In this document: positions 1 through 64,000 of the stretch, in pieces
Position numbering within the stretch: position 1 is the first letter of the stretch
Layout of the letters: each line of letters starts with the position of its first letter
Source of the DNA: Sorghum bicolor
Taxonomy: Eukaryota; Streptophyta; Magnoliopsida; Poales; Poaceae
DNA length: 64,000 nt
Assembly: GCF_000003195.3 (NCBI RefSeq)
Contig: NC_012878.2
Coordinates: 20,746,641 to 20,810,640, forward strand
Direction: 5' to 3'
Translations under genes and position numbers: made by a program
The notes under the pieces: model-generated
Database searches by the model: none
Told to the model about the DNA's origin: nothing
What the model saw: the letters and a program-made list of their open reading frames with translations, nothing else

Positions 1-228
1 GGTCATACAGATTATCTCTCAACACAATCCGATACAACCAGACGCAGGACGTAGGTATTACGCCAACTCGGCGGCCGAACCTGGATAAAAAGCTTGCCCG
101 TGTCTTGCGTCACCATCGAGTTCGTAGTTTGCGCACCGTCTACCGATAAACTACTACCGTGGGTATACCCCAAGGTAGACTGCCGACCAGCTTTCGTCGA
201 CAACTGGCCTTTGTTTTTTGTTTCACAG

Positions 229-2617
229 GCTCCTCCAACCCTCAGCTGCCGACCGGCATCGAGAGCGCCCCGCCTCATCCCCCAGCGGGTGATCCCGCCC
301 CGTCGTCGCTGAAACAGGCCGAGATGCCCTAGACCCAAGGGCAAGAGGGAGCCCCCGAGCCTCCCCAATCGGGGGTCGAGGGGGATCCTATTACCATCAG
401 TGATGGGTCCGGGGGCGACGAGACGTCGAGGGGTGCCCGTCCTATGGACGAGGAGGCCTCGACTTCTCTTGTTGCGGGACGGACGCCTTGGCCTGCCGGT
501 CTTCGCTCCCTCAAGGAGCAGAGGAAGAAGGAGGAGGAGGAGGAGCAAGAGGCAAGGCGTCAACTACAGGAGCAGGAGACGCAACGGCAGCTGTAGGAGC
601 AGGGTCGCCAACAAGGGTCGCAGGAGCTCGAGGGGCAGCGGCAGCAGCAACAGGGAGGCCAAGAAGATGGACCGCTCGAGCCCCCTACCTCAAAGTCCGC
701 CCCAACCAGTACCACCGGCGCCGCAAGAGCCCGGAGAGCAGGAAGAGGATTTGCCGGTTTTCGGCCCTCCAACCCTAGCGTGGCTCCTTCCAGGGGCGCC
801 CGCCGCGATCCCGGCAGAGTCGGGGCGGGCGGATGGTGTGGTGGCGCTTGCCTGCATGATGCGCACCCCTGTCGACCCCGAGTCCGAGATAAGGGGGACG
901 ATCTACGGCATGGATGGAATCGCCCAAGGGTTCCTCCGGGAGCGTCGGGCGTGGGAGGACCGTATTCCCCCTGAGGAGGACGAGATCGGGACGTCGGGGA
1001 GTAAAGACGACACCTGGAAGACGGTCGACGACGACGGGCGGTTCCCATGCCTCGTCGACTTGTTCTTGTGACATGGGGGCTCCCTCGAGACCGTCAAGGA
1101 CCTTATCCGCAGCGTCAAGGCGCGGGCTAACCGGGAGATGGAGAACTGGTGCCCCGATCGGATTCGTATCTGGGCTTCCACCGATCCGTCCGAGCCCAAC
1201 ATCTTCCTCGACGATCGGAAGGAGGCCGAGAAGTGGGAACACATCGAGGAGCTCCGCCTTTGGATGAAGCACGTGGTGGGGCACCTGTCAGACATCATCA
1301 ATAACGGGCTCGGGCCGGCTTACTTTGTAAGTGTTTTTCGATCTTTAATCCTCGTGGAGCCTTTTGGTTTTGTATTCTAACTGTTCGACCACCGGCTCGC
1401 AGGATATGAAAGAGACCTCCCGCATCAAGTCGAGCTTCATTCACGCCACAAGAGGTGGCTGGGAGCAGGTCCCCGTCCTCAAGGACCAACTCCTCGAGTC
1501 GCAGGAAAAACTCCTTAAGGCTTATAAAGACCTCATAGCGCTCGAGGAGGAGAAGAAGGCGAGGGAGGCTACCTTGGTCGAGGCTCGAGAGGCCTCAAGA
1601 AAGGCGATGGAGGAGACGACGCTGCTACGGGAGCGGGCTCTGACGGTCGAGGAGGCCGCGTCTAAAGCCCGGGAGGAGGCCCTGTCCTATAAGAACGTCA
1701 TTGCTGACTTGGACAAGGAGAAGGGCCTTCTCAAGACCGACCTAGACTCCCTCCAAGAATCCTTCCAGATGATGAAGGTGGAGCACGTGAACGGTGAGAT
1801 CGCCCGAAGTGCCGCGGAGGAAGCCAAGAAGAAGGCCCTCGAAGACCTCGAGGCGGAGCGGGCTCGATCCCGCAGCCTCTCTGATGACGTCGAACATCTG
1901 AAGGGAGAGCTGTTGGAGAAGAGTGGGGCCATTGCTCAGGCTGGCAAGGCGATCGAGGATCTCCGCATTGCCAACACTGAGCTGGCATGCTCCAATAAAG
2001 AGATTGAGAGGGCCAACACCAGATTAGATGGCGAGAACACGGCCCTGGAGGAGAGTGTTCGCGGTATGTTTCTATTGCCGGGTTTCCTTTTTGAGGCGTG
2101 CTTGGTTTATTCTAAAGTTTTTGCATTGACGTTCACAGGGCTTAAGGACGAACTCTTGGCCGTCTAAGTCGAGGCTCGCAACGTCCAGACCCAGCTCGAG
2201 GGGGAGGTTGCTTTGAACCGTCGACTGCGGACGGCGATAAGCGATCTCTCGACCTCTTGGGAAATCGAGCCTATGGACGAGTCGAAGGAGGAGGCTCGAG
2301 GCGACGCGCTGGTCGATCAGCTGTGCTACTTAGGCGCGACGCTGAGAGATCGGGTGCGGGATGCCCTCCACATCAGGGTGAAGCGGGTGATGGCGGTTGT
2401 CTGCTCAAGCTTCTCCTATGACATGGAGGTGGTGTCCCACGGCTTCGTCACCGACATCTCTAAGACCGACGCGGAGAACGAAGAGAGGCTCCACGCCTTG
2501 ATCGATGACGCGGAGGCTCCTGGAGAGAGGCTGGCCAAGCTATTTGAGCCTGAGGTGCTTCCTCCTAAGACTAGCTCGGGCGTAGGCGTGGGTGGTGAGG
2601 ATCGTGCTATGGACTAA
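229..2617 (+). pseudogene. Antisense spliced coiled-coil gene of element A (3' half)
   Basis: This gene runs opposite to A's gag-pol and sits between integrase and the 3' LTR. Exons can be followed by splice sites. An acceptor (TTTCACAG) ends at 228. Exon to 1326 has donor GTAAGTG and acceptor CTCGCAG; exon 1403-2063 has donor GTATGT and acceptor TTCACAG; the last exon is 2139-2617. The introns are phase 0 and phase 1 and join open frames. The product is Glu/Lys/Arg/Ala-rich coiled coil (about 1440-2060) after a Pro/Gln/Glu-rich N-terminal part, with a C-terminal segment ending EDRAMD. Breaks: TAG near 332, TAG near 595, TGA at 1069-1071, TAA at 2165-2167 and a frame change near 660-700. The 5' end, where a plant mobile domain might lie by analogy with element C, is outside the window. 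No enzymatic motif was seen. Confidence 0.6.
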
Positions 2618-3151
2618 GGCCTGCGAGCCTGCTTAGGGTGCCTGGGGCCCCTTGTATAGTACTCTGTTAATCCTGTTTTTAAGTGATACGGTGTTTTTAA
2701 GTGGATGTTATACGTTTGTCTGTCTTTTCTCTTGAGGCTTCTTTTTATTCCTTTTTGCGCCTATCTTTTCTCACTTGGTCTTTTGTTCGAGGCGGTCTCG
2801 ATTCCCTCAAGGGTGAGGAGGCGAGTAGAGTTTCCATAGCCCGGGGGCGTAGGAGTTCTCAGGCTCGTCGTTTCTCGGCCCTTAAGGGGCTCGAGGTACG
2901 TTTACTATTCAACCGTGTGAAATTACCGATAGGAATGAAAGGATTGCTAGATTTTTTTCGACACTCGGGGGGTCGCCCCCCTTGCTAGCCCCCGAGGGAG
3001 TGTCGACTATGATGGGTCGTAGTCGATACTCCCTTCTATCATTGAGACTTGTGGAAAAGTAAATCGCTCGAGGGAAAGACTTCCTTTATTTGTGCATTCA
3101 TTTACAGGGCCTTGGTACAAAGCGTACGTAGGAACATAAAGCTTTGAAATT
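2618..3151. other. Convergent 3' region between antisense gene and pol of A
   Basis: No coding sequence seen. The antisense gene ends at 2617 on the plus strand and pol ends at 3152 on the minus strand, so the two transcripts would converge here. A G/C-rich inverted repeat occupies about 2959-3007: CGACACTCGGGGG pairs with the reverse complement of CCCCCGAGGGAGTGTCG, and a GGGGGGTCGCCCCCC arm lies inside. Confidence 0.5.
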
Positions 3152-6100
3152 CTAGGGGTAGAATCGACGTAGCTGTTCGATGTTCCATGCGTTGGTGAAG
3201 ACCGCCCCCTTTTCGTCCGCAAGCTTGTATGTCCCTGGCTTCAAGATCTCGGCCACCACGTTTGGGCCCTCCCATGGTGGGGTCAGCTTGTGGCGTCCTT
3301 GGTTGCTTTGTCATCGTCGTAGAACGAGGTCTCCCACGTTCAAGTCCCTCCTGCGCACGTGCTTGTCGTGGTAGCGTCGAAGCTTCTGCTGGTATCTGGT
3401 AGAGTTGATGAGGGCCATGTCTCGAGCTTCTTCGAGTTGGTCGACCGCGTTTTCCTGAGATTCTTTATTTGATTGTCCGTTGTATGCTTTGAGTCGGGGG
3501 GACCCATACTCGAGGTCTGTGGGGAGGACAGCCTCAGAGCCGTAGACCATGAAGAATGGGGTGTATTTTGTGGCCCTGCTTGGCGTTGTCCTTAGGCTCC
3601 ATAGGACCGAGGAAAGCTCCTCGACCCACTTCTTGCTGAATTTCTTCAGGCGATTGTAGATCCTTGGCTTGAGCCCCTGCAAGATCATGGCACGCTCAAC
3701 CTGGCCGTTAGTTCGAGGGTGGGCCACTGCAGACCAGTTCACACGGATGTGATGCTGATCGCAGAAGTCCAAAAACTTCTTGCCAGTGAACTGAGTGCCG
3801 TTATCAGTGATGATGACATTGGGAATCCCAAATCGGTGGATGATGTCGATGAAGAAAAAGACGGCCTGTTCGGAGCGGATGTTGGTGATGGGTCGAGCAT
3901 CGATCCATTTGGAAAACTTGTCGATAGCCACCAGCAGGTGGGTGTATCCCCCTTTTGCCTTTTGCAGAGGCCCTACTAAGTCGAGCCCCCATACTGCGAA
4001 CGGCCATGTGATGGGGATCATCTGAAGAGCGTGGGCCGGCAGATGCGTCTATTTGGCGTAGAACTGGCACCCATGGCATGAGCGTACGAGCTCGATGGCA
4101 TCAGCTACGGCCATCGGCCAGTAGAAGCCTTGTCGGAAGGCGTTCCCTACGAGGGTCCGTGGAGCAGCATGGTGGCCACAAGCCCCCGAGTGCAGATCCT
4201 CGAGGAGCTTCCGGCCTTCTTCCACGGTGATGCAACGCTGCAAGATCCCCGTCGGGCTTCGTCGATTTAGCTCGTTGTCATCGCCATAGATCACATATGA
4301 CTTGGCCCGTCGAGCGATATGGCGGGCCTCACATCGATCTTCTGGCGGCTCGCAGCAGATTAGGCAGTCGAGGAACGGTGTGCGCCAGTCGAACGGTCGA
4401 CCGGGCCGCTGTTCTACCTCCATCACCTCAGCTGCCATCAATAATGCGTCGACGGTGTCGGTTTGCTGGGCAGGAGCGGCATCGACGCTAGCCCCCGAGC
4501 CCAAGTCGACGAATGGCTCGTGAAGATCTCTTGAGAACGCGTCAGATGGTACCGTACCTCGGGTCGACGCGATCTTGGCGAGTTTGTCGGCTGCCTCGTT
4601 GTAGCGTCGGGCGATGTGGACGAGTTCGAGGCCATGGAATTTGTCCTCGAGTCGACGGACTTCCTTGCAGTATACCTCCATTTTCGGGTCGTGGCAGCTT
4701 GAGGTCTTCATTACTTGGTCGATGACGAGTTGGGAGTTGCCTCGGACGTCGAGGCGTCGGACTCCTAGCTCGATGGCGATTTTGAGACCGTTGACGAGGG
4801 CCTCGTATTCTGCGACGTTGTTGGATGCGGCAAAGTGAATTCTGATGATGTACCTCATATGAACGCCCAGGGGCGAGATGAACAGCAGGCCGGCCCCTGC
4901 CCCCGTCTTCATGAGAGACCCATCGAAGTACATCGTCCACAGCTCCGACTGGACCTGAGTTGGGGGGAGTTGGGAGTCTGTCCATTCCGCGACAAAATCA
5001 ACCAGGGCCTGTGACTTGATAGCCTTACGGGGCACATAAGTGAGAGTCTCACTCATGAGCTCGACCGACCATTTGGCTATTCTTCCCATGGCCTCCTTAT
5101 TTTGGATTATCTCGCCCAAGGGGAAGGACGAGACCACCGTGATGGGGTGGCTGAGGAAATAGTGTTGCAGCTTGCGTCGGGCGAGAATTACGGCGTATAT
5201 TAGCTTCTGGATTTGAGGGTAACGCGTCTTGGTCTCCGAAAGCACCTCGCTGATGAAATAGACCAGTCTCTGGACTGGCAACGCATGCCCCTCCTCCTGC
5301 CTTTCGACGACCACAGCTGCACTGACGACCTGAGTCGTTGAGGCAACGTAAAGGAGCAGTGGTTCTGCAGGTTGAGGCGGGACCAGGACCGGTGCTGAAG
5401 TCAACGTTTTCTTCAAGTTTTCGAGGGCTTCCTCAGCCTCGGGAGTCCAAGAGAAATGCTCGACTTTCTTCAGGAGCCGATATAATGGTGACGCCTTTTC
5501 TCCTAACCTCGAGATGAAACGGCTCAGCGCCGCTAGGCATCCCATGACTCTCTGCACACCCTTGACGTCTCGGATTGGCCCCATTCTTGTGATGGCCGAG
5601 ACTTTCTCGGGGTTGGCCTCGATGCCACGCTGGGAAACAATGTAACCCAGGAGCATGCCTTGAGGCACACCGAAAATGCATTTCTTGGGATTGAGCTTGA
5701 TCTGGTTGGCGAGTAAGCAGCTGAAAGTGATCTCGAGATCTCGGATCAGGTCTCCTCGCCGCTTTGATTTGACGATGATGTCGTCGACATAGGCCTCGAC
5801 CGTCGACCCTATGTGTTTGCCAAACACGTGGAGCATGCAACGTTGATACGTAGCTCCCGCGTTTCGAAGCCCAAACGGCATGGTTACATAACAATACATC
5901 CCAAAAGGTGTGATAAAAGACGTCGTGAGCTGGTCGAACTCTTTCATTTTTATTTGGTGGTAACCAGAATATGCATCAAGGAAAGAAAGGGTTTCACATC
6001 CCGCAGTAGAATCAACAATTTGATCAATACGTGGTAAAGGGAAAGGAACTTTCAGACATGCTTTATTTAAACTCGTATAATCGACACACATCCTCATTTT

Positions 6101-6373
6101 CCCATTCTTTTTCTTAACTAATACAGGGTTTGCTAACCAATCGGGATGGTGAACCTCCTCGATGAATCCGGCCGTCAAAAGCTTATGGATCTCCTCGCCA
6201 ATGATCTTGCGCTTTTCCTCGTCGAATCAGCGCAACCTTTGCTTTGCTGGCTTGGAGCCGGCTCGAATTTCCAAGGAGTACTCGGCGACTTCCCTCGGTA
6301 TGCCAGGCATGTCCGAGGGACTCCATGCAAACTTGTCAGCGTTCGCATGGAGAAAGTCGATGAGCACAGCTTC
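3152..6373 (-). pseudogene. Element A pol: RT, RNase H, second RNase H, integrase (broken)
   Basis: Reading 6373 down to 3152. RT begins near 6180 with the fingers motif [12 protein letters not shown] and the catalytic YVDDIIVKS near 5780. The RT-linked RNase H follows ([20 protein letters not shown]; its first catalytic Asp position is not clear), then a second RNase H ([15 protein letters not shown], near 4930). Integrase has a zinc-binding H-H-C-C segment ending [10 protein letters not shown] (near 4050), a catalytic core with LDLVGPL, ITDNGTQF and NGQVERA, and ends in RRFYP at 3152. In-frame stops: TGA 6227-6229, TAG 4049-4051 and TGA 3311-3313, each one C-to-T change from CGA or CAG. The longest open block is about 700 codons. 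It would supply reverse transcription and integration if intact. Confidence 0.85.
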
Positions 6374-8720
6374 CTATTTGCGGTCGAGGTCGGCACTGAT
6401 CGTCAGCACCTTGCCATCGGAGTTGTTAGGGTCGAGCGGGATCTTTTTCGTTCCCTCTGCTGGCTCGAAGCTGCCCGCGTGGCGCTTGGGCTCTGGAGCC
6501 TCAGCGGCCAGGGCCTCGAGCTTCGCGATGAGCTCGGTGGAGTTCTCGACTGCCTCCCCATACTCGACACACTCGACGTCACACTCGTAAGCGTGCTCGA
6601 AGGAGGAGCTGACGGTGATGACTCCTTTGGGACCGGGCATCTTCAGCTTCAAGTAGGTGTAGTTGGGTATAGCCATGAACTTGGCGTAGCCCGGGCGCCT
6701 GATGATGGCGTTGTACGTGCCCCAGAACCCGACCACCTCAAAGGTGAGGGTCTCCTTCCTGAAGTTGGCCGCCGTGCCAAAGCAGACTGGTAAGTCGATT
6801 CGGCCCACTGGCAGCGCCTTTTTCCCTGGCACGACGCCATGGAAACCGCCGGCGCTTGGTTGGAGCCGTCCCCTGTCGATGCCGAGGAGGTCGAGGGTCT
6901 CGAGGTAGATGATGTTGAGGCTGCTGCCGCCGTCCATTAGCACCTTCGAAAGCCGGGTGTTGACGATGAAGGGGTCGACGACGAGCGGGTAGACGCCCGG
7001 GGCAATCACCTTGTCGGGGTGGTCCTCTCGATCGAAGGTGATGGGCGTGCTCGACCAGCTGAGGTACTGGGGCACCGCCATTCTCGCAGCGAAGACCTCA
7101 CGGCGTTCCCTCTTGTGCTGCCTTGTAGTCAACTGCGTCGAGGGCCCACCATAGATCATGTAGCAGTCGTGGACGGTAGGGAAGCCATCGTCGTCCTTGT
7201 TGCCCTCCTTGTCACCGCCCTTCTCCTTCTTTGGGTCGTCGCGCGCGTCCTTTTTGAATCCCAGACCGTCGAAATGCTTTTTCAGCATGCGACAGTCTTT
7301 GAGCTTGTGATTGGCTCCTCCCTTATGGTAAGGGCATGGCTCTTCTAGCATCTTGTCGAAAATGCCTCCATCTGGAGGGCCTCGAGGCCTCTTGCGTTCC
7401 GTGACGGCGACGAGATCGTCGTCGAAGTCTTCCTGCTTGAACTGCCGCGCTTTCTGCTTCTTCTTGTTTTTCTTAGGCCCTGAACTGGGGGTCCCATCTT
7501 CATCGACGGGCTGCTTGCCTTTCCTTCCTTCACAACTGAAGAAGGCGCTGACTGCTTCCTCCCCTGCTGCGTAGTTTGCCACTACGTCCATCAGCTCATC
7601 GACGGTCTGAGGGCGATTCCGACCCAATTCCCGTACCAGGTCTCGACTGGTGGTACCAGAGACAAAGGCCAGGATGACGTCGTGGTCAGGGATATGTGGC
7701 AGCTCGGTGCGTTGCTTCGAGAAGCGTCATCATACTCTCGAAGAGTTTCTCCTGACTTCTGTTTGCACTTGCTGAGGTCCCACGAGTTCCCGGGCCGTAT
7801 GTAGGTCCCTTTGAAATTACCCTCAAAGACTCTAACTAAATCGACCCAGTCGTGGATCTGATTAGCTGGAAGTTCCTCGAGCCACCGACGGGCGGTATCA
7901 GAGAGGAAAAGCGGTAGCTGTCTGATGTTGGCTCGATCGTCTCCTCGAGCGCCTCCTAGCTGACAAGCCAACTTGAAGTCTACCAGCCACAGTTCTGGTT
8001 TGGTTTCACCATTGTATTTCGCGATGCTGGTCGGGGGTCGGAATGGACTGGGCAGTGGTGTGCTGTGGATTGCCCTGCTGAACACTTGTGGTCCTGGTGG
8101 CTCGGGGGCCATTCGGTCCTCGTCGCTGTCGTACCTCCCGCCACGATGTGCGCTGTAACCGCGTTCTTCCACGTCCCCATGCCGGCGGCGTCGATTCTCT
8201 TCGATGTCATGCCGCGCGTCGTGTCGACGCTGATTGTCGACAGGGAGAACGAGCGTGGTCTTTCTTCCTCGAGGGGGGGCAATTGATGGACTGATACCTC
8301 CTTTTTATTTTGGGGTGGCTCATTGCGCTTTTCAGTGGTAGCTCCACGTCATCGAGAAGCCGAGCTTTCGGCTTGTTGAACTGCCGCCACCTGGAGCAGA
8401 GTCTGTACCTCATCTCGAATACGTCGGCCTTGGGAGTTCGATGGCTCTGGCATGTTGCGCAGCAACATTGTCGCCGCCACTACATTCTGGCCTACTCGAG
8501 GGAAACGGCTGACAGGCTGCTCTGGCTCTGTGTCTTCGACGATTTGTCGGTGTACCTCTCGAGCGCGTCTGCGGACACTTCCACCAGGCGGGTAGGGTAG
8601 GTCTTGCTCAAGGATTTGCTCGAGCAGGATGAGGCGCTCACGATCCTCGTCAAGCTTGGTCTTGAGCTCTCGTAACTGCGCGAGTTGTGTGGCCCTGTCT
8701 TCCTATGGAAGCGGGTCGAC
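6374..8720 (-). pseudogene. Element A gag-protease (frameshifted)
   Basis: Reading minus from about 8720. A short coiled-coil-like stretch (QLRELKTKLDEDRERL) leads into the gag core near 8000-7740 (YNGETKPELWLVDF, ARRWLEELPANQI, GETLREY). The frame changes by one base near 7730 and continues in the frame ending at 6374. A zinc-knuckle-like CPYHKGGANHKLKDC lies near 7300. The aspartic protease carries VLMDGGSSLNII near 6930, with DGG in place of the more usual DTG/DSG. The block ends in a TAG at 6374-6376 exactly at the protease/RT boundary. An upstream stop near 8360 separates the coiled-coil stretch from the gag core. The true start codon was not identified. Confidence 0.75.
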
Positions 8721-9557
8721 CTGTCCGTCGTTCCCAGGCGTCCTGGGATCTTCTCTTGCCGCAGGGGCTCGACCGCTGGCAGCCGCATCCTGCGTCTCGT
8801 CGGTAGTTTCTACCGCCCCATCGATGTGATAGCATTCCCTTGTAGGGTTGTAGCTATCGGTCTCGGAGTCGGAGTCTGGCTCGACGGCGTAGTAACATCC
8901 ACGTCCTTCCTCCAGCAGCCGCTACCTGAGCGAGGTGATCGTGTATCGTCCAGGGCCTAGGCGGCGGAGGCCTCGTACTCGGGAGAGGTCTGGCAGCTCA
9001 GACGTCGGCGGCCGTGATTCGAAGTCACGTGGGAGGACCATTGGTCTTTCCACGTACGTTTGGGCGTTTGGGCATATCGTCCTAGCGAGCGATGTCGTGG
9101 TGTTGTCCAACCCGAATGGCAATGCCCTTCTTTGGGTCAACAACCCATGTGGAAGCAACCTAGCGGTGGGGGCGAGCGCTCGGGGCGCGTCACCTCCTGT
9201 CGTCGTATGGTGTTGGGCCGGCATGCCCATGGTTCCGGTACGTGGCGCGGCCGGCTCCTGCGCCACCTCCTGCCTAGCACGAACTGCCGGTCGTGATGAG
9301 GCAGAGGGGTGACGATGGTGTTTCCCACGCCTCTTCTTAGGCGGGGAGGCGTGATGTCTAGGGTGTCTCGGGGCCCTCATTCTCACTGGCGCAACGCGGG
9401 CTCCTCCCGGTCCTTTGATCGAGAGCAAGATCATGTCATAGCCGGAGCCAGTCGACATGAACTCAAGGCTCCCAAACCAAATCACAGTGGAGCGCGGAAT
9501 TGGCGAAGCGGGTGTGGCCATCGGGAAAGGAGTGGGAAATCGATGAAAAAAAACACG
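8721..9557 (-). other. Element A 5' leader / unassigned gag N-terminus
   Basis: This stretch lies between the recognisable gag of A and the insertion point of B. Open frames occur on both strands, but none has a domain I recognise and codon signals conflict. It most likely holds the leader and a decayed N-terminal gag segment of A. Confidence 0.4.
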
Positions 9558-9562
9558 CAGGA
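9558..9562. repeat. Target-site duplication CAGGA, left copy (element B)
   Basis: CAGGA directly precedes the first base of B's 5' LTR and is repeated at 51844-51848 directly after B's 3' LTR. This five-base duplication proves that B inserted into A as one unit and fixes both ends of B. Confidence 0.95.
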
Positions 9563-12500
9563 TGTAACACCCTAGGTGTTAAGCATGCACTTAGCCTTGG
9601 CAAAGCAATGCATAAGCATCCTCATCAATCATAAGCATCATGAGCATGTCATTCTCTTCAAGTATGATTTTATGTGCATCATTTCATGAGTTTTAAACAT
9701 GTTAAAATGTGATGCTTGCTTTAAAAATTGTGAAATAGTCAAACTAGGTTGGTTTATGTGTAAGAAGAATTAAGAACATTTTTGTGCAATTTTTGGAGCT
9801 ATGGAATTTGAGAAATGGAATTTATACAAAAATATCCAAAAAGAATTTATTTAAAACCTAGAACTGAGTTTTAACTTGTAATTCAAATTCTGTTTGGAAT
9901 TTGGTCTTGCTTGTTAAGGCAAAGCTGTAGAGTTTTTGTTTTGGAACAACTTTGTTTTTGGGAGCAAGAGGTGAAAATGATTTTAAATTGGTCCAAATGA
10001 ATTTAGAAAGAATTTGAGAAAAGAATTTCAAAAAAAAAAAAGAGAAAGGGGGCAGGCGCTGCTGGGCCGACCCGCCTCCCTTCTGGCCTAGCTGGGCAGC
10101 GCGGCCCGCTCCCCCTCCTCTCTCTCCCGCGCGCGCGGCGCCCGCCTTGCTCCACCCGGCGCCGGCCACGTGGCGGCCGTACGCCGGCGTTGGGCGCGCC
10201 GCGGCCGGCCTCCAACCCCCCCTGGTCGGGACGCCGGCGCAGGCTCCCAGGCCACTCCCTCCATTCTGTCTCCCCCGCGCCCTCCTTCTCCTTCCTCATC
10301 CGCTCGCACCGCGCAGCAGCAGCCGCTCCTCCGCGCGCCATTGCCGGAGAGAGCTCCGCCGCTCGTCGCCAGCCACACCAGAGCCTCAAGCTCGACGCCG
10401 AGAGCACCAGGGCACTCGCCGTCGCTAGGGTAAGCTCGTGCGAACGTTCTACCGAGGTGAGAGTCCGTCGAGCGCCGTGAATCGCTCGCCGGAGTCGCCC
10501 CGAGCTCGCCGGAGTACTCCGCCGCGACGGATCTAGCGTTTCCCTGCCTCTTTTCGCTCGTTCTCTGTTGCGCTAGGTCGGTAGGAAGGTGAGGAAGCTC
10601 GGAGAGGCGTTTGCGCACGCTCTACCGCGCCGGAGCAGCCTGGCCACGGCGAGCAGCGCCGCCGTGCCGCCATGCATGCTCGCCGGAGGTGTTCCGGCCG
10701 TCCTCTGGTCGATCCAAGGGTACCGCTGGGTGCGTCTTGCTGCGGGGAGCACGTTGGTGCTCACCCCATGGCCGGAGACCTCACCGCCGGCGAGATCCGC
10801 TCGTCGGAGGTGAGCTCCCTCTCGGTCTCGCTGACTGGTGGGGTCGGGGACCCACTGTCAGTCGCAGGGGTACCCCGGTGGGTGTAGATCTGGGTGTGCG
10901 TAGCATTTTTCGTCGGTTTTCTTGAAAAAGTGTTTTCCAGAAATTGATTTAAAGTTTGTAAAATCTATATCTTGAGTTCTACAGCTCCAAATTGAATGAA
11001 ATAAATTTGGGTGTGCTCTATATTTCCAGATCTACAGTTTGATGTAATTGCATGTCATGTTGGAGTAACTTTTCTGTGTGAATATATTTTATCCATGATT
11101 TTGTTAAACTTGGAAAATGCATAGTAAATAAAATATGGCTCAGAAAAATGTGAAACTTGATTTGTTGGCTTTGCATGTGTGTTTGCTCACTGGGAAAAAG
11201 TGGGTACATATTATTTGGTGTATAAATGAATTTATGGTAATTTAAATGCTTGCATGGCAGTGATTTATGATTTTTAATAATTAATTGGGTCATGCAATAA
11301 ATCTGGAAAATTTGTGGGTGTTTCTTATGATATTATGCAAATTGTAAAAATATGAAATCTGTTGTTTAACACTTGTATCCCAGTAGAGTGATTTTACTTG
11401 CCTTATTAATTAATCTTGTAATTTTTTTTGTGGCTCAAAATAAGTATCCAAAAATCATGAATAATTTCAGTAGACTTTATGCTTAGCTGGTAGTCTCCTG
11501 TAATTTTTGTGGAATTTATTGATGAACAGAATTGCATTTGATTTTTAATGGGCTTAGAAATGAATAAAGAAAACTATGAAGGGTGTATATATATAGGTTG
11601 AATGGAATAAGTTGGGTTTGGTGTATCTTTGAAGCATCATGGGGGTTGCTGGTTGCATTTGAAAAATATCTGTAGAAGAGAATGCAACAGATGCTTAATT
11701 TAGTTATTGTTCCCGGATGATGTTGACTACCTTGTAATAAGCATGACCAAGTGCATGACCTATGCATCATAACATGACTCCTTTGACACTCTCTCTTACA
11801 AGCATCCACTCGGGCATCTCACACTCCACTCATGAGCATATATGCATCATACAGGCTCGCAGGAGAATGAAGTGGGACCCGAGGAACCCGAGGAGATACA
11901 GGAGCAGGAACCTCCGGAAGCACAGGAACCCGGAGAGGAATTGCAAGAGTGTCCGGATCACCGACCCAGCACGTTTGAGAAAGGCAAGCCCCGGAGCATT
12001 CTAAGTCTCCCTATTCTCGCTAACTTATATAAAGTGCTATACTTGTTCTACTATAGTGCATATTAAGTGATAGGAGTTGCCTGATACCGTTGCTGCATGA
12101 GTACTCCTTGTTATTCCTACTCATTCAACTACCTTGTCCTATGTAGATAGGCACGGAGTCTATGCTTAGCTTGCTTAGTTCGGTAGAAGTCGGGTGATTC
12201 CCTGTCACCTGCGAGACATAGGTGGATACCTGCTTGTTTAAGCATTGGTTGCTCGGGGAAAAGCATAACCAAGTGTGGAATGAATTTGGAGACCGGGCAG
12301 GGTCTTATGGTGGGTTGACCATGGTGCCCCTGCCTGTGTCGATTAAGGACCGATCGTTGACGGCCCTCTTGTCATGTTGAACGCATGCCCCACACTTAGC
12401 TGGAAGGATAAGTCGTTCCGACCGCGAAGCCTGAACACTATCCGGGCCGGGAATCGAGCCGCCATGCGCTGTATTGGTGGTGGTTGAGGAGAACGACGAG

Positions 12501-13488
12501 GGCGCGGCGCGCAACCTTGGTATACCTTGGATACCTCGATCGCCGGAACGGTCCTCGGGTACTTGCGGTGCCTGCCGAGCCCGCGAATTGGTCCTGGATA
12601 GTGTAATACGGTGATCTGTAGCTCACTTGATCAGTGAGTGTGGTTTGTGTGGGGAATACCTCGCCAGCTGGTTAGAAATCGATTCGAATCGCCATCGCTC
12701 CTGGATAGTGAGCACTTGACATGAGCTTCGTCCTCGTAGTAAGGACTATGGAACACTCGGGTTATAATGATGAATGGTTTAAGAAATGCTATGATGAGGT
12801 ACTATCATAGTCTCATACTTGCTTATAATAGCACAGGAGCAAACCTAGATAATAGGTAATGATACTTTCAACTTGAGCAGATTAAAAGAAGAAAAGATTT
12901 ATGTAGGTTAGGGTAATAAAACCTTGCGGTCTTTGCAAAATGGTTGTCAGCTACCCCACTAAAGAGCCTTCATGATCCTTGATGAGTCTTTATTTTAAGT
13001 TTATGGCGGGTAAGTCTAGCTGAGTACCTTCTCGTACTCAGGGTTCTATTCCCATGTTGTTTTGCAGATGGTCACATGTACTATGGTTATTGCATCCTCT
13101 GTCTGTACCCAGCTATGGGTGATGACTAGACCAAGGGCGATGGTCACTCTGTCTCTTCCTTTGCTTTTGTGGGAATGACCAAACTATGGCACGGTATCAG
13201 ACTTATCGTGTGTGTTGTAATTTCGAACTATGAAGCTTCCGCTACTTGAAGAACTTGGTTTGTAATAACTTAAGTACTCCGATGTGTTTCATGAATGTTG
13301 AAATCTGAATGTACTTATGGATGGCGGCCGCTAAACTTATTACGATCTTGGCTGTATGCGATGTGTGGTTTGAAATCCTTCGAGATTTCACGGACTACCG
13401 GGATTATATGGGCTTAAGCGTGATGGTTCGACTATGCGAATGGTCACTATTAGGCTTAATCTCTTATAATTTGGTCGGTTCTGTTACA
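9563..13488 (+). repeat. 5' LTR of element B (3926 bp)
   Basis: It matches 38143-42001 plus 51778-51843 at about 99%. It holds an AT-rich first 450 bases, a GC-rich block (about 10040-10900) that resembles grass promoter/leader sequence with splice-donor-like GTAAGC and GTGAGG sites, a long AT-rich part, a short acidic ORF (11842-12066) and a 3' part ending in GTTACA. The GC-rich block is present in both LTRs and, rearranged, in solo LTR D. Confidence 0.95.
11842..12066 (+). CDS. Small acidic ORF inside B's LTR, about 74 codons
   Basis: The ORF starts ATGCATCATACAGG and encodes a Glu/Pro/Gln-rich peptide (motifs EEPEEIQEQEPPEAQEP and GKPRSI). Its copy in the 3' LTR (40421-40645) gives the same peptide apart from synonymous change, but the LTRs are only 1% apart so this says little. 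The GKPRSI segment can also be recognised in minus-strand solo LTR D near 23400. A run of CAG acceptor-like sites just upstream makes an internal exon possible. Whether it is translated is unknown. Confidence 0.3.
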   Translation: MHHTGSQENEVGPEEPEEIQEQEPPEAQEPGEELQECPDHRPSTFEKGKPRSILSLPILANLYKVLYLFYYSAY

Positions 13489-13490
13489 GC

Positions 13491-13506
13491 TAGCATCGGA
13501 GCAAGG
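13491..13506 (+). promoter_or_regulatory. Probable tRNA primer-binding site of element B, divergent
   Basis: TAGCATCGGAGCAAGG follows the LTR end by two bases. It matches the initiator-Met-type site of plant chromoviruses (TGGTATCAGAGC...) except at three positions, all transitions. Position and spacing fit a PBS; the mismatches are odd for an element with 99% identical LTRs. Confidence 0.55.
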
Positions 13507-14313
13507 TTTAGCGAGTTACTATTCATAAGTACGTTTTAAACAAAAGTCTAAACCGGTTTAGTAAAAGATTTTATTAATTAATTAATAATGATCAAGGTGT
13601 TAAACTAAGTTTTGGGAAAATTATCTAGTGTGCCATGGTCATATCCTTTATGCCCAGTTAAGGACTCTAAGGTGGCTAGCTAAGTACTGACTTGGGGGTT
13701 AATGCATCATATTTTTATTTCGTCGCTCATACGGCGTGCAATAGTATGAGTGCCATTCATTTGAGTGGTAATGTATGGATCAATTCTTCCTCTACGCCAT
13801 GGTAAGTGGGAGTTGTGAGAGCATGATCGGATACACTGCCGGTCTAGGGAAGTGTTGTCAGGTGCTGTGTCATGCACACATGTTGGTGTGTCTTGGGAAC
13901 AGTACCGCATGCTGGGAATTCCGTCCTGAGAGGCGATGCCGTCATTAGGGCGATGATGTGGGTAGTGACACGTCACATGCATGGACAGGTGTCTGTGTAT
14001 GTGAAGTGTATAGTTTTAAATTTTGTTCTGCACGATCATACTGTGGGTGGGCTGAAATGAGTTTTCTGCAGGTACCCTAACCACATTCTCGCTTAGAACG
14101 CTAGTTACGTTATGAGCGAACGTTGTATGCCACCGCGTATACCACTTAGTGTTAACCTTTGTTTTCTAAGTTTGTGAGATCGTAAGTTCGTACATGCATC
14201 ATGTGCATTTCATATCATTGCTTACCTTCCCCCTTAATTTAATCTGTCCCAATTTTAAATGAAATAAATAAAGGTAATCCTCGCTCTTACCCACGGTATT
14301 CCATTTGCAGCAG
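13507..14313 (+). other. Element B leader upstream of the extra ORF
   Basis: Untranslated leader of about 800 bases; no convincing ORF was seen. It ends in an acceptor-like tract CCATTTGCAG directly before the ATG at 14314. A matching acceptor-like TATGCAG precedes the gag ATG. This would fit a shared spliced leader, but no transcript evidence is available. Confidence 0.4.
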
Positions 14314-15357
14314 ATGGCACGCACTAGGCTCACCGCTCGCAAGTCCACAGGTGGGCGGGCCCCTCGCCGTCCGTTGGCAGCTAGGAGCTCGCGACATAAG
14401 AGCAAGTTCCTAGAGGAGTTTGGGATGCCCACCTTGCTTTGGAGGGTGCTCAGTTCGATGGGGTATCCCGAAGGAAGGGAGCCTCGCTACTATTGGGATA
14501 AGGAGTCGCTTGGTGACGAGACCCTAGTGGGGATCGAGGCAGTTGTCCCTACCAGTGGAGGAGACCCTGCTTGGGGCGGTTGGGTGTACGAGTCCCGAGG
14601 TGTCACGCCTTTCCACGGTGCCAGCAGGGCAGCTTTCGCAGTTTTGAGGGACCTCATGGAGAGGTTTCCACAGGAGCTGGCCCACGCCTTCGCTGGGGTG
14701 TTTCCCCGGGGTGACCCTTACACTTCGGTGTGGGATCAGTCCGAGGTGAATGCTCTAGAGAGGAGTGCGGATGAGGACCAGCACAGTGACAGTGCAGCTA
14801 TGAGTGCCATGTACGCGTTGATGAAGACCTATGGAGGCCTGGAGCGTTGTTTGGGTCGCTTGTCCGGGTCTCTTCTCACCGTCCAGGATGAGAAGCGTCA
14901 GTTGCAGCGTGAGTTTGACTCTGAGGTTGAGAGGCTACAGGCAGAGTTGGCTCGTGTGACCAGAGAGAGAGACCAGGCAGTCCAGAAGAACAGTGAGCTG
15001 AGTCAGGACCTGCTTGCAGTGCGGGAGCAGAAGGACAGGGTGACCACTGCTCACAGGAACTGCGAGCGCATGCTAGTCCATGTGCTTGGATAGAGGAATG
15101 AAGCCTAGCACGAGGAGGACACTTTGAGGGCCCGACAGCTGGAGCTAGAGCAGCAGCTAGCTAATGCCGAGGAGTACAATGAGAACTCGCATGAGGAGAT
15201 CCACCAGCTGCATAACCAGCTCCACCCTCACCACCTGCCTGGAGCAGCGGAGCTAGACTCTGAGGACGAGATGGACGCGGATCCCGAGATAGGAGCAGCT
15301 GCTAGTGGTGACGAGGATGAGGATGGCTCTGGCATGGACAGTGATCATAGCGACTAG
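14314..15357 (+). pseudogene. Extra ORF of element B: histone H3 tail mimic, coiled coil and acidic tail
   Basis: Start ATG 14314; 347 codons to the TGA-free end at 15357, interrupted by TAG at 15091-15093 and 15109-15111 (both one change from CAG, same frame). Residues 2-27 align without gaps to the histone H3 N-terminal tail: 17 of 26 identical, including TARKSTGG around K9, APR and LA. H3 lysines 4, 14, 18 and 23 are all arginine here; K9 stays lysine (AAG at 14341-14343). Residues about 32-150 form a globular-looking domain rich in Trp/Tyr/Gly (WRVLSSMGYP, YYWDKESLGDE) that I do not recognise. Residues about 190-310 are coiled coil. The last 35 residues are highly acidic (DSEDEMDADPE, GDEDEDGSG), as in histone chaperones. 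It lies between PBS and gag. Function is inferred only: a chromatin or silencing-factor decoy, or a chaperone-like partner. Confidence 0.75.
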
Positions 15358-15673
15358 ATGCTAGGGCTCTAGAGCTAGTCCTTCTCCTTTTGTGTTGTAT
15401 GTTGCATGGCATGTCGTGTACTTTGGATCTGAGCTATGTAAGACCTTACGAGTTATGTTGAAAGTCCAGTGTATGTATGCTGGCAAATTGGATGTACGCG
15501 AACCTTGTTGCGTGAATGTTAAGTAATCTGTTAGTGATGTTGTGCATGGATGATGAGTTGTTGTGCCTTTGTTTATTGTGTGAATTTATTCCCTCAGTAA
15601 ATTCAGTATGGCACAATTTTACACATTTTCTACCGGTTGATAGCAACTCCTAACGATTGCTTATCATTGGCGT
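15358..15673 (+). other. Spacer between the H3-mimic ORF and gag of element B
   Basis: No ORF or recognisable site apart from the acceptor-like TATGCAG that abuts the gag ATG. Confidence 0.5.
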
Positions 15674-17214
15674 ATGCAGATGGTGCAAACACGTGGCGGA
15701 GGTAACAGCAATCCGGGTCTTGGAGCAGGTACATCCGGAGGTGGGGCTCAACGGAATGAGGACCGAGCACCAACACCACCACCACCACCTCTCCCGTACA
15801 CTGCGGATGTGTTTTTCGCGCAGTTTCTGGGGAGCCAACGCAACATGGAACAGATGCAGCGCAACATGGAAGAAGCTTTGCGCAACATAGCTGACAACAC
15901 CCGTCGTGGAGATAATCAGGGTGGCCGGGAGGTCAACCAGTACAGTTCATTCAAGGACTTCATGGATACCAAGCCACCAATCTTTAAGGAGGCCTTGGAA
16001 CCGCTCGAAGCAGATGAGTGGATCAACACCATGGAGCAGAAGTTTCGTCTTCTCCGAATGACAGAAGAACTCAAGGCTGAGTATGCGGCACATCAGTTGC
16101 AAGGACCTGCTGGGATTTGGTGGTCCCATCACCGTACCACCTACCCAGAGGGGACACCAATCACCTGGAACCGCTTCACCACCGCTTTGCGGGGAAATTA
16201 CATTCCTCCTGGTGTGGTTGAAATGAAGGTTGGGGAGTTCATGAGGCTGTCCCAAGGGACGAAGTCTGTGAAGGAGTATCTACACGCTTTCAACAATCTC
16301 GCTCGCTATGCCCCTGAGTTTGTGAACACGGAGGCTAAGAAGATTGCTAGTTTCCAGAGAGGCTTGAATCCAAAGATGCTGAAGACCATGGGTACAGGGG
16401 CCAGGGCTACTTTCAATGCCTATATCAGTGACTGTCTGACCCAAGAGAACAATAACAACAACTACAGTGCATCCAAGTCACGTAAAAGGGCTTTTGAAGC
16501 AGGATCATCCCAGTCCAGGGCACCAGTGGCAGGGCGACAGCAGTATCGTCCTCCTGCCCCGGGTGCTAGGTTCCGACCACCGCAGAGAAGGAACACCGGG
16601 CATCCAACCCAGCAGAAGCCGTACAAGGTGGCGATAGCTCCTGCCAAGCCAAAGGCAATTCAAGCCGCAGCACCTGCCGCCAACAATGCGCCCAAGGGTC
16701 CGTGCTATAACTGCCACAAGATGGGGCACTTTGCTAAGGAATGTCCCTACCCCAAAAGGCAGCAGCCAACCTATCCAGCTCGTGTGCATCATACCTCGAT
16801 TGAGGAAATCCCGGAAGGAGAACCGGTAACAGCTGGTATGTTTTCTGTCAACCAACATCTTGCAGTTGTTTTGTTTGATTCTGGATCATCGCATTCATTC
16901 ATGAGCCAAGCATTTGCACAAAAGCATAATCAACCAGTTACAGATCTGGGCTATGGCTACCGCATCAGCTCAGCAGGGGCAGATGTGTTGACCAATAGAG
17001 TGGTCCGAGGGGCAACCCTGGATGTAAGTGGCCAAGTTTTTCGGGTAAATCTAGTGGTCATGCCTGGGTTAGTTTTGGATGTTATCATGGGCATGAACTG
17101 GATGAGAGAATGGGATGCTGTCATAGATACTGGAAAGAGGATGTTATCTCTCAGAGAACCACAGGGCAGTAACTCTTTTCAAGTACCTCTGCCCCGTCGT
17201 CTTGACTTTGCTAG
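15674..17214 (+). CDS. gag: Element B gag-protease, N-terminal third of the gag-pol polyprotein
   Basis: Open from ATG 15674 (a second ATG at 15680 is equally possible) to the point where element C interrupts it. The capsid-like gag domain occupies about residues 90-200 (DEWINTMEQKFRLL, GPAGIWWSHHRTTYPEG, EYLHAFNNLARYAPEF). A CCHC knuckle CYNCHKMGHFAKEC lies near residue 345. The aspartic protease has VLFDSGSSHSF near residue 400 and the following VIMGMNWM segment. The protein would form the virus-like particle and release the pol enzymes. The codon at 17210 (GCT) is in the same frame as GCT at 35190 after the target duplication, so gag and pol were one uninterrupted frame of about 1500 codons before C inserted. 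Sequence after 17214 belongs to C's LTR. Confidence 0.9.
17210..17214. repeat. Target-site duplication GCTAG, left copy (element C)
   Basis: GCTAG precedes C's 5' LTR and recurs at 35190-35194 directly after its 3' LTR, proving insertion of C into B's gag-pol. Confidence 0.95.
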
Positions 17215-17905
17215 TGTTGACACCATTTTTGGGCACGTGTCCAGGATGGCAGGACAGGGTGGCAGTACGATGCGGGTTGCTGGTAAGGATGGTTGCCGAT
17301 GAGGGAAAGGTTGAATGTGACTAAGTCCTCAGACAGTAATATGGTGCCGATGACCAAGTAAAAGGGTCTGCCGATGACTATGGCAAGGGGATTGCCGATG
17401 ACGCGAAGGAGGAGTCCGGAAGCTGCCAGTTGTCATGTGGAGGAATTTCGGTTTGTCACGAAGGATGGTTTTATTATTTCCTTATGTTATTCGTATCGTT
17501 TTGTATACGGGTTCCGTGTAATTTGGAATTCGAATTCTAATCGTGTCTGGTCGTAGCTCTTTGAGCAGGGTATAAATATAAGCCCTAAGACCTTGTAATC
17601 GGGATATCTATCAATCAATCAAACACACGTTTTTTACTCACATTCCAGCATTTACTTTTCGACGACTTCGTCATACGTTTTCTTTTTGTTACGAGTTCTT
17701 AGGAATTCGTCGACTCAAGCTCGGCGTATCCTCAAGTTCCGCGTGAGTACCTCTTAGCCGTGACATCCGGGCGTATCGCTGTTGTCAGGACTAAAGTATT
17801 CGAGTTATCACCTTTGCCGATAGTAAGGTCAAATCGGCTGGCACGCCTTAACGTTTGGATCGGGTATTAGCCCTTTGTGTTTGCAGACTAGTTTTTGCAT
17901 CAACA
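17215..17905 (+). repeat. 5' LTR of element C (691 bp)
   Basis: Starts TGTTGACACC and ends GCATCAACA; the copy at 34499-35189 has the same length. TATA box TATAAATATA is at 17571-17580 after GAGCAGGG. Six copies of GCCGAT/ATCGGC occur in 691 bases. The two LTRs differ at TTCCGCGTG versus TTCCACATG. Confidence 0.96.
17571..17580 (+). promoter_or_regulatory. TATA box of element C 5' LTR
   Basis: TATAAATATA in a GC-flanked context, about 330 bases before the LTR end. The same box lies in the 3' LTR (34855-34864) and in element I (61348-61357). Confidence 0.7.
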
Positions 17906-17912
17906 TATCTTC

Positions 17913-17930
17913 TGGCACGCTCGGTGGGAC
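17913..17930 (+). promoter_or_regulatory. Primer-binding site of element C
   Basis: TGGCACGCTCGGTGGGAC starts seven bases after the LTR end. The equivalent site in element I (61689-61706) reads TGGCACGCCCGGTGGGAC. A tRNA-end complement starting TGG is expected here; I did not identify the tRNA. Confidence 0.75.
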
Positions 17931-17951
17931 AGATTCAAGATCAAGATCAAC

Positions 17952-20900
17952 ATGTCGATCTCTGACCTCGATCAAGACAACGTCATCCCCGTGACGGAAG
18001 CTAACCTCAAGGATGAGCAGAAGCAAGCTATTGCCCAAGCCATGGAAGAGTTCAAGCAGCAGTGCCTGAAGTCTTTCAGCATAAACAGGAGCGGCGAAGT
18101 GGTCCAGAAAGATGCACTGCCGGCACCACGGCAGGTCACCTTTGACGCTAATCCTGGCAAGCTTCAAGACATGGTTGACAATGCCATCAATCGAGCGCTG
18201 ATCAACCAAGCTGGTGTACTGTCTAATACGGTTTTCAACGCCGTGGCAAGAACCTTCAAGGAAGGACAAATCCCGCCGGATTATGTGGGCCCTTCCCATC
18301 ATCAACCCACGGCACCAGAGGTCACGGCTCCATCGGCTGCCTTGACGAGTGCAAGTGCACAGTCTGCCGTCCCTCCAAGTACATTGGGGACTACTGGTGC
18401 ACTATCTATGCCGATGGTAACCAACCCACAAATTTCAGTTGGGCAGCATAAACTGACAACCGATATGTTGGCATCGGCAATGTCGGGGTTAACTCTTCCT
18501 CCTAACTGGTGGGGTTATGGTATGCCTCCAGAGTTGACGCCGGGAACATCACAGATAACTGACATGAGGGGCAAAACTCCTATGACATCGGTACCTTCCA
18601 ATGTGCCGGTGAACCAGAGTCCTCGGTATACCACAACTACTACTGCAAGGCCTCACACCGGAAATCCTCAAGATCCAATGTTCCAGTTGCCTAACGCATC
18701 GGCAGAATCAATGCTGGTGCAACAGAGGCCTATGGCCCAGTCAGGGTATGTCAATTCAACGACGGTACCCAATTACCAATCATCGGCAGCACCTATGCCG
18801 ATGAACGCTAATAATGGATGGCTTGGACAGCAAGCCTTTCCACAGTCGCCCCAGCAGGGTTATCAGACTACAGGGTTCCAGCAAGGGCAGGTTTATCCCG
18901 GGTTCCAAGGTCAGGGAATTCCCAACCAGCCAATAAATTTTGGACAGCAACTCGGAGGACAGCCAATCGGTGGACAGCAGTTTGGTAGTCCGCAGATTGG
19001 AGGACAGGTGACCAATACGATGTTCCATACAGGTCACGTCCCGAACAGACACGTGGAGGTTCGCCACCAAATGCCAGATCCGCAGCCGCCTCATCGGCAA
19101 GATGCCGATGCGTATTGGGCCGATAAGATTGCCGAAGTAATGAGGGAACAATTTGGGATAAAACCCAAAGTCAACACTTATTCTTATCGGACACCGTATC
19201 CTCCAGCGTATGATTTGATCTCGCTTCCACATCGGTACAAAGTACCGGATTTTACAAAGTTTTCCGGACAGGACGACACGTCAACCATGGAGCATGTCAA
19301 CAGGTTCATTATTCAATGTGGAGAGGCTGGTAACAGGGACGAATTGAGGGTTCGCCTATTTTCATCATCATTGTCTGGATCGGCCTTTACTTGGTTCATA
19401 TCATTGCCTCCCAATTCAGTAATTACTTGGGCCGATCTAGAGAAGCAATTCCACAGATACTTCTTCTCGGGGGTTCATGAGAAGAAGATCACCGACTTGG
19501 TCAAGTTGAGGCAACGTAATGATGAGTCGGTTGAGGGATTTGTGCAGAGGATACGAGAGGTCAAAAATAAATGCTATAGCCTGGTTCTGGATGATCGGCA
19601 GCTAGCCGATTTGGCTTTCCAGGGTTTGTTGCCACACATCAGGGATAAATATGCTTCTCAGGAGTTTGAAAGTTTAAGTCACTTGGTGCAGAGGATATCT
19701 GATCAAGACATCAAGCCTTTCGAGCCTAAGAGGGCATGGAATAAGAAAGTCTCATTTGTTGATGAAGCAACAAGCTCAGATTCCGATGAAGAACCAGTAA
19801 TCGGTTTGGCAGAATGGGTAAAAAACAAGAAGCCGATGTCTTGTCCTTTTGGGCAGAAGGAACCAGAGAAGTTTGCATTTGACACCGCCAAGGCCGATAG
19901 GATATTTGACTTTCTACTTCAGGAAGGTCAAATCAAATTGTCACCTAACCACGTGATCCCGTCGGCAGAAGAGTTGAAGAGGATGAGGTATTGCAAGTGG
20001 CATAATGCAACTTCACATGATACCAATGAGTGCAAAGTATTCAGACAACAGCTGCAATCGGCCATAGAGTCAGGGAGAATCAAGTTTGATAGTTCCAAAG
20101 CCCAGAAGCCGATGAAGATAGACCAACATCCTTTCCCGACGAACATGTTGGATGCTAAGGGGAAGGCTAAGGTCTTAACGTCGGAGACAGCTGAGAAGAG
20201 TGCGTCGGTAGATCCTCAGCATCAAGTTACTACCGCCGATGCAAGAAGTAAGGGCTTGGTCCAGGAAGGAGCTAGCTCAGGAAGAATTCCTCGATCTGGT
20301 ATTGTCATAACTCATAGAAGGCCTCGAGAGAGATGGCAACAACGGGAAGATCGGTACCGGCGCCAGCAGGAAGATTATCAACGGGAAGAAGAGAGACGCC
20401 GACAGGAGTGGAATCGGCACAGGGATCATTGGAATTGCCCATTCTTCATCCATTGTTGGGAGGAAAATATCAAGCTTCCTACTGTCAGAGACTGCCCTGA
20501 ATGCAACGGTTATGATCGGTACGACAGGAACGATCGGTGTTATCATGATGATGAACGACGATTTAATGGGCCGATCAGAGGAAGGGCGTCAGTTCATGAT
20601 CGGCTGGGGGGCAGGCTTAGCGTTCACGATCGGCTCGGTGACCGTGTCCAGTATTTTCCCAGGAACCAAGAGGAGCTTGAAAGAATGGCTGATGCGCGGG
20701 TTCCCGATGAATTCATATTTTGCAGGGATACTAACACGCATCGCATAGAGTCAAGAGAGAACCAACGCCCAACGGCAAGACAAAGGCCACTTCCTCCATG
20801 GTGCCCTCAAGGATTAACCAAGACACAGAAAAGGAGATTGCAACGTGAAAGGCAGGAAGAGCTAAATAAAGGAGAGAACTCTGGGAGTCGGCAGCCGTCA

Positions 20901-21599
20901 GACGCTAAGAAAGAAGGTCCATCGGCAGGCGTCAACATGGTATTCATGTTGCCGATGGAGTTTCTTGCACCGGCCAGTGACGATGAGTTGGGATTTTCTG
21001 ATCAGATAGCTCAGTTGGCTCTGGATCCAATGACGGCTATCTTTGAGAAACCTGCCGATAACGAGAGGCAGCATCTTAAAGCTTTGTTCCTCAAAGGAAG
21101 GGTTGATGGGCAGCCAATGACTAAGATCCTAGTTGATGGTGGGGCTGCTATTAATATTATGCCATATGCAGTATATCGGAAGCTTGGGAAAGGGGATCAA
21201 GATTTGACCAAGACCGATATGATGCTCAAAGACTTCGAGGGAAACGTGTCTCCGGTCAAGGGGGCGATATGTGCGGAGTTGACCATCGGCAGCAAAACCT
21301 TGCCGACAACCTTTTTCGTGATCGGCGGAAAAGGTGCCTACAATTTATTATTGGGGAGAGATTGGATTCATGCCAATTGTTGTGTCCCATCTACAATGCA
21401 TCAGTGCTTGGTTCAGTGGGTAGGTGACAAGATTGAGATCGTACCAGGGGATTCTTCTTATGTTATCGCATCGGCAGAAGCGGATACTTATGAAAAGACT
21501 AGGTGCATTTCAGGAGAAGTTTGGGAGAAAGATTTTCTCAAAGTTGCCGATTATGAGATTCCACCGATCCAAGCAGTCGGTTCTGACGATGGTTTTTAA
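17952..21599 (+). CDS. gag: Element C gag-protease, 1215 codons, intact
   Basis: ATG 17952 follows the PBS by 21 bases; the frame is open upstream too but that part is LTR/PBS. A long Gln/Pro/Gly-rich N-terminal half (repeats of GQQ/GGQ near 18830-19010) precedes the gag core near residues 430-560 (FTKFSGQDDTSTMEHVNRF, FHRYFFSGVHEKKITDL, EGFVQRIREVKNKC). A zinc-knuckle-like CKWHNATSHDTNEC lies near 20000, followed by an Arg/Glu-rich segment. The protease has ILVDGGAAINIMPY near 21130 and LLLGRDWI near 21350. It is longer than a usual gag because of the low-complexity N-terminus. Its TAA stop overlaps the pol ATG (TAATG, 21597-21601), with pol in the -1 frame after a run of five T. Confidence 0.9.
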   Translation: MSISDLDQDNVIPVTEANLKDEQKQAIAQAMEEFKQQCLKSFSINRSGEVVQKDALPAPRQVTFDANPGKLQDMVDNAINRALINQAGVLSNTVFNAVARTFKEGQIPPDYVGPSHHQPTAPEVTAPSAALTSASAQSAVPPSTLGTTGALSMPMVTNPQISVGQHKLTTDMLASAMSGLTLPPNWWGYGMPPELTPGTSQITDMRGKTPMTSVPSNVPVNQSPRYTTTTTARPHTGNPQDPMFQLPNASAESMLVQQRPMAQSGYVNSTTVPNYQSSAAPMPMNANNGWLGQQAFPQSPQQGYQTTGFQQGQVYPGFQGQGIPNQPINFGQQLGGQPIGGQQFGSPQIGGQVTNTMFHTGHVPNRHVEVRHQMPDPQPPHRQDADAYWADKIAEVMREQFGIKPKVNTYSYRTPYPPAYDLISLPHRYKVPDFTKFSGQDDTSTMEHVNRFIIQCGEAGNRDELRVRLFSSSLSGSAFTWFISLPPNSVITWADLEKQFHRYFFSGVHEKKITDLVKLRQRNDESVEGFVQRIREVKNKCYSLVLDDRQLADLAFQGLLPHIRDKYASQEFESLSHLVQRISDQDIKPFEPKRAWNKKVSFVDEATSSDSDEEPVIGLAEWVKNKKPMSCPFGQKEPEKFAFDTAKADRIFDFLLQEGQIKLSPNHVIPSAEELKRMRYCKWHNATSHDTNECKVFRQQLQSAIESGRIKFDSSKAQKPMKIDQHPFPTNMLDAKGKAKVLTSETAEKSASVDPQHQVTTADARSKGLVQEGASSGRIPRSGIVITHRRPRERWQQREDRYRRQQEDYQREEERRRQEWNRHRDHWNCPFFIHCWEENIKLPTVRDCPECNGYDRYDRNDRCYHDDERRFNGPIRGRASVHDRLGGRLSVHDRLGDRVQYFPRNQEELERMADARVPDEFIFCRDTNTHRIESRENQRPTARQRPLPPWCPQGLTKTQKRRLQRERQEELNKGENSGSRQPSDAKKEGPSAGVNMVFMLPMEFLAPASDDELGFSDQIAQLALDPMTAIFEKPADNERQHLKALFLKGRVDGQPMTKILVDGGAAINIMPYAVYRKLGKGDQDLTKTDMMLKDFEGNVSPVKGAICAELTIGSKTLPTTFFVIGGKGAYNLLLGRDWIHANCCVPSTMHQCLVQWVGDKIEIVPGDSSYVIASAEADTYEKTRCISGEVWEKDFLKVADYEIPPIQAVGSDDGF

Positions 21600-21871
21600 T
21601 GGATAGATTCGCCGATGATGGAAAATTAGGCCAGGGATTCACATCGGCCGATGATTTGGTAGAAGTAGATATAGGTAGTGGTGATAGGCCTAGGCCTACT
21701 TTTATTAGCGCTAAACTAGATCCTGAGTGTAAACGGCAGTTAACTAGTTTGTTAAAGGAATATAAAGATTGCTTTGCTTGGGATTATACAGAGATGCCTG
21801 GTTTAGACCGATCAATTGTTGAACATCGGTTACCCATTAAGTCTGGATTTCGGCCACATCAGCAACCAGCC
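21599..21871 (+). CDS. pol: Element C pol, N-terminal fragment before solo LTR D
   Basis: ATG 21599 opens pol in the -1 frame relative to gag-protease. It covers the pre-RT segment (PECKRQLTSLLKEYKDCFAW, DYTEMPGLDRS) seen just ahead of RT in Tat-like elements. The frame is cut at 21871 by solo LTR D and resumes in the same frame at 27498 once one CAGCC copy is discounted. Confidence 0.85.
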
Positions 21872-24800
21872 TGTCACGGAACCGTCCAAATTATAAGAGC
21901 ACAAGTACAAAAAAACAATCACCGAAGTGATCAATTTATCATACTTGAGCCCATATAACTCTGGTAGTCCAACAAAATCACGAGGGATTTCAAACCAACC
22001 AACATACAAGCCAAGATCGTAGTGATTCAACATAACAAGTCACACGTTACATACATTTCGCAAGTAGTTCAAATAGAATCGGAGTTCGATAAGGTTATTA
22101 CAACTCAAGTTTACAAATAGCGGAAGCAAAGTAATTTGAAACCAATATCACTTTTATTTCAAATACATGCCAGTACCATGGTCCATTCCAACAAAAGCAT
22201 CATAGATGAGGTAAGTAGGAAGGATCATGCCCATGATCTTACTCCTTCCATAAAGCAGGAGTCATCCAAATCTTGCAGTAGCTATGATACATCACAACCT
22301 GCAACAAGTGGGAATAAACCCTGAGTACGAGAATGTACTTAGCTAGACTTACCCGTCATAAACCAGAAATAAATGACACCAAGGAGTATGCAAGGCTGAT
22401 ATATAAGTGGAGCTTGTTGGACAACATTTTGCATAAAAAGCTTAAGTATAAATAGTTAAACCTTTCTTATTTAGCATCCATTTAATTCTCATTAACCTAT
22501 TAACTAGATTAGCACCTGTACTAAGCAATCACTTGATTAATATCAATCAATAATAACCATATCAGGTTTATTAAGGCCGTGATCATCATCATCATCATAG
22601 AACCATTAAGTTATTTAGTGAATGCTACGTTTGCCGCTGCTCTGTCAAGTTCTCACTATCCGGGAGAGACGGCGATTCGAATCGATTCCTATCCAGCTGG
22701 AGGGTTATTCCTAACACTCACCCATGCTTCCCCCGTCGGAGAGCAAGTGGGTCACCTTTGGTACGACTCAGGAATCGCGGCTCCGATCAGCGCCGCACTC
22801 CCAGGGCTACCACTCTGCCAGGGAGGTCAGGAATTTTAACTCACCTGCCTTTGGACTTACGCCAATGGTCCCCCGCACACCGCACTTCCTCCGGTAGTGC
22901 GCACTTTATACTTGCCGGTCTTCCGGCCTGAGTCATACTACTAGGCTTCGCGGTCGGAACGAGTTATCCGGCCAACTAAGTGTTAGGCATGCGTTCAACA
23001 TGACAAGAGGATGTGCAACGATCGGTCCTTAACCGACACAGACGGGGATAGATCCACACCCAAGACCTCCATGCCTTGTTGTTTCACTATCATCATCCCG
23101 CCCGGTCTCCTTTCATATTATTAACACATGGTTCTTTTCCACGATAGCAAATATAGCCAACCGTGATCCGGAATCCACCTATATCCTGCAGGTGACAGGA
23201 AATCACCTGGCTTCTACTGAGCTAAGCATGGCTAAACGGAGACGTGATCCTAACTAATTAGGATTCAGGTTATATATATACTGGACAAGGAAGGGTATAT
23301 ATATGCAGCAAGGGTTTCATCCAACTCCTATACTTAATGCAACAATACATATATAACAAATATATACTCATTCACTTTCAAAAAGTAGGAAGCTTATAAT
23401 GCTCCGGGGCTTGCCTGGAATGTGACTCCGAGTCAAATTAGTTAGCTTGCTCCGTCTTGGTGACATCTAAGATCATAACACTTGCTTAATCAATCCATCT
23501 TCAGGATGATCCACCATCACGTCCTTCACGTGGTTCATCTAGCGTACCTAGATGACATGCAAGATGCAAGTGCATGAACACATGTTTCATAGGATCACAT
23601 AACACTAATTAACACCACCAAGACATGAGTCACTTAAAACCACACACAATGTAAGTTAATCAAGCATTCATGTATTTTTAGCAATTCTGGACATACACGC
23701 AACAGTTGAGTAAATAAATCATAACCAGAGTTCTACAGATCCAAAAATTCATGCAACAAGATATTATGGAAATCTTATAAAATTGTATACAATTCATATT
23801 TAATCATCTTAGCATGATTAGTAAGTTAACTAAGTCAAACATGCATATTTACAGAATCTGGTCCAGGAATTCCAGAGAACAAGCATTTTGACAGATAAAC
23901 TTAATACCCTTATAACTCACAAACCATTTGTCCAAATGATATGAAACTCTAACAAAAGCTAGATGAAAGAGTTATCTACAACTTTTGTATAGACAAGTTT
24001 CACAGCAAACATAATTTATACTATGGAATTAGTTGCACAATTAAAACTGCTCATGTTGTCCCCAAACAGTAGGGTACAAATAAAGACAGAAAACTGATAG
24101 GCACTTCAAGCAAGCATAACTGGAGTTACACAACTCCACAAGACATGCAAGAAGACATTCTGAAAAGCTTAATAAATTATCTATATTTCATCTTTAGACA
24201 TCAAAACATGATTCTCAACTTAAGCTGCTCGAAATTATAAAGTTCCAGAATCTGTCTCTCACAAACAGAGAGCAGTCATTTCTGAAATCAAACTTTGAAC
24301 AGACATAACTCACAAACCACAAGGCCAAATACTACCAAATTTTAACAGCAGCTAGATAGGTGAACTATCTACAACTTTGCTATAAACAAGATTCCCAGAA
24401 AACACCATTTACATATTGTAATCCAAACAGTTCCACAAACTGTCCAGAAACAACAATTGCAAACAATTAATTATTAATTTATGTTTCAAACATGCATTTG
24501 AGCAAAACCATTGTTACCAACAGTTTACACATAGTTAAAGAACACCAGAAAACATAGTGGTCACAACCAAATAAATTTATTTAATGCATTTCTTAATTTA
24601 TTTGGATAATAAGGTGAATTAAAGAACATATAACAAAAGTGCTCAATAAATTCCACCAAAATTACAGTAGCCTCTACATACTATAAATACACTATTATAC
24701 AAATTTCATTGTATTTTAACAAACATAGCAGTCTCTATGGAAAACACAAATTGCTATTGCAATTAACCATGTGAGAATAAGATAAATGCACAAATCATAT

Positions 24801-27492
24801 TTTCTTCAAACACATGGCCATATCATACATAAACATGATACCACAGTATCATAGGATTGTATTGGAACAACATTTTCCATTTTTACATTTTTATTTATAA
24901 TTATAAACCATTTATCAAGATCCATAAAGACATCTCTGTCCAAAATATGGACATAATCTATCATGTCACATTAAACAGCCATAACTTGAGTTTCATATGC
25001 CCATAAATTATGGTTATGTACTTTCTAGAAAGCTTACTAAATTGTGAACAACTTTGTTATTGACATCTAGAGCTAAATCTACAACTAACAAGGTCTTACA
25101 TAACAAACAATGCACTCCTGTCTGGGTTTAGACAGAAAATGAAACAGTAATTTAAACCACTATAACTAGACATATGCTTAACCAAAAATTATGTTATTTA
25201 GCTTGATGGAAAGCTTATGAAAAGTACTACAACTCATATATTTTCATCCAGGCATGATTCACAACCTAACTGAGCCAAACAATATAAACATGCAGATCCA
25301 CTCAGAATAGGAGCAAAGCAACACAGAGCATTTGTTATTTTTATAACTCTTAATCTATCAAGCCTAAATTCACCAAACTTTTTCCAGACATCAAATATAA
25401 TATGAAAAGCTTGTCACAATATTTTCACATTTATTTTAGCAATAATACAGTGGTTATGAAAAAGACAAATATAGCAAGCAATTAAAACCGAACTGCATAA
25501 ATCAATTTTTACTGCTAAAACTGCAAACTAAACATGGCATATTATACATCTACTGCATAGAGAATTTCACAGGGATTCCAAAAAGTCCACATTTGCTATT
25601 TTACGATTTTTCTATGATTTTATATAGATTTTCAAAGTTCCAGCATTTCTCCAAAACAAATAGATCCTCGAAGCACTATTCATCTGAGTCATGAGTTCTG
25701 CAGAAAACCCCCTGGATCTTGTCGAATTTGTCCCCGTGGTCCTTGGTCGCGACGAAAACAGAGGAGCTCGCCGGAGCTCCCTGTTCCGGCCGGCTGAGGC
25801 CTCGTCGGCGGCAATGGAGGGGTGGGGAAGCATGAGGGGGCTTGCGCGCACTCGAGGGTGGTCTCGGAAGGTCGGGAGAGGGCCCGAGGCGGCCCGGCCA
25901 CGCGCGTGCATTGACGGTGATGGCGGCGGTGGTGCTCCGGCGGTCTCAGCGGCGGACAGAGATGGCGAGTGCGAGCACGAGGCATAGAAGATAGAGGCGG
26001 AGCTCATGGTGGTGCTCACTGGGAGCGAGAAGGCGCGGAACCGCGAGAATGGGGACGGCGTCGAGCTCGGCCCGCCGGCCATGGTGGACGCGGCGGCGTT
26101 CCCGCAGTAGGGCGCAGTAGAGCGCGAGCGAGTACGAGTGAGGACGCCAAGGAGGAGTGGGGAGCTCGCCATCCACTCTGGAGGGTAGGAGCACGCGTCG
26201 GAGTGGAGCAGAGAGCTGGGTACGCGGTGTCTGTGCATGGTCGCCACGCACCAACGACGTGTCCGCCCGTTGACACATTCCACCGAGCACGTGGCGGGTG
26301 ACCGTGTGGCCGAAGTGGGAAGCCGATTTGGGCCGGATCTGGACCGAATTTGGACATGGACCAGAAACGAAGTTTTCTCTACTCTTGACACTCTCCAACT
26401 TTGATTAAGGTGCCATGGTCATTAGAGTTGTAGATTAGAAGATAATTTGATGCCAACCTTTGAGTGTCAATGAATTGATAAAGATTAGCAAAACTCAAAA
26501 TTGATGACCAAAACGAAGTCAAAATGGTGTCATCTTTTGGTATGCTCTAGCCCACAATATGTACTCCAACTTTTATTTTGGGACCCAAGCAAGTTGTTCA
26601 TAAGAATTAGGAGAACGCGGGATGCCAACATGACGAACTGAAATTCCACACTTAGAAATCCGAAATGCTGGAATTTACAGCAGATTCGAACTTGTGCCTA
26701 TTATTTGACAGGATTAGAAGATGATTCAGACTTGGGCACTTTAACAAAGTTTGTAGCATAAAAACTATACTACAACTTTTATTAAAGGACCTTGTACTGT
26801 TTCTGCCTGGTTAGTAAGATACAAAGCTCCCAACTAGGATACCCGAAACTGAGCACCTTGAGGACTTAGCCAAAATTTCTGGGGTTCCAAAACAGCACTG
26901 CATTGAATCTTGTGAGCTCAATTTGACTAGGATAGGTACCAAACTAGCTCTTGACCATTAAATAAAGTTTGTTCTACAGAAGCAAAACTATAACTTTTAT
27001 TTAAGGTCAAACCTCATAACTGGTACCAAAGTCAAACTTTCACTTTGGTCAAAGTATCAACTTGATAAAGCTCAAACTAGGATTTTAGAGCAAATAAAGC
27101 ATTTTCTTGGCACAAGCCCAATATGAACCCTTCATGACCTTTGTTGTAGAGCTCATTTAGAATCACTTGGTCAAGATTGCAAGGTTAGGTTAGTAACCCA
27201 AGGTTCCGTTCACTGAATAAGGTCATTCCAACAATCATGTAACTTCTCCTTTCATTTGACCTTTTGAATCCAAACTTCACGAAACTTTTTGTGTGATCAA
27301 CCTAGGTAGAGATGGAGATGATACACATGAAAGAAGCACCATCAACACCCACAAGCTCTATTATGGAGGATCATCAAGCATTCACTTGTCACAACATCAA
27401 AGTATGTTTCATACTATCATATATGAACAATTGATGCTTATGCTCATGAAATGTGAGTGCCAAAATGCAAGACAAACACCTGGGGTGTTACA
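21872..27492 (-). mobile_element. D: 5.6 kb solo LTR of a Tekay-related family
   Basis: The ends are TGTCACGG...GGTGTTACA on the plus strand, i.e. TGTAACACCCC...CCGTGACA on the minus strand, flanked by CAGCC at 21867-21871 and 27493-27497. Many blocks match B's LTR in reverse orientation, for example TACTTAGCTAGACTTACCCG near 22340, the ATCGATT/GCTGG block near 22680 and AACATGACAAGAGG near 22998. No gag or pol ORF, no PBS and no second LTR start were found inside, so it is a solo LTR left by recombination. It is about 1.7 kb longer than B's LTR; 23500-25600 is AT-rich sequence and 25690-26340 is a GC-rich block like that of B's LTR. Confidence 0.85.
23500..25600 (-). other. AT-rich non-coding interior of solo LTR D
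   Basis: About 2.1 kb with no ORF. Weakly repeated phrases of the type CTACAACTTT, ATAACTCACAAACCA and AGCTAGAT recur at roughly 350-450 base spacing (near 23970, 24320 and 25050), suggesting old internal duplication. Confidence 0.4.
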
Positions 27493-27497
27493 CAGCC

Positions 27498-30458
27498 CGC
27501 CGATATAATCCTAACATTCTACCTGATATTAAGGCCGAAATCACTAAACTTATTGAAGCTAAGTTTATTCGGCAGTGTCGGTATGCTGAATGGATTTCCA
27601 ATGTCGTCCCGGTTTACAAGAAGAACGGGAAGCTTCGGGTGTGCATTGATTTCAGGAATCTCAATAAAGCTACGCCGATGGATGGATATCCAATGCCTGT
27701 CGCCGATCTACTGGTTGATGCTGCGGCTGGCCATCGGGTCATCAGCTTCATGGATGGTAATGCGGGTTACAATCAAATATTCATGGCAGAAGAGGATATT
27801 CCAAAAACCGCATTCAGGTGTCCTGGTCATGTTGGACTATTTGAATGGATAGTCATGACTTTTGGGTTAAGGAATGCCGGTGCTACTTATCAAAGGGCTA
27901 TGAATTTTATATTTCATGAGTTCATCGGCAAGATCGTAGAAATTTATATTGATGATGTGGTGGTCAAGTCTGGAGGTTTCTCAAAGCATCTTGCCGATTT
28001 ACGAAGAGTGTTGGAGTGCACAAGGAAGCATGGATTGAAGATGAATCCCAACAAGTGTGCATTTGGTGTATCGGCAGGGCAGTTTCTTGGTTTCATGGTA
28101 CATCAGAGGGGTATTGAAATTAGTCGAAGATCTATTGATGCTATCAATAAAATAGTGGCCCCTACCAATAAAACCGAGCTCCAATCTTTGATCGGCAAAG
28201 TGAATTTTATCAGAAGATTTATATCGAATTTATCTGGGAGAATTCGTGCTTTCAGTCCTCTTCTTAAATTGAAAGCCGATCAGGAGTTTGTTTGGGGAAA
28301 AGAACAGCAGTTGGCTCTAGATGAAATCAAAAGGTATCTAGTAAACCCTCCAGTTTTAGTTCCACCTCAACAAGGGAAACCCTTCAAATTATATTTATCT
28401 ACCGATGGATCGGTTATCGGTTCAGCTTTGGTTCAAGAATTTGAAGGGAAAGAGAGGGTAATTTATTATTTGAGTAGGAGGTTAATTGATGCTGAAACCA
28501 GGTATTCGGCCATTGAGAAGCTGTGCTTATGCTTATATTTTTCATGTATCAAGCTAAGACATTACCTGTTGTCGGCCGAATGTGCTGTTGTTTGCAAAGA
28601 TGACGTGGTCCGATACATGCTATCTATGCCGATTATGAGTGGTAGGATCGGTAAATGGATTTTGGCGCTGTCGGAGTTCGATTTGCGTTACGAGTCGGCT
28701 AAGGCGGTCAAAGGGTAGGTTATGGCCGATTTTGTGACTCAGCATTGCGGTCTAGTGGAAACCTTGGAAATTGCACCCTGGACGCTCTTCTTTGATGGAT
28801 CTACCTGTGACCGGGGAGCAGGAATCGGCATTGTATTAGTTTCTCCTAAGGGGAGGAAGTATGAATTTTCCTTGCCGATTGTTGCTACATCAACAAATAA
28901 TCAGGCTGAGTATCAAGCTCTGATCAGGGGATTGGAGTTGTTAAGAGAAGTTCGGGCTGATGCTGTTGAAGTATTCGGAGATTCCATGTTGGTTATAAAT
29001 CAATTGGCCGGAAGCTATGAATGCCGGAGTGAAGTTCTCATAACCTATTTCGAGAGAAGTATACAACTGTTAAAGGAATTCAAGAACTTCCGATTGGAGC
29101 ATATTCCCCGATTGCATAATGAAGACGCTAATCGGTTAGCCCAGCATGCCTCGGGATATCAGCCAATGATTAATGCGACATCGGTAGTCAGTGCCGGTGA
29201 TTGGAGGGAAGAAATTATTGATTATCTAAAAGATCCATCCAAAAAGGTTGAAAGACGGGTTCGATTTCAAGCAACCAAGTATGTGCTCCTTGAAAATGAA
29301 TTGTATTATCGAACTATCGACGGAATTCTTCTCCGATGCTTGGGTGATGATGAAGCCAGAAGTTTGATGGGAGAAATCCATGAAGGAGTGTGTGGAGCGC
29401 ATCAGTCAGCTTTTAAGATGAAGTGGATGATTCGAAGGAATGGATATTTTTGGCCAACCATACTTGAAGATTGTTTTAAATATTTCAAGGGATGTCAAGG
29501 TTGTCAAAAGTTCGGTAATATCCAGAGAGCACCCGCATCGGCTATGAATCCTATAATAAAACCTTGGCCGTTCCGGGGGTGGGCCATCGATCTGATCGGC
29601 CAGATTTATCCACCATCTAGCAAAGGGCATAAATTCATTCTAGTTGCCACTGACTATTTCACCAAGTGGGTCGAAGCTATTCCGTTGAAGAAAGTCACAT
29701 CGGCCAATATGATTGATTTTGTGAAGGAGCATATTATTTACCGATTTGGGATTCCCCAAACGATTACTACCGATCAGGGCACCATGTTCACGTCGGGGGA
29801 GTTCGATGAATTCGCAATCGGTATGGGAATTAAAGTGTTGAATTCTTCTCCTTACTATGCTCAAGCCAATGGGCAGGCCGAAGCGTCTAACAAGGGAATT
29901 ATCAAGCTTATTAAACGAAAGATTGAAGAAAATCCTAGGCGGTGGCATACATTGTTGAATGAAGCACTGTGGTCTTATCGGATGGCTTGTCATGGATCAA
30001 CCAAGGTGTCACCTTATCAATTGGTGTACGGACATGATGCAGTTTTGCCTTGGGAGATTAAGGCTGGATCTAGGCGATTATCTTTTCAAGATCAATTGGC
30101 TGCCGATGATTATGCCACTTTAATGACCGATGAGTTAGATGATTTAGCAGGGCATCGGTTAAAGGCTTTAATGAGTATAGAAGAAAATAAGAAGAGAGTT
30201 GCCAGATGGTATGATAAAAAAGTGAAGGCCAAGGAGTTTGCCGATGGGGATTTGGTATGGAAGTTGATTTTGCCAGTCGGGACTAAAAGTTCAAAGTTTG
30301 GGAAGTGGTCTCCTAATTGGGAAGGTCCTTATCGGATAAAACGCTCAGCTCCTGGTAATGCCTATATTCTAGAAACTCTCGAAGGAGTTGAATTTCCCAG
30401 AGCGTTAAATGGCAAATATTTGAAGAAGTACTACCCCAGCATATGGATCGATGCATAA
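27498..30458 (+). pseudogene. pol: Element C pol: RT, RNase H, second RNase H, integrase, with one stop
   Basis: Continues pol after D. RT has KLRVCIDFRNLNKATP near 27640 and catalytic YIDDVVVKS near 27950. RNase H follows (LYLSTDGSVIGSALV near 28390). A single in-frame TAG at 28716-28718 interrupts the link to the second RNase H (LFFDGSTCDRGAGIG near 28790), one change from CAG. Integrase has the H-H-C-C region (HEGVCGAHQS to CQGCQKFGN, 29380-29510), a core with AIDLIGQI, ITTDQGTMFTS and NGQAEASNKG, and a C-terminal domain ending at 30458. Apart from the stop and solo LTR D the frame is clean. Confidence 0.88.
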
Positions 30459-30603
30459 AAGGTTAAGTGCCGATAACACTCCTATCGGCTGAATTTAAAT
30501 GTTCAAGGGCAGACTTAATGTTTCAAAAGATGCCGATAACAGTCTTATCGGCTAGACTAAAAGCTAAAAGCGGAGAAACAAAGGTGTGTCGCCGATGAAA
30601 GCT

Positions 30604-33600
30604 TCAGATGTTCAGCAGCGCTTGGATTGCGGATATGGCGCGCAGCCGAATCTGGTTGGCTGTCTCTATCTCTTTGATATCGTCATCGGCAGAACCTTCA
30701 ATCGGCTTCAGCTTCCTCTTCAGTTGCAGCGCTTTACGACCATGGACGTTTCGTTCCTGTTCAAGATACTTGATGGTCTCCGGCAGTTGACTATCTTCTT
30801 GCTGGGCTTGGGACAGGGCGTCTTCTACTTGCTTGAGTTCAGCCAGCAGAGCTTCTCTTTTTGCCGATAGATCAGACATTTTCTGCTTCAGTGCATCACC
30901 TGAGGACTTTAAGATGCCGATGTTCTTATGTTTCTCATCGGCTAAGAGTTTTTCTTTCATCATCTCCTCAGAGAGCTGGATTTGAGCAGCTCTGTCGGCA
31001 AGGCGTCGAGTAGCTCTCTGGTACTGTAGCTGGCGGCTTTCTAGATGTGCAGCGTGGAAGAGTGCTTCTTCGGCATCGGCAGGAATTTGGCCTCTAAGAG
31101 TCTTGAACAGGGCCTTGGCTGGGTCAGAATCGTCGACCAGTTGAGTTGTGTCTTGATGAAGTATGGCCGATAGCTCCTGCAGCCTAGCTCTGTTTTCTGC
31201 CGATACAATTCCAACTGCCCGAGAGGAGCTTGCTTCCTCGCCTTCTTCTTCGAAGATATCAATAGCGAAGGAGAACAAGCTGTCGGGAGAATCTTGTTCC
31301 TGAAAATGAAAATGAAATAGGTCAATTTTATGGTCAAAACTTCGGCAGATGATACCGATGGAAAAGTGGATGACTTACTTGCTTCAAGGCGATTTCCTGC
31401 CTTTGACTCAGAGAGGCCGATGGAGCTGCAGGTTGATCGGCAAATGTTGCCGATAGAACGATATCGCCTGAAAGAAGACAGGAAGGATTACAAGAATAAA
31501 TGAAAATAAGTTTATCGGTAGGAGTATTGTTGGGATATGTTACCCGGAAGAGGAACAACAGTTGTTTGAATTGAGGAAACCGCCGATGATATAACTGGAC
31601 CTGCCGGGCCAGTTGTTTGTTCACCTACGTCAGCTGACGTACCTGCCGTTTGAGGTTCTTCTTGCTGAGGTTCTTCCATCTATGGTGCTTCCTGTATTGA
31701 TTGAGGAGATGGTGCTTGCTGTGCCTGGACTTCTGGAGGAGAAGGGGAAGATTCCACCGGGATTGGAGACACCGGAGGAGGAGGAGGAGTTGCCACTTTC
31801 TGACGCTTTGTTCCAGTCTTAGCACCTTGGACGCCTTTCCTCTTTGGCTGGCTAGACTGGGGGGGATCGGCACCTTGGCGTTTGGCTTTTGCCGATGCAC
31901 CAGTTTGCTGCAACAACGATAAAGAGTTTATGAGCACAGATAACCGATATAAAGATAGTCAGCATAAATAAAAAAGGGTTTTAACAGATTGCCTTGAAAG
32001 CTTGCGCCAGAGTGGGAGCAGTTACCGTTGGTGATGTCTGAGTTTTCCTGGTAGCAACTTTCTTGAGACGCGCACCCCGGTGCACGATGGAAGCCAGAGT
32101 GGGAGCATTGTGGCCGATTGAGGAGATCGGGCCTGATGGGAATAAGTCGATCGGCTTGCCACTCCTGCTAACCGATGGGGGGGTGTTGTCAATCTGCAAA
32201 AAGAATGCAGGGGTAAGTTACCGATGGGAATAGTATTGGAAAATGAGACATCGGTTTAAAATACTTACAGTGTCGTCAGGGACTTCGTATTCGGGGTCGA
32301 TCATGCCGCGGTATGAGAGGGCCGATCTGCAGAATAGATTCTCCTTCCATTCTGCCCACCATAGCTTGTATGCTTGAGTGATAAAGGCAGCTGGAACCCA
32401 TTCTGACAGATCTACATCTGTATCGGCATTTGGTGGTAGCTGGGCTACTCGAGTCCACTCGAGGAGGTTAGCGATGGGTTCTCTGGGCTTTATTACATCG
32501 GCATAAGGAAGTGCGATCGGCAATTGGCCGAAAGCTAGCTGGCGAGCTAATGCCGATGGATTATAAAATTCATAGGTTTGGGGAGAGGTTTTCGTGCTGC
32601 CGAAGAAGTTCACTGGTATGGCTCTGGGAGTCACGATTGCCATCATCACCTCATTGTCCCTATCAAGAGCTTCGTCGAACGGATTGAAGGTCAGAGGGAG
32701 CATGCTATCTGGGTCGTCATAAGCCAGCCATGGTCGTTCATCTCTGGCCAAACCCTCATACAGCGTTTCGAAGAATCGGCCGATCTGATCCGGAGTGTTC
32801 CCTGAACCGGGTAAAACTATAACAGCTTCGCCAAAGTTCAGGGGGGCACGTGTTGCCGATTCCTCTTCACCCAACACATGGTTCTCGGCTATATCTCTTG
32901 GGAAGTGCTGAGAGAACAAGTTGAGATCGAGGCGCTTGTGCAGGTGCAGATTGAGCCACATATTAATAAACCACCAAGGACCTCCCAAGTTGCCGATAGG
33001 TTGGCCGAGCAGGAGTTTCTGGACTACTTGATGAAGAAGGTGATAAACAGCGCCGAGCAAATAACGGCCGAGAGGAAATTGACCACCGCTAGCCAGTCTT
33101 TCTGCTGCCGATAGATAGACAGAAGTCGGTCCTGCCGAACGACCACAGAATACAAACTTGTCTAGCCACATGTTCAGAAAAGTGGTTTGTTCCTTTATGG
33201 TGACAGGCCCTCTCCCGCGGTACTTCTGGATGTACCCTGACCAGCCGCCGATAGCGCGAGTCTCAACTTTGGCACTGGGGGCGGTATCAAAAAAGTGGGT
33301 GCTATCGGCAGAAGATATGTCTAACCCAGTAAGCATGGCTACATCGGCAAGGGTAGGAGAAGCAGGGCCGTGGCCAAAAACAAAAGCGTTGAGAGTGTCT
33401 GACCAAAAGTAAGATGCGGCTATCAGCAATGACTCGTTCCTGTGCATATCGGCAATGGACAACCTAATGCATTGAGCTAATTTCCTCTCACCCCATTGAA
33501 CTTCATAAGAGTTGCTGACCCTCAAGAACCAGTCAGTAGGGCTAGGCCAAGAGCGAAAGGTGTCCTTCCATAGATCTAGAGCAAAGTTTTCAGCTCTAAA

Positions 33601-33859
33601 GGGAATCCTCTTGGTTTCTGCGTTGATAAGGTCGGTTGGATCTGGATCCCCTAGAGGGCCGAGGCATTGAAGATGTGGTTGATCGGTAGGAATGACAATT
33701 TTATTGGATAACTCCTGGTGTTTTGGGGAATAAAGATACAAAGAAAAAGGAGAAGGAAAATATTCGGTAAGGTAAATCGCAGATGAACAGGAATGTAGGA
33801 AAAAGGTACAGCAGATGAGATGGAAGTCTGACCTCAGGGACGACGAAGCCAACGGCCAT
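30604..33859 (-). CDS. Antisense spliced plant-mobile-domain gene of element C
   Basis: Runs opposite to pol, between integrase and the 3' LTR. First ATG at 33859 gives a nine-codon exon (MAVGFVVPE) to a GTCAG donor at 33832. Exon 2 is 33714-32269 (donor GTAAGT) and carries the plant mobile domain: WPSPTDWFLRVSNSYEVQWG, YFWSDTLNAFVFGHG, TLADVAMLTGLD, GGPWWFINMWLNLHLH. Exon 3 is 32193-31988. Exon 4 starts near 31911 and is Pro/Gln/Lys-rich with a TAG near 31681. The last block, 31278-30604, is a coiled coil ending ISAIQALLNI. Introns 1 and 2 have clean GT-AG ends. Plant mobile domain proteins such as MAIN/MAIL1 act in the nucleus in silencing and RNA control; transposon-borne copies are known. 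The role here is unknown. Exon 2 is open for 482 codons, suggesting recent function. Confidence 0.75.
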
Positions 33860-34007
33860 CTTGTCGTGAAGGGGACGCTGGAAGACGCCGGAGTTGATGA
33901 AGAAGAATGCTTGTCGGAGATCTTGAGGATTGAGAATGGCGCCGCCGCTGGAAAAGTGAAGTTGGATGGCAGAATGATGTAATGGGGGAGGAGTACCCAA
34001 GAAGGAA

Positions 34008-34018
34008 CTATTTATAGG
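34008..34018 (-). promoter_or_regulatory. TATA box of the antisense gene in element C
   Basis: CCTATAAATAG on the minus strand lies about 150 bases upstream of the first ATG (33859), so transcription could start near 33980 with a leader lacking upstream ATGs that I could see. This makes the antisense gene an independent transcription unit internal to the element. Confidence 0.55.
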
Positions 34019-34084
34019 GCAAGATGGACAAGGGCAAATCTGACTTATTTCTTTGCCGCATCCGAGAAACCCGAGGGTACTCAA

Positions 34085-34498
34085 GTGGATATGGTAACTG
34101 TTCGCACGATAATCCAGGGATTGTGCAGGTGATTTGACAGGAAGCGGTCATTATCTAAAGATATTTTACTGTGCGCGATCTCCTGGTCGGTCCATCGGTG
34201 ATATTCTATAACGGTCGTCCTGCCGATGGGCAGATAGAGGGGAAGTAACCGTTTTTGCGAATATCCTGGGCAGAGCATCGGCAGATCTTTGTAACAGTAT
34301 TGTTGCCGATGTACGACTAAGAGAGATGCCCGTTTGGGAAGTTGTGGATTTCGAGGGATCTGCGGAGGATTAGGATCAGAGTTGCCCAGATTGAGGTTGT
34401 CGGTTACCAGATTAGGAGCATTAATTGCGGAGAAGACATCATTACTGCAGAGAATTTCGGAGCATTAATAGTTTTATACTCCGAAACTGGGGGGCATG
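34085..34498. other. Region upstream of the antisense gene, ending in C's polypurine tract
   Basis: No gene. The last bases before the 3' LTR (GAAACTGGGGGGCATG, 34483-34498) form the plus-strand polypurine tract of element C. The rest would hold the upstream promoter region of the antisense gene. Confidence 0.55.
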
Positions 34499-35189
34499 TG
34501 TTGACACCATTTTTGGGCACGTGTCCAGGATGGCAGGACAGGGTGGCAGTACGATGCGGGTTGCTGGTAAGGATGGTTGCCGATGAGGGAAAGGTTGAAT
34601 GTGACTAAGTCCTCAGACAGTAATATGGTGCCGATGACCAAGTAAAAGGGTCTGCCGATGACTATGGCAAGGGGATTGCCGATGACGCGAAGGAGGAGTC
34701 CGGAAGCTGCCAGTTGTCATGTGGAGGAATTTCGGTTTGTCACGAAGGATGGTTTTATTATTTCCTTATGTTATTCGTATCGTTTTGTATACGGGTTCCG
34801 TGTAATTTGGAATTCGAATTCTAATCGTGTCTGGTCGTAGCTCTTTGAGCAGGGTATAAATATAAGCCCTAAGACCTTGTAATCGGGATATCTATCAATC
34901 AATCAAACACACGTTTTTTACTCACATTCCAGCATTTACTTTTCGACGACTTCGTCATACGTTTTCTTTTTGTTACGAGTTCTTAGGAATTCGTCGACTC
35001 AAGCTCGGCGTATCCTCAAGTTCCACATGAGTACCTCTTAGCCGTGACATCCGGGCGTATCGCTGTTGTCAGGACTAAAGTATTCGAGTTATCACCTTTG
35101 CCGATAGTAAGGTCAAATCGGCTGGCACGCCTTAACGTTTGGATCGGGTATTAGCCCTTTGTGTTTGCAGACTAGTTTTTGCATCAACA
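34499..35189 (+). repeat. 3' LTR of element C (691 bp)
   Basis: Near-identical to 17215-17905. It is followed by the GCTAG duplication (35190-35194), after which B's pol resumes. Confidence 0.96.
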
Positions 35190-38147
35190 GCTAGCATCTC
35201 CTGTGCTACGCACGTGGTCCCTTTACCACAGATTCCAGTAGTCTGTGAGTTCCCTGATGTGTTTCCCAAGGAGTTACCAGGACTTCCCCCAGATAGGGAG
35301 GTAGAGTTTGCAATCGAGTTGATACCAGGTACAGCACCAATATCTAGAAGGCCATACCGGATGCCACCAAACGAACTCGCAGAGCTGAAGAAGCAACTGA
35401 ATGAGTTACTAGAAAAAGGGTTCATCCGGCCAAGCTCGTCGGAATGGGGTTGTCCAGCGTTGTTTGTGAAAAAGAAGGATCAGTCGTTGCGCATGTGCGT
35501 GGACTATCGTCCACTCAATGCAGTGACAATCAAAAATAAGTATCCCTTGCCAAGGATTGATATCCTGTTTGATCAGTTATCCAAGGCAAGAGTGTTTTCT
35601 AAGATAGATTTGAGATCTGGGTATCACCAAATCAAGATTCGTCCGCAAGATATCCCGAAGACTGCTTTTTCCACCAGGTATGGGTTGTACGAGTATCTTG
35701 TCATGTCCTTTGGGTTGACAAATGCTCCTGCATACTTTATGTATCTGATGAATTCAGTCTTTATGCCGGAATTGGATAAGTTTGTTGTAGTGTTTATCGA
35801 TGATATCCTGGTGTATTCAGAAAATGAGCAAGATCACGCCGAGCATCTGAGAATCGTGCTGACACGGTTACGAGAGCATCAGCTATATGCCAAGTTCAGC
35901 AAGTGTGAGTTCTGGTTAAAGAAAGTTCCTTTCCTAGGGCACATTCTGTCTGAAGAAGGAATTGCTGTGGATCCATCAAAAGTGCAGGAAGTCATGGACT
36001 GGAAGGCACCAACTTCGGTCTCGGAAGTTAGAAGTTTTCTTGGTCTGGCCGGGTATTATCGTCGTTTTATACCTGACTTCTCCAAGATTGCTAAGCCAAT
36101 GACAAGTTTGCTACAAAAGGACCATAAGTTTGTCTGGACGGAAGGGTGTGAGTTAGCCTTCCGCACCTTGCGAAAGTTGCTAACCACTGCTCCCGTTCTG
36201 GCACAACCTAATATAGAGAAGCCTTTTGATGTGTTTTGTGACGCATCGAAGAGTGGCCTGGGGTGTGTGTTGATGCAAGATGGCAAGGTGATAGCTTATG
36301 CTTCCCGACAGTTGAGAAAGCATGAAGTCAACTATCCAACGCACGACCTTGAGTTAGCAGCAGTGGTACATGCTTTGAAGATCTGGAGACATTATCTGCT
36401 AGGAAATAAGTGTCACATTTACACCGATCACAAGAGTTTGAAGTACATCTTCACTCAGTCCGAGCTGAATATGAGGCAACGACGGTGGTTAGAGCTAATC
36501 AAGGATTATGATTTGGAAGTTCACTATCATCCAGGCAAAGCTAATGTGGTCGCAGATGCCTTGAGTCGCAAACCGCACTATCAAATGGTTCAACCGTTGT
36601 TTGAAGATGGGTTCAATCTTATGCATCCTGAGGTCTTATGTCATATACAACTCAGTTGTTCACTCGAGAGTCAAGTCATTGAAGGTCAGAAAACAGACAA
36701 GGGTATTTTCCACATCAAAGAGAAGATCAAAGATGACCCAAAGACTCAGTTTCGGGTTGATGAGAAGGGGGTACTGTGGTTTCAACAGCGGTTAGTGGTC
36801 CCGAAAGATCGGGAGTTGAAGAATCGCATCATGGATGAAGCCCATCTCTCTAAGCTTTCTATTCATCCTGGCAGCAGCAAAATGTATCAAGATCTAAGGC
36901 CCCACTTTTGGTGGACCAAGATGAAGAAAGAAATAGCCGCTTATGTGGCCCGTTGTGACACGTGTTGCAGAGTTAAGGCCATCCATATGAAACCTGCAGG
37001 TCTGTTACAACCGTTATCAGTTCCGGAGTGGAAATGGGAAGAGGTCAGTATGGACTTTATCACCAGCTTACCGACAACCAGGAAGGGGAATGACTCGATT
37101 TGGGTAATCATAGATCGATTAACCAAGTCGGCTCATTTCATTCCAGTCAAGAACACATACAGACCTCCCGAGTATGCTGATATATATATGGCTGAGATCG
37201 TCAAGTTGCATGGTATCCCCAAAACCATCATATCGGATAGAGGACCGCAGTTCACTGCTCACTTCTGGGAGCGCATGCATAAGAGTTTGGGGACCAGTTT
37301 GATAAGAAGCACGGCGTATCATCCCCAGACTTCAGGCCAAACAGAGAGGCTAAACCAAGTGTTAGAAGATATGCTGAGGGCCTGTGTGCTATCGTCCAAG
37401 GGATCGTGGGAATCATGGTTACCTTTGGCTGAGTTCTCATACAATAATAGTTATCAAGAGAGCATCAAGATGGCCCCGTTCGAAGCTTTGTATGGGCGGA
37501 GATGTCGAACTCCGTTAAACTGGGTGGAACCTGGTGAAAGGAGATACTATGGTATCGACTTTGTGAATGATGCCGAGAAAAAGGTGCAGATTATACAGCA
37601 ACATATGCAAGCAGCGCAATCACGACAGAAGAGTTATGCTGACAAGAGGAGAAGGCCACTTGAGTTCAAAGTAGGCGACTATGTGTATCTCAAGGTTACG
37701 CCAATGAAGAAAATTCAACGTTTCCGAGTTCGAAGCAAGCTTGCACCCCGATATGTGGGACCATACCCAGTGCTAGAAAGGAAAGGCCCAGTGGCCTACA
37801 AGATTCAGTTACCTGAAGAGATGAGCTCGATCTTCCCGGTCTTCCATGTGTCTCAACTGCGGAAATGTCTGAAAGTACCGGAGCAACGAATTGAACCTCG
37901 AGGAATCAAGATAAAAGCAGACTTAGAGTACAAAGAGCAGCCAGTGGGGATTGTGGATACCAAGGAGCGAGTAACCCGAAACAGAGTTGTTCGAACATAC
38001 AAAGTGGTGTGGAGTCATCATGACGATAGGGATGCCACTTGGGAAACAGAGGATTACTTAAAAACAATTTATCCAAAATTTCATAAGAAATGGTTAGTAA
38101 CCCCAAAATCTCGGGACGAGATTTCCCTAAGGGGGGAAGGGCTGTAA
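35190..38147 (+). CDS. pol: Element B pol: RT, RNase H, integrase, chromodomain-like end
   Basis: Open without a stop from the duplication to 38147, in frame with gag at 17210. The RT starts with the pre-[16 protein letters not shown]; motifs are [12 protein letters not shown] near 35490, DLRSGYHQI near 35610 and catalytic FIDDILVYS near 35795. RNase H has [14 protein letters not shown] near 36235 and YTDHKSL near 36425. Integrase has an H-H-C-C region (HPGSSKMY to CDTCCRV, 36860-36975), a core with [16 protein letters not shown] and TSGQTERLN, and a GPY-type segment ([16 protein letters not shown]). The last about 70 residues ([18 protein letters not shown]) resemble the chromodomain of Tekay chromoviruses, thought to steer integration to H3K9-methylated chromatin. 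The stop overlaps the polypurine tract and LTR start. Confidence 0.92.
38127..38142 (+). promoter_or_regulatory. Polypurine tract of element B
   Basis: A run of purines (AAGGGGGGAAGGG) ends one or two bases before the 3' LTR; it is the expected plus-strand primer site. Confidence 0.85.
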
Positions 38148-40420
38148 CACCCTAGGTGTTAAGCATGCACTTAGCCTTGGCAAAGCAATGCATAAGCATC
38201 CTCATCAATCATAAGCATCATGAGCATGTCATTCTCTTCAAGTATGATTTTATGTGCATCATTTCATGAGTTTTAAACATGTTAAAATGTGATGCTTGCT
38301 TTAAAAATTGTGAAATAGTCAAACTAGGTTGGTTTATGTGTAAGAAGAATTAAGAACATTTTTGTGCAATTTTTGGAGCTATGGAATTTGACAAATGGAA
38401 TTTATACAAAAATATCCAAAAAGAATTTATTTAAAACCTAGAACTGAGTTTTAACTTGTAATTCAAATTCTGTTTGGAATTTGGTCTTGCTTGTTAAGGC
38501 AAAGCTGTAGAGTTTTTGTTTTGGAACAACTTTGTTTTTGGGAGCAAGAGGTGAAAATGATTTTAAATTGGTCCAAATGAATTTAGAAAGAATTTGAGAA
38601 AAGAATTTCAAAAAAAAAGAGAAAGGGGGCAGGCGCTGCTGGGCCGACCCGCCTCCCTTCTGGCCCAGCTGGGCAGCGCGGCCCGCTCCCCCTCCTCTCT
38701 CTTCCGCGCGCGCGGCGCCCGCCTTGCTCCACCCGGCGCCGGCCACGTGGCGGCCGTACGCCGGCGTTGGGCGCGCCGCGGCCGGCCTCCAACCCCCCCT
38801 GGTCGGGACGCCGGCGCAGGCTCCCAGGCCACTCCCTCCATTCTGTCTCCCCCGCGCCCTCCTTCTCCTTCCTCCTCCGCTCGCACCGCGCAGCAGCAGC
38901 CGCTCCTCCGCGCGCCATTGCCGGAGAGAGCTCCGCCGCTCGTCGCCGGCCACACCAGAGCCTCAAGCTCGACGCCGAGAGCACCAGGGCACTCGCCGTC
39001 GCTAGGGTAAGCTCGTGCGAACGTTCTACCGAGGTGAGAGTCCGTCGAGCACCGTGAATCGCTCGCCGGAGTCACCCCGAGCTCGCCGGAGTACTCCGCC
39101 GCGACGGATCTAGCGTTTCCCTGCCTCTTTTCGCTCGTTCTCTGTTGCGCTAGGTCGGTAGGAAGGTGAGGAAGTTCGGAGAGGCGTTTGCGCACGCTCT
39201 ACCGCGCCGGAGCAGCCTGGCCACGGCGAGCAGCGCCGCCGTGCCACCATGCATGCTCGCCGGAGGTGTTCCGGCCGTCCTCTGGTCGATCCAAGGGTAC
39301 CGCTAGGTGCGTCTTGCTGCGGGGAGCACGTTGGTGCTCACCCCATGGCCGGAGACCTCACCGCCGGCGAGATCCGCTCGTCGGAGGTGAGCTCCCTCTC
39401 GGTCTCGCTGACTGGTGGGGTCGGGGACCCACTGTCAGTCACAGGGGTACCCCGGTGGGTGTAGATCTGGGTGTGCGTAGCATTTTTCGTCGGTTTTCTT
39501 GAAAAAGTGTTTTCCATAAATTGATTTAAAGTTTGTAAAATCTATATCTTGAGTTCTACAGCTCCAAATTGAATGAAATAAATTTGGGTGTGCTCTATAT
39601 TTCCAGATCTACAGTTTGATGTAATTGCATGTCATGTTGGAGTAACTTTTCTGTGTGAATATATTTTATCCATGATTTTGTTAAACTTGGAAAATGCATA
39701 GTAAATAAAATATGGCTCAGAAAAATGTGAAACTTGATTTGTTGGCTTTGCATGTGTGTTTGCTCACTGGGAAAAAGTGGGTACATATTATTTGGTGTAT
39801 AAATAAATTTATGGTAATTTAAATGCTTGCATGGCAGTGATTTATGATTTTTAATAATTAATTGGGTCATGCAATAAATCTGGAAAATTTTGTGGGTGTT
39901 TCTTATGATATTATGCAAATTGTAAAAATATGAAATCTGTTGTTTAACACTTGTATCCCAGTAGAGTGATTTTACTTGCCTTATTAATTAATCTTGTAAT
40001 TTTTTTTGTGGCTCAAAATAAGTATCCAAAAATCATGAATAATTTACAGTAGACTTTATGCTTAGCTGGTAGTCTCCTGTAATTTTTGTGGAATTTATTG
40101 ATGAACAGAATTGCATTTGATTTTTAATGAGCTTAGAAATGAATAAAGAAAACTATGAAGGGTGTATATATATAGGTTGAATGGAATAAGTTGGGTTTGG
40201 TGTATCTTTGAAGCATCATCGGGGTTGTTGGTTGCATTTGAAAAATATCTGTAGAAGAGAATGCAACAGATGCTTAATTTAGTTATTGTTCCCGGATGAT
40301 GTTGACTACCTTGTAATAAGCATGACCAAGTGCATCACCTATGCATCATAACATGACTCCTTTGACACTCTCTCTTACAAGCATCCACTCGGGCATCTCA
40401 CACTCCACTCATGAGCATAT

Positions 40421-40645
40421 ATGCATCATACAGGCTCGCAGGAGAACGAAGTGGGACCCGAGGAACCCGAGGAGATACAGGAGCAGGAACCTCCGGAAGC
40501 ACAGGAACCCGGAGAGGAATTGCAAGAGTGTCCGGATCACCGACCCAGCACGTTTGAGAAAGGCAAGCCCCGGAGCATTCTAAGTCTCCCTATTCTCGCT
40601 AACTTATATAAAGTGCTATACTTGTTCTACTATAGTGCATATTAA
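40421..40645 (+). CDS. Small acidic ORF, copy in B's 3' LTR
   Basis: Same ORF as at 11842-12066, fully open. It lies in a repeat, so it is not independent evidence for function. Confidence 0.3.
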   Translation: MHHTGSQENEVGPEEPEEIQEQEPPEAQEPGEELQECPDHRPSTFEKGKPRSILSLPILANLYKVLYLFYYSAY

Positions 40646-41996
40646 GTGATAGGAGTTGCCTGATACCGTTGCTGCATGAGTACTCCTTGTTATTCCTACT
40701 CATTCAACTACCTTGTCCTATGTAGATAGGCACGGAGTCTATGCTTAGCTTGCTTAGTTCGGTAGAAGTCGGGTGATTCCCTGTCACCTGCGAGACATAG
40801 GTGGATACCTGCTTGTTTAAGCATTGGTTGCTCGGGGAAAAGCATAACCAAGTGTGGAATGAATTTGGAGACCGGGCAGGGTCTTATGGTGGGTTGACCA
40901 TGGTGCCCCTGTCTGTGTCGATTAAGGACCGATCGTTGACGGCCCTCTTGTCATGTTGAACGCATGCCCCACACTTAGCTGGAAGGATAAGTCATTCCGA
41001 CCGCGAAGCCTGAACACTATCCGGGCCGGGAATCGAGCCGCCATGCGCTGTATTGGTGGTGGTTGAGGAGAACGACGAGGGCGCGGCGCGCAACCTTGGT
41101 ATTCCTTGGATACCTCGGTCGCCGGAACGGTCCTCGGGTACTGGCGGTGCCTGCCGAACCCGCGAATTGGTCCTGGATAGTGTAATACGGTGATCTGTAG
41201 CTCACTTGATCAGTGAGTGTGGTTTGTGTGGGGAATACCTCGCCAGCTGGTTAGAAATCGATTCGAATCGCCATCGCTCCTGGATAGTGAGCACTTGACA
41301 TGAGCTTCGTCCTCGTAGTAAGGACTATGGAACACTCGGGTTATAATGATGAATGGTTTAAGAAATGCTATGATGAGGTACTATCATAGTCTCATACTTG
41401 CTTGTAATAGCGCAGGAGCAAACCTAGATAATAGGTAATGATACTTTCAACTTGAGCAGATTAAAAGAAGAAAAGATTTATGTAGGTTAGGGTAATAAAA
41501 CCTTGCGGTCTTTGCAAAATGGTTGTCAGCTACCCCACTAAATTGCCTTCATGATCCTTGATGAGTCTTTATTTTAAGTTTATGGCGGGTAAGTCTAGTT
41601 GAGTACCTTCTCGTACTCAGGGTTCTATTCCCATGTTGTTTTGCAGATGGTCACATGTACTATGGTTATTGCATCCTCTGTCTGTACCCAGCTATGGGTG
41701 ATGACTAGACCAAGGGCGATGGTCACTCTGTCTCTTCCTTTGCTTTTGTGGGAATGACCAAACTATGGCACGGTATCAGACTTATCGTGTGTGTTGTAAT
41801 TTCGAACTATGAAGCTTCCGCTACTTGAAGAACTTGGTTTGTAATAACTTAAGTACTCCGATGTGTTTCATGAATGTTGAAATCTGAATGTACTTATGGA
41901 TGGCGGCCGCTAAACTTATTACGATCTTGGCTGTATGCGATGTGTGGTTTGAAATCCTTCGAGATTTCACGGACTACCGGGACTATATGGGCTTAA

Positions 41997-42001
41997 GCGT
42001 G
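41997..42001. repeat. Target-site duplication GCGTG, left copy (element E)
   Basis: GCGTG is followed directly by E's LTR and recurs at 51773-51777 after E. The undisturbed B LTR has a single GCGTG at the same place (near 13418), which confirms the insertion. Confidence 0.95.
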
Positions 42002-43592
42002 TGTTGGCACTTCTTAACGCAACCACCGGATATCGGTGATGGCGCCAGAAATGCCTGGTGTGGTAACTCTATTAACTATTGGATAATTCCGCAAGCGCAC
42101 AGAAGGTACCGCTGTAGCACTTCACCCGGGAGTATTCCAAGGTATCGTAATTTATATTTTCCCAAGGGAAAGCAATAGCTAGAAATGCTTGTAAGAAAAG
42201 AGATCCTATCTCAACTTAGTTACAACTAGTGCAGAGAGGTGGTAACGAAAGGTGAAGGAAGGGATGATGATGATCCAGAGATAATCAAAAAGGATAACTA
42301 CAAGATAACTAGAGTAGAGTAGCTAGGTGGGAGGACAACGAGTGAGTACAGGTTCCTAGGATATCTAATTTTACTCTCGTGAACTAATCTTAATCAAATA
42401 GCAGAGACACACTAGATTGATACCTTACTAATGGCTGCTAGGGATAGCCGAGCTGGTAAGACGCTTAAAAGGTTTTTTCACCTAACCCCTTACCGAAAGC
42501 GACTATTGGGCTTATGGACGCCTTATCTTTTAAGAACTAGCTCGTACGTGAGGAGAACCTAATGCCGCCCACGATCTGTCACCTACTAGGGAGTGCGCCC
42601 CTACTTTCCGTCCGAGCCAGCGACACCCAAAGGAAAGACCTAGCCTAAGCACCGCGCTTACGCTAACTCTCACTACTCTAGCTGCGATCAAACAACTATA
42701 GCACCTTGCTAAAGGCGATGGGAAACAGCCACGAGCTTGTTACAGGATCACAATCTAATATGTAACTACTAAAGGACAAGATAGAACACTACAATACTAT
42801 TGCAAGAATAATATTGCACAAAGTAATACTTAGAAAAGTAGGAAGAGATTATATAAAGAAAACAAGTCTTACAGGAGAAAAGATACAAGAGCTATAAAAG
42901 ACTCTCCAGAAGACGACTCCGGAGACCCCGAGCTTCGCTCGACTCAACTCTAACTCCCACACTAGACTACTACTACTACTACTCACTTGCATCTAGCTTG
43001 GATACTTGAACCTTGAATTCATCATGCCTTGGAAGGGTGAAATCAGCCTCTATTTATAGGGAGAGGTGGAGTAGGGGCTACTCCACCGCCACGTCATCGA
43101 TCCGTGTGATCATGCCTCTCCACCCTTGGATCAAACCGACTTCACAACCGCCATTTGATCAACGGCAGGGGCAAACCAACACGTGAGACATGTGGGGAAG
43201 GTCGGTGGGAGGCCACCGACCCTGAAACCGCCTTACATGTGGGGTCGGGCGACCCCACTCCTGACCACCTGGGCCCACCAGCAGTGTCCACAATGGTCCC
43301 TTATGTCGGTGGAGTAGGTGGCACACCTGGGTCCCACCAAAGAGGGGTCGGGCGACCCCCTCCCTGTGGGCCCAGGGTGTCACCTGTTGTCCCCTCGATC
43401 TCCTCTTGATGATTCTGATGTTGGCTTTGTCAAATAATGTCTTGAATTTGTTGTTCCTGCATAAACAAGCTAAGAGTACAAGTGGAACTAGTTATGGATA
43501 AAATATGTTCATGTCATGTCATTTCCCCTTGCAACCGAGGCATGTTGACGGTGTTTTGTATGTGGATTTCTATGGTATATCCACCGTCAACA
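42002..43592 (-). repeat. 3' LTR of element E (1591 bp)
   Basis: Plus-strand ends TGTTGGCAC...CCGTCAACA. TATA box CTATAAATA on the minus strand at 43059-43051. It holds two copies of GGGGTCGGGCGACCCC (43241 and 43344) and a terminal hairpin (43544-43592). Confidence 0.96.
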
Positions 43593-44973
43593 AGATCCCC
43601 CAAGCTTAACCTTTGCTCGTCCCGAGCAAACAATCAAACTTAGCCTCGGTGGATCAGGTATTGTTACTATGTTCATATTTCAAGAGTACCATGTGTACAA
43701 CAAAGTTCTTCTCTTTGCATGAAAAATTTAGCTATGTAAACTTACCCATATTACCTTAGTCACTTATGGGGCTTATGGCTTTTCCTTTGTCTTAGGTGGT
43801 TGAAAGACAGAACAGTTTGACTTGAGCACTAACTTTCTCATTCTTAGCAAGTTTCATATCAGAGGTTTTGTGATATTTTCAAAAGAAAACTTAAATGTTC
43901 CTCATATGGTTCTCTCATGTCACTCAAATGGTGTATAATTCCTCACCAAGGCATATGATAGAGTTGCCTTCTCTATTTCATCCTATTTCTAAAAGGCTTA
44001 TGTGGAGCTTAAGGTAGGGATGAAAGGAGATAGCATACTTACTTTGCATGTGTTGCGAAATCAAAGCTCGGATCCTTGAAGAGAAGTGTCATACTCCCAG
44101 ATCAAGATGTGCAAGTGTGATATATGGTGGACTAGGTTGCTCCTTTATTTGCTACACTCTCTCTACTTGTATATTGAGACATGGCTAGCATTTTCTTTTT
44201 CTTCGAGCTTTATGTGCTCAAATTTTTTTTTTATTTTTTTTTTGTGGACTTGCACATGTCCATCTTTTTATTTCATTTTGCCTAGGCTTTTGATGTCTCA
44301 TTTACCAAATAATGCTTAGAGAGAGATATTCTAACATTTAGAGTATGGAGCAACCTATTTAGTGGATGTGAAATACATGTGGTTGCGTACTTCCAGTGTA
44401 GAAGCAGCATATATATATGTGGTGTGTACGTGATCTTGATCTTAGGAGCATGAAAAGTCTCTTAACAGGGGTCAACAAGACTTGACGACACTCAACACAA
44501 AGCAAATAGCTTATGTGGAAAGGTTGCAATCATGTAAAGTAGATATAGCTGTGGTAGGAATTCATCACCATTGAGGAACAATTAAGGGTTTGATCATTTT
44601 AAGAATAAATTTCTGATAATCATGCATGCTTAGAATAATATTATAGCAGCTCTTGTCTCACTATCTCATGTCCCACAACAACTTAGACTTAGTTCTAGCA
44701 CTTGCAACCCACAAAGTTTTCAGGTTCATGGCAGTTTAAGTGAGCTAAGTGATCCATACTTGGAGAAATACTAAGTTGTATACTAGGTACTAGAGAAACA
44801 TTAACAAGCAACTAGTCATCATTTCCATGAGGGATATAGACATACATGAAGCATATATGCTAAAGGGAAATGCTAATTTTTTTTTAGAGCAAGAATGATA
44901 AAATGCATGGAAATAAATAGGATAGAATACTTACCTTGGTGGGGGAGAGGATCTCCCCCAAGCTTGTCCTTCC
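43593..44973 (-). other. 3' untranslated region of element E
   Basis: About 1.4 kb with no supportable ORF. It holds the polypurine tract next to the LTR (minus AAGCTTGGGGGATCT), a long T/A homopolymer near 44222-44243 and AT-rich sequence. Confidence 0.5.
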
Positions 44974-45441
44974 TCACTGGGGTGGATACGATGGATATGG
45001 TGGATATGGTGGAGGATATTGCTGTGGAGGATATTGTGCAGGAGGAGGTGGATATGCATGTGGTGGTTGAGGAATGTATGGTGGTACGGGCAGGTGATAT
45101 GATGTGTAGGCTTGGCACCAGTTTCTATTGCTGCTCTCCTCAAAATTTTGGATTTGCTGTTGGGTTTCCACAGTGGCAGTGTGAATGGCTTCATGGTTAG
45201 TACGCAATGTAGCCATACCTGATCTGAGTAGCTCCATGTCATGACGGTGACTGCGGTTTCCAATCTCCTGCGAAGAAGAAAGAGACAACCGGGCACTACG
45301 TCTCCTCCCCGTCCCGGAGGTGTGCATGGCATTGGAAGTGCCCTCATTATCTGAATCATCTTGCTGTTCAGCTCGTGACTGTCCACGTGTGAATGGCCCT
45401 GCAAAACTTCTACGTCCTCCAACTCCAGGAACATTAGGCAT
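44974..45441 (-). CDS. Downstream Pro/Tyr-rich ORF of element E, 155 codons
   Basis: ATG at 45441 overlaps the end of the ORF-1-like gene (TAA at 45436-45434) by eight bases in another frame. The N-terminal half is Ser/Arg/Gly-rich (GRRSFAGPFTRGQSR, TGRRRSARLSL), followed by a short helical part and a C-terminal run of Pro/Tyr/Gln (AQYPPQQYPPPYPPYP). Either this is a separate overlapping gene, or it is the C-terminal part of ORF-1 put out of frame by an indel. I favour the second, because ORF-1 otherwise lacks a tail. Confidence 0.5.
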   Translation of the reverse strand: MPNVPGVGGRRSFAGPFTRGQSRAEQQDDSDNEGTSNAMHTSGTGRRRSARLSLSSSQEIGNRSHRHDMELLRSGMATLRTNHEAIHTATVETQQQIQNFEESSNRNWCQAYTSYHLPVPPYIPQPPHAYPPPPAQYPPQQYPPPYPPYPSYPPQ

Positions 45442-46492
45442 TAACGGGTGGCCCCCCGTATAATTTTAACTCTGGTTGTGGCAAAATGAGTCTTGCATTT
45501 GATTTACGCAATATAAATTCAATTGTGTCATTGGGGCCACGCGTAATTACTTTTGCTTGAATGAAATGATATTTTCCTAACATAGTTCTAGGAGTGGGTA
45601 TGTACTGGATGGTGTCATCAAGGATCAAAATGTAATCACACAATTTTGTAATTATAGAGGTGAACTCAATTGGGTCATTCTTCCATGCTATAGTGATCCA
45701 ATGATGTACCATGGCTTTTACCGGTGCAATACGAATTCTATTCACCATGGCATATAGAATTCTATTATCAATTTCCCGCACAATCCGAATGTCATCTCTA
45801 GGGAATAGAGTGATGCCTATCCATTTGTGCATGAACCGTAGTGTGGGATGGCAAATATGGCTAGTACGTGGGTAAGTCTTTCCAATTAGATTCTCCCCAG
45901 TTATTTCATGCCAAAATTCTTGTCTATTAAAACCCCTTGTGGCAACTTCTACGTTGGTTTTAAAATTCATAAAGCCTAAACATGCAGCTAGATGGTCCCA
46001 TGTGAAATCATAATCTTGGTTTCTTAGGCGAAAGTAAATGGTTGTTTCGGTTACCCTTACGGTGCTCAAAAATTCTAGAGTGAGAATCTTGCTACCTAGG
46101 TGTTCCGAAAAGTCCCAAAATTCACCCCATCCTATTGCAGCAAAGACATCAAAGAATTCCTCATACATACATGTGTCTTTGAGGAATTTAGGGTCAATTA
46201 CCTTGGTATGCTTGAATTCACGGTGGCGTAGATGGTTAAGCTTCTCCATTTCTTCTACGGTGAGCAAAAGTCCGGTCTCTATATCTTGCATCCGTAGAGG
46301 TGCTGCTTCTTCATTAAGTGGTTTTTGCTGTGGCATGGCCTCATGCTCTTGCTCCTCATGAGTCTCAGAGGGAAGTCCCTGATGAGAGGAGTACTCTTCT
46401 ACCGAACTCATGGTGCCATGGGAGTGCCTTGATGAGCTTCCGCTAAACGCTCCACGCACTTTCTTCCCTATGTTCTTGAGTGGATTCTTCAT
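45434..46492 (-). CDS. Athila ORF-1-like protein, 352 residues
   Basis: Open from ATG 46492. A basic Ser-rich N-terminus (KNIGKKVRGAFSGSSSRH) is followed by a Glu/Gln-rich linker and a globular part (FFDVFAAIGWGEFWDFSEH, FRLRNQDYDFTWDHLAACLGF, GFNRQEFWHEITGENL, MVHHWITIAWKN). This pattern is what I know from the ATHILA ORF-1 family, carried by Athila elements and of unknown function. No signal peptide or membrane span was seen, so an envelope role is not supported. It is intact in a young element and keeps its reading frame although pol is absent. Confidence 0.65.
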   Translation of the reverse strand: MKNPLKNIGKKVRGAFSGSSSRHSHGTMSSVEEYSSHQGLPSETHEEQEHEAMPQQKPLNEEAAPLRMQDIETGLLLTVEEMEKLNHLRHREFKHTKVIDPKFLKDTCMYEEFFDVFAAIGWGEFWDFSEHLGSKILTLEFLSTVRVTETTIYFRLRNQDYDFTWDHLAACLGFMNFKTNVEVATRGFNRQEFWHEITGENLIGKTYPRTSHICHPTLRFMHKWIGITLFPRDDIRIVREIDNRILYAMVNRIRIAPVKAMVHHWITIAWKNDPIEFTSIITKLCDYILILDDTIQYIPTPRTMLGKYHFIQAKVITRGPNDTIEFILRKSNARLILPQPELKLYGGPPVNA

Positions 46493-47798
46493 GCTAGATC
46501 AAGAAAATAATGAACACCACTTCCACCAGAGAGGTTAGTTTAGATTTTAACTCTTCTTACCGGCTGATTACCTCTCTTGATTTCTCGACGGGTGAACACT
46601 TGAGCAATAGGGAAAGTGAAAGGAAGAGTGTTGATGATTTTCTTGAGTTGCTAGTAGAGGAAAATGGTTGTGAGTGAATGAGTGAGTGGATGGAAGAGAG
46701 GACAAGTGCAGAGGGCACTTTGTCAGGGTCGGCCGACCCCTCTTTTTCCACGAAACCACAAATGGCCAACACCTTGTGTCAAGGAAAGATGGATGGGAAG
46801 AAAGAAATAAGGAATGCTGTAGGGAGGGGGTCGGGCGACCCCATCACCACCTCCTCTTTGCGCTAGCTGTTCACCAGATTGATGATGAATGTGTGCCATG
46901 GCTGGTTCCCCATCTCCACTCACTCTCTCCTTTCTTTTGGATGTTTTCTCAAAGAATCTCTTCTTGGAATGTGGTGAAAGAGAAAGGAGGGAACAAGACA
47001 AGACTAGATGGGTGGATGTTTGCTCATGAGATGCTTCACGGGATGAGCTTCTCAAAATGTTGATTTACTTAAGGCTTTAAGCAAGTATCTTTCCCATACT
47101 TAGCAAGAGTGATTTGTCTAGGGGTTGCTTAAGTGACTTTAGAAAGAAGAAGATGGTTTTTGTTAAGTTAGCAGTGTCTCCTAATTTCACTTACGTTTTA
47201 GTGGAAGCAGGGGATGAGAACTAGAAACTCTAGCTCCTAGGGTGAGTGTCGATGTTTATGAGTCTTTATTTCTATACTCACTCTCCCTACATTACTTGTG
47301 CTGCCATACACCAGAGGAGGGGAGGAAGTGGGGCCAACCATGGGGTCGGCCGACCCCTCCTCTCACTCTTGAGTAATGCTGGGCACACTACACGAGTAAC
47401 AGAACAAGCACATGCAAGAAAAATAGATGAAAGAGTTAGAGAATTCTCATGCACGGTTCAATTCCTTGATCAAGTGGGATTACATGAGTTGACATGGTAA
47501 TGTTTTGGTGTTTTCTTGAATGGAGCATAGCATGTCATGACAGGAAGTGGCAAAGGACACGAGATGATAGGTGGGGGCCACCAAAGTGGGGTCGGGCGAC
47601 CCCCCTTTGGGCCCCACCTGGTGTCCACCTTGCTCAGTGAGTTTTTATTTTTACTTTACTTGTCTTAACTCAAGTTGATAGAAGGGTTGGAAAAGATGAA
47701 GGAAGTTTAATAAGTAACTTAAAGTTAAAGGTCAGTGGGCTTACCTTGATGGAAGAGCTGTTACCTCAGGTCCTTAGAACAGGACCTCCTCCTTGAGT
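46493..47798 (-). other. Spacer of element E where pol would be expected
   Basis: 1.3 kb between gag and ORF-1 with no RT, RNase H or integrase similarity. It has four copies of the palindromic motif GGGTCGG(G/C)CGACCC at 46726, 46827, 47342 and 47588. Short ORFs on both strands are not supported. Confidence 0.55.
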
Positions 47799-50027
47799 TT
47801 ATACAGAAATTTTCTTCGGAGGTGTCATCGGTTGTATTACCTTCTTCTTCCATATTTTCTTGCTCTTTGCTCTTGGCGTTGGATTGGTCTTTTTCTTTGG
47901 CCTAGTTATGAATGTGACGGTTGCCACATCCACTGCCAAGATTAGTGAGCATTGCACTACCTTTGGTTTGAAGTTGAACTTCTCCTGGGCCCCATTGATT
48001 GTAAATTGAATTTCTCCGGCTCCAACGTCAATATGTGCATTAGCAGTGCTGAGAAATGGTCTTCCCAGGATAAGTGGAGTCTTTTCATCCACCTCCATGT
48101 CGAGTACCACGAAATCCACAGGGACCAGGAACTCGCGTATCTTTACGGGGATATTCTCAGCTACCCCCGCAGGATGGCGAATTGACTGATCCGCTAACTG
48201 CAAATGTATTGATGTAGGGGACAAAACAACATGGGTTAGTTTATCAAATATTACCTTTGGCATGACACTGACACTTGCTCCCAAGTCGCACAGTGCATGC
48301 TCGAAGTGATGTGTCCCAATGGAGCAGTCGATGGTAGGACATCCAGGGTCCTTCTTCTTTTCTGGTAGTTGGTTTAGTATCGCCGCGCTGCATTCTTCTG
48401 TTAGCTTAATCACCTCAGTTGTAGGCAGCGGGCGTTTGTTGTTGAGGATGTCTCTCAAATACTTGTCATAGGTTGGAACCTGCATTGCATCAAGTAGTGG
48501 AATATTGACATATAATTGCCGAATTACCTCAACAAACTTCCCGAATTGTTCATCGGTGGTTGGCTTCCTTGTTCTTGGAAATGGCAGCAGAATGTTGGTG
48601 TCGTAGAACTCGTGCGGAGCTGTCTTTCCATAGAACTTGGTGTTTTCCTGCTTAGATGGTGCTTCTTTCTTGTCTTCCTCAACTTCCTTATCTTTTCTTG
48701 CAGTCTTTTTTTTCATGTCAGGATATGGTGGATCACGAGTGGTCTTACCCCCTCTCGTGGTCACATTAAAGATATTGCAAGAATTTACAGAAGAAGGAAC
48801 AGTAGCAGCAATTTGTGCTATTTGAGACTCTAAAATTTTATTAAAGTTTAATTGGTCCTTAACAGAAGAAACAAGGGAATCCATTTTAGCAGTTAATGAT
48901 TCAAGAGTCTTGTCATTAGCTAACAATCTTTTGTTCATGCTTTCATTGATTTTAGCTTGATTAATGACAAGTTTTTTAAGTGAAAGCCAGTTAGAGTTAC
49001 TAGAGTTACCTTGGCCCTGGAAGCGCGAAGTTGGTCGTCCATTGTTGAAGGATTGCACAGCTTCATGGCTTGCATTTTGCACCCTGCTCCGTTGGTTCGC
49101 ACGTGCAGTGGCGTATTGTTGGATGGCCTCTCGATCTTTCTTTACCTTGGCTCGTTCATCCAACTTCTTCAACAAGAACTCCATCTTGTGAGATATTTCA
49201 TTTACCTCTTCAATGGTTTTCGTGCTTCTCTTCTTGAGTTGAGGGCGTTCTTCTCTCCATGTTTGATTTGTCACTATGTTCTCAATGAGAGTTTTAGCTT
49301 GAGTGACATTGAGGGAGGTAAACGCTCCTCTTGCGGCGGCATCAAGGTGGCTACGAGCTACTGGAATCAGCCCATGGTAGAAACCTTGAACCAGGAGCCA
49401 CTCTTTAATTCCATGATGTGGACACTCTTGAATGTACTCCTGCAGACGTTCCCATGCTTCGGGAATAGTCTCGTCTGCCTTCTGTTGGAAGCTTGAAATC
49501 TTTGCCCTCAGAGCAGATGTCTTGCCCATTGGGAAGAATTTCTTGAGAAATGCATTGGCACATCTTCTCCAGGTGTTGACATCATCGGGTTGAGCGTAAA
49601 ACCATTGCTTTGCCTTCCCAAGCAATGAGAATGGGAATAGGCGAAGGCGGATGGCATCGGCCGTTACCCCTCTGATGGCAATAGTGCTACACACTTCCAA
49701 AAAGTGTTGGAGATGTGCATTTGCATCTTCATGTGGCTTCCCACTAAATGTACTTGCTTGCACCATAGTGATAAGTGATGGCTTAATCTCAAAGTCGACA
49801 TCTTCGACCTCCACCCTCGGTCCAATGGTAACATGGGCAACTGATGGAGATGAGAAGTCGGAGATTGATGAGGAAGCCATTGACTGGTAGAGTGTCGGTG
49901 CTAAGCCTCCTTCCTTGAGTGAATTCAAGTATGAGCTGGATCTCTGATAAGTTACTAGACGGTGTCTAGGACTCTGTCGGGATGTCTCAGGATTTTCTAA
50001 TGTGGCCTTGAATTGGAACTCACTCAT
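47799..50027 (-). CDS. gag: Element E gag-protease, Athila type, 742 residues
   Basis: ATG 50027 to a stop at 47799, unbroken. The gag core lies about residues 80-270 (FEIKPSLITMVQASTFSGKP, LGKAKQWFYAQPDDV, FPMGKTSALRAKISSFQQ, AWERLQEYIQECPHHG, QGFYHGLIPVARSHLDAA). A coiled-coil/basic linker follows. The retropepsin-like part carries EHALCDLGASVSVMP and TPLILGRPFLSTA near residues 590-670; the catalytic triad reads DLG rather than DSG/DTG. It ends in a Lys/Pro-rich tail. It would assemble particles; the lack of pol means that enzymes must come in trans. Confidence 0.88.
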   Translation of the reverse strand: MSEFQFKATLENPETSRQSPRHRLVTYQRSSSYLNSLKEGGLAPTLYQSMASSSISDFSSPSVAHVTIGPRVEVEDVDFEIKPSLITMVQASTFSGKPHEDANAHLQHFLEVCSTIAIRGVTADAIRLRLFPFSLLGKAKQWFYAQPDDVNTWRRCANAFLKKFFPMGKTSALRAKISSFQQKADETIPEAWERLQEYIQECPHHGIKEWLLVQGFYHGLIPVARSHLDAAARGAFTSLNVTQAKTLIENIVTNQTWREERPQLKKRSTKTIEEVNEISHKMEFLLKKLDERAKVKKDREAIQQYATARANQRSRVQNASHEAVQSFNNGRPTSRFQGQGNSSNSNWLSLKKLVINQAKINESMNKRLLANDKTLESLTAKMDSLVSSVKDQLNFNKILESQIAQIAATVPSSVNSCNIFNVTTRGGKTTRDPPYPDMKKKTARKDKEVEEDKKEAPSKQENTKFYGKTAPHEFYDTNILLPFPRTRKPTTDEQFGKFVEVIRQLYVNIPLLDAMQVPTYDKYLRDILNNKRPLPTTEVIKLTEECSAAILNQLPEKKKDPGCPTIDCSIGTHHFEHALCDLGASVSVMPKVIFDKLTHVVLSPTSIHLQLADQSIRHPAGVAENIPVKIREFLVPVDFVVLDMEVDEKTPLILGRPFLSTANAHIDVGAGEIQFTINGAQEKFNFKPKVVQCSLILAVDVATVTFITRPKKKTNPTPRAKSKKIWKKKVIQPMTPPKKISV

Positions 50028-50155
50028 ACAATGCCCTGCTTCACAATATAGAGAAACAAAGGCAAGGGGTAAACCCCCCCCCTACAACTAATTGATACTA
50101 AGTTGATGATATTTTTTTTTGGATTCGTTCTTACTAAGATTTCTAGGCTATGCTT

Positions 50156-50173
50156 TCCCCGGCAACGGCGCCA
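50156..50173 (-). promoter_or_regulatory. Primer-binding site of element E
   Basis: The minus strand reads TGGCGCCGTTGCCGGGGA, eight bases inside the 5' LTR. This is the site typical of Athila/Calypso elements, usually assigned to tRNA-Asp. Confidence 0.85.
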
Positions 50174-50181
50174 GAAATGCT

Positions 50182-51772
50182 TGTTGGCACTTCTTAACGC
50201 AACCACCGGATATCGGTGATGGCGCCAGAAATGCCTGGTGTGGTAACTCTATTAACTATTGGATAATTCCGCAAGCGCACAGAAGGTACCGCTGTAGCAC
50301 TTCACCCGGGAGTATTCCAAGTTATCGTAATTTATATTTTCCCAAGGGAAAGCAATAGCTAGAAATGCTTGTAAGAAAAGAGATCCTATCTCAACTTAGT
50401 TACAACTAGTGCAGAGAGGTGGTAACGAAAGGTGAAGGAAGGGATGATGATGATCCAGAGATAATCAAAAAGGATAACTACAAGATAACTAGAGTAGAGT
50501 AGCTAGGTGGGAGGACAACGAGTGAGTACAGGTTCCTAGGATATCTAATTTTACTCTCGTGAACTAATCTTAATCAAATAGCAGAGACACACTAGATTGA
50601 TACCTTACTAATGGCTGCCAGGGATAGCCGAGCTGGTAAGACGCTTAAAAGGTTTTTTCACCTAACCCCTTACCGAAAGCGACTATTGGGCTTATGGACG
50701 CCTTATCTTTTAAGAACTAGCTCGTACGTGAGGAGAACCTAATGCCGCCCACGATCTGTCACCTACTAGGGAGTGCGCCCCAACTTTCCGTCCGAGCCAG
50801 CGACACCCAAAGGCAAGACCTAGCCTAAGCACCGCGCTTACGCTAACTCTCACTACTCTAGCTGCGATCAAACAACTATAGCACCTTGCTAAAGGCGATG
50901 GGAAACAGCCACGAGCTTGTTACAGGATCACAATCTAATATGTAACTACTAAAGGACAAGATAGAACACTACAATACTATTGCAAGAATAATATTGCACA
51001 AAGTAATACTTAGAAAAGTAGAAAGAGATTATATTAAGAAAACAAGTCTTACAGGAGAAAAGATACAAGAGCTATACCAGACTCTCCAGAAGACGACTCC
51101 GGAGACCCCGAGCTTCGCTCGACTCAACTCTAACTCCCACACTAGACTACTACTACTACTACTCACTTGTATCTAGCTTGGATACTTGAACCTTGAATTC
51201 ATCATGCCTTGGAAGGGTGAAATCAGCCTCTATTTATAGGGAGAGGTGGAGTAGGGGCTACTCCACCGCCACGTCATCGATCCGTGTGATCATGCCTCTC
51301 CACCCTTGGATCAAACCGACTTCACAACCGCCATTTGATCAACGGCAGGGGCAAACCAACACGTGAGACATGTGGGGAAGGTCGGTGGGAGGCCACCGAC
51401 CCTGAAACCGCCTTACATGTGGGGTCGGGCGACCCCACTCCTGACCACCTGGGCCCACCAGCAGTGTCCACAATGGTCCCTTATGTCGGTGGAGTAGGTG
51501 GCACACCTGGGTCCCACCAAAGAGGGGTCGGGCGACCCCCTCCCTGTGGGCCCAGGGTGTCACCTGTTGTTCCCTCGATCTCCTCTTGATGATTCTGATG
51601 TTGGCTTTGTCAAATAATGTCTTGAATTTGTTGTTCCTGCATAAACAAGCTAAGAGTACAAGTGGAACTAGTTATGGATAAAATATGTTCATGTCATGTC
51701 ATTTCCCCTTGCAACCGAGGCATGTTGACGGTGTTTTGTATGTGGATTTCTATGGTATATCCACCGTCAACA
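50182..51772 (-). repeat. 5' LTR of element E (1591 bp)
   Basis: Same length as 42002-43592. TATA box at 51239-51231 on the minus strand; GGGGTCGGGCGACCCC at 51421 and 51524. Confidence 0.96.
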
Positions 51773-51843
51773 GCGTGATGGTTCGACTATGCAAATGGTC
51801 ACTATTAGGCTTAATCTCTTATAATTTGGTCGGTTCTGTTACA

Positions 51844-51848
51844 CAGGA
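51844..51848. repeat. Target-site duplication CAGGA, right copy (element B)
   Basis: Matches 9558-9562. Element A resumes at 51849. Confidence 0.95.
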
Positions 51849-51866
51849 CCCCTACCTGGCGCGCCA
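51849..51866 (-). promoter_or_regulatory. Primer-binding site of element A
   Basis: The minus strand reads TGGCGCGCCAGGTAGGGG, two bases from the LTR end, a site common in grass Tat-like elements. B inserted directly downstream of it. Confidence 0.8.
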
Positions 51867-51868
51867 AC

Positions 51869-52913
51869 TGTCGGTGTTTTCCCCACGGGGGTCACACCAA
51901 CGAGTAAATTTGTGTGCGTGCTCCCTTTCCCAGATGGTGATGCAAGAAGACACAAAGATTTATCCTGGTTCGGGCAAGAGAAGGCCCTACGTCCAGTGGG
52001 GGAGGGAAGTTTGTATTATCTTGCACCTAAGTGCTTGTACAGGGGCAAATACAAGAGTGTATGAACCGGGACGGAGTATGGAAACTTCTCTACGTGTGTG
52101 CGTTGTGTTGCGTGATGGTCTGTCTATTCCCGGATCTCCCCTTTTATAGCTCCAAGGAGAGACCTAGGGTACATGTATAGGTGTCAGAGTAGGGGTCGAT
52201 AGAGGCATGGCGCGCTGACCTACTCGAGGCCTCCGTACCGGCGTGGTCTCGAGCCGTCCCGTCTTGGTAGCTTGATGATGATTACGCGTGCCCCTGTATC
52301 CTGCTCTGCGCGCCGTCTCGGGCTAGATCACCGGTCGCACGCCTGTACGGTATAGCGGCAGATCTGGCAGAGTGGCTGCGGTGTTGTCAGTCGATGCCCA
52401 ACTCTTCCCCAGGAAGGAATCATGTCTGGTCGAGGGTCAGACGCCGTGCAGTGCCTTGTTGTCCAAAGCGTTGACCTTGGATGTCTCGAGGTGGTCCTGA
52501 CTTGACGTTCCATCCCGGCTTCCTACGTCCTGACATGCTTCGGGTTGTTAGGTGGGGAAGGCTGCAAAAAGAATGACGTGACGGGTGCCTGTTCCCTATC
52601 ACGCTTCCCGTGACCAGCGTGTTAGGTGGGAAAGTGACAAGCGCATTAAATGCCCCGGCTCTCGTGCGCGCGTCACGCGGCGGACAGTGTCCTTGCGCTC
52701 GACGCCTCTCGATTCGCTCGAGCTCATTTCCGTATTCGACGGTAGTTGACGTTCGACCCCCGAGCGGTTCGCTCGATGTCTTTTCCGTCTTCGAGGCTGC
52801 GGCCGTCGATGATCGCATGGCTTATTAGAACGTCGGGTTGAGGGCCTCGATCTGTGCGCGGGTAATCTCGTTATGTGCATCAGTCAGGGTACCCCTTACT
52901 GATACCCTCGACA
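51869..52913 (-). repeat. 5' LTR of element A (1045 bp)
   Basis: Plus-strand ends TGTCGGTG...CCTCGACA. A minus-strand TATA box (GCTATAAAAGGGG) lies at about 52150-52138. The partner LTR is left of the window, so the right boundary rests on the terminal CA and on F-like sequence beyond it. The five bases after it (GGGTG) would be the target duplication. Confidence 0.75.
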
Positions 52914-53167
52914 GGGTGTTTATTGTAAACTTTGTATATAAAGTTTGTAATAAAGTCCAAATTTTGAGAACCATGGTTATTGAGTGCTGTGAATAAATTT
53001 GCTTGAGTGACGTATCACCGAATCATGTTGATTGCCCTTGAGGAGCTTGTCAAGGAAAGTTATTGAACCACTTGTCGAGTATTCTGCATATGTAAAAGTA
53101 TATAGCAAAAAAGGCAAACTTTATTATTATTCATCAAAAAAGATTTACAAGTAAAATGTACTGAAAC

Positions 53168-56100
53168 TTAGGGATAGAAGCGTTGTAGTTTGTCTATGTG
53201 CCAGGAGTTGGGCAAGCGTGTTCCATCTGGGGATGCCAGTCTATAAGATGTAGGGCGTGTAACTTTGGCGACCACAAAAGGTCCCACCCAGGGTGTAGAT
53301 AACTTGTGCATTCCCTCCTAGCTTGTTTTCCATTTGAGTACCAGATCACCGACCACGAAGGAGCCGTCTTTGACGTTCTTATTGTGGTATCGTCTAATGG
53401 CCTCGAGATACTTTGCTGTTCGAAGGCAGGAAGTCAAGCGTCTCTCTTCTGTGCAGTTGATTTCGAGTTCTCGGGCGAGGTCTGCTGAAGACTGGTCGAA
53501 ATATTCGACTCTTGGAGATCCAAAGGCTATGTCCAAGGGGAGCACTGCCTCGGCCCCATAAACTAAAAAGTAGGGGCATACACCCGTGTTCTGGTGTGTT
53601 CGAAGACCCCAGACCACGGCCGGTAACTCTTTCATCCACCGCCCTAGTGCCCTGTCGTTTTCCATGTACAACCTTTTCTTTAGAGCATCAATAATCATTC
53701 CATTTGCTCGCTCGACTTGACCGTTGGCTCGCGGATGGGCTACCGACACGTACTTTATGACTATGCCTCTGTCATCACAGAAGTTCCAGAATGTAGTGCC
53801 GGTGAACTGAGTGCCCAGGTCGGTGATTATGCTATTGGGAACCCCGAATCTACGTATGATTTGATTGAGGAATTCCACAACCTTCTCGGAAGTCACTTTG
53901 ACCAGTGGCATGTACTCAATCCACTTCGAGAACATGTCGATTAGCACGAACACGAATTTGAAATTGCCGAGAGCCGGTTTGAATGGCCTGATCATGTCAA
54001 GACCCCAACAGGCAAATGGTCAAGACGACGGAATCATCTGGATCTCATGAGCAGGTACGTGGGTCCGCTTGGCGAAGAACTGGCATCCTTCGCAATGCCG
54101 GACCAGTTTCTCGGCGTCGGCGACTGCGGTTGGCCAGTAAAAATTTGCTCGGAAGGCCATTTCGACCAGTGTTCTAGAGGCGGCGTGGTTACCACAGGAT
54201 CTAGCATGTATGTCATCTAGTAACTTGATGCCATCGTCTTGGGATATGCATTTCAACAAGACTTCTGAGCTTGCGTTCTTATGCATAAGTCTATCATCGA
54301 CCAATATATAATTTTCGGAGCGCCGGATAAGGCGTTCGTTCTCCGTTTTATTCTTGAAATCCCGAACCGTCCGAGAGATACTTGATGAAAGGAGTGCACC
54401 ACTCATAGCCACTAGCTGTTGGAGAGGCATCCCCTACGAGCTGTGTCTTGTTGGGTGGCTTCTCGACCAGGTCCGTCCCGACGCTTGGCGTGTTAATGTC
54501 CTGAACAAAAACACCTTGCAGAATCTGGGCTCGAGATGATCCTATCTTTGACAGCGCATCTGCTGCTTGATTCCTGTCCCAGACCACGTGGATGTACTCT
54601 ATGCCGTAAAAATTTGATTCCCACCTCCGGATTTCTTTGCAATAGAGGTCCATCTTCTCGTGAGTCGTGTCCCACTCCTTATTTAGCTAGTTGATGACCA
54701 GGGCAGAGTTGTCGTAGACGTAAAGGCGTTTGACTCCGAGTTCGACAACCAATCGGATGCCATGCAGGCATGCTTCGTATTCGGCGACATTGTTGGATGT
54801 TGGAAAGAGGATCCTAAGGACGTAGCAAAGTTTGTCCTTGTTTGGTGAAATAAAGAGTATTCTGGCACCGGCTCCATTGATGTTCAAGGACCCGTTGAAG
54901 AACATTGACCAGTGATCGAACACATCTGGAGAGGGTGGTGCGTTGAGATCCGTCCATTCCGCGATGAAGTCGACCACGGCTTGAGACTTGACGGTAGTGC
55001 GACTCTGGAAATCCAAAGAAAATGGGCATAATTCCATGGCCCACTTTACAATTCTACCGTTGGTGTCCTTGTTGTGCAAAATGTCACCCAACAGAAAACT
55101 GGTAGTAACTAAGACCTGATGGCCATCGAAATAGTGCTTCAGCTTTCTTGAGGTGATTAAGATGGCGTAGATTAGCTTTTGTATCTGAGGATACCTGGAC
55201 TTGGATTCGTTTAGGACTTCGTTTATGAAGTATACTGGCCTCTGGACTTTGTAGACGTGGCTTGGTCCATCCCACACGACCACAAGCACCGTGGAAACGA
55301 CCCAATCAGTTGCTACTATATAGAGGAGCGAGTCCTCATTAGGTTGAGGTGCAGTGAGGACGGGTGGTGAGGTAAGGAAAGTTTTGAGCTGGGTGAACGC
55401 CGCGTTGGCCTCTTCTATCCAGGAGAATTTTTTCGATGCTTTCAGAAGTCTAAAGAAAGGAAGCCCTTTTTCCCCATCCTGGAGATAAATCGGCTGAGAG
55501 CAGCCATGCACCCCGTGAGCTTTTGAACGTCTTTGACGTTCCTGGGTGGTCGCATATCGAGCACCGCCTTGACTTTTGAGGGGTTTGGCCGTATGCCATC
55601 GCGACTGACGGTGCTACCGAGCAGTATACTAGACGAAACCCCAAAGATGCATTTTTTGGGGTTAAGCTTCCACTTGTATTTATTCAGCGCTTTAAAAGTG
55701 CGGTCTAAGTTGTCGATCATGGTGCTTGCGTCCCTGGTTTTGACGACAACATCGTCGACATAAGCCTCGACGAGGTCATCATGTATCTCGTCGTGGAGGC
55801 ATTGCTGAATAGCGCGTTGATAAGTGGCTCCAGCATTTTTGAGTTTGAAGGACATGGTGGTGTAGCAATACACACCGAAAGGAGTGATGAAGGAAGTTTT
55901 AATTTGGTCGTCTTCCTTTAGCGAGATCTGGTGGTAACCAGAGTAACAGTCGAGAAAAGAGAGTAGTTCGCATCCGGCCATTGAATCGACCACCTCGTCG
56001 ATACGAGGGAGACCAAAAGGATCTTTAGGACAATGTTTATTGAGATCAGTGTAATCAACGCACATTCTCCATTCATTATTCTTTTTTCTTACAAGGACTG

Positions 56101-56347
56101 GATTGGCGAGCCAATCGGGGTGATACACTTCTTTAATAAATCGAGCTGCTAAAAGCCGTGTGATCTCTGTCCTAATAGCCTCCTTTTTGTCACGAGCGAA
56201 CCGTTGTAGCTTCTGCTTGATAGGTCTTGCGGTCTTCGAGACATTTAAGGAGTGCTCGATCAGGCTTCATGGGACGCTGGGCATGTCAGCGGGTTTCCAT
56301 ACGAAAACGCTTACGTTGTCCCTTAGAAACCTGACGAGCGTGTCTTC
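53168..56347 (-). pseudogene. Element F pol: RT, two RNase H domains, integrase (broken)
   Basis: RT block 56128-55442 has WRMCVDYTDLNKHCPKDP and YVDDVVVKT near 55755. The frame changes at an A/G run near 55465. The next block (55511-54687) carries RNase H ([17 protein letters not shown]) and the second RNase H ([16 protein letters not shown]), then a TAG before LNKEWD. Blocks 54653-54348 and 54430-54020 hold the rest of the second RNase H and the integrase zinc region (HCEGCQFFAKRTHVPAHE). The integrase core (53995-53318) has FKFVFVLIDMFSKWIEY, ITDLGTQFT and NGQVERANG. A TAG at 53318-53320 precedes the C-terminal end RFYP at 53168. In the integrase motif the second catalytic Asp is kept (TDLGTQ). 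Confidence 0.8.
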
Positions 56348-57505
56348 CTATTTGGTGTCCAGGTTGGCCCCGATGAGAGCCGTCTTCTCTGGGCTGCCGT
56401 CGACCAGTTGTACTTCCTTGTGCTCTTTGGACTTGGAGCTTTTTCTTGGAGTCTCCTGCTCGGGTAGTTGGAGCTGCTCGGGTGGAACTTGCGTGGCTTG
56501 TGCTACAGTTTCTGCCATGCAAATCGAGAGATCAATTGCCTTGGTGATCCTGAAGCTTTCCTCTTTGTAAGTGTACATGGTGTAGACGTTGCCTCTGACG
56601 GTTAAGACGCCCTTCTCGGTGGGCATCTTGAGGACCAGGTATGAGTAGTGCGGAACTGACATGAATTTTGTAAGCGAAGATGGCCTAGAATTGCGTGGTA
56701 AGTCCCGTCGAAGTCGGCGACCACAAAGTTCACGAACTCTATGTGGAAGTGGTCTGGCGTTCCGAACTGAACGGACAGCATTATCTGGCCAAGGGGTACT
56801 AAACTTTGACCTGGTAAGACGCCCCAAAACTAAGCGTCATACAGTTTCAGCTGCGCTGGAGTTAGCTTGAGAGTAGGCAAGCTGTTGCGGAAAAGCATAT
56901 CGATGGAGCTACCCCCGTCAACGAGCACACGCTCGAACGTGACGCTGTTGATGCACGGGTCCAGGATCAGCAGGAAGCGCCCTGGTTCTGGGATGGCGGC
57001 CCACTGGTCCTGCCTGTTGAAAGAAATCTCTCGGTGCGACCAGGGAGGGAATTTAGGATCAGCGATCAGGCCATCGATGCTGTCCACATTAAGACAAGCC
57101 CTCCAAAGATGGAGTGTACCACGTCGGTGGGACTGACATATTGGTGCCGTGGGTCCCTATCCTGTCGTCGTCTTGGTCTTCCTGACCGCGTCTGTCCTGT
57201 TTCCCATTTTTCTTGGCGGTATCCCCCTGAGCGGCACGTTGGGTGTAGATGCTTTTGAGGACACGACATTCTTCCATCGTGTGGTTGGACTTGGGATGGA
57301 GTTGGCATGGTCCTTTCAGTGTCTTGTTATAGTCTTCCTGGTAGTCGTGCCGTCCATTGGGACGCTTGACTGTGTTCACCTCGTGATCGTTGTCGCGAGG
57401 TCGCTTGCCTCTGAAATCATTGTGATTGTCACGACGCCTGTCCCACCCTTCTCGGTGGTCGCGGTTGTCGCCGCGGCGGGGGTTTCGGTTGTCGAAACGC
57501 CCGCG
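56348..57505 (-). pseudogene. Element F gag C-terminus and protease (frameshifted)
   Basis: 57505-57089 encodes the Arg/Asp-rich gag C-terminus with a zinc-knuckle-like CQLHPKSNHTMEEC. A one-base frame change near 57090 leads to the protease (RVLVDGGSSIDMLFRN, 56940-56895). A TAG at 56830-56832 and a frame change near 56690 follow. The last segment (MSVPHYSYLVLKMPTEKGVL) ends in a TAG at 56348-56350 at the protease/RT boundary, the same alignment position as the TAG of element A. Confidence 0.72.
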
Positions 57506-57506
57506 G

Positions 57507-58912
57507 CTATCGTCTCATGGGGGGGTGCTGCTCGGCTCCTCTTACATCTTCACGGATGAGCTTTTCTGCGTCGTCCGCATTGGCATAGTTTTTGGCCATG
57601 GCAAGGAGCTCAGCGACCGTGGTCGGCCTTTTGCGTAGTAGTTTGCTTCTTAATGCTTCGTGGAAGCGTAGGCCCTTGATGAAGGCCGATATAGCCTCGT
57701 CGTGAGAAATCTTCAGAATCTTGAGGCGCATATCCGAGAAGCGTCGGATGTAGTCACGCAAGGGCTCATTCTTCGTGTCCCTTATCCTTTCGAGGTCGTA
57801 TTTGTTTCCAGGCTGCTCGCAGGTAGCAATGAAATTATCAATAAACGCCTGGCGCAATTCTTCCCAAGAATCGAAAGAGTCCTCGCGTAGACCGAGGAGC
57901 CATTGGTGGCCGGCTTGGTTGAGGACGACTGGGAAGTAGTTTGCCATGACGTGCTCATCCCCTGTAGCTGATCGGACTACGATCTCATAAAGAGTGATCC
58001 AGTTCTCGGGATTCTTCTTGCCATCGTACTTTTTAAGCTTTTCCAGCTTGAAGTTGCGAGGCCATACGACTTGGCGAAGGTGTGAGGAGAACTGCCTTAG
58101 GCCGTGGGGGCCATGTGCTGCATCATACTCGATGCGTCGCACATTTTCATGTACTGTTCGTTCCATAATTCGCCTGTTGATGCGTTCGCGGACATCCTTA
58201 GGAGGGATGTTGTGTCGCAGGTCCCGATCTTGGTTCACTTCCTGACCACGTCCGTGTCTTTGTTCGTGGTAACTGCTAGCGTCCCGACCACGATTGTCGC
58301 GATGGGTGTCCCTCCTTCGATTATTGATAGGTGAACGGCTATGATGGTGCCCACCGGATCGTGGTGAGGTGCGATTGCGATGAGTCTGGTTGGAGGTGAC
58401 CTCCGTGTAGGAGACGGCTTGGACCTTTTTGAGCAGAGTAGCGGTCTGTCCCATGGCCATGATCAGATGCGCTCGTATGTTGGATCGAATGTCCTGATAT
58501 TCTGGAGTGTCGGGAAGGCGATCTAAGTTTGCCATGGCGACGGCTACATTAGCGCTTGGTGTCTTGTAGACCTACTGATTTCCAACCATGTCGAAAGCAT
58601 CGCCAAGGTTGTTTGGGGTGAGTTGTCGCTCCTCGTCTGCTCGTCGTTGGGCTCGGTCGGCGTTGCGCTGCTCTCGCTGCTGTCTTTGCTCGTCGGTTTC
58701 GCCTTCGACAACTGGTTCGTCGTTGCTGATGTTGAGAACCAGGTCACCTCGTTGGGGTGGAAACACTAGGAAGCAAGAAAACCCCGGGGGGTATGGTGGC
58801 AGATCTAAGTCGTAGTCTTCGTCCTCGGGGTGTAAAACCTCAGTAGGGACAGATCCTGTGCTGGAGTTTGTACTGCTGGACTTGTCTTCTGGCAAAGTGC
58901 GGATGGAGACCA
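57507..58912 (-). pseudogene. Element F gag N-terminal part
   Basis: Probable start ATG at 58912 (MVSIRTLPEDKSS). A Glu/Arg/Gln-rich segment ends in a TAG at 58572-58574 (CAG-derived) and continues in the same frame to 57507. The gag core lies about 58060-57700 (KLEKLKKYDGKKNPENWITL, GHQWLLGLREDSFDSWEELR, DTKNEPLRDYIRRFSDMRLK). The frame is lost at a run of seven G (plus strand) near 57516. Reading upstream of 58912 enters element G. Confidence 0.72.
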
Positions 58913-59341
58913 TATTGACGAAGTGACGGTGTTGACGGTCCTTAATGCTCACATTTAATCGTCAACTAATCATGGAAAAGGATCCAAATACAACTAACAC
59001 CCAGACTTAGGGATTTATCTGACAGAATTCCACGAGTTTTGGTGTTTGTCTATTTCTACAGGGGGTTATCAGGAAATATGGAAGAAAGGCCCACACGTCG
59101 GGTTTACATAGAGATATTAACGTGCCGCACAATTTTCTATCATCTAAAAGACTCCAGAAGACACGGGAACGAATGGGAAGCCGAGAGGGCTCAGGGACAG
59201 GGCGCCCGCCATACTCCTTAGGGCGCCCGCCCTACTCCTCAGGGCGCCCGCCCACCTTTTTCCACCAATCACGATCAACCTTGCTGATCGTGCTCCGCCG
59301 ACCTAAAGGATCAAGGAAAACCGTGCGATTAATGTCGGTTT

Positions 59342-59622
59342 TGTAACGTCCCGCCTCCACGAGGCCGGGCCCGCTTACATCTGGTAGCTTTTCTAGAATA
59401 TAGTTAGTCCCCACAGACCAACACTTTGTCTTTTCTGCACACTTTGTCCTCACTCGCGCGCACCCGGGAAGTACTTCCCGGTCGGTCACCCATCCCTAAA
59501 TTGCTCTAGGCCAAGCACACTTAACTTTAGAGTTCTTTCGAGATGTGCTTCCGGAAAAGAAGTTGCAACTTGTTGGTATGAGTCTCCTATTAATCCTATT
59601 AAGCCCTGGGCCGGGTGTTACA
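59342..59622 (-). mobile_element. H: solo Cassandra-type LTR with 5S rRNA-like promoter
   Basis: 281 bp, ends TGTAACGTCC...GGGTGTTACA, flanked by GGTTT at 59337-59341 and 59623-59627. On the minus strand it contains 5S rRNA-like sequence: an A-box-like AGTTAAGTGTGCTTGG (59526-59511), a C-box-like GGATGGGTGACC (59495-59484) and the following CGGGAAGTACTTCCCGGG. Cassandra elements are terminal-repeat retrotransposons in miniature known for 5S promoters in their LTRs. No internal region is present, so it is a solo LTR. Confidence 0.88.
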
Positions 59623-59751
59623 GGTTTGATCCGACGGCCCACATTCATCTGAAAAGACTATATAAGCAAGGCCCCCTAGCCCCTGAAGATCATACCTCTT
59701 CTACAGAATCAAAGTTAGGGTTTCAATTCTTCATCCAAGTAGAGAGGATCC

Positions 59752-59848
59752 CTCTAGTTCATCTAGTTCTAGTTCTAGTTCATCTAGTTCTAGTTCATCT
59801 AGTTCTAGTTCCTCTAGTTCTAGTTCTAGTTCATTCTAGTTGTAATCT
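59752..59848 (+). repeat. CTAGTT minisatellite in element G LTR
   Basis: About 15 head-to-tail variants of a six-base unit (TCTAGT or TTCTAG), with longer TTCATCTAG variants interspersed, just downstream of the TATA box, so it would lie in the transcript leader. Confidence 0.8.
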
Positions 59849-60511
59849 AGAAAATAGGGAGAGAGAAGAGGAGAGCAGAGGAAGAGCCGGATCTGTCGGA
59901 TCTTCCTCAACATTATACTTTTGCAGCAACTGGTTCGTTCTTCATCGTTCTCCAAGTTCTTCAATTCATAATTCCTGAGTTCTTTAATTACTTTTATTTA
60001 CATTCAAGTTATTTATTGGATTCCTGCTTGCATCAAGTGCTCTAGTCTTTATAACGCTAGAGTAGTAATTAATAGATTAGACGTGGTGTTTAGTCTTGCA
60101 ATTACCTAGAATTGCACCCAATCCCGCGGATTGTTGTGGTAGCACTAGGGTAGTGACAGCCCTAACGGTCGACGTATTCCACCTCGTTCGGATCGGTGTT
60201 TGTAGGACCGTAGTCAGAGCTTCCTAGCCCCCTTCTCATCTCTTTCAGTGGTTAGTGTTCTGATGTCCCGAAATAGATAAATCTTGAAGTAATTCTTGAT
60301 TCTTAGATCAACTAGAGAACTCTTAGGAAACTTCCTCTCTTCCCAGCATAAATAATTATATAGTTATCCTTGGGCGATCTTGAATCTTAATTAGTACACT
60401 CACGTTCCCTGTGGAAAATCGATACGCTAGAATACTCCCAGGTGAAAGCTACATTGGTATCCGTGCGCTTGTGGATTTTTCTGTTTGCGTTTAAAATACC
60501 CAACAAGCTTT

Positions 60512-60529
60512 CTGGCGCCGTTGCCAGGG
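60512..60529 (+). promoter_or_regulatory. Primer-binding site of element G
   Basis: TGGCGCCGTTGCCAGGGA, one base different from that of element E, starting six bases after the LTR. Confidence 0.8.
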
Positions 60530-60661
60530 AACGGTAGCTGTGCTTGTTTCAAACCAAGTCATCCGTGTATCCTTTTTCTTTTCCTTTTTTATCACACTCA
60601 CCTTACCATTTTCACCAGAACGCATGGATTTCACTCCAAGCATTAATGAGCATGGAATTTA
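60530..60661 (+). other. Truncated internal leader of element G
   Basis: Only about 130 bases of internal sequence, ending with ATG codons near 60624 and 60651. It then joins F-family gag sequence at a short shared word (ACCGCGTCTG). Confidence 0.55.
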
Positions 60662-60992
60662 ACCGCGTCTGTCCTGTTTCCCATTTTTCTTGGCGGTATC
60701 CCCCTGAGCGGCACGTTGGGTGTAGATGCTTTTGAGGACACGACATTCTTCCATCATGTGGTTGGACTTGGGATGGAGTTGGCATGGTCCTTTCAGTGTC
60801 TTGTTATAGTCTTCCTGGTAGTCGTGTCGTCCATTGGGACGCTTGACTGTGTTCACCTCGTGATCGTTGTCGCGAGGTCGCTTGCCTCTGAAATCATCGC
60901 GATTGTCATGACGCCTGTCCCACCCTTCTCGGTGGTCGCAGTTGTCGCCGCGGCGGGGGTTTCGGTTGTCGAAACGCCCGCGGCTATCGTCT
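60662..60992 (-). pseudogene. Displaced F-family gag fragment
   Basis: Matches 57185-57511 in the same orientation with about six differences in 326 bases (about 98%). It encodes the zinc-knuckle-like region of F-type gag (CQLHPKSNHMMEEC). At left it joins G's leader at a microhomology; at right element I starts. The divergence argues for a different F-family copy, not a recent local duplication. Confidence 0.75.
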
Positions 60993-61681
60993 TGTTGACA
61001 CCGTTTTTGGGCACGTGTCTAGGATGGCAGGATAGGGTGGCAGTACGATGCGGGTTGCCGATGAGGATGGTTGCCGATGAGGGAGAGGTTGAATGTGACT
61101 AAGTCCACAGGCAGTAATATGGTGCCGATGGCTGGATAAAAAGGTCTGCCGATGACTATGGCAAAGGGATTGCCGATGATGCAAAGGAGGAGTCCGGAAG
61201 CTGCCAGTTGTCATGTGGAGGAGTTTCGGTTTGTCACGAAGGATAGTTTTGTTATTTCCTTAATTATTTGCATCGTGTTGTATATGGATTCCGTGTAATT
61301 TGGAATTCGAATTCTAATCATGTCTGGTTGTAGCTCTTTGAGCAGGGTATAAATATAAACCCTAGGGCCTTGTAATGATCAATCAAGAAATCAATCAAAC
61401 ACGCGTTTTTACTCATATTCCAGCATCTACTTTTCGACGACTTCGTCATACTTTTTTTCTTTTTATTACGAGTTCTTAGGAATTCGTCGACTTAAGCTCG
61501 GCGTGTTCTCGAGTTCCGCGTGAGTACCTCTTAGCCGTGACATCCGGGCGCATCGCTGTTGTCAGGACTAAAGTATTCGAGTTATCACCTTTGCCGATAG
61601 TAAGGTCAAATCGGCTGGCACGCCTTAACGTTTGAATCGGGTATTAGCCCTTTGTGTTTGCAGATCAGTTTTGCATCAACA
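60993..61681 (+). repeat. 5' LTR of element I (689 bp)
   Basis: Starts TGTTGACACCG and ends GCATCAACA. TATA box TATAAATATA at 61348-61357. Homologous to the LTRs of C over its whole length, with scattered substitutions and small indels. Confidence 0.93.
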
Positions 61682-61727
61682 CATCTTTTGGCACGCCCGG
61701 TGGGACAGATTCAAGATCAAGATCAAC

Positions 61728-64000
61728 ATGTCGATCTCTGACCTCGATCAAGAGAACGTCATCCCTGTGACGGAGGCCAACCTCAAGGATGAGCAGAAGC
61801 AAGCTATTGCCCAAGCCATGGAAGAGTTCAAGCAGCAATGCCTGAGGTCTTTCAGCATAAACAGGAATGGCGAAGTGGTCCAGAAAGATGCACTGCCGGC
61901 ACCACGGCAGGTCACCTTTGACGCCAACCCTGGCAAGCTTCAAGATATGGTTGACAATGCCATCAATCGAGCGTTGATTAACCAAGCTGGTGTACTGTCT
62001 AATACGGTTTTCAATGCCGTGGCAAGAACTTTCAAGGAAGGACAAATCCTGCCAGATTATGTGGGGCCCTCCCATCATCAGCCAACGGCACCAGAGGTCA
62101 CGGCTCCATCGGCTGCCTTGACGAATGCAAGTGCACAACCTGCCGTCCCTCCAAGTACATCGGGGACTACTGGTGCACTATCTATGCCGATGGCAACCAA
62201 CCCACAAATTTCAGTTGGGCAGCATAAACTGACAACAGATATGTTGGCATCGGTAATGTCAGGGTTGACTCTTCCTCCCAACTGGTGGGGTTATGGTATG
62301 CCTCCAGAGTTGACGCCGGGGACATCACAAATAACCGACATGAGGGGCAAAACTCCTATGACATCGGCACCTCCCAATGCGCCGGTAAACCAGAGTCCTC
62401 GGTATACCACAACTACTACTGCAAGGCCTCACACTGGGAATCCTCAAGATTCAATGTTCCAGATGCCCAACGCATCGGCAGAGTCAATGCTGATGCAACA
62501 GAGGCCTATGGCCCAGTCGGGGTATGTCAATTCAACGACGGTACCCAATTACCAATCATCGGTAGCACCTATGCCGATGAACGCTAATAATGGATGGCTT
62601 GGGCAGCAAGCCTTTCCACAATCGCCCCAACAGGGTTATCAGACTACAGGGTTCCAGCAAGGGCAGGTCTATCCCGGGTTCCAAGGTCAGGGGATTCCCA
62701 ACCAGCCAATGAATTTTGGACAGCAACTCGGAGGACAGCCAATCGGTGGACAGCAGTTTGGTGGTCCGCAGATTGGAGGATAGGTGATCAATACAATGTT
62801 CCATGCAGATCACGTCCCGAACAGACACGTGGAGGTTCGCCACCAAGTGCCAGATCCGCAGCCGCCTCATCGGCAAGATGCCGATGCGTATTGGGCCGAT
62901 AAGATTGCTGAAGTAATGAGGGAACAATTTGGGATAAAACCCAAAGTCAACACTTATTCTTATCGGACACCGTATCCTCCCGCGTATGATTTGATCCCGC
63001 TTCCACATCGGTACAAGGTACCGGATTTTACAAAGGTTTCCGGACAGGACGACACGTCAACTATGGAGCATGTCAACAGGTTCATTATTCAATGTGGAGA
63101 GGCTGGTAATAGGGACGAGTTGAGGGTTCGTCTATTTTCATCATCATTGTCTGGATCGGCCTTTACTTGGTTCATATCATTACCTCCCAACTCAGTACTT
63201 ACTTGGGCCGATCTGGAGAAGCAATTCCACAAATACTTCTTCTCGGGGGTTCATGAGAAGAAGATCACCGACTTGGTCAAGTTGAGGCAACGTAATGATG
63301 AGTCGGTTGAAGGATTTGTGCAGAGGATACGAGAGGTCAAGAATAAATGCTATAGCCTGGTTCTGGATGATCGGCAGCTAGCCGATTTGGCTTTCCAGGG
63401 TTTGTTGCCACATATCAGGGATAAGTATGCCTCTCAGGAGTTCGAAAGTTTAAGTCATTTGGTGCAGAGGATTTCTGATCAAGACATCAAGCCTTTCGAG
63501 CCTAAGAGAGCATGGAATAAGAAAGTGTCGTTTGTTGATGAAGCCACAAGCTCAGATTCTGATGAAGAACCAGTAATCGGTTTGGCAGAGTGGGTAAAAA
63601 ACAAGAAGCCGATGTCTTGTCCTTTTGGGCAGAAGGAACCAGAGAAGTTTGCTTTTGACACCGCTAAGGCTGATAGGATATTTGACTTTCTACTTCAGGA
63701 AGGTCAGATCAAACTGTCACCTAACCATGTGATTCCATCGGCAGAAGAGTTGAAGAGGATGAGATATTGCAAGTGGCATAATGCAACGTCCCATGACACC
63801 AACGAGTGCAAAGTATTCAGACAGTAGCTGCAATCGGCTATAGAGTCAGGGAGAATCAAGTTTGACAATTCCAAAGCCCAGAAGCCGATGAAGATAGACC
63901 AACATCCTTTCCCGACAAACATGTTGGATGCTAAGGGGAAGGCTAAGGTCTTAACATCGGAGACAGCTGAGAAGAGTGCATCGGTAGATCCTCAGCATCA
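61728..64000 (+). pseudogene. Element I gag, two stops, runs off the window
   Basis: ATG 61728 corresponds to ATG 17952 of element C. The Gln/Gly/Pro-rich N-terminal half, gag core (FHKYFFSGVHEKKITDL) and zinc-knuckle-like CKWHNATSHDTNEC are all present. TAG at 62781-62783 and TAG at 63825-63827 each replace a CAG that is intact in C; otherwise the frame is kept. The protease part is beyond the window. Confidence 0.88.

Follow-up and report, generated by a model that had tools for sequence, protein, structure and literature searches.

Extra open reading frames and histone mimics described so far

The long-LTR Ty3/gypsy retrotransposons of grasses known as Retrosat2, RIRE3, RIRE8, Sorsat2, and ZMsat2 encode an extra open reading frame, ORF0, upstream of ORF1 (Gao et al. 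2012, PMC3485330). In its sections on ORF0, that paper describes the frame as poorly conserved between families and its role as unknown, and it proposes hydrolase-like functions from models, with no link to histones. The 5'aORF of maize and Sorghum bicolor Sb7 Tekay elements, in the account given in 2024 (PMC11728184), is predicted to be nuclear, ends in a long C-terminal helix, and has a weak structural match to a DRBM. A histone H3 tail is absent from that account, and the word "histone" occurs nowhere in the main text of PMC3485330, PMC7264820, or PMC11728184. Nor was an earlier mention of an H3 tail on ORF0 found among the best-ranked papers in searches of the open-licence PMC literature.

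Plants silence retrotransposons via H3K9 methylation. Cellular mimics of H3K9 are short internal motifs in host proteins, DNA ligase 1 being one such protein. The automethylation sites of G9a and GLP, as well as ATF7IP, contain H3K9-like motifs that serve as substrates of H3K9 enzymes and as ligands of chromodomains, according to the passages on them in PMC9768651. The ORF0 tail described here has the H3K9-like motif in common with these host mimics, but it amounts to about 20 residues at the extreme N terminus of a retrotransposon protein. Transposons are also known to encode anti-silencing proteins, such as the sequence-specific VANC proteins of VANDAL elements (PMC10398659). The role proposed below for ORF0 would likewise be directed against epigenetic silencing, whereas VANC comes from different elements, acts sequence specifically, and is presented in the relevant part of that paper with no mention of a histone mimic.

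The element that carries ORF0

The window, by which is meant the whole 64,000-nucleotide stretch of S. bicolor DNA analyzed, contains the ORF0-bearing element laid out in Table 1. ORF0 is a separate frame between the 5' LTR and gag, and the LTRs exceed 3 kb, an arrangement that matches the Tekay/Retrosat2-type layout. With the Retrosat2-type ORF0, as far as the published sections describe it, the frame shares its placement upstream of gag in a long-LTR Ty3/gypsy element; with the Tekay 5'aORF, as described in PMC11728184, it shares the 5' position, the long C-terminal helix, and the predicted double-stranded RNA-binding domain (dsRBD)-like fold. This young, long-LTR Ty3/gypsy element is probably of the grass Tekay/Retrosat2 type.

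How young is it? The sequence TGTAACACCC is found at 9563 and again at 38143, and the two LTRs are 99.07% identical over 3865 columns (blastn of 9560-13422 against 38140-42001). With a substitution rate of 1.3e-8 per site and year, this identity places the insertion about 0.35 million years ago. An initiator-Met primer-binding site was not matched at the element by the single pattern tried. The chromodomain-like end of the integrase was recognized by the Pfam Chromo profile at E 0.004 in the window and at 2.4e-4 in another copy, L032, both under the curated cut-off of Pfam.

Table 1. Layout of the ORF0-bearing element and of the insertion within it (positions in the window)
Feature	Position	Strand	Basis
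ORF0-bearing Ty3/gypsy element, whole	9563-42001	+	LTR pair and ORFs between
5' LTR, starts TGTAACACCC	9563..13422, about 3.86 kb	+	blastn against 3' LTR; 3' edge approximate
TTTGCAGCAG, abuts ORF0 ATG, 3'-splice-acceptor-like	14304..14313	+	sequence
ORF0 (5'aORF), open part, 259 aa	14314..15090	+	ORF list, translation
H3-tail segment, mature residues 1-21 (ARTRLTARKSTGGRAPRRPLA)	14317..14379	+	alignment to H3
K9 codon AAG	14341-14343	+	translation
dsRBD-like domain, residues 32-118, helix/three strands/helix	14407..14667	+	predicted structure
Long helix, probably coiled coil, residues 161-258	14794..15087	+	predicted structure
Remainder of ORF0 frame past both stops: helix end and acidic C terminus	15109..15354	+	translation
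gag-protease ORF	15680..17302	+	Pfam Retrotrans_gag, zf-CCHC, RVP_2
Nested second LTR element	17214..35189	+	LTRs 17214-17905 and 34498-35189
Remaining pol: RT, RNase H, integrase, chromodomain-like end	35190..38147	+	Pfam
Chromodomain-like integrase end	about 37968-38090	+	Pfam Chromo
3' LTR	38143..42001	+	blastn against 5' LTR

The window copy of ORF0 is interrupted by premature in-frame stops at 15091-15093 and 15106-15108, and the remainder of the frame beyond them matched nothing in Pfam. Longer open frames occur in other copies of the same genome, with 350 codons in L029 and 359 in many others; at least 147 matches to ORF0 were scored there.

A second LTR element, with LTRs of 692 bp that are 99.7% identical, has inserted between gag and pol, and the 3' end of the gag-protease frame, from about 17214, falls inside it. 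Frames at 61632-63827 (+) are near-identical by eye to the nested-element frames at 17895-21599 and are probably a further copy of that family. The nested element also has a 544-aa frame at 32218-33852 (-) that by eye resembles a plant mobile domain or transposase-like protein.

A histone H3 tail at the N terminus

The tail region of ORF0 (14314-14409, +) opens with MARTRLTARKSTGGRAPRRPLA. The original prediction described it as a mimic of the histone H3 tail on a retrotransposon frame, and alignment reproduced its count: 17 of the 26 mature residues after the Met are identical to H3 without a gap. The K9 neighborhood at residues 6-13 (TARKSTGG) is free of differences, as predicted, so that the H3-like sequence around K9 (A-R-K-S) that defines an H3K9-type mimic is present. 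The differences from H3 are R4, L5, R14, R18, P19, A22, R23, S24, and S25, and K28 is the next lysine after K9.

Could such a likeness arise by chance? Shuffling these 26 residues 200,000 times gave at most 12 matches to H3. Among the 1,015 ATG starts on both strands of the window that are followed by 22 open codons, only that of ORF0 gives 7 or more matches over 21 residues, and it gives 16. A phmmer search of the PDB with the first 36 residues returned 132 distinct sequences at E up to 10, led by H3 at 2.4e-6, and the 60 of these that were listed are all H3, H3 peptides, H3 variants, or chimeras with one. In two related proteins, P0057 and P0062, the identity to H3 is 19 of 21 residues, the sole changes being at K14 and K18. 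Chance resemblance is refuted by these results, and we assign it next to no probability.

In the reverse direction, an H3 protein used as query against the genome of the window drew 39 matches (E up to 0.001). Thirteen of these are confined to the tail, and each of the 13, when read individually, proved to be an ORF0 tail (12 further copies and L102); the others are H3 genes or fragments of H3-like ones. The likeness is confined to the tail in profile searches as well: no Pfam histone family was hit at E up to 10 by the window frame, P0022, P0035, P0054, P0057, or P0058. The H3 tail on ORF0 is thus real, as the prediction had it, the frame in question being the extra ORF of a Ty3/gypsy element with a chromodomain-like integrase end; the interpretation that the prediction placed on it is supported in part.

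Conservation of the tail among relatives

Three protein searches (one with 50 matches and two of which the best 120 of 193 and the best 120 of 219 were taken) yielded 189 proteins, many of them fragments and some decayed copies. Together with the window copy, these 190 rows were screened by position only, a Met being required 36-39 residues before the core motif. Among the matches listed, 45 rows passed, 44 of them tailed; the other, P0143, is tailless and passes because it has an upstream Met. The tailed lineages are 51-73% identical to each other in the domain after the tail.

K9 is kept in all 44 tailed proteins, again among the matches listed, and in all 78 distinct sequences of the young genomic family (87 loci examined, 7 dropped for indels, window included). 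The prediction held that copies lacking the segment or letting it drift would point to a chance or dead capture, and inside the tailed clade neither pattern was found. The other residues kept in these 44 proteins are A1 and A7 (43 each), S10 and T3 (42 each), L20 (41), T6, G13, and P16 (40 each), and R2 (39); the uncharged residues are as well conserved as the basic ones. Lower counts apply to K4 (27), Q5 (16), K14 (1), and K18 (0). K18 and K23 are lost throughout; K14 is too, except in P0058 and, if a one-residue gap is allowed, P0073. The substitutes are mostly Arg for K14 and K23 and mostly His at residue 18. Arginine at all of positions 4, 14, 18, and 23, as first described, is therefore correct for the window copy but does not generalize, K4 being replaced by Arg in only 16 of the 44 proteins. 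In the 15 pairwise comparisons of six lineage representatives, identity averages 75% for residues 1-21, 33% for residues 22-29, and 60% for the 88 residues that follow. The H3 tail is a family trait of ORF0 that extends beyond the window copy, and the lineage is one of retrotransposons with an N-terminal H3 tail in which K9 is the one fully kept lysine.

One interpretation of this pattern dispenses with K9 methylation. The tail would still act as an H3 mimic, but a PHD- or BAH-type reader, a histone chaperone, or an importin might bind its free A1-R2-T3 end or the tail in unmodified form. The N-terminal Met of Met-Ala proteins is normally trimmed, so ORF0 would expose such an end, and the counts for A1, R2, T3, and K4 fit it; however, the Arg that replaces K4 in more than a third of the tailed proteins would disturb many readers of the K4 state, and K9 is the lysine that never varies. 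We consider this reading quite unlikely.

Tailless relatives, mosaics, and short forms

Not all copies of this ORF carry the tail. A sister clade lacks it, and of 114 sequences with the core motif, 42 were labeled tailed and 19 have a short, different N terminus (for example, MAAPAGSENFL), the other 53 being unreadable at this end. On a tree of the domain after the tail (51 rows with near-copies removed, 93 columns), in which only 7 of the 48 inner branches are firm, the tail requires three changes, two of which are due to P0041 and P0109. P0041, a broken protein, has a very long branch. P0109 appears to be a mosaic: its body pairs with the tailless P0133 (support 100/97), and its tail and the start of its core are nearly those of the tailed P0177. 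A similar stretch upstream of the Met is common to all three, so the exchange is compatible with either direction. On this sequence comparison, P0109 can be read as evidence of recombination between ORF0 families, and the history of the tail seems best fitted by one gain or one loss plus recombination.

The domain after the tail can also be missing. Seven short proteins, P0044-P0050, keep the tail, the coil, and the acidic end, but their dsRBD-like domain is largely or wholly gone; having a tail but no core motif, they lie outside the 44. P0039, whose sequence is also that of L102 (G000:C4:27028537-27028989), likewise keeps the tail, coil, and acidic end without most or all of this domain.

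A predicted dsRBD-like domain

What is the tail attached to? Two predicted models give an alpha-beta-beta-beta-alpha fold, as in the dsRBD. In VIA-align, dsRBDs top both lists, the nearest being plant DRB7.2 and the second dsRBD of DCL4 (PDB 8igd, 9k9p). The best Foldseek E values were 0.03 and 0.009, in lists that also contain unrelated proteins, and nothing in a viral structure library matched at E up to 0.001. The Pfam dsRBD profile was not listed at E up to 10 for any of nine proteins scanned (for P0001, among the best 25 of 27 families). The lysines with which dsRBDs contact dsRNA form the motif KKxAK. By eye, this motif is absent from the ORF0 alignment, where the presumed equivalent stretch reads, for instance, FHGAS, AEGAE, or KEGAG. 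DRB7.2 and DCL4 dsRBD2 provide the closest predicted fold, but at 12-18% identity and with dsRNA-contact lysines that ORF0 lacks. The predicted fold of the domain is dsRBD-like and not that of a histone. A dsRBD-like fold in ORF0 is not new, since the weak DRBM match was already part of the account in PMC11728184.

Selection on the tail

Parsimony counts 3.71 changes per site in the tail against 3.61 in the first 46 columns of the body (43 rows, P0143 and P0109 being excluded, with three rows gapped and three bodies shortened). The tail overall evolves no more slowly than the start of the next domain. Within the tail, K9 and L20 have no changes at all, but 6 of the 46 body columns have none either, so constancy does not by itself set K9 apart. 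In the genomic family, pN/pS over all variants is 0.50 for the tail (14 synonymous, 15 not), 0.26 for the dsRBD-like domain, and 0.51 for the coil; over variants present in at least three sequences, it is 0.31 (3 synonymous, 2 not), 0.10, and 0.13. Selecting the copies by protein score biases these values downward, and few variants were counted in the tail. Within this young family, constraint is weaker on the tail than on the dsRBD-like domain. Many of the changes hit CG-containing Arg codons, the pattern expected from decay through cytosine methylation, and the constancy of K9 is partly mutational, as its codon contains no CG.

Codon 18 had been taken as a sign of selection, on the argument that CGT lies several changes from a lysine codon. 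The relatives tell otherwise. Of the 78 distinct copies, 51 have CGT (Arg) at codon 18 and 27 have CAT (His), and in 11 of 12 further copies this codon is CAT or CAC. These 11 read APRHQLA (two of them QLATRSS), which is nearer to H3 than the RRPLA of the window. As CGT is a single change from CAT, R18 came from His and not directly from Lys, and the codon argument falls.

Is the tail, then, an old H3 capture that now serves merely as a basic stretch for nuclear import or nucleic acid binding, its likeness to H3 reflecting ancestry and not mimicry? Its charge is preserved where Arg has replaced K14 and K23, a tailless sister clade exists, the tail evolves no more slowly overall than its neighbor, and the grass 5'aORF proteins, as characterized in PMC11728184, are predicted to be nuclear. 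On the other hand, A1, A7, S10, G13, P16, and L20 are each kept in 40-43 of the 44 tailed proteins and would be unneeded by a basic signal, and residue 18 is mostly His. We regard this account as a doubtful but serious candidate.

A nucleotide signal, such as a splice acceptor or a packaging sequence, might also be conserved and encode the peptide incidentally. A Gln codon (CAR) precedes the start Met of ORF0 in 18 of 18 relatives readable upstream, tailed and tailless alike, and the ATG follows CAG in 9 of 12 further genomic copies (CAT, TAG, and CAA in the other three). The gag start in the window also abuts GCAG (15670-15679), which suggests that the ORF0 and gag transcripts may be spliced at acceptors abutting their start codons. 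Within the tail, though, many codons have undergone synonymous changes, on which ground such a signal was rejected as the cause of tail conservation; we rate it very improbable.

Origin of the tail

Two host H3 genes read as controls (L136 and L137) both encode the canonical tail. Over 63 nt, the window tail is 62-73% identical to them, too low an identity to prove capture from H3 DNA. Five residues with six-fold codons are common to the window tail and H3: the codons for R2, R8, S10, and R17 are identical to those of L136, and L20 differs (TTG, CTG); with L137, only R2 and S10 agree. Judged by the protein sequence, descent of the tail from an H3 gene is likely. A search of viral contigs matched a pattern in 38 stretches, none of which encodes an ORF0 relative. 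Two other searches for related loci yielded no stretch of use. In a search of genome contigs, six loci gave matches limited to residues 1-24 or 1-27; they are taken as contaminating H3 genes, L096, the one that was read, being H3.

What the tail may do

Given that its key site is kept in relatives, the copy of the H3 tail may well be doing something for the element. We think it somewhat probable that selection has kept it as an H3-like, K9-centered docking peptide for host chromatin factors. An ancestor of ORF0 would have gained coding sequence for about the first 20 residues of H3 at its N terminus, and selection would have retained this as a docking peptide. With the Met removed, the protein would begin A-R-T-(K/R)-x-T-A-R-K9-S-T-G-G, like H3. 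The host H3K9 methyltransferases, which are of the SUVH class, could methylate K9 of the tail, and readers of H3K9me might then bind. In H3, K14, K18, and K23 carry acetyl or ubiquitin marks, and a tail without these lysines could not carry them. Joined to the dsRBD-like domain, the long helix, and the acidic end, the tail might form part of a multivalent adaptor that either tethers the particle of the element to heterochromatin or competes with H3 in the silencing loop. For this docking role speak the match to H3 far beyond chance, the residue pattern in the 44 proteins, the near-identity to H3 of P0057 and P0062 alongside the canonical tail of the two host H3 genes, the higher mean identity over residues 1-21 than over the residues after them, the short forms that keep tail and coil, and the tailed N terminus of P0109; against it count the parsimony and pN/pS comparisons, the low nucleotide identity to H3 genes, and the tailless sister clade.

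A bolder proposal is that ORF0 is a two-handed anti-silencing protein. Plant writers and readers of H3K9me include the SUVH-CMT3 loop, SHH1 in the recruitment of Pol IV, and ADCP1. The K9-methylated tail, devoid of K14, K18, and K23, would occupy such factors, and the dsRBD-like domain would occupy the DRB/DCL partners of the siRNA pathway, so that one protein would block both arms of RNA-directed silencing. We consider this unlikely.

As it stands, a high-copy retrotransposon bears an H3K9 tail joined to a fold used by partners in RNA silencing. Were it a target of methylation or of readers, the tail would be a molecular interface at which the element and its silencing system meet directly, and it would provide a function for an extra ORF that has no known role according to the relevant sections of PMC3485330 and PMC11728184. 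Might the binding partner instead be the chromodomain of the element itself, as the original prediction also suggested? That idea is weakened, since the chromodomains of group II, to which those of the Tekay clade belong, are without an aromatic cage according to the passages on them in PMC12786077 and PMC3350952; on the other side, fusions of group II chromodomains do go to heterochromatin, as the former paper describes in its part on these fusions.
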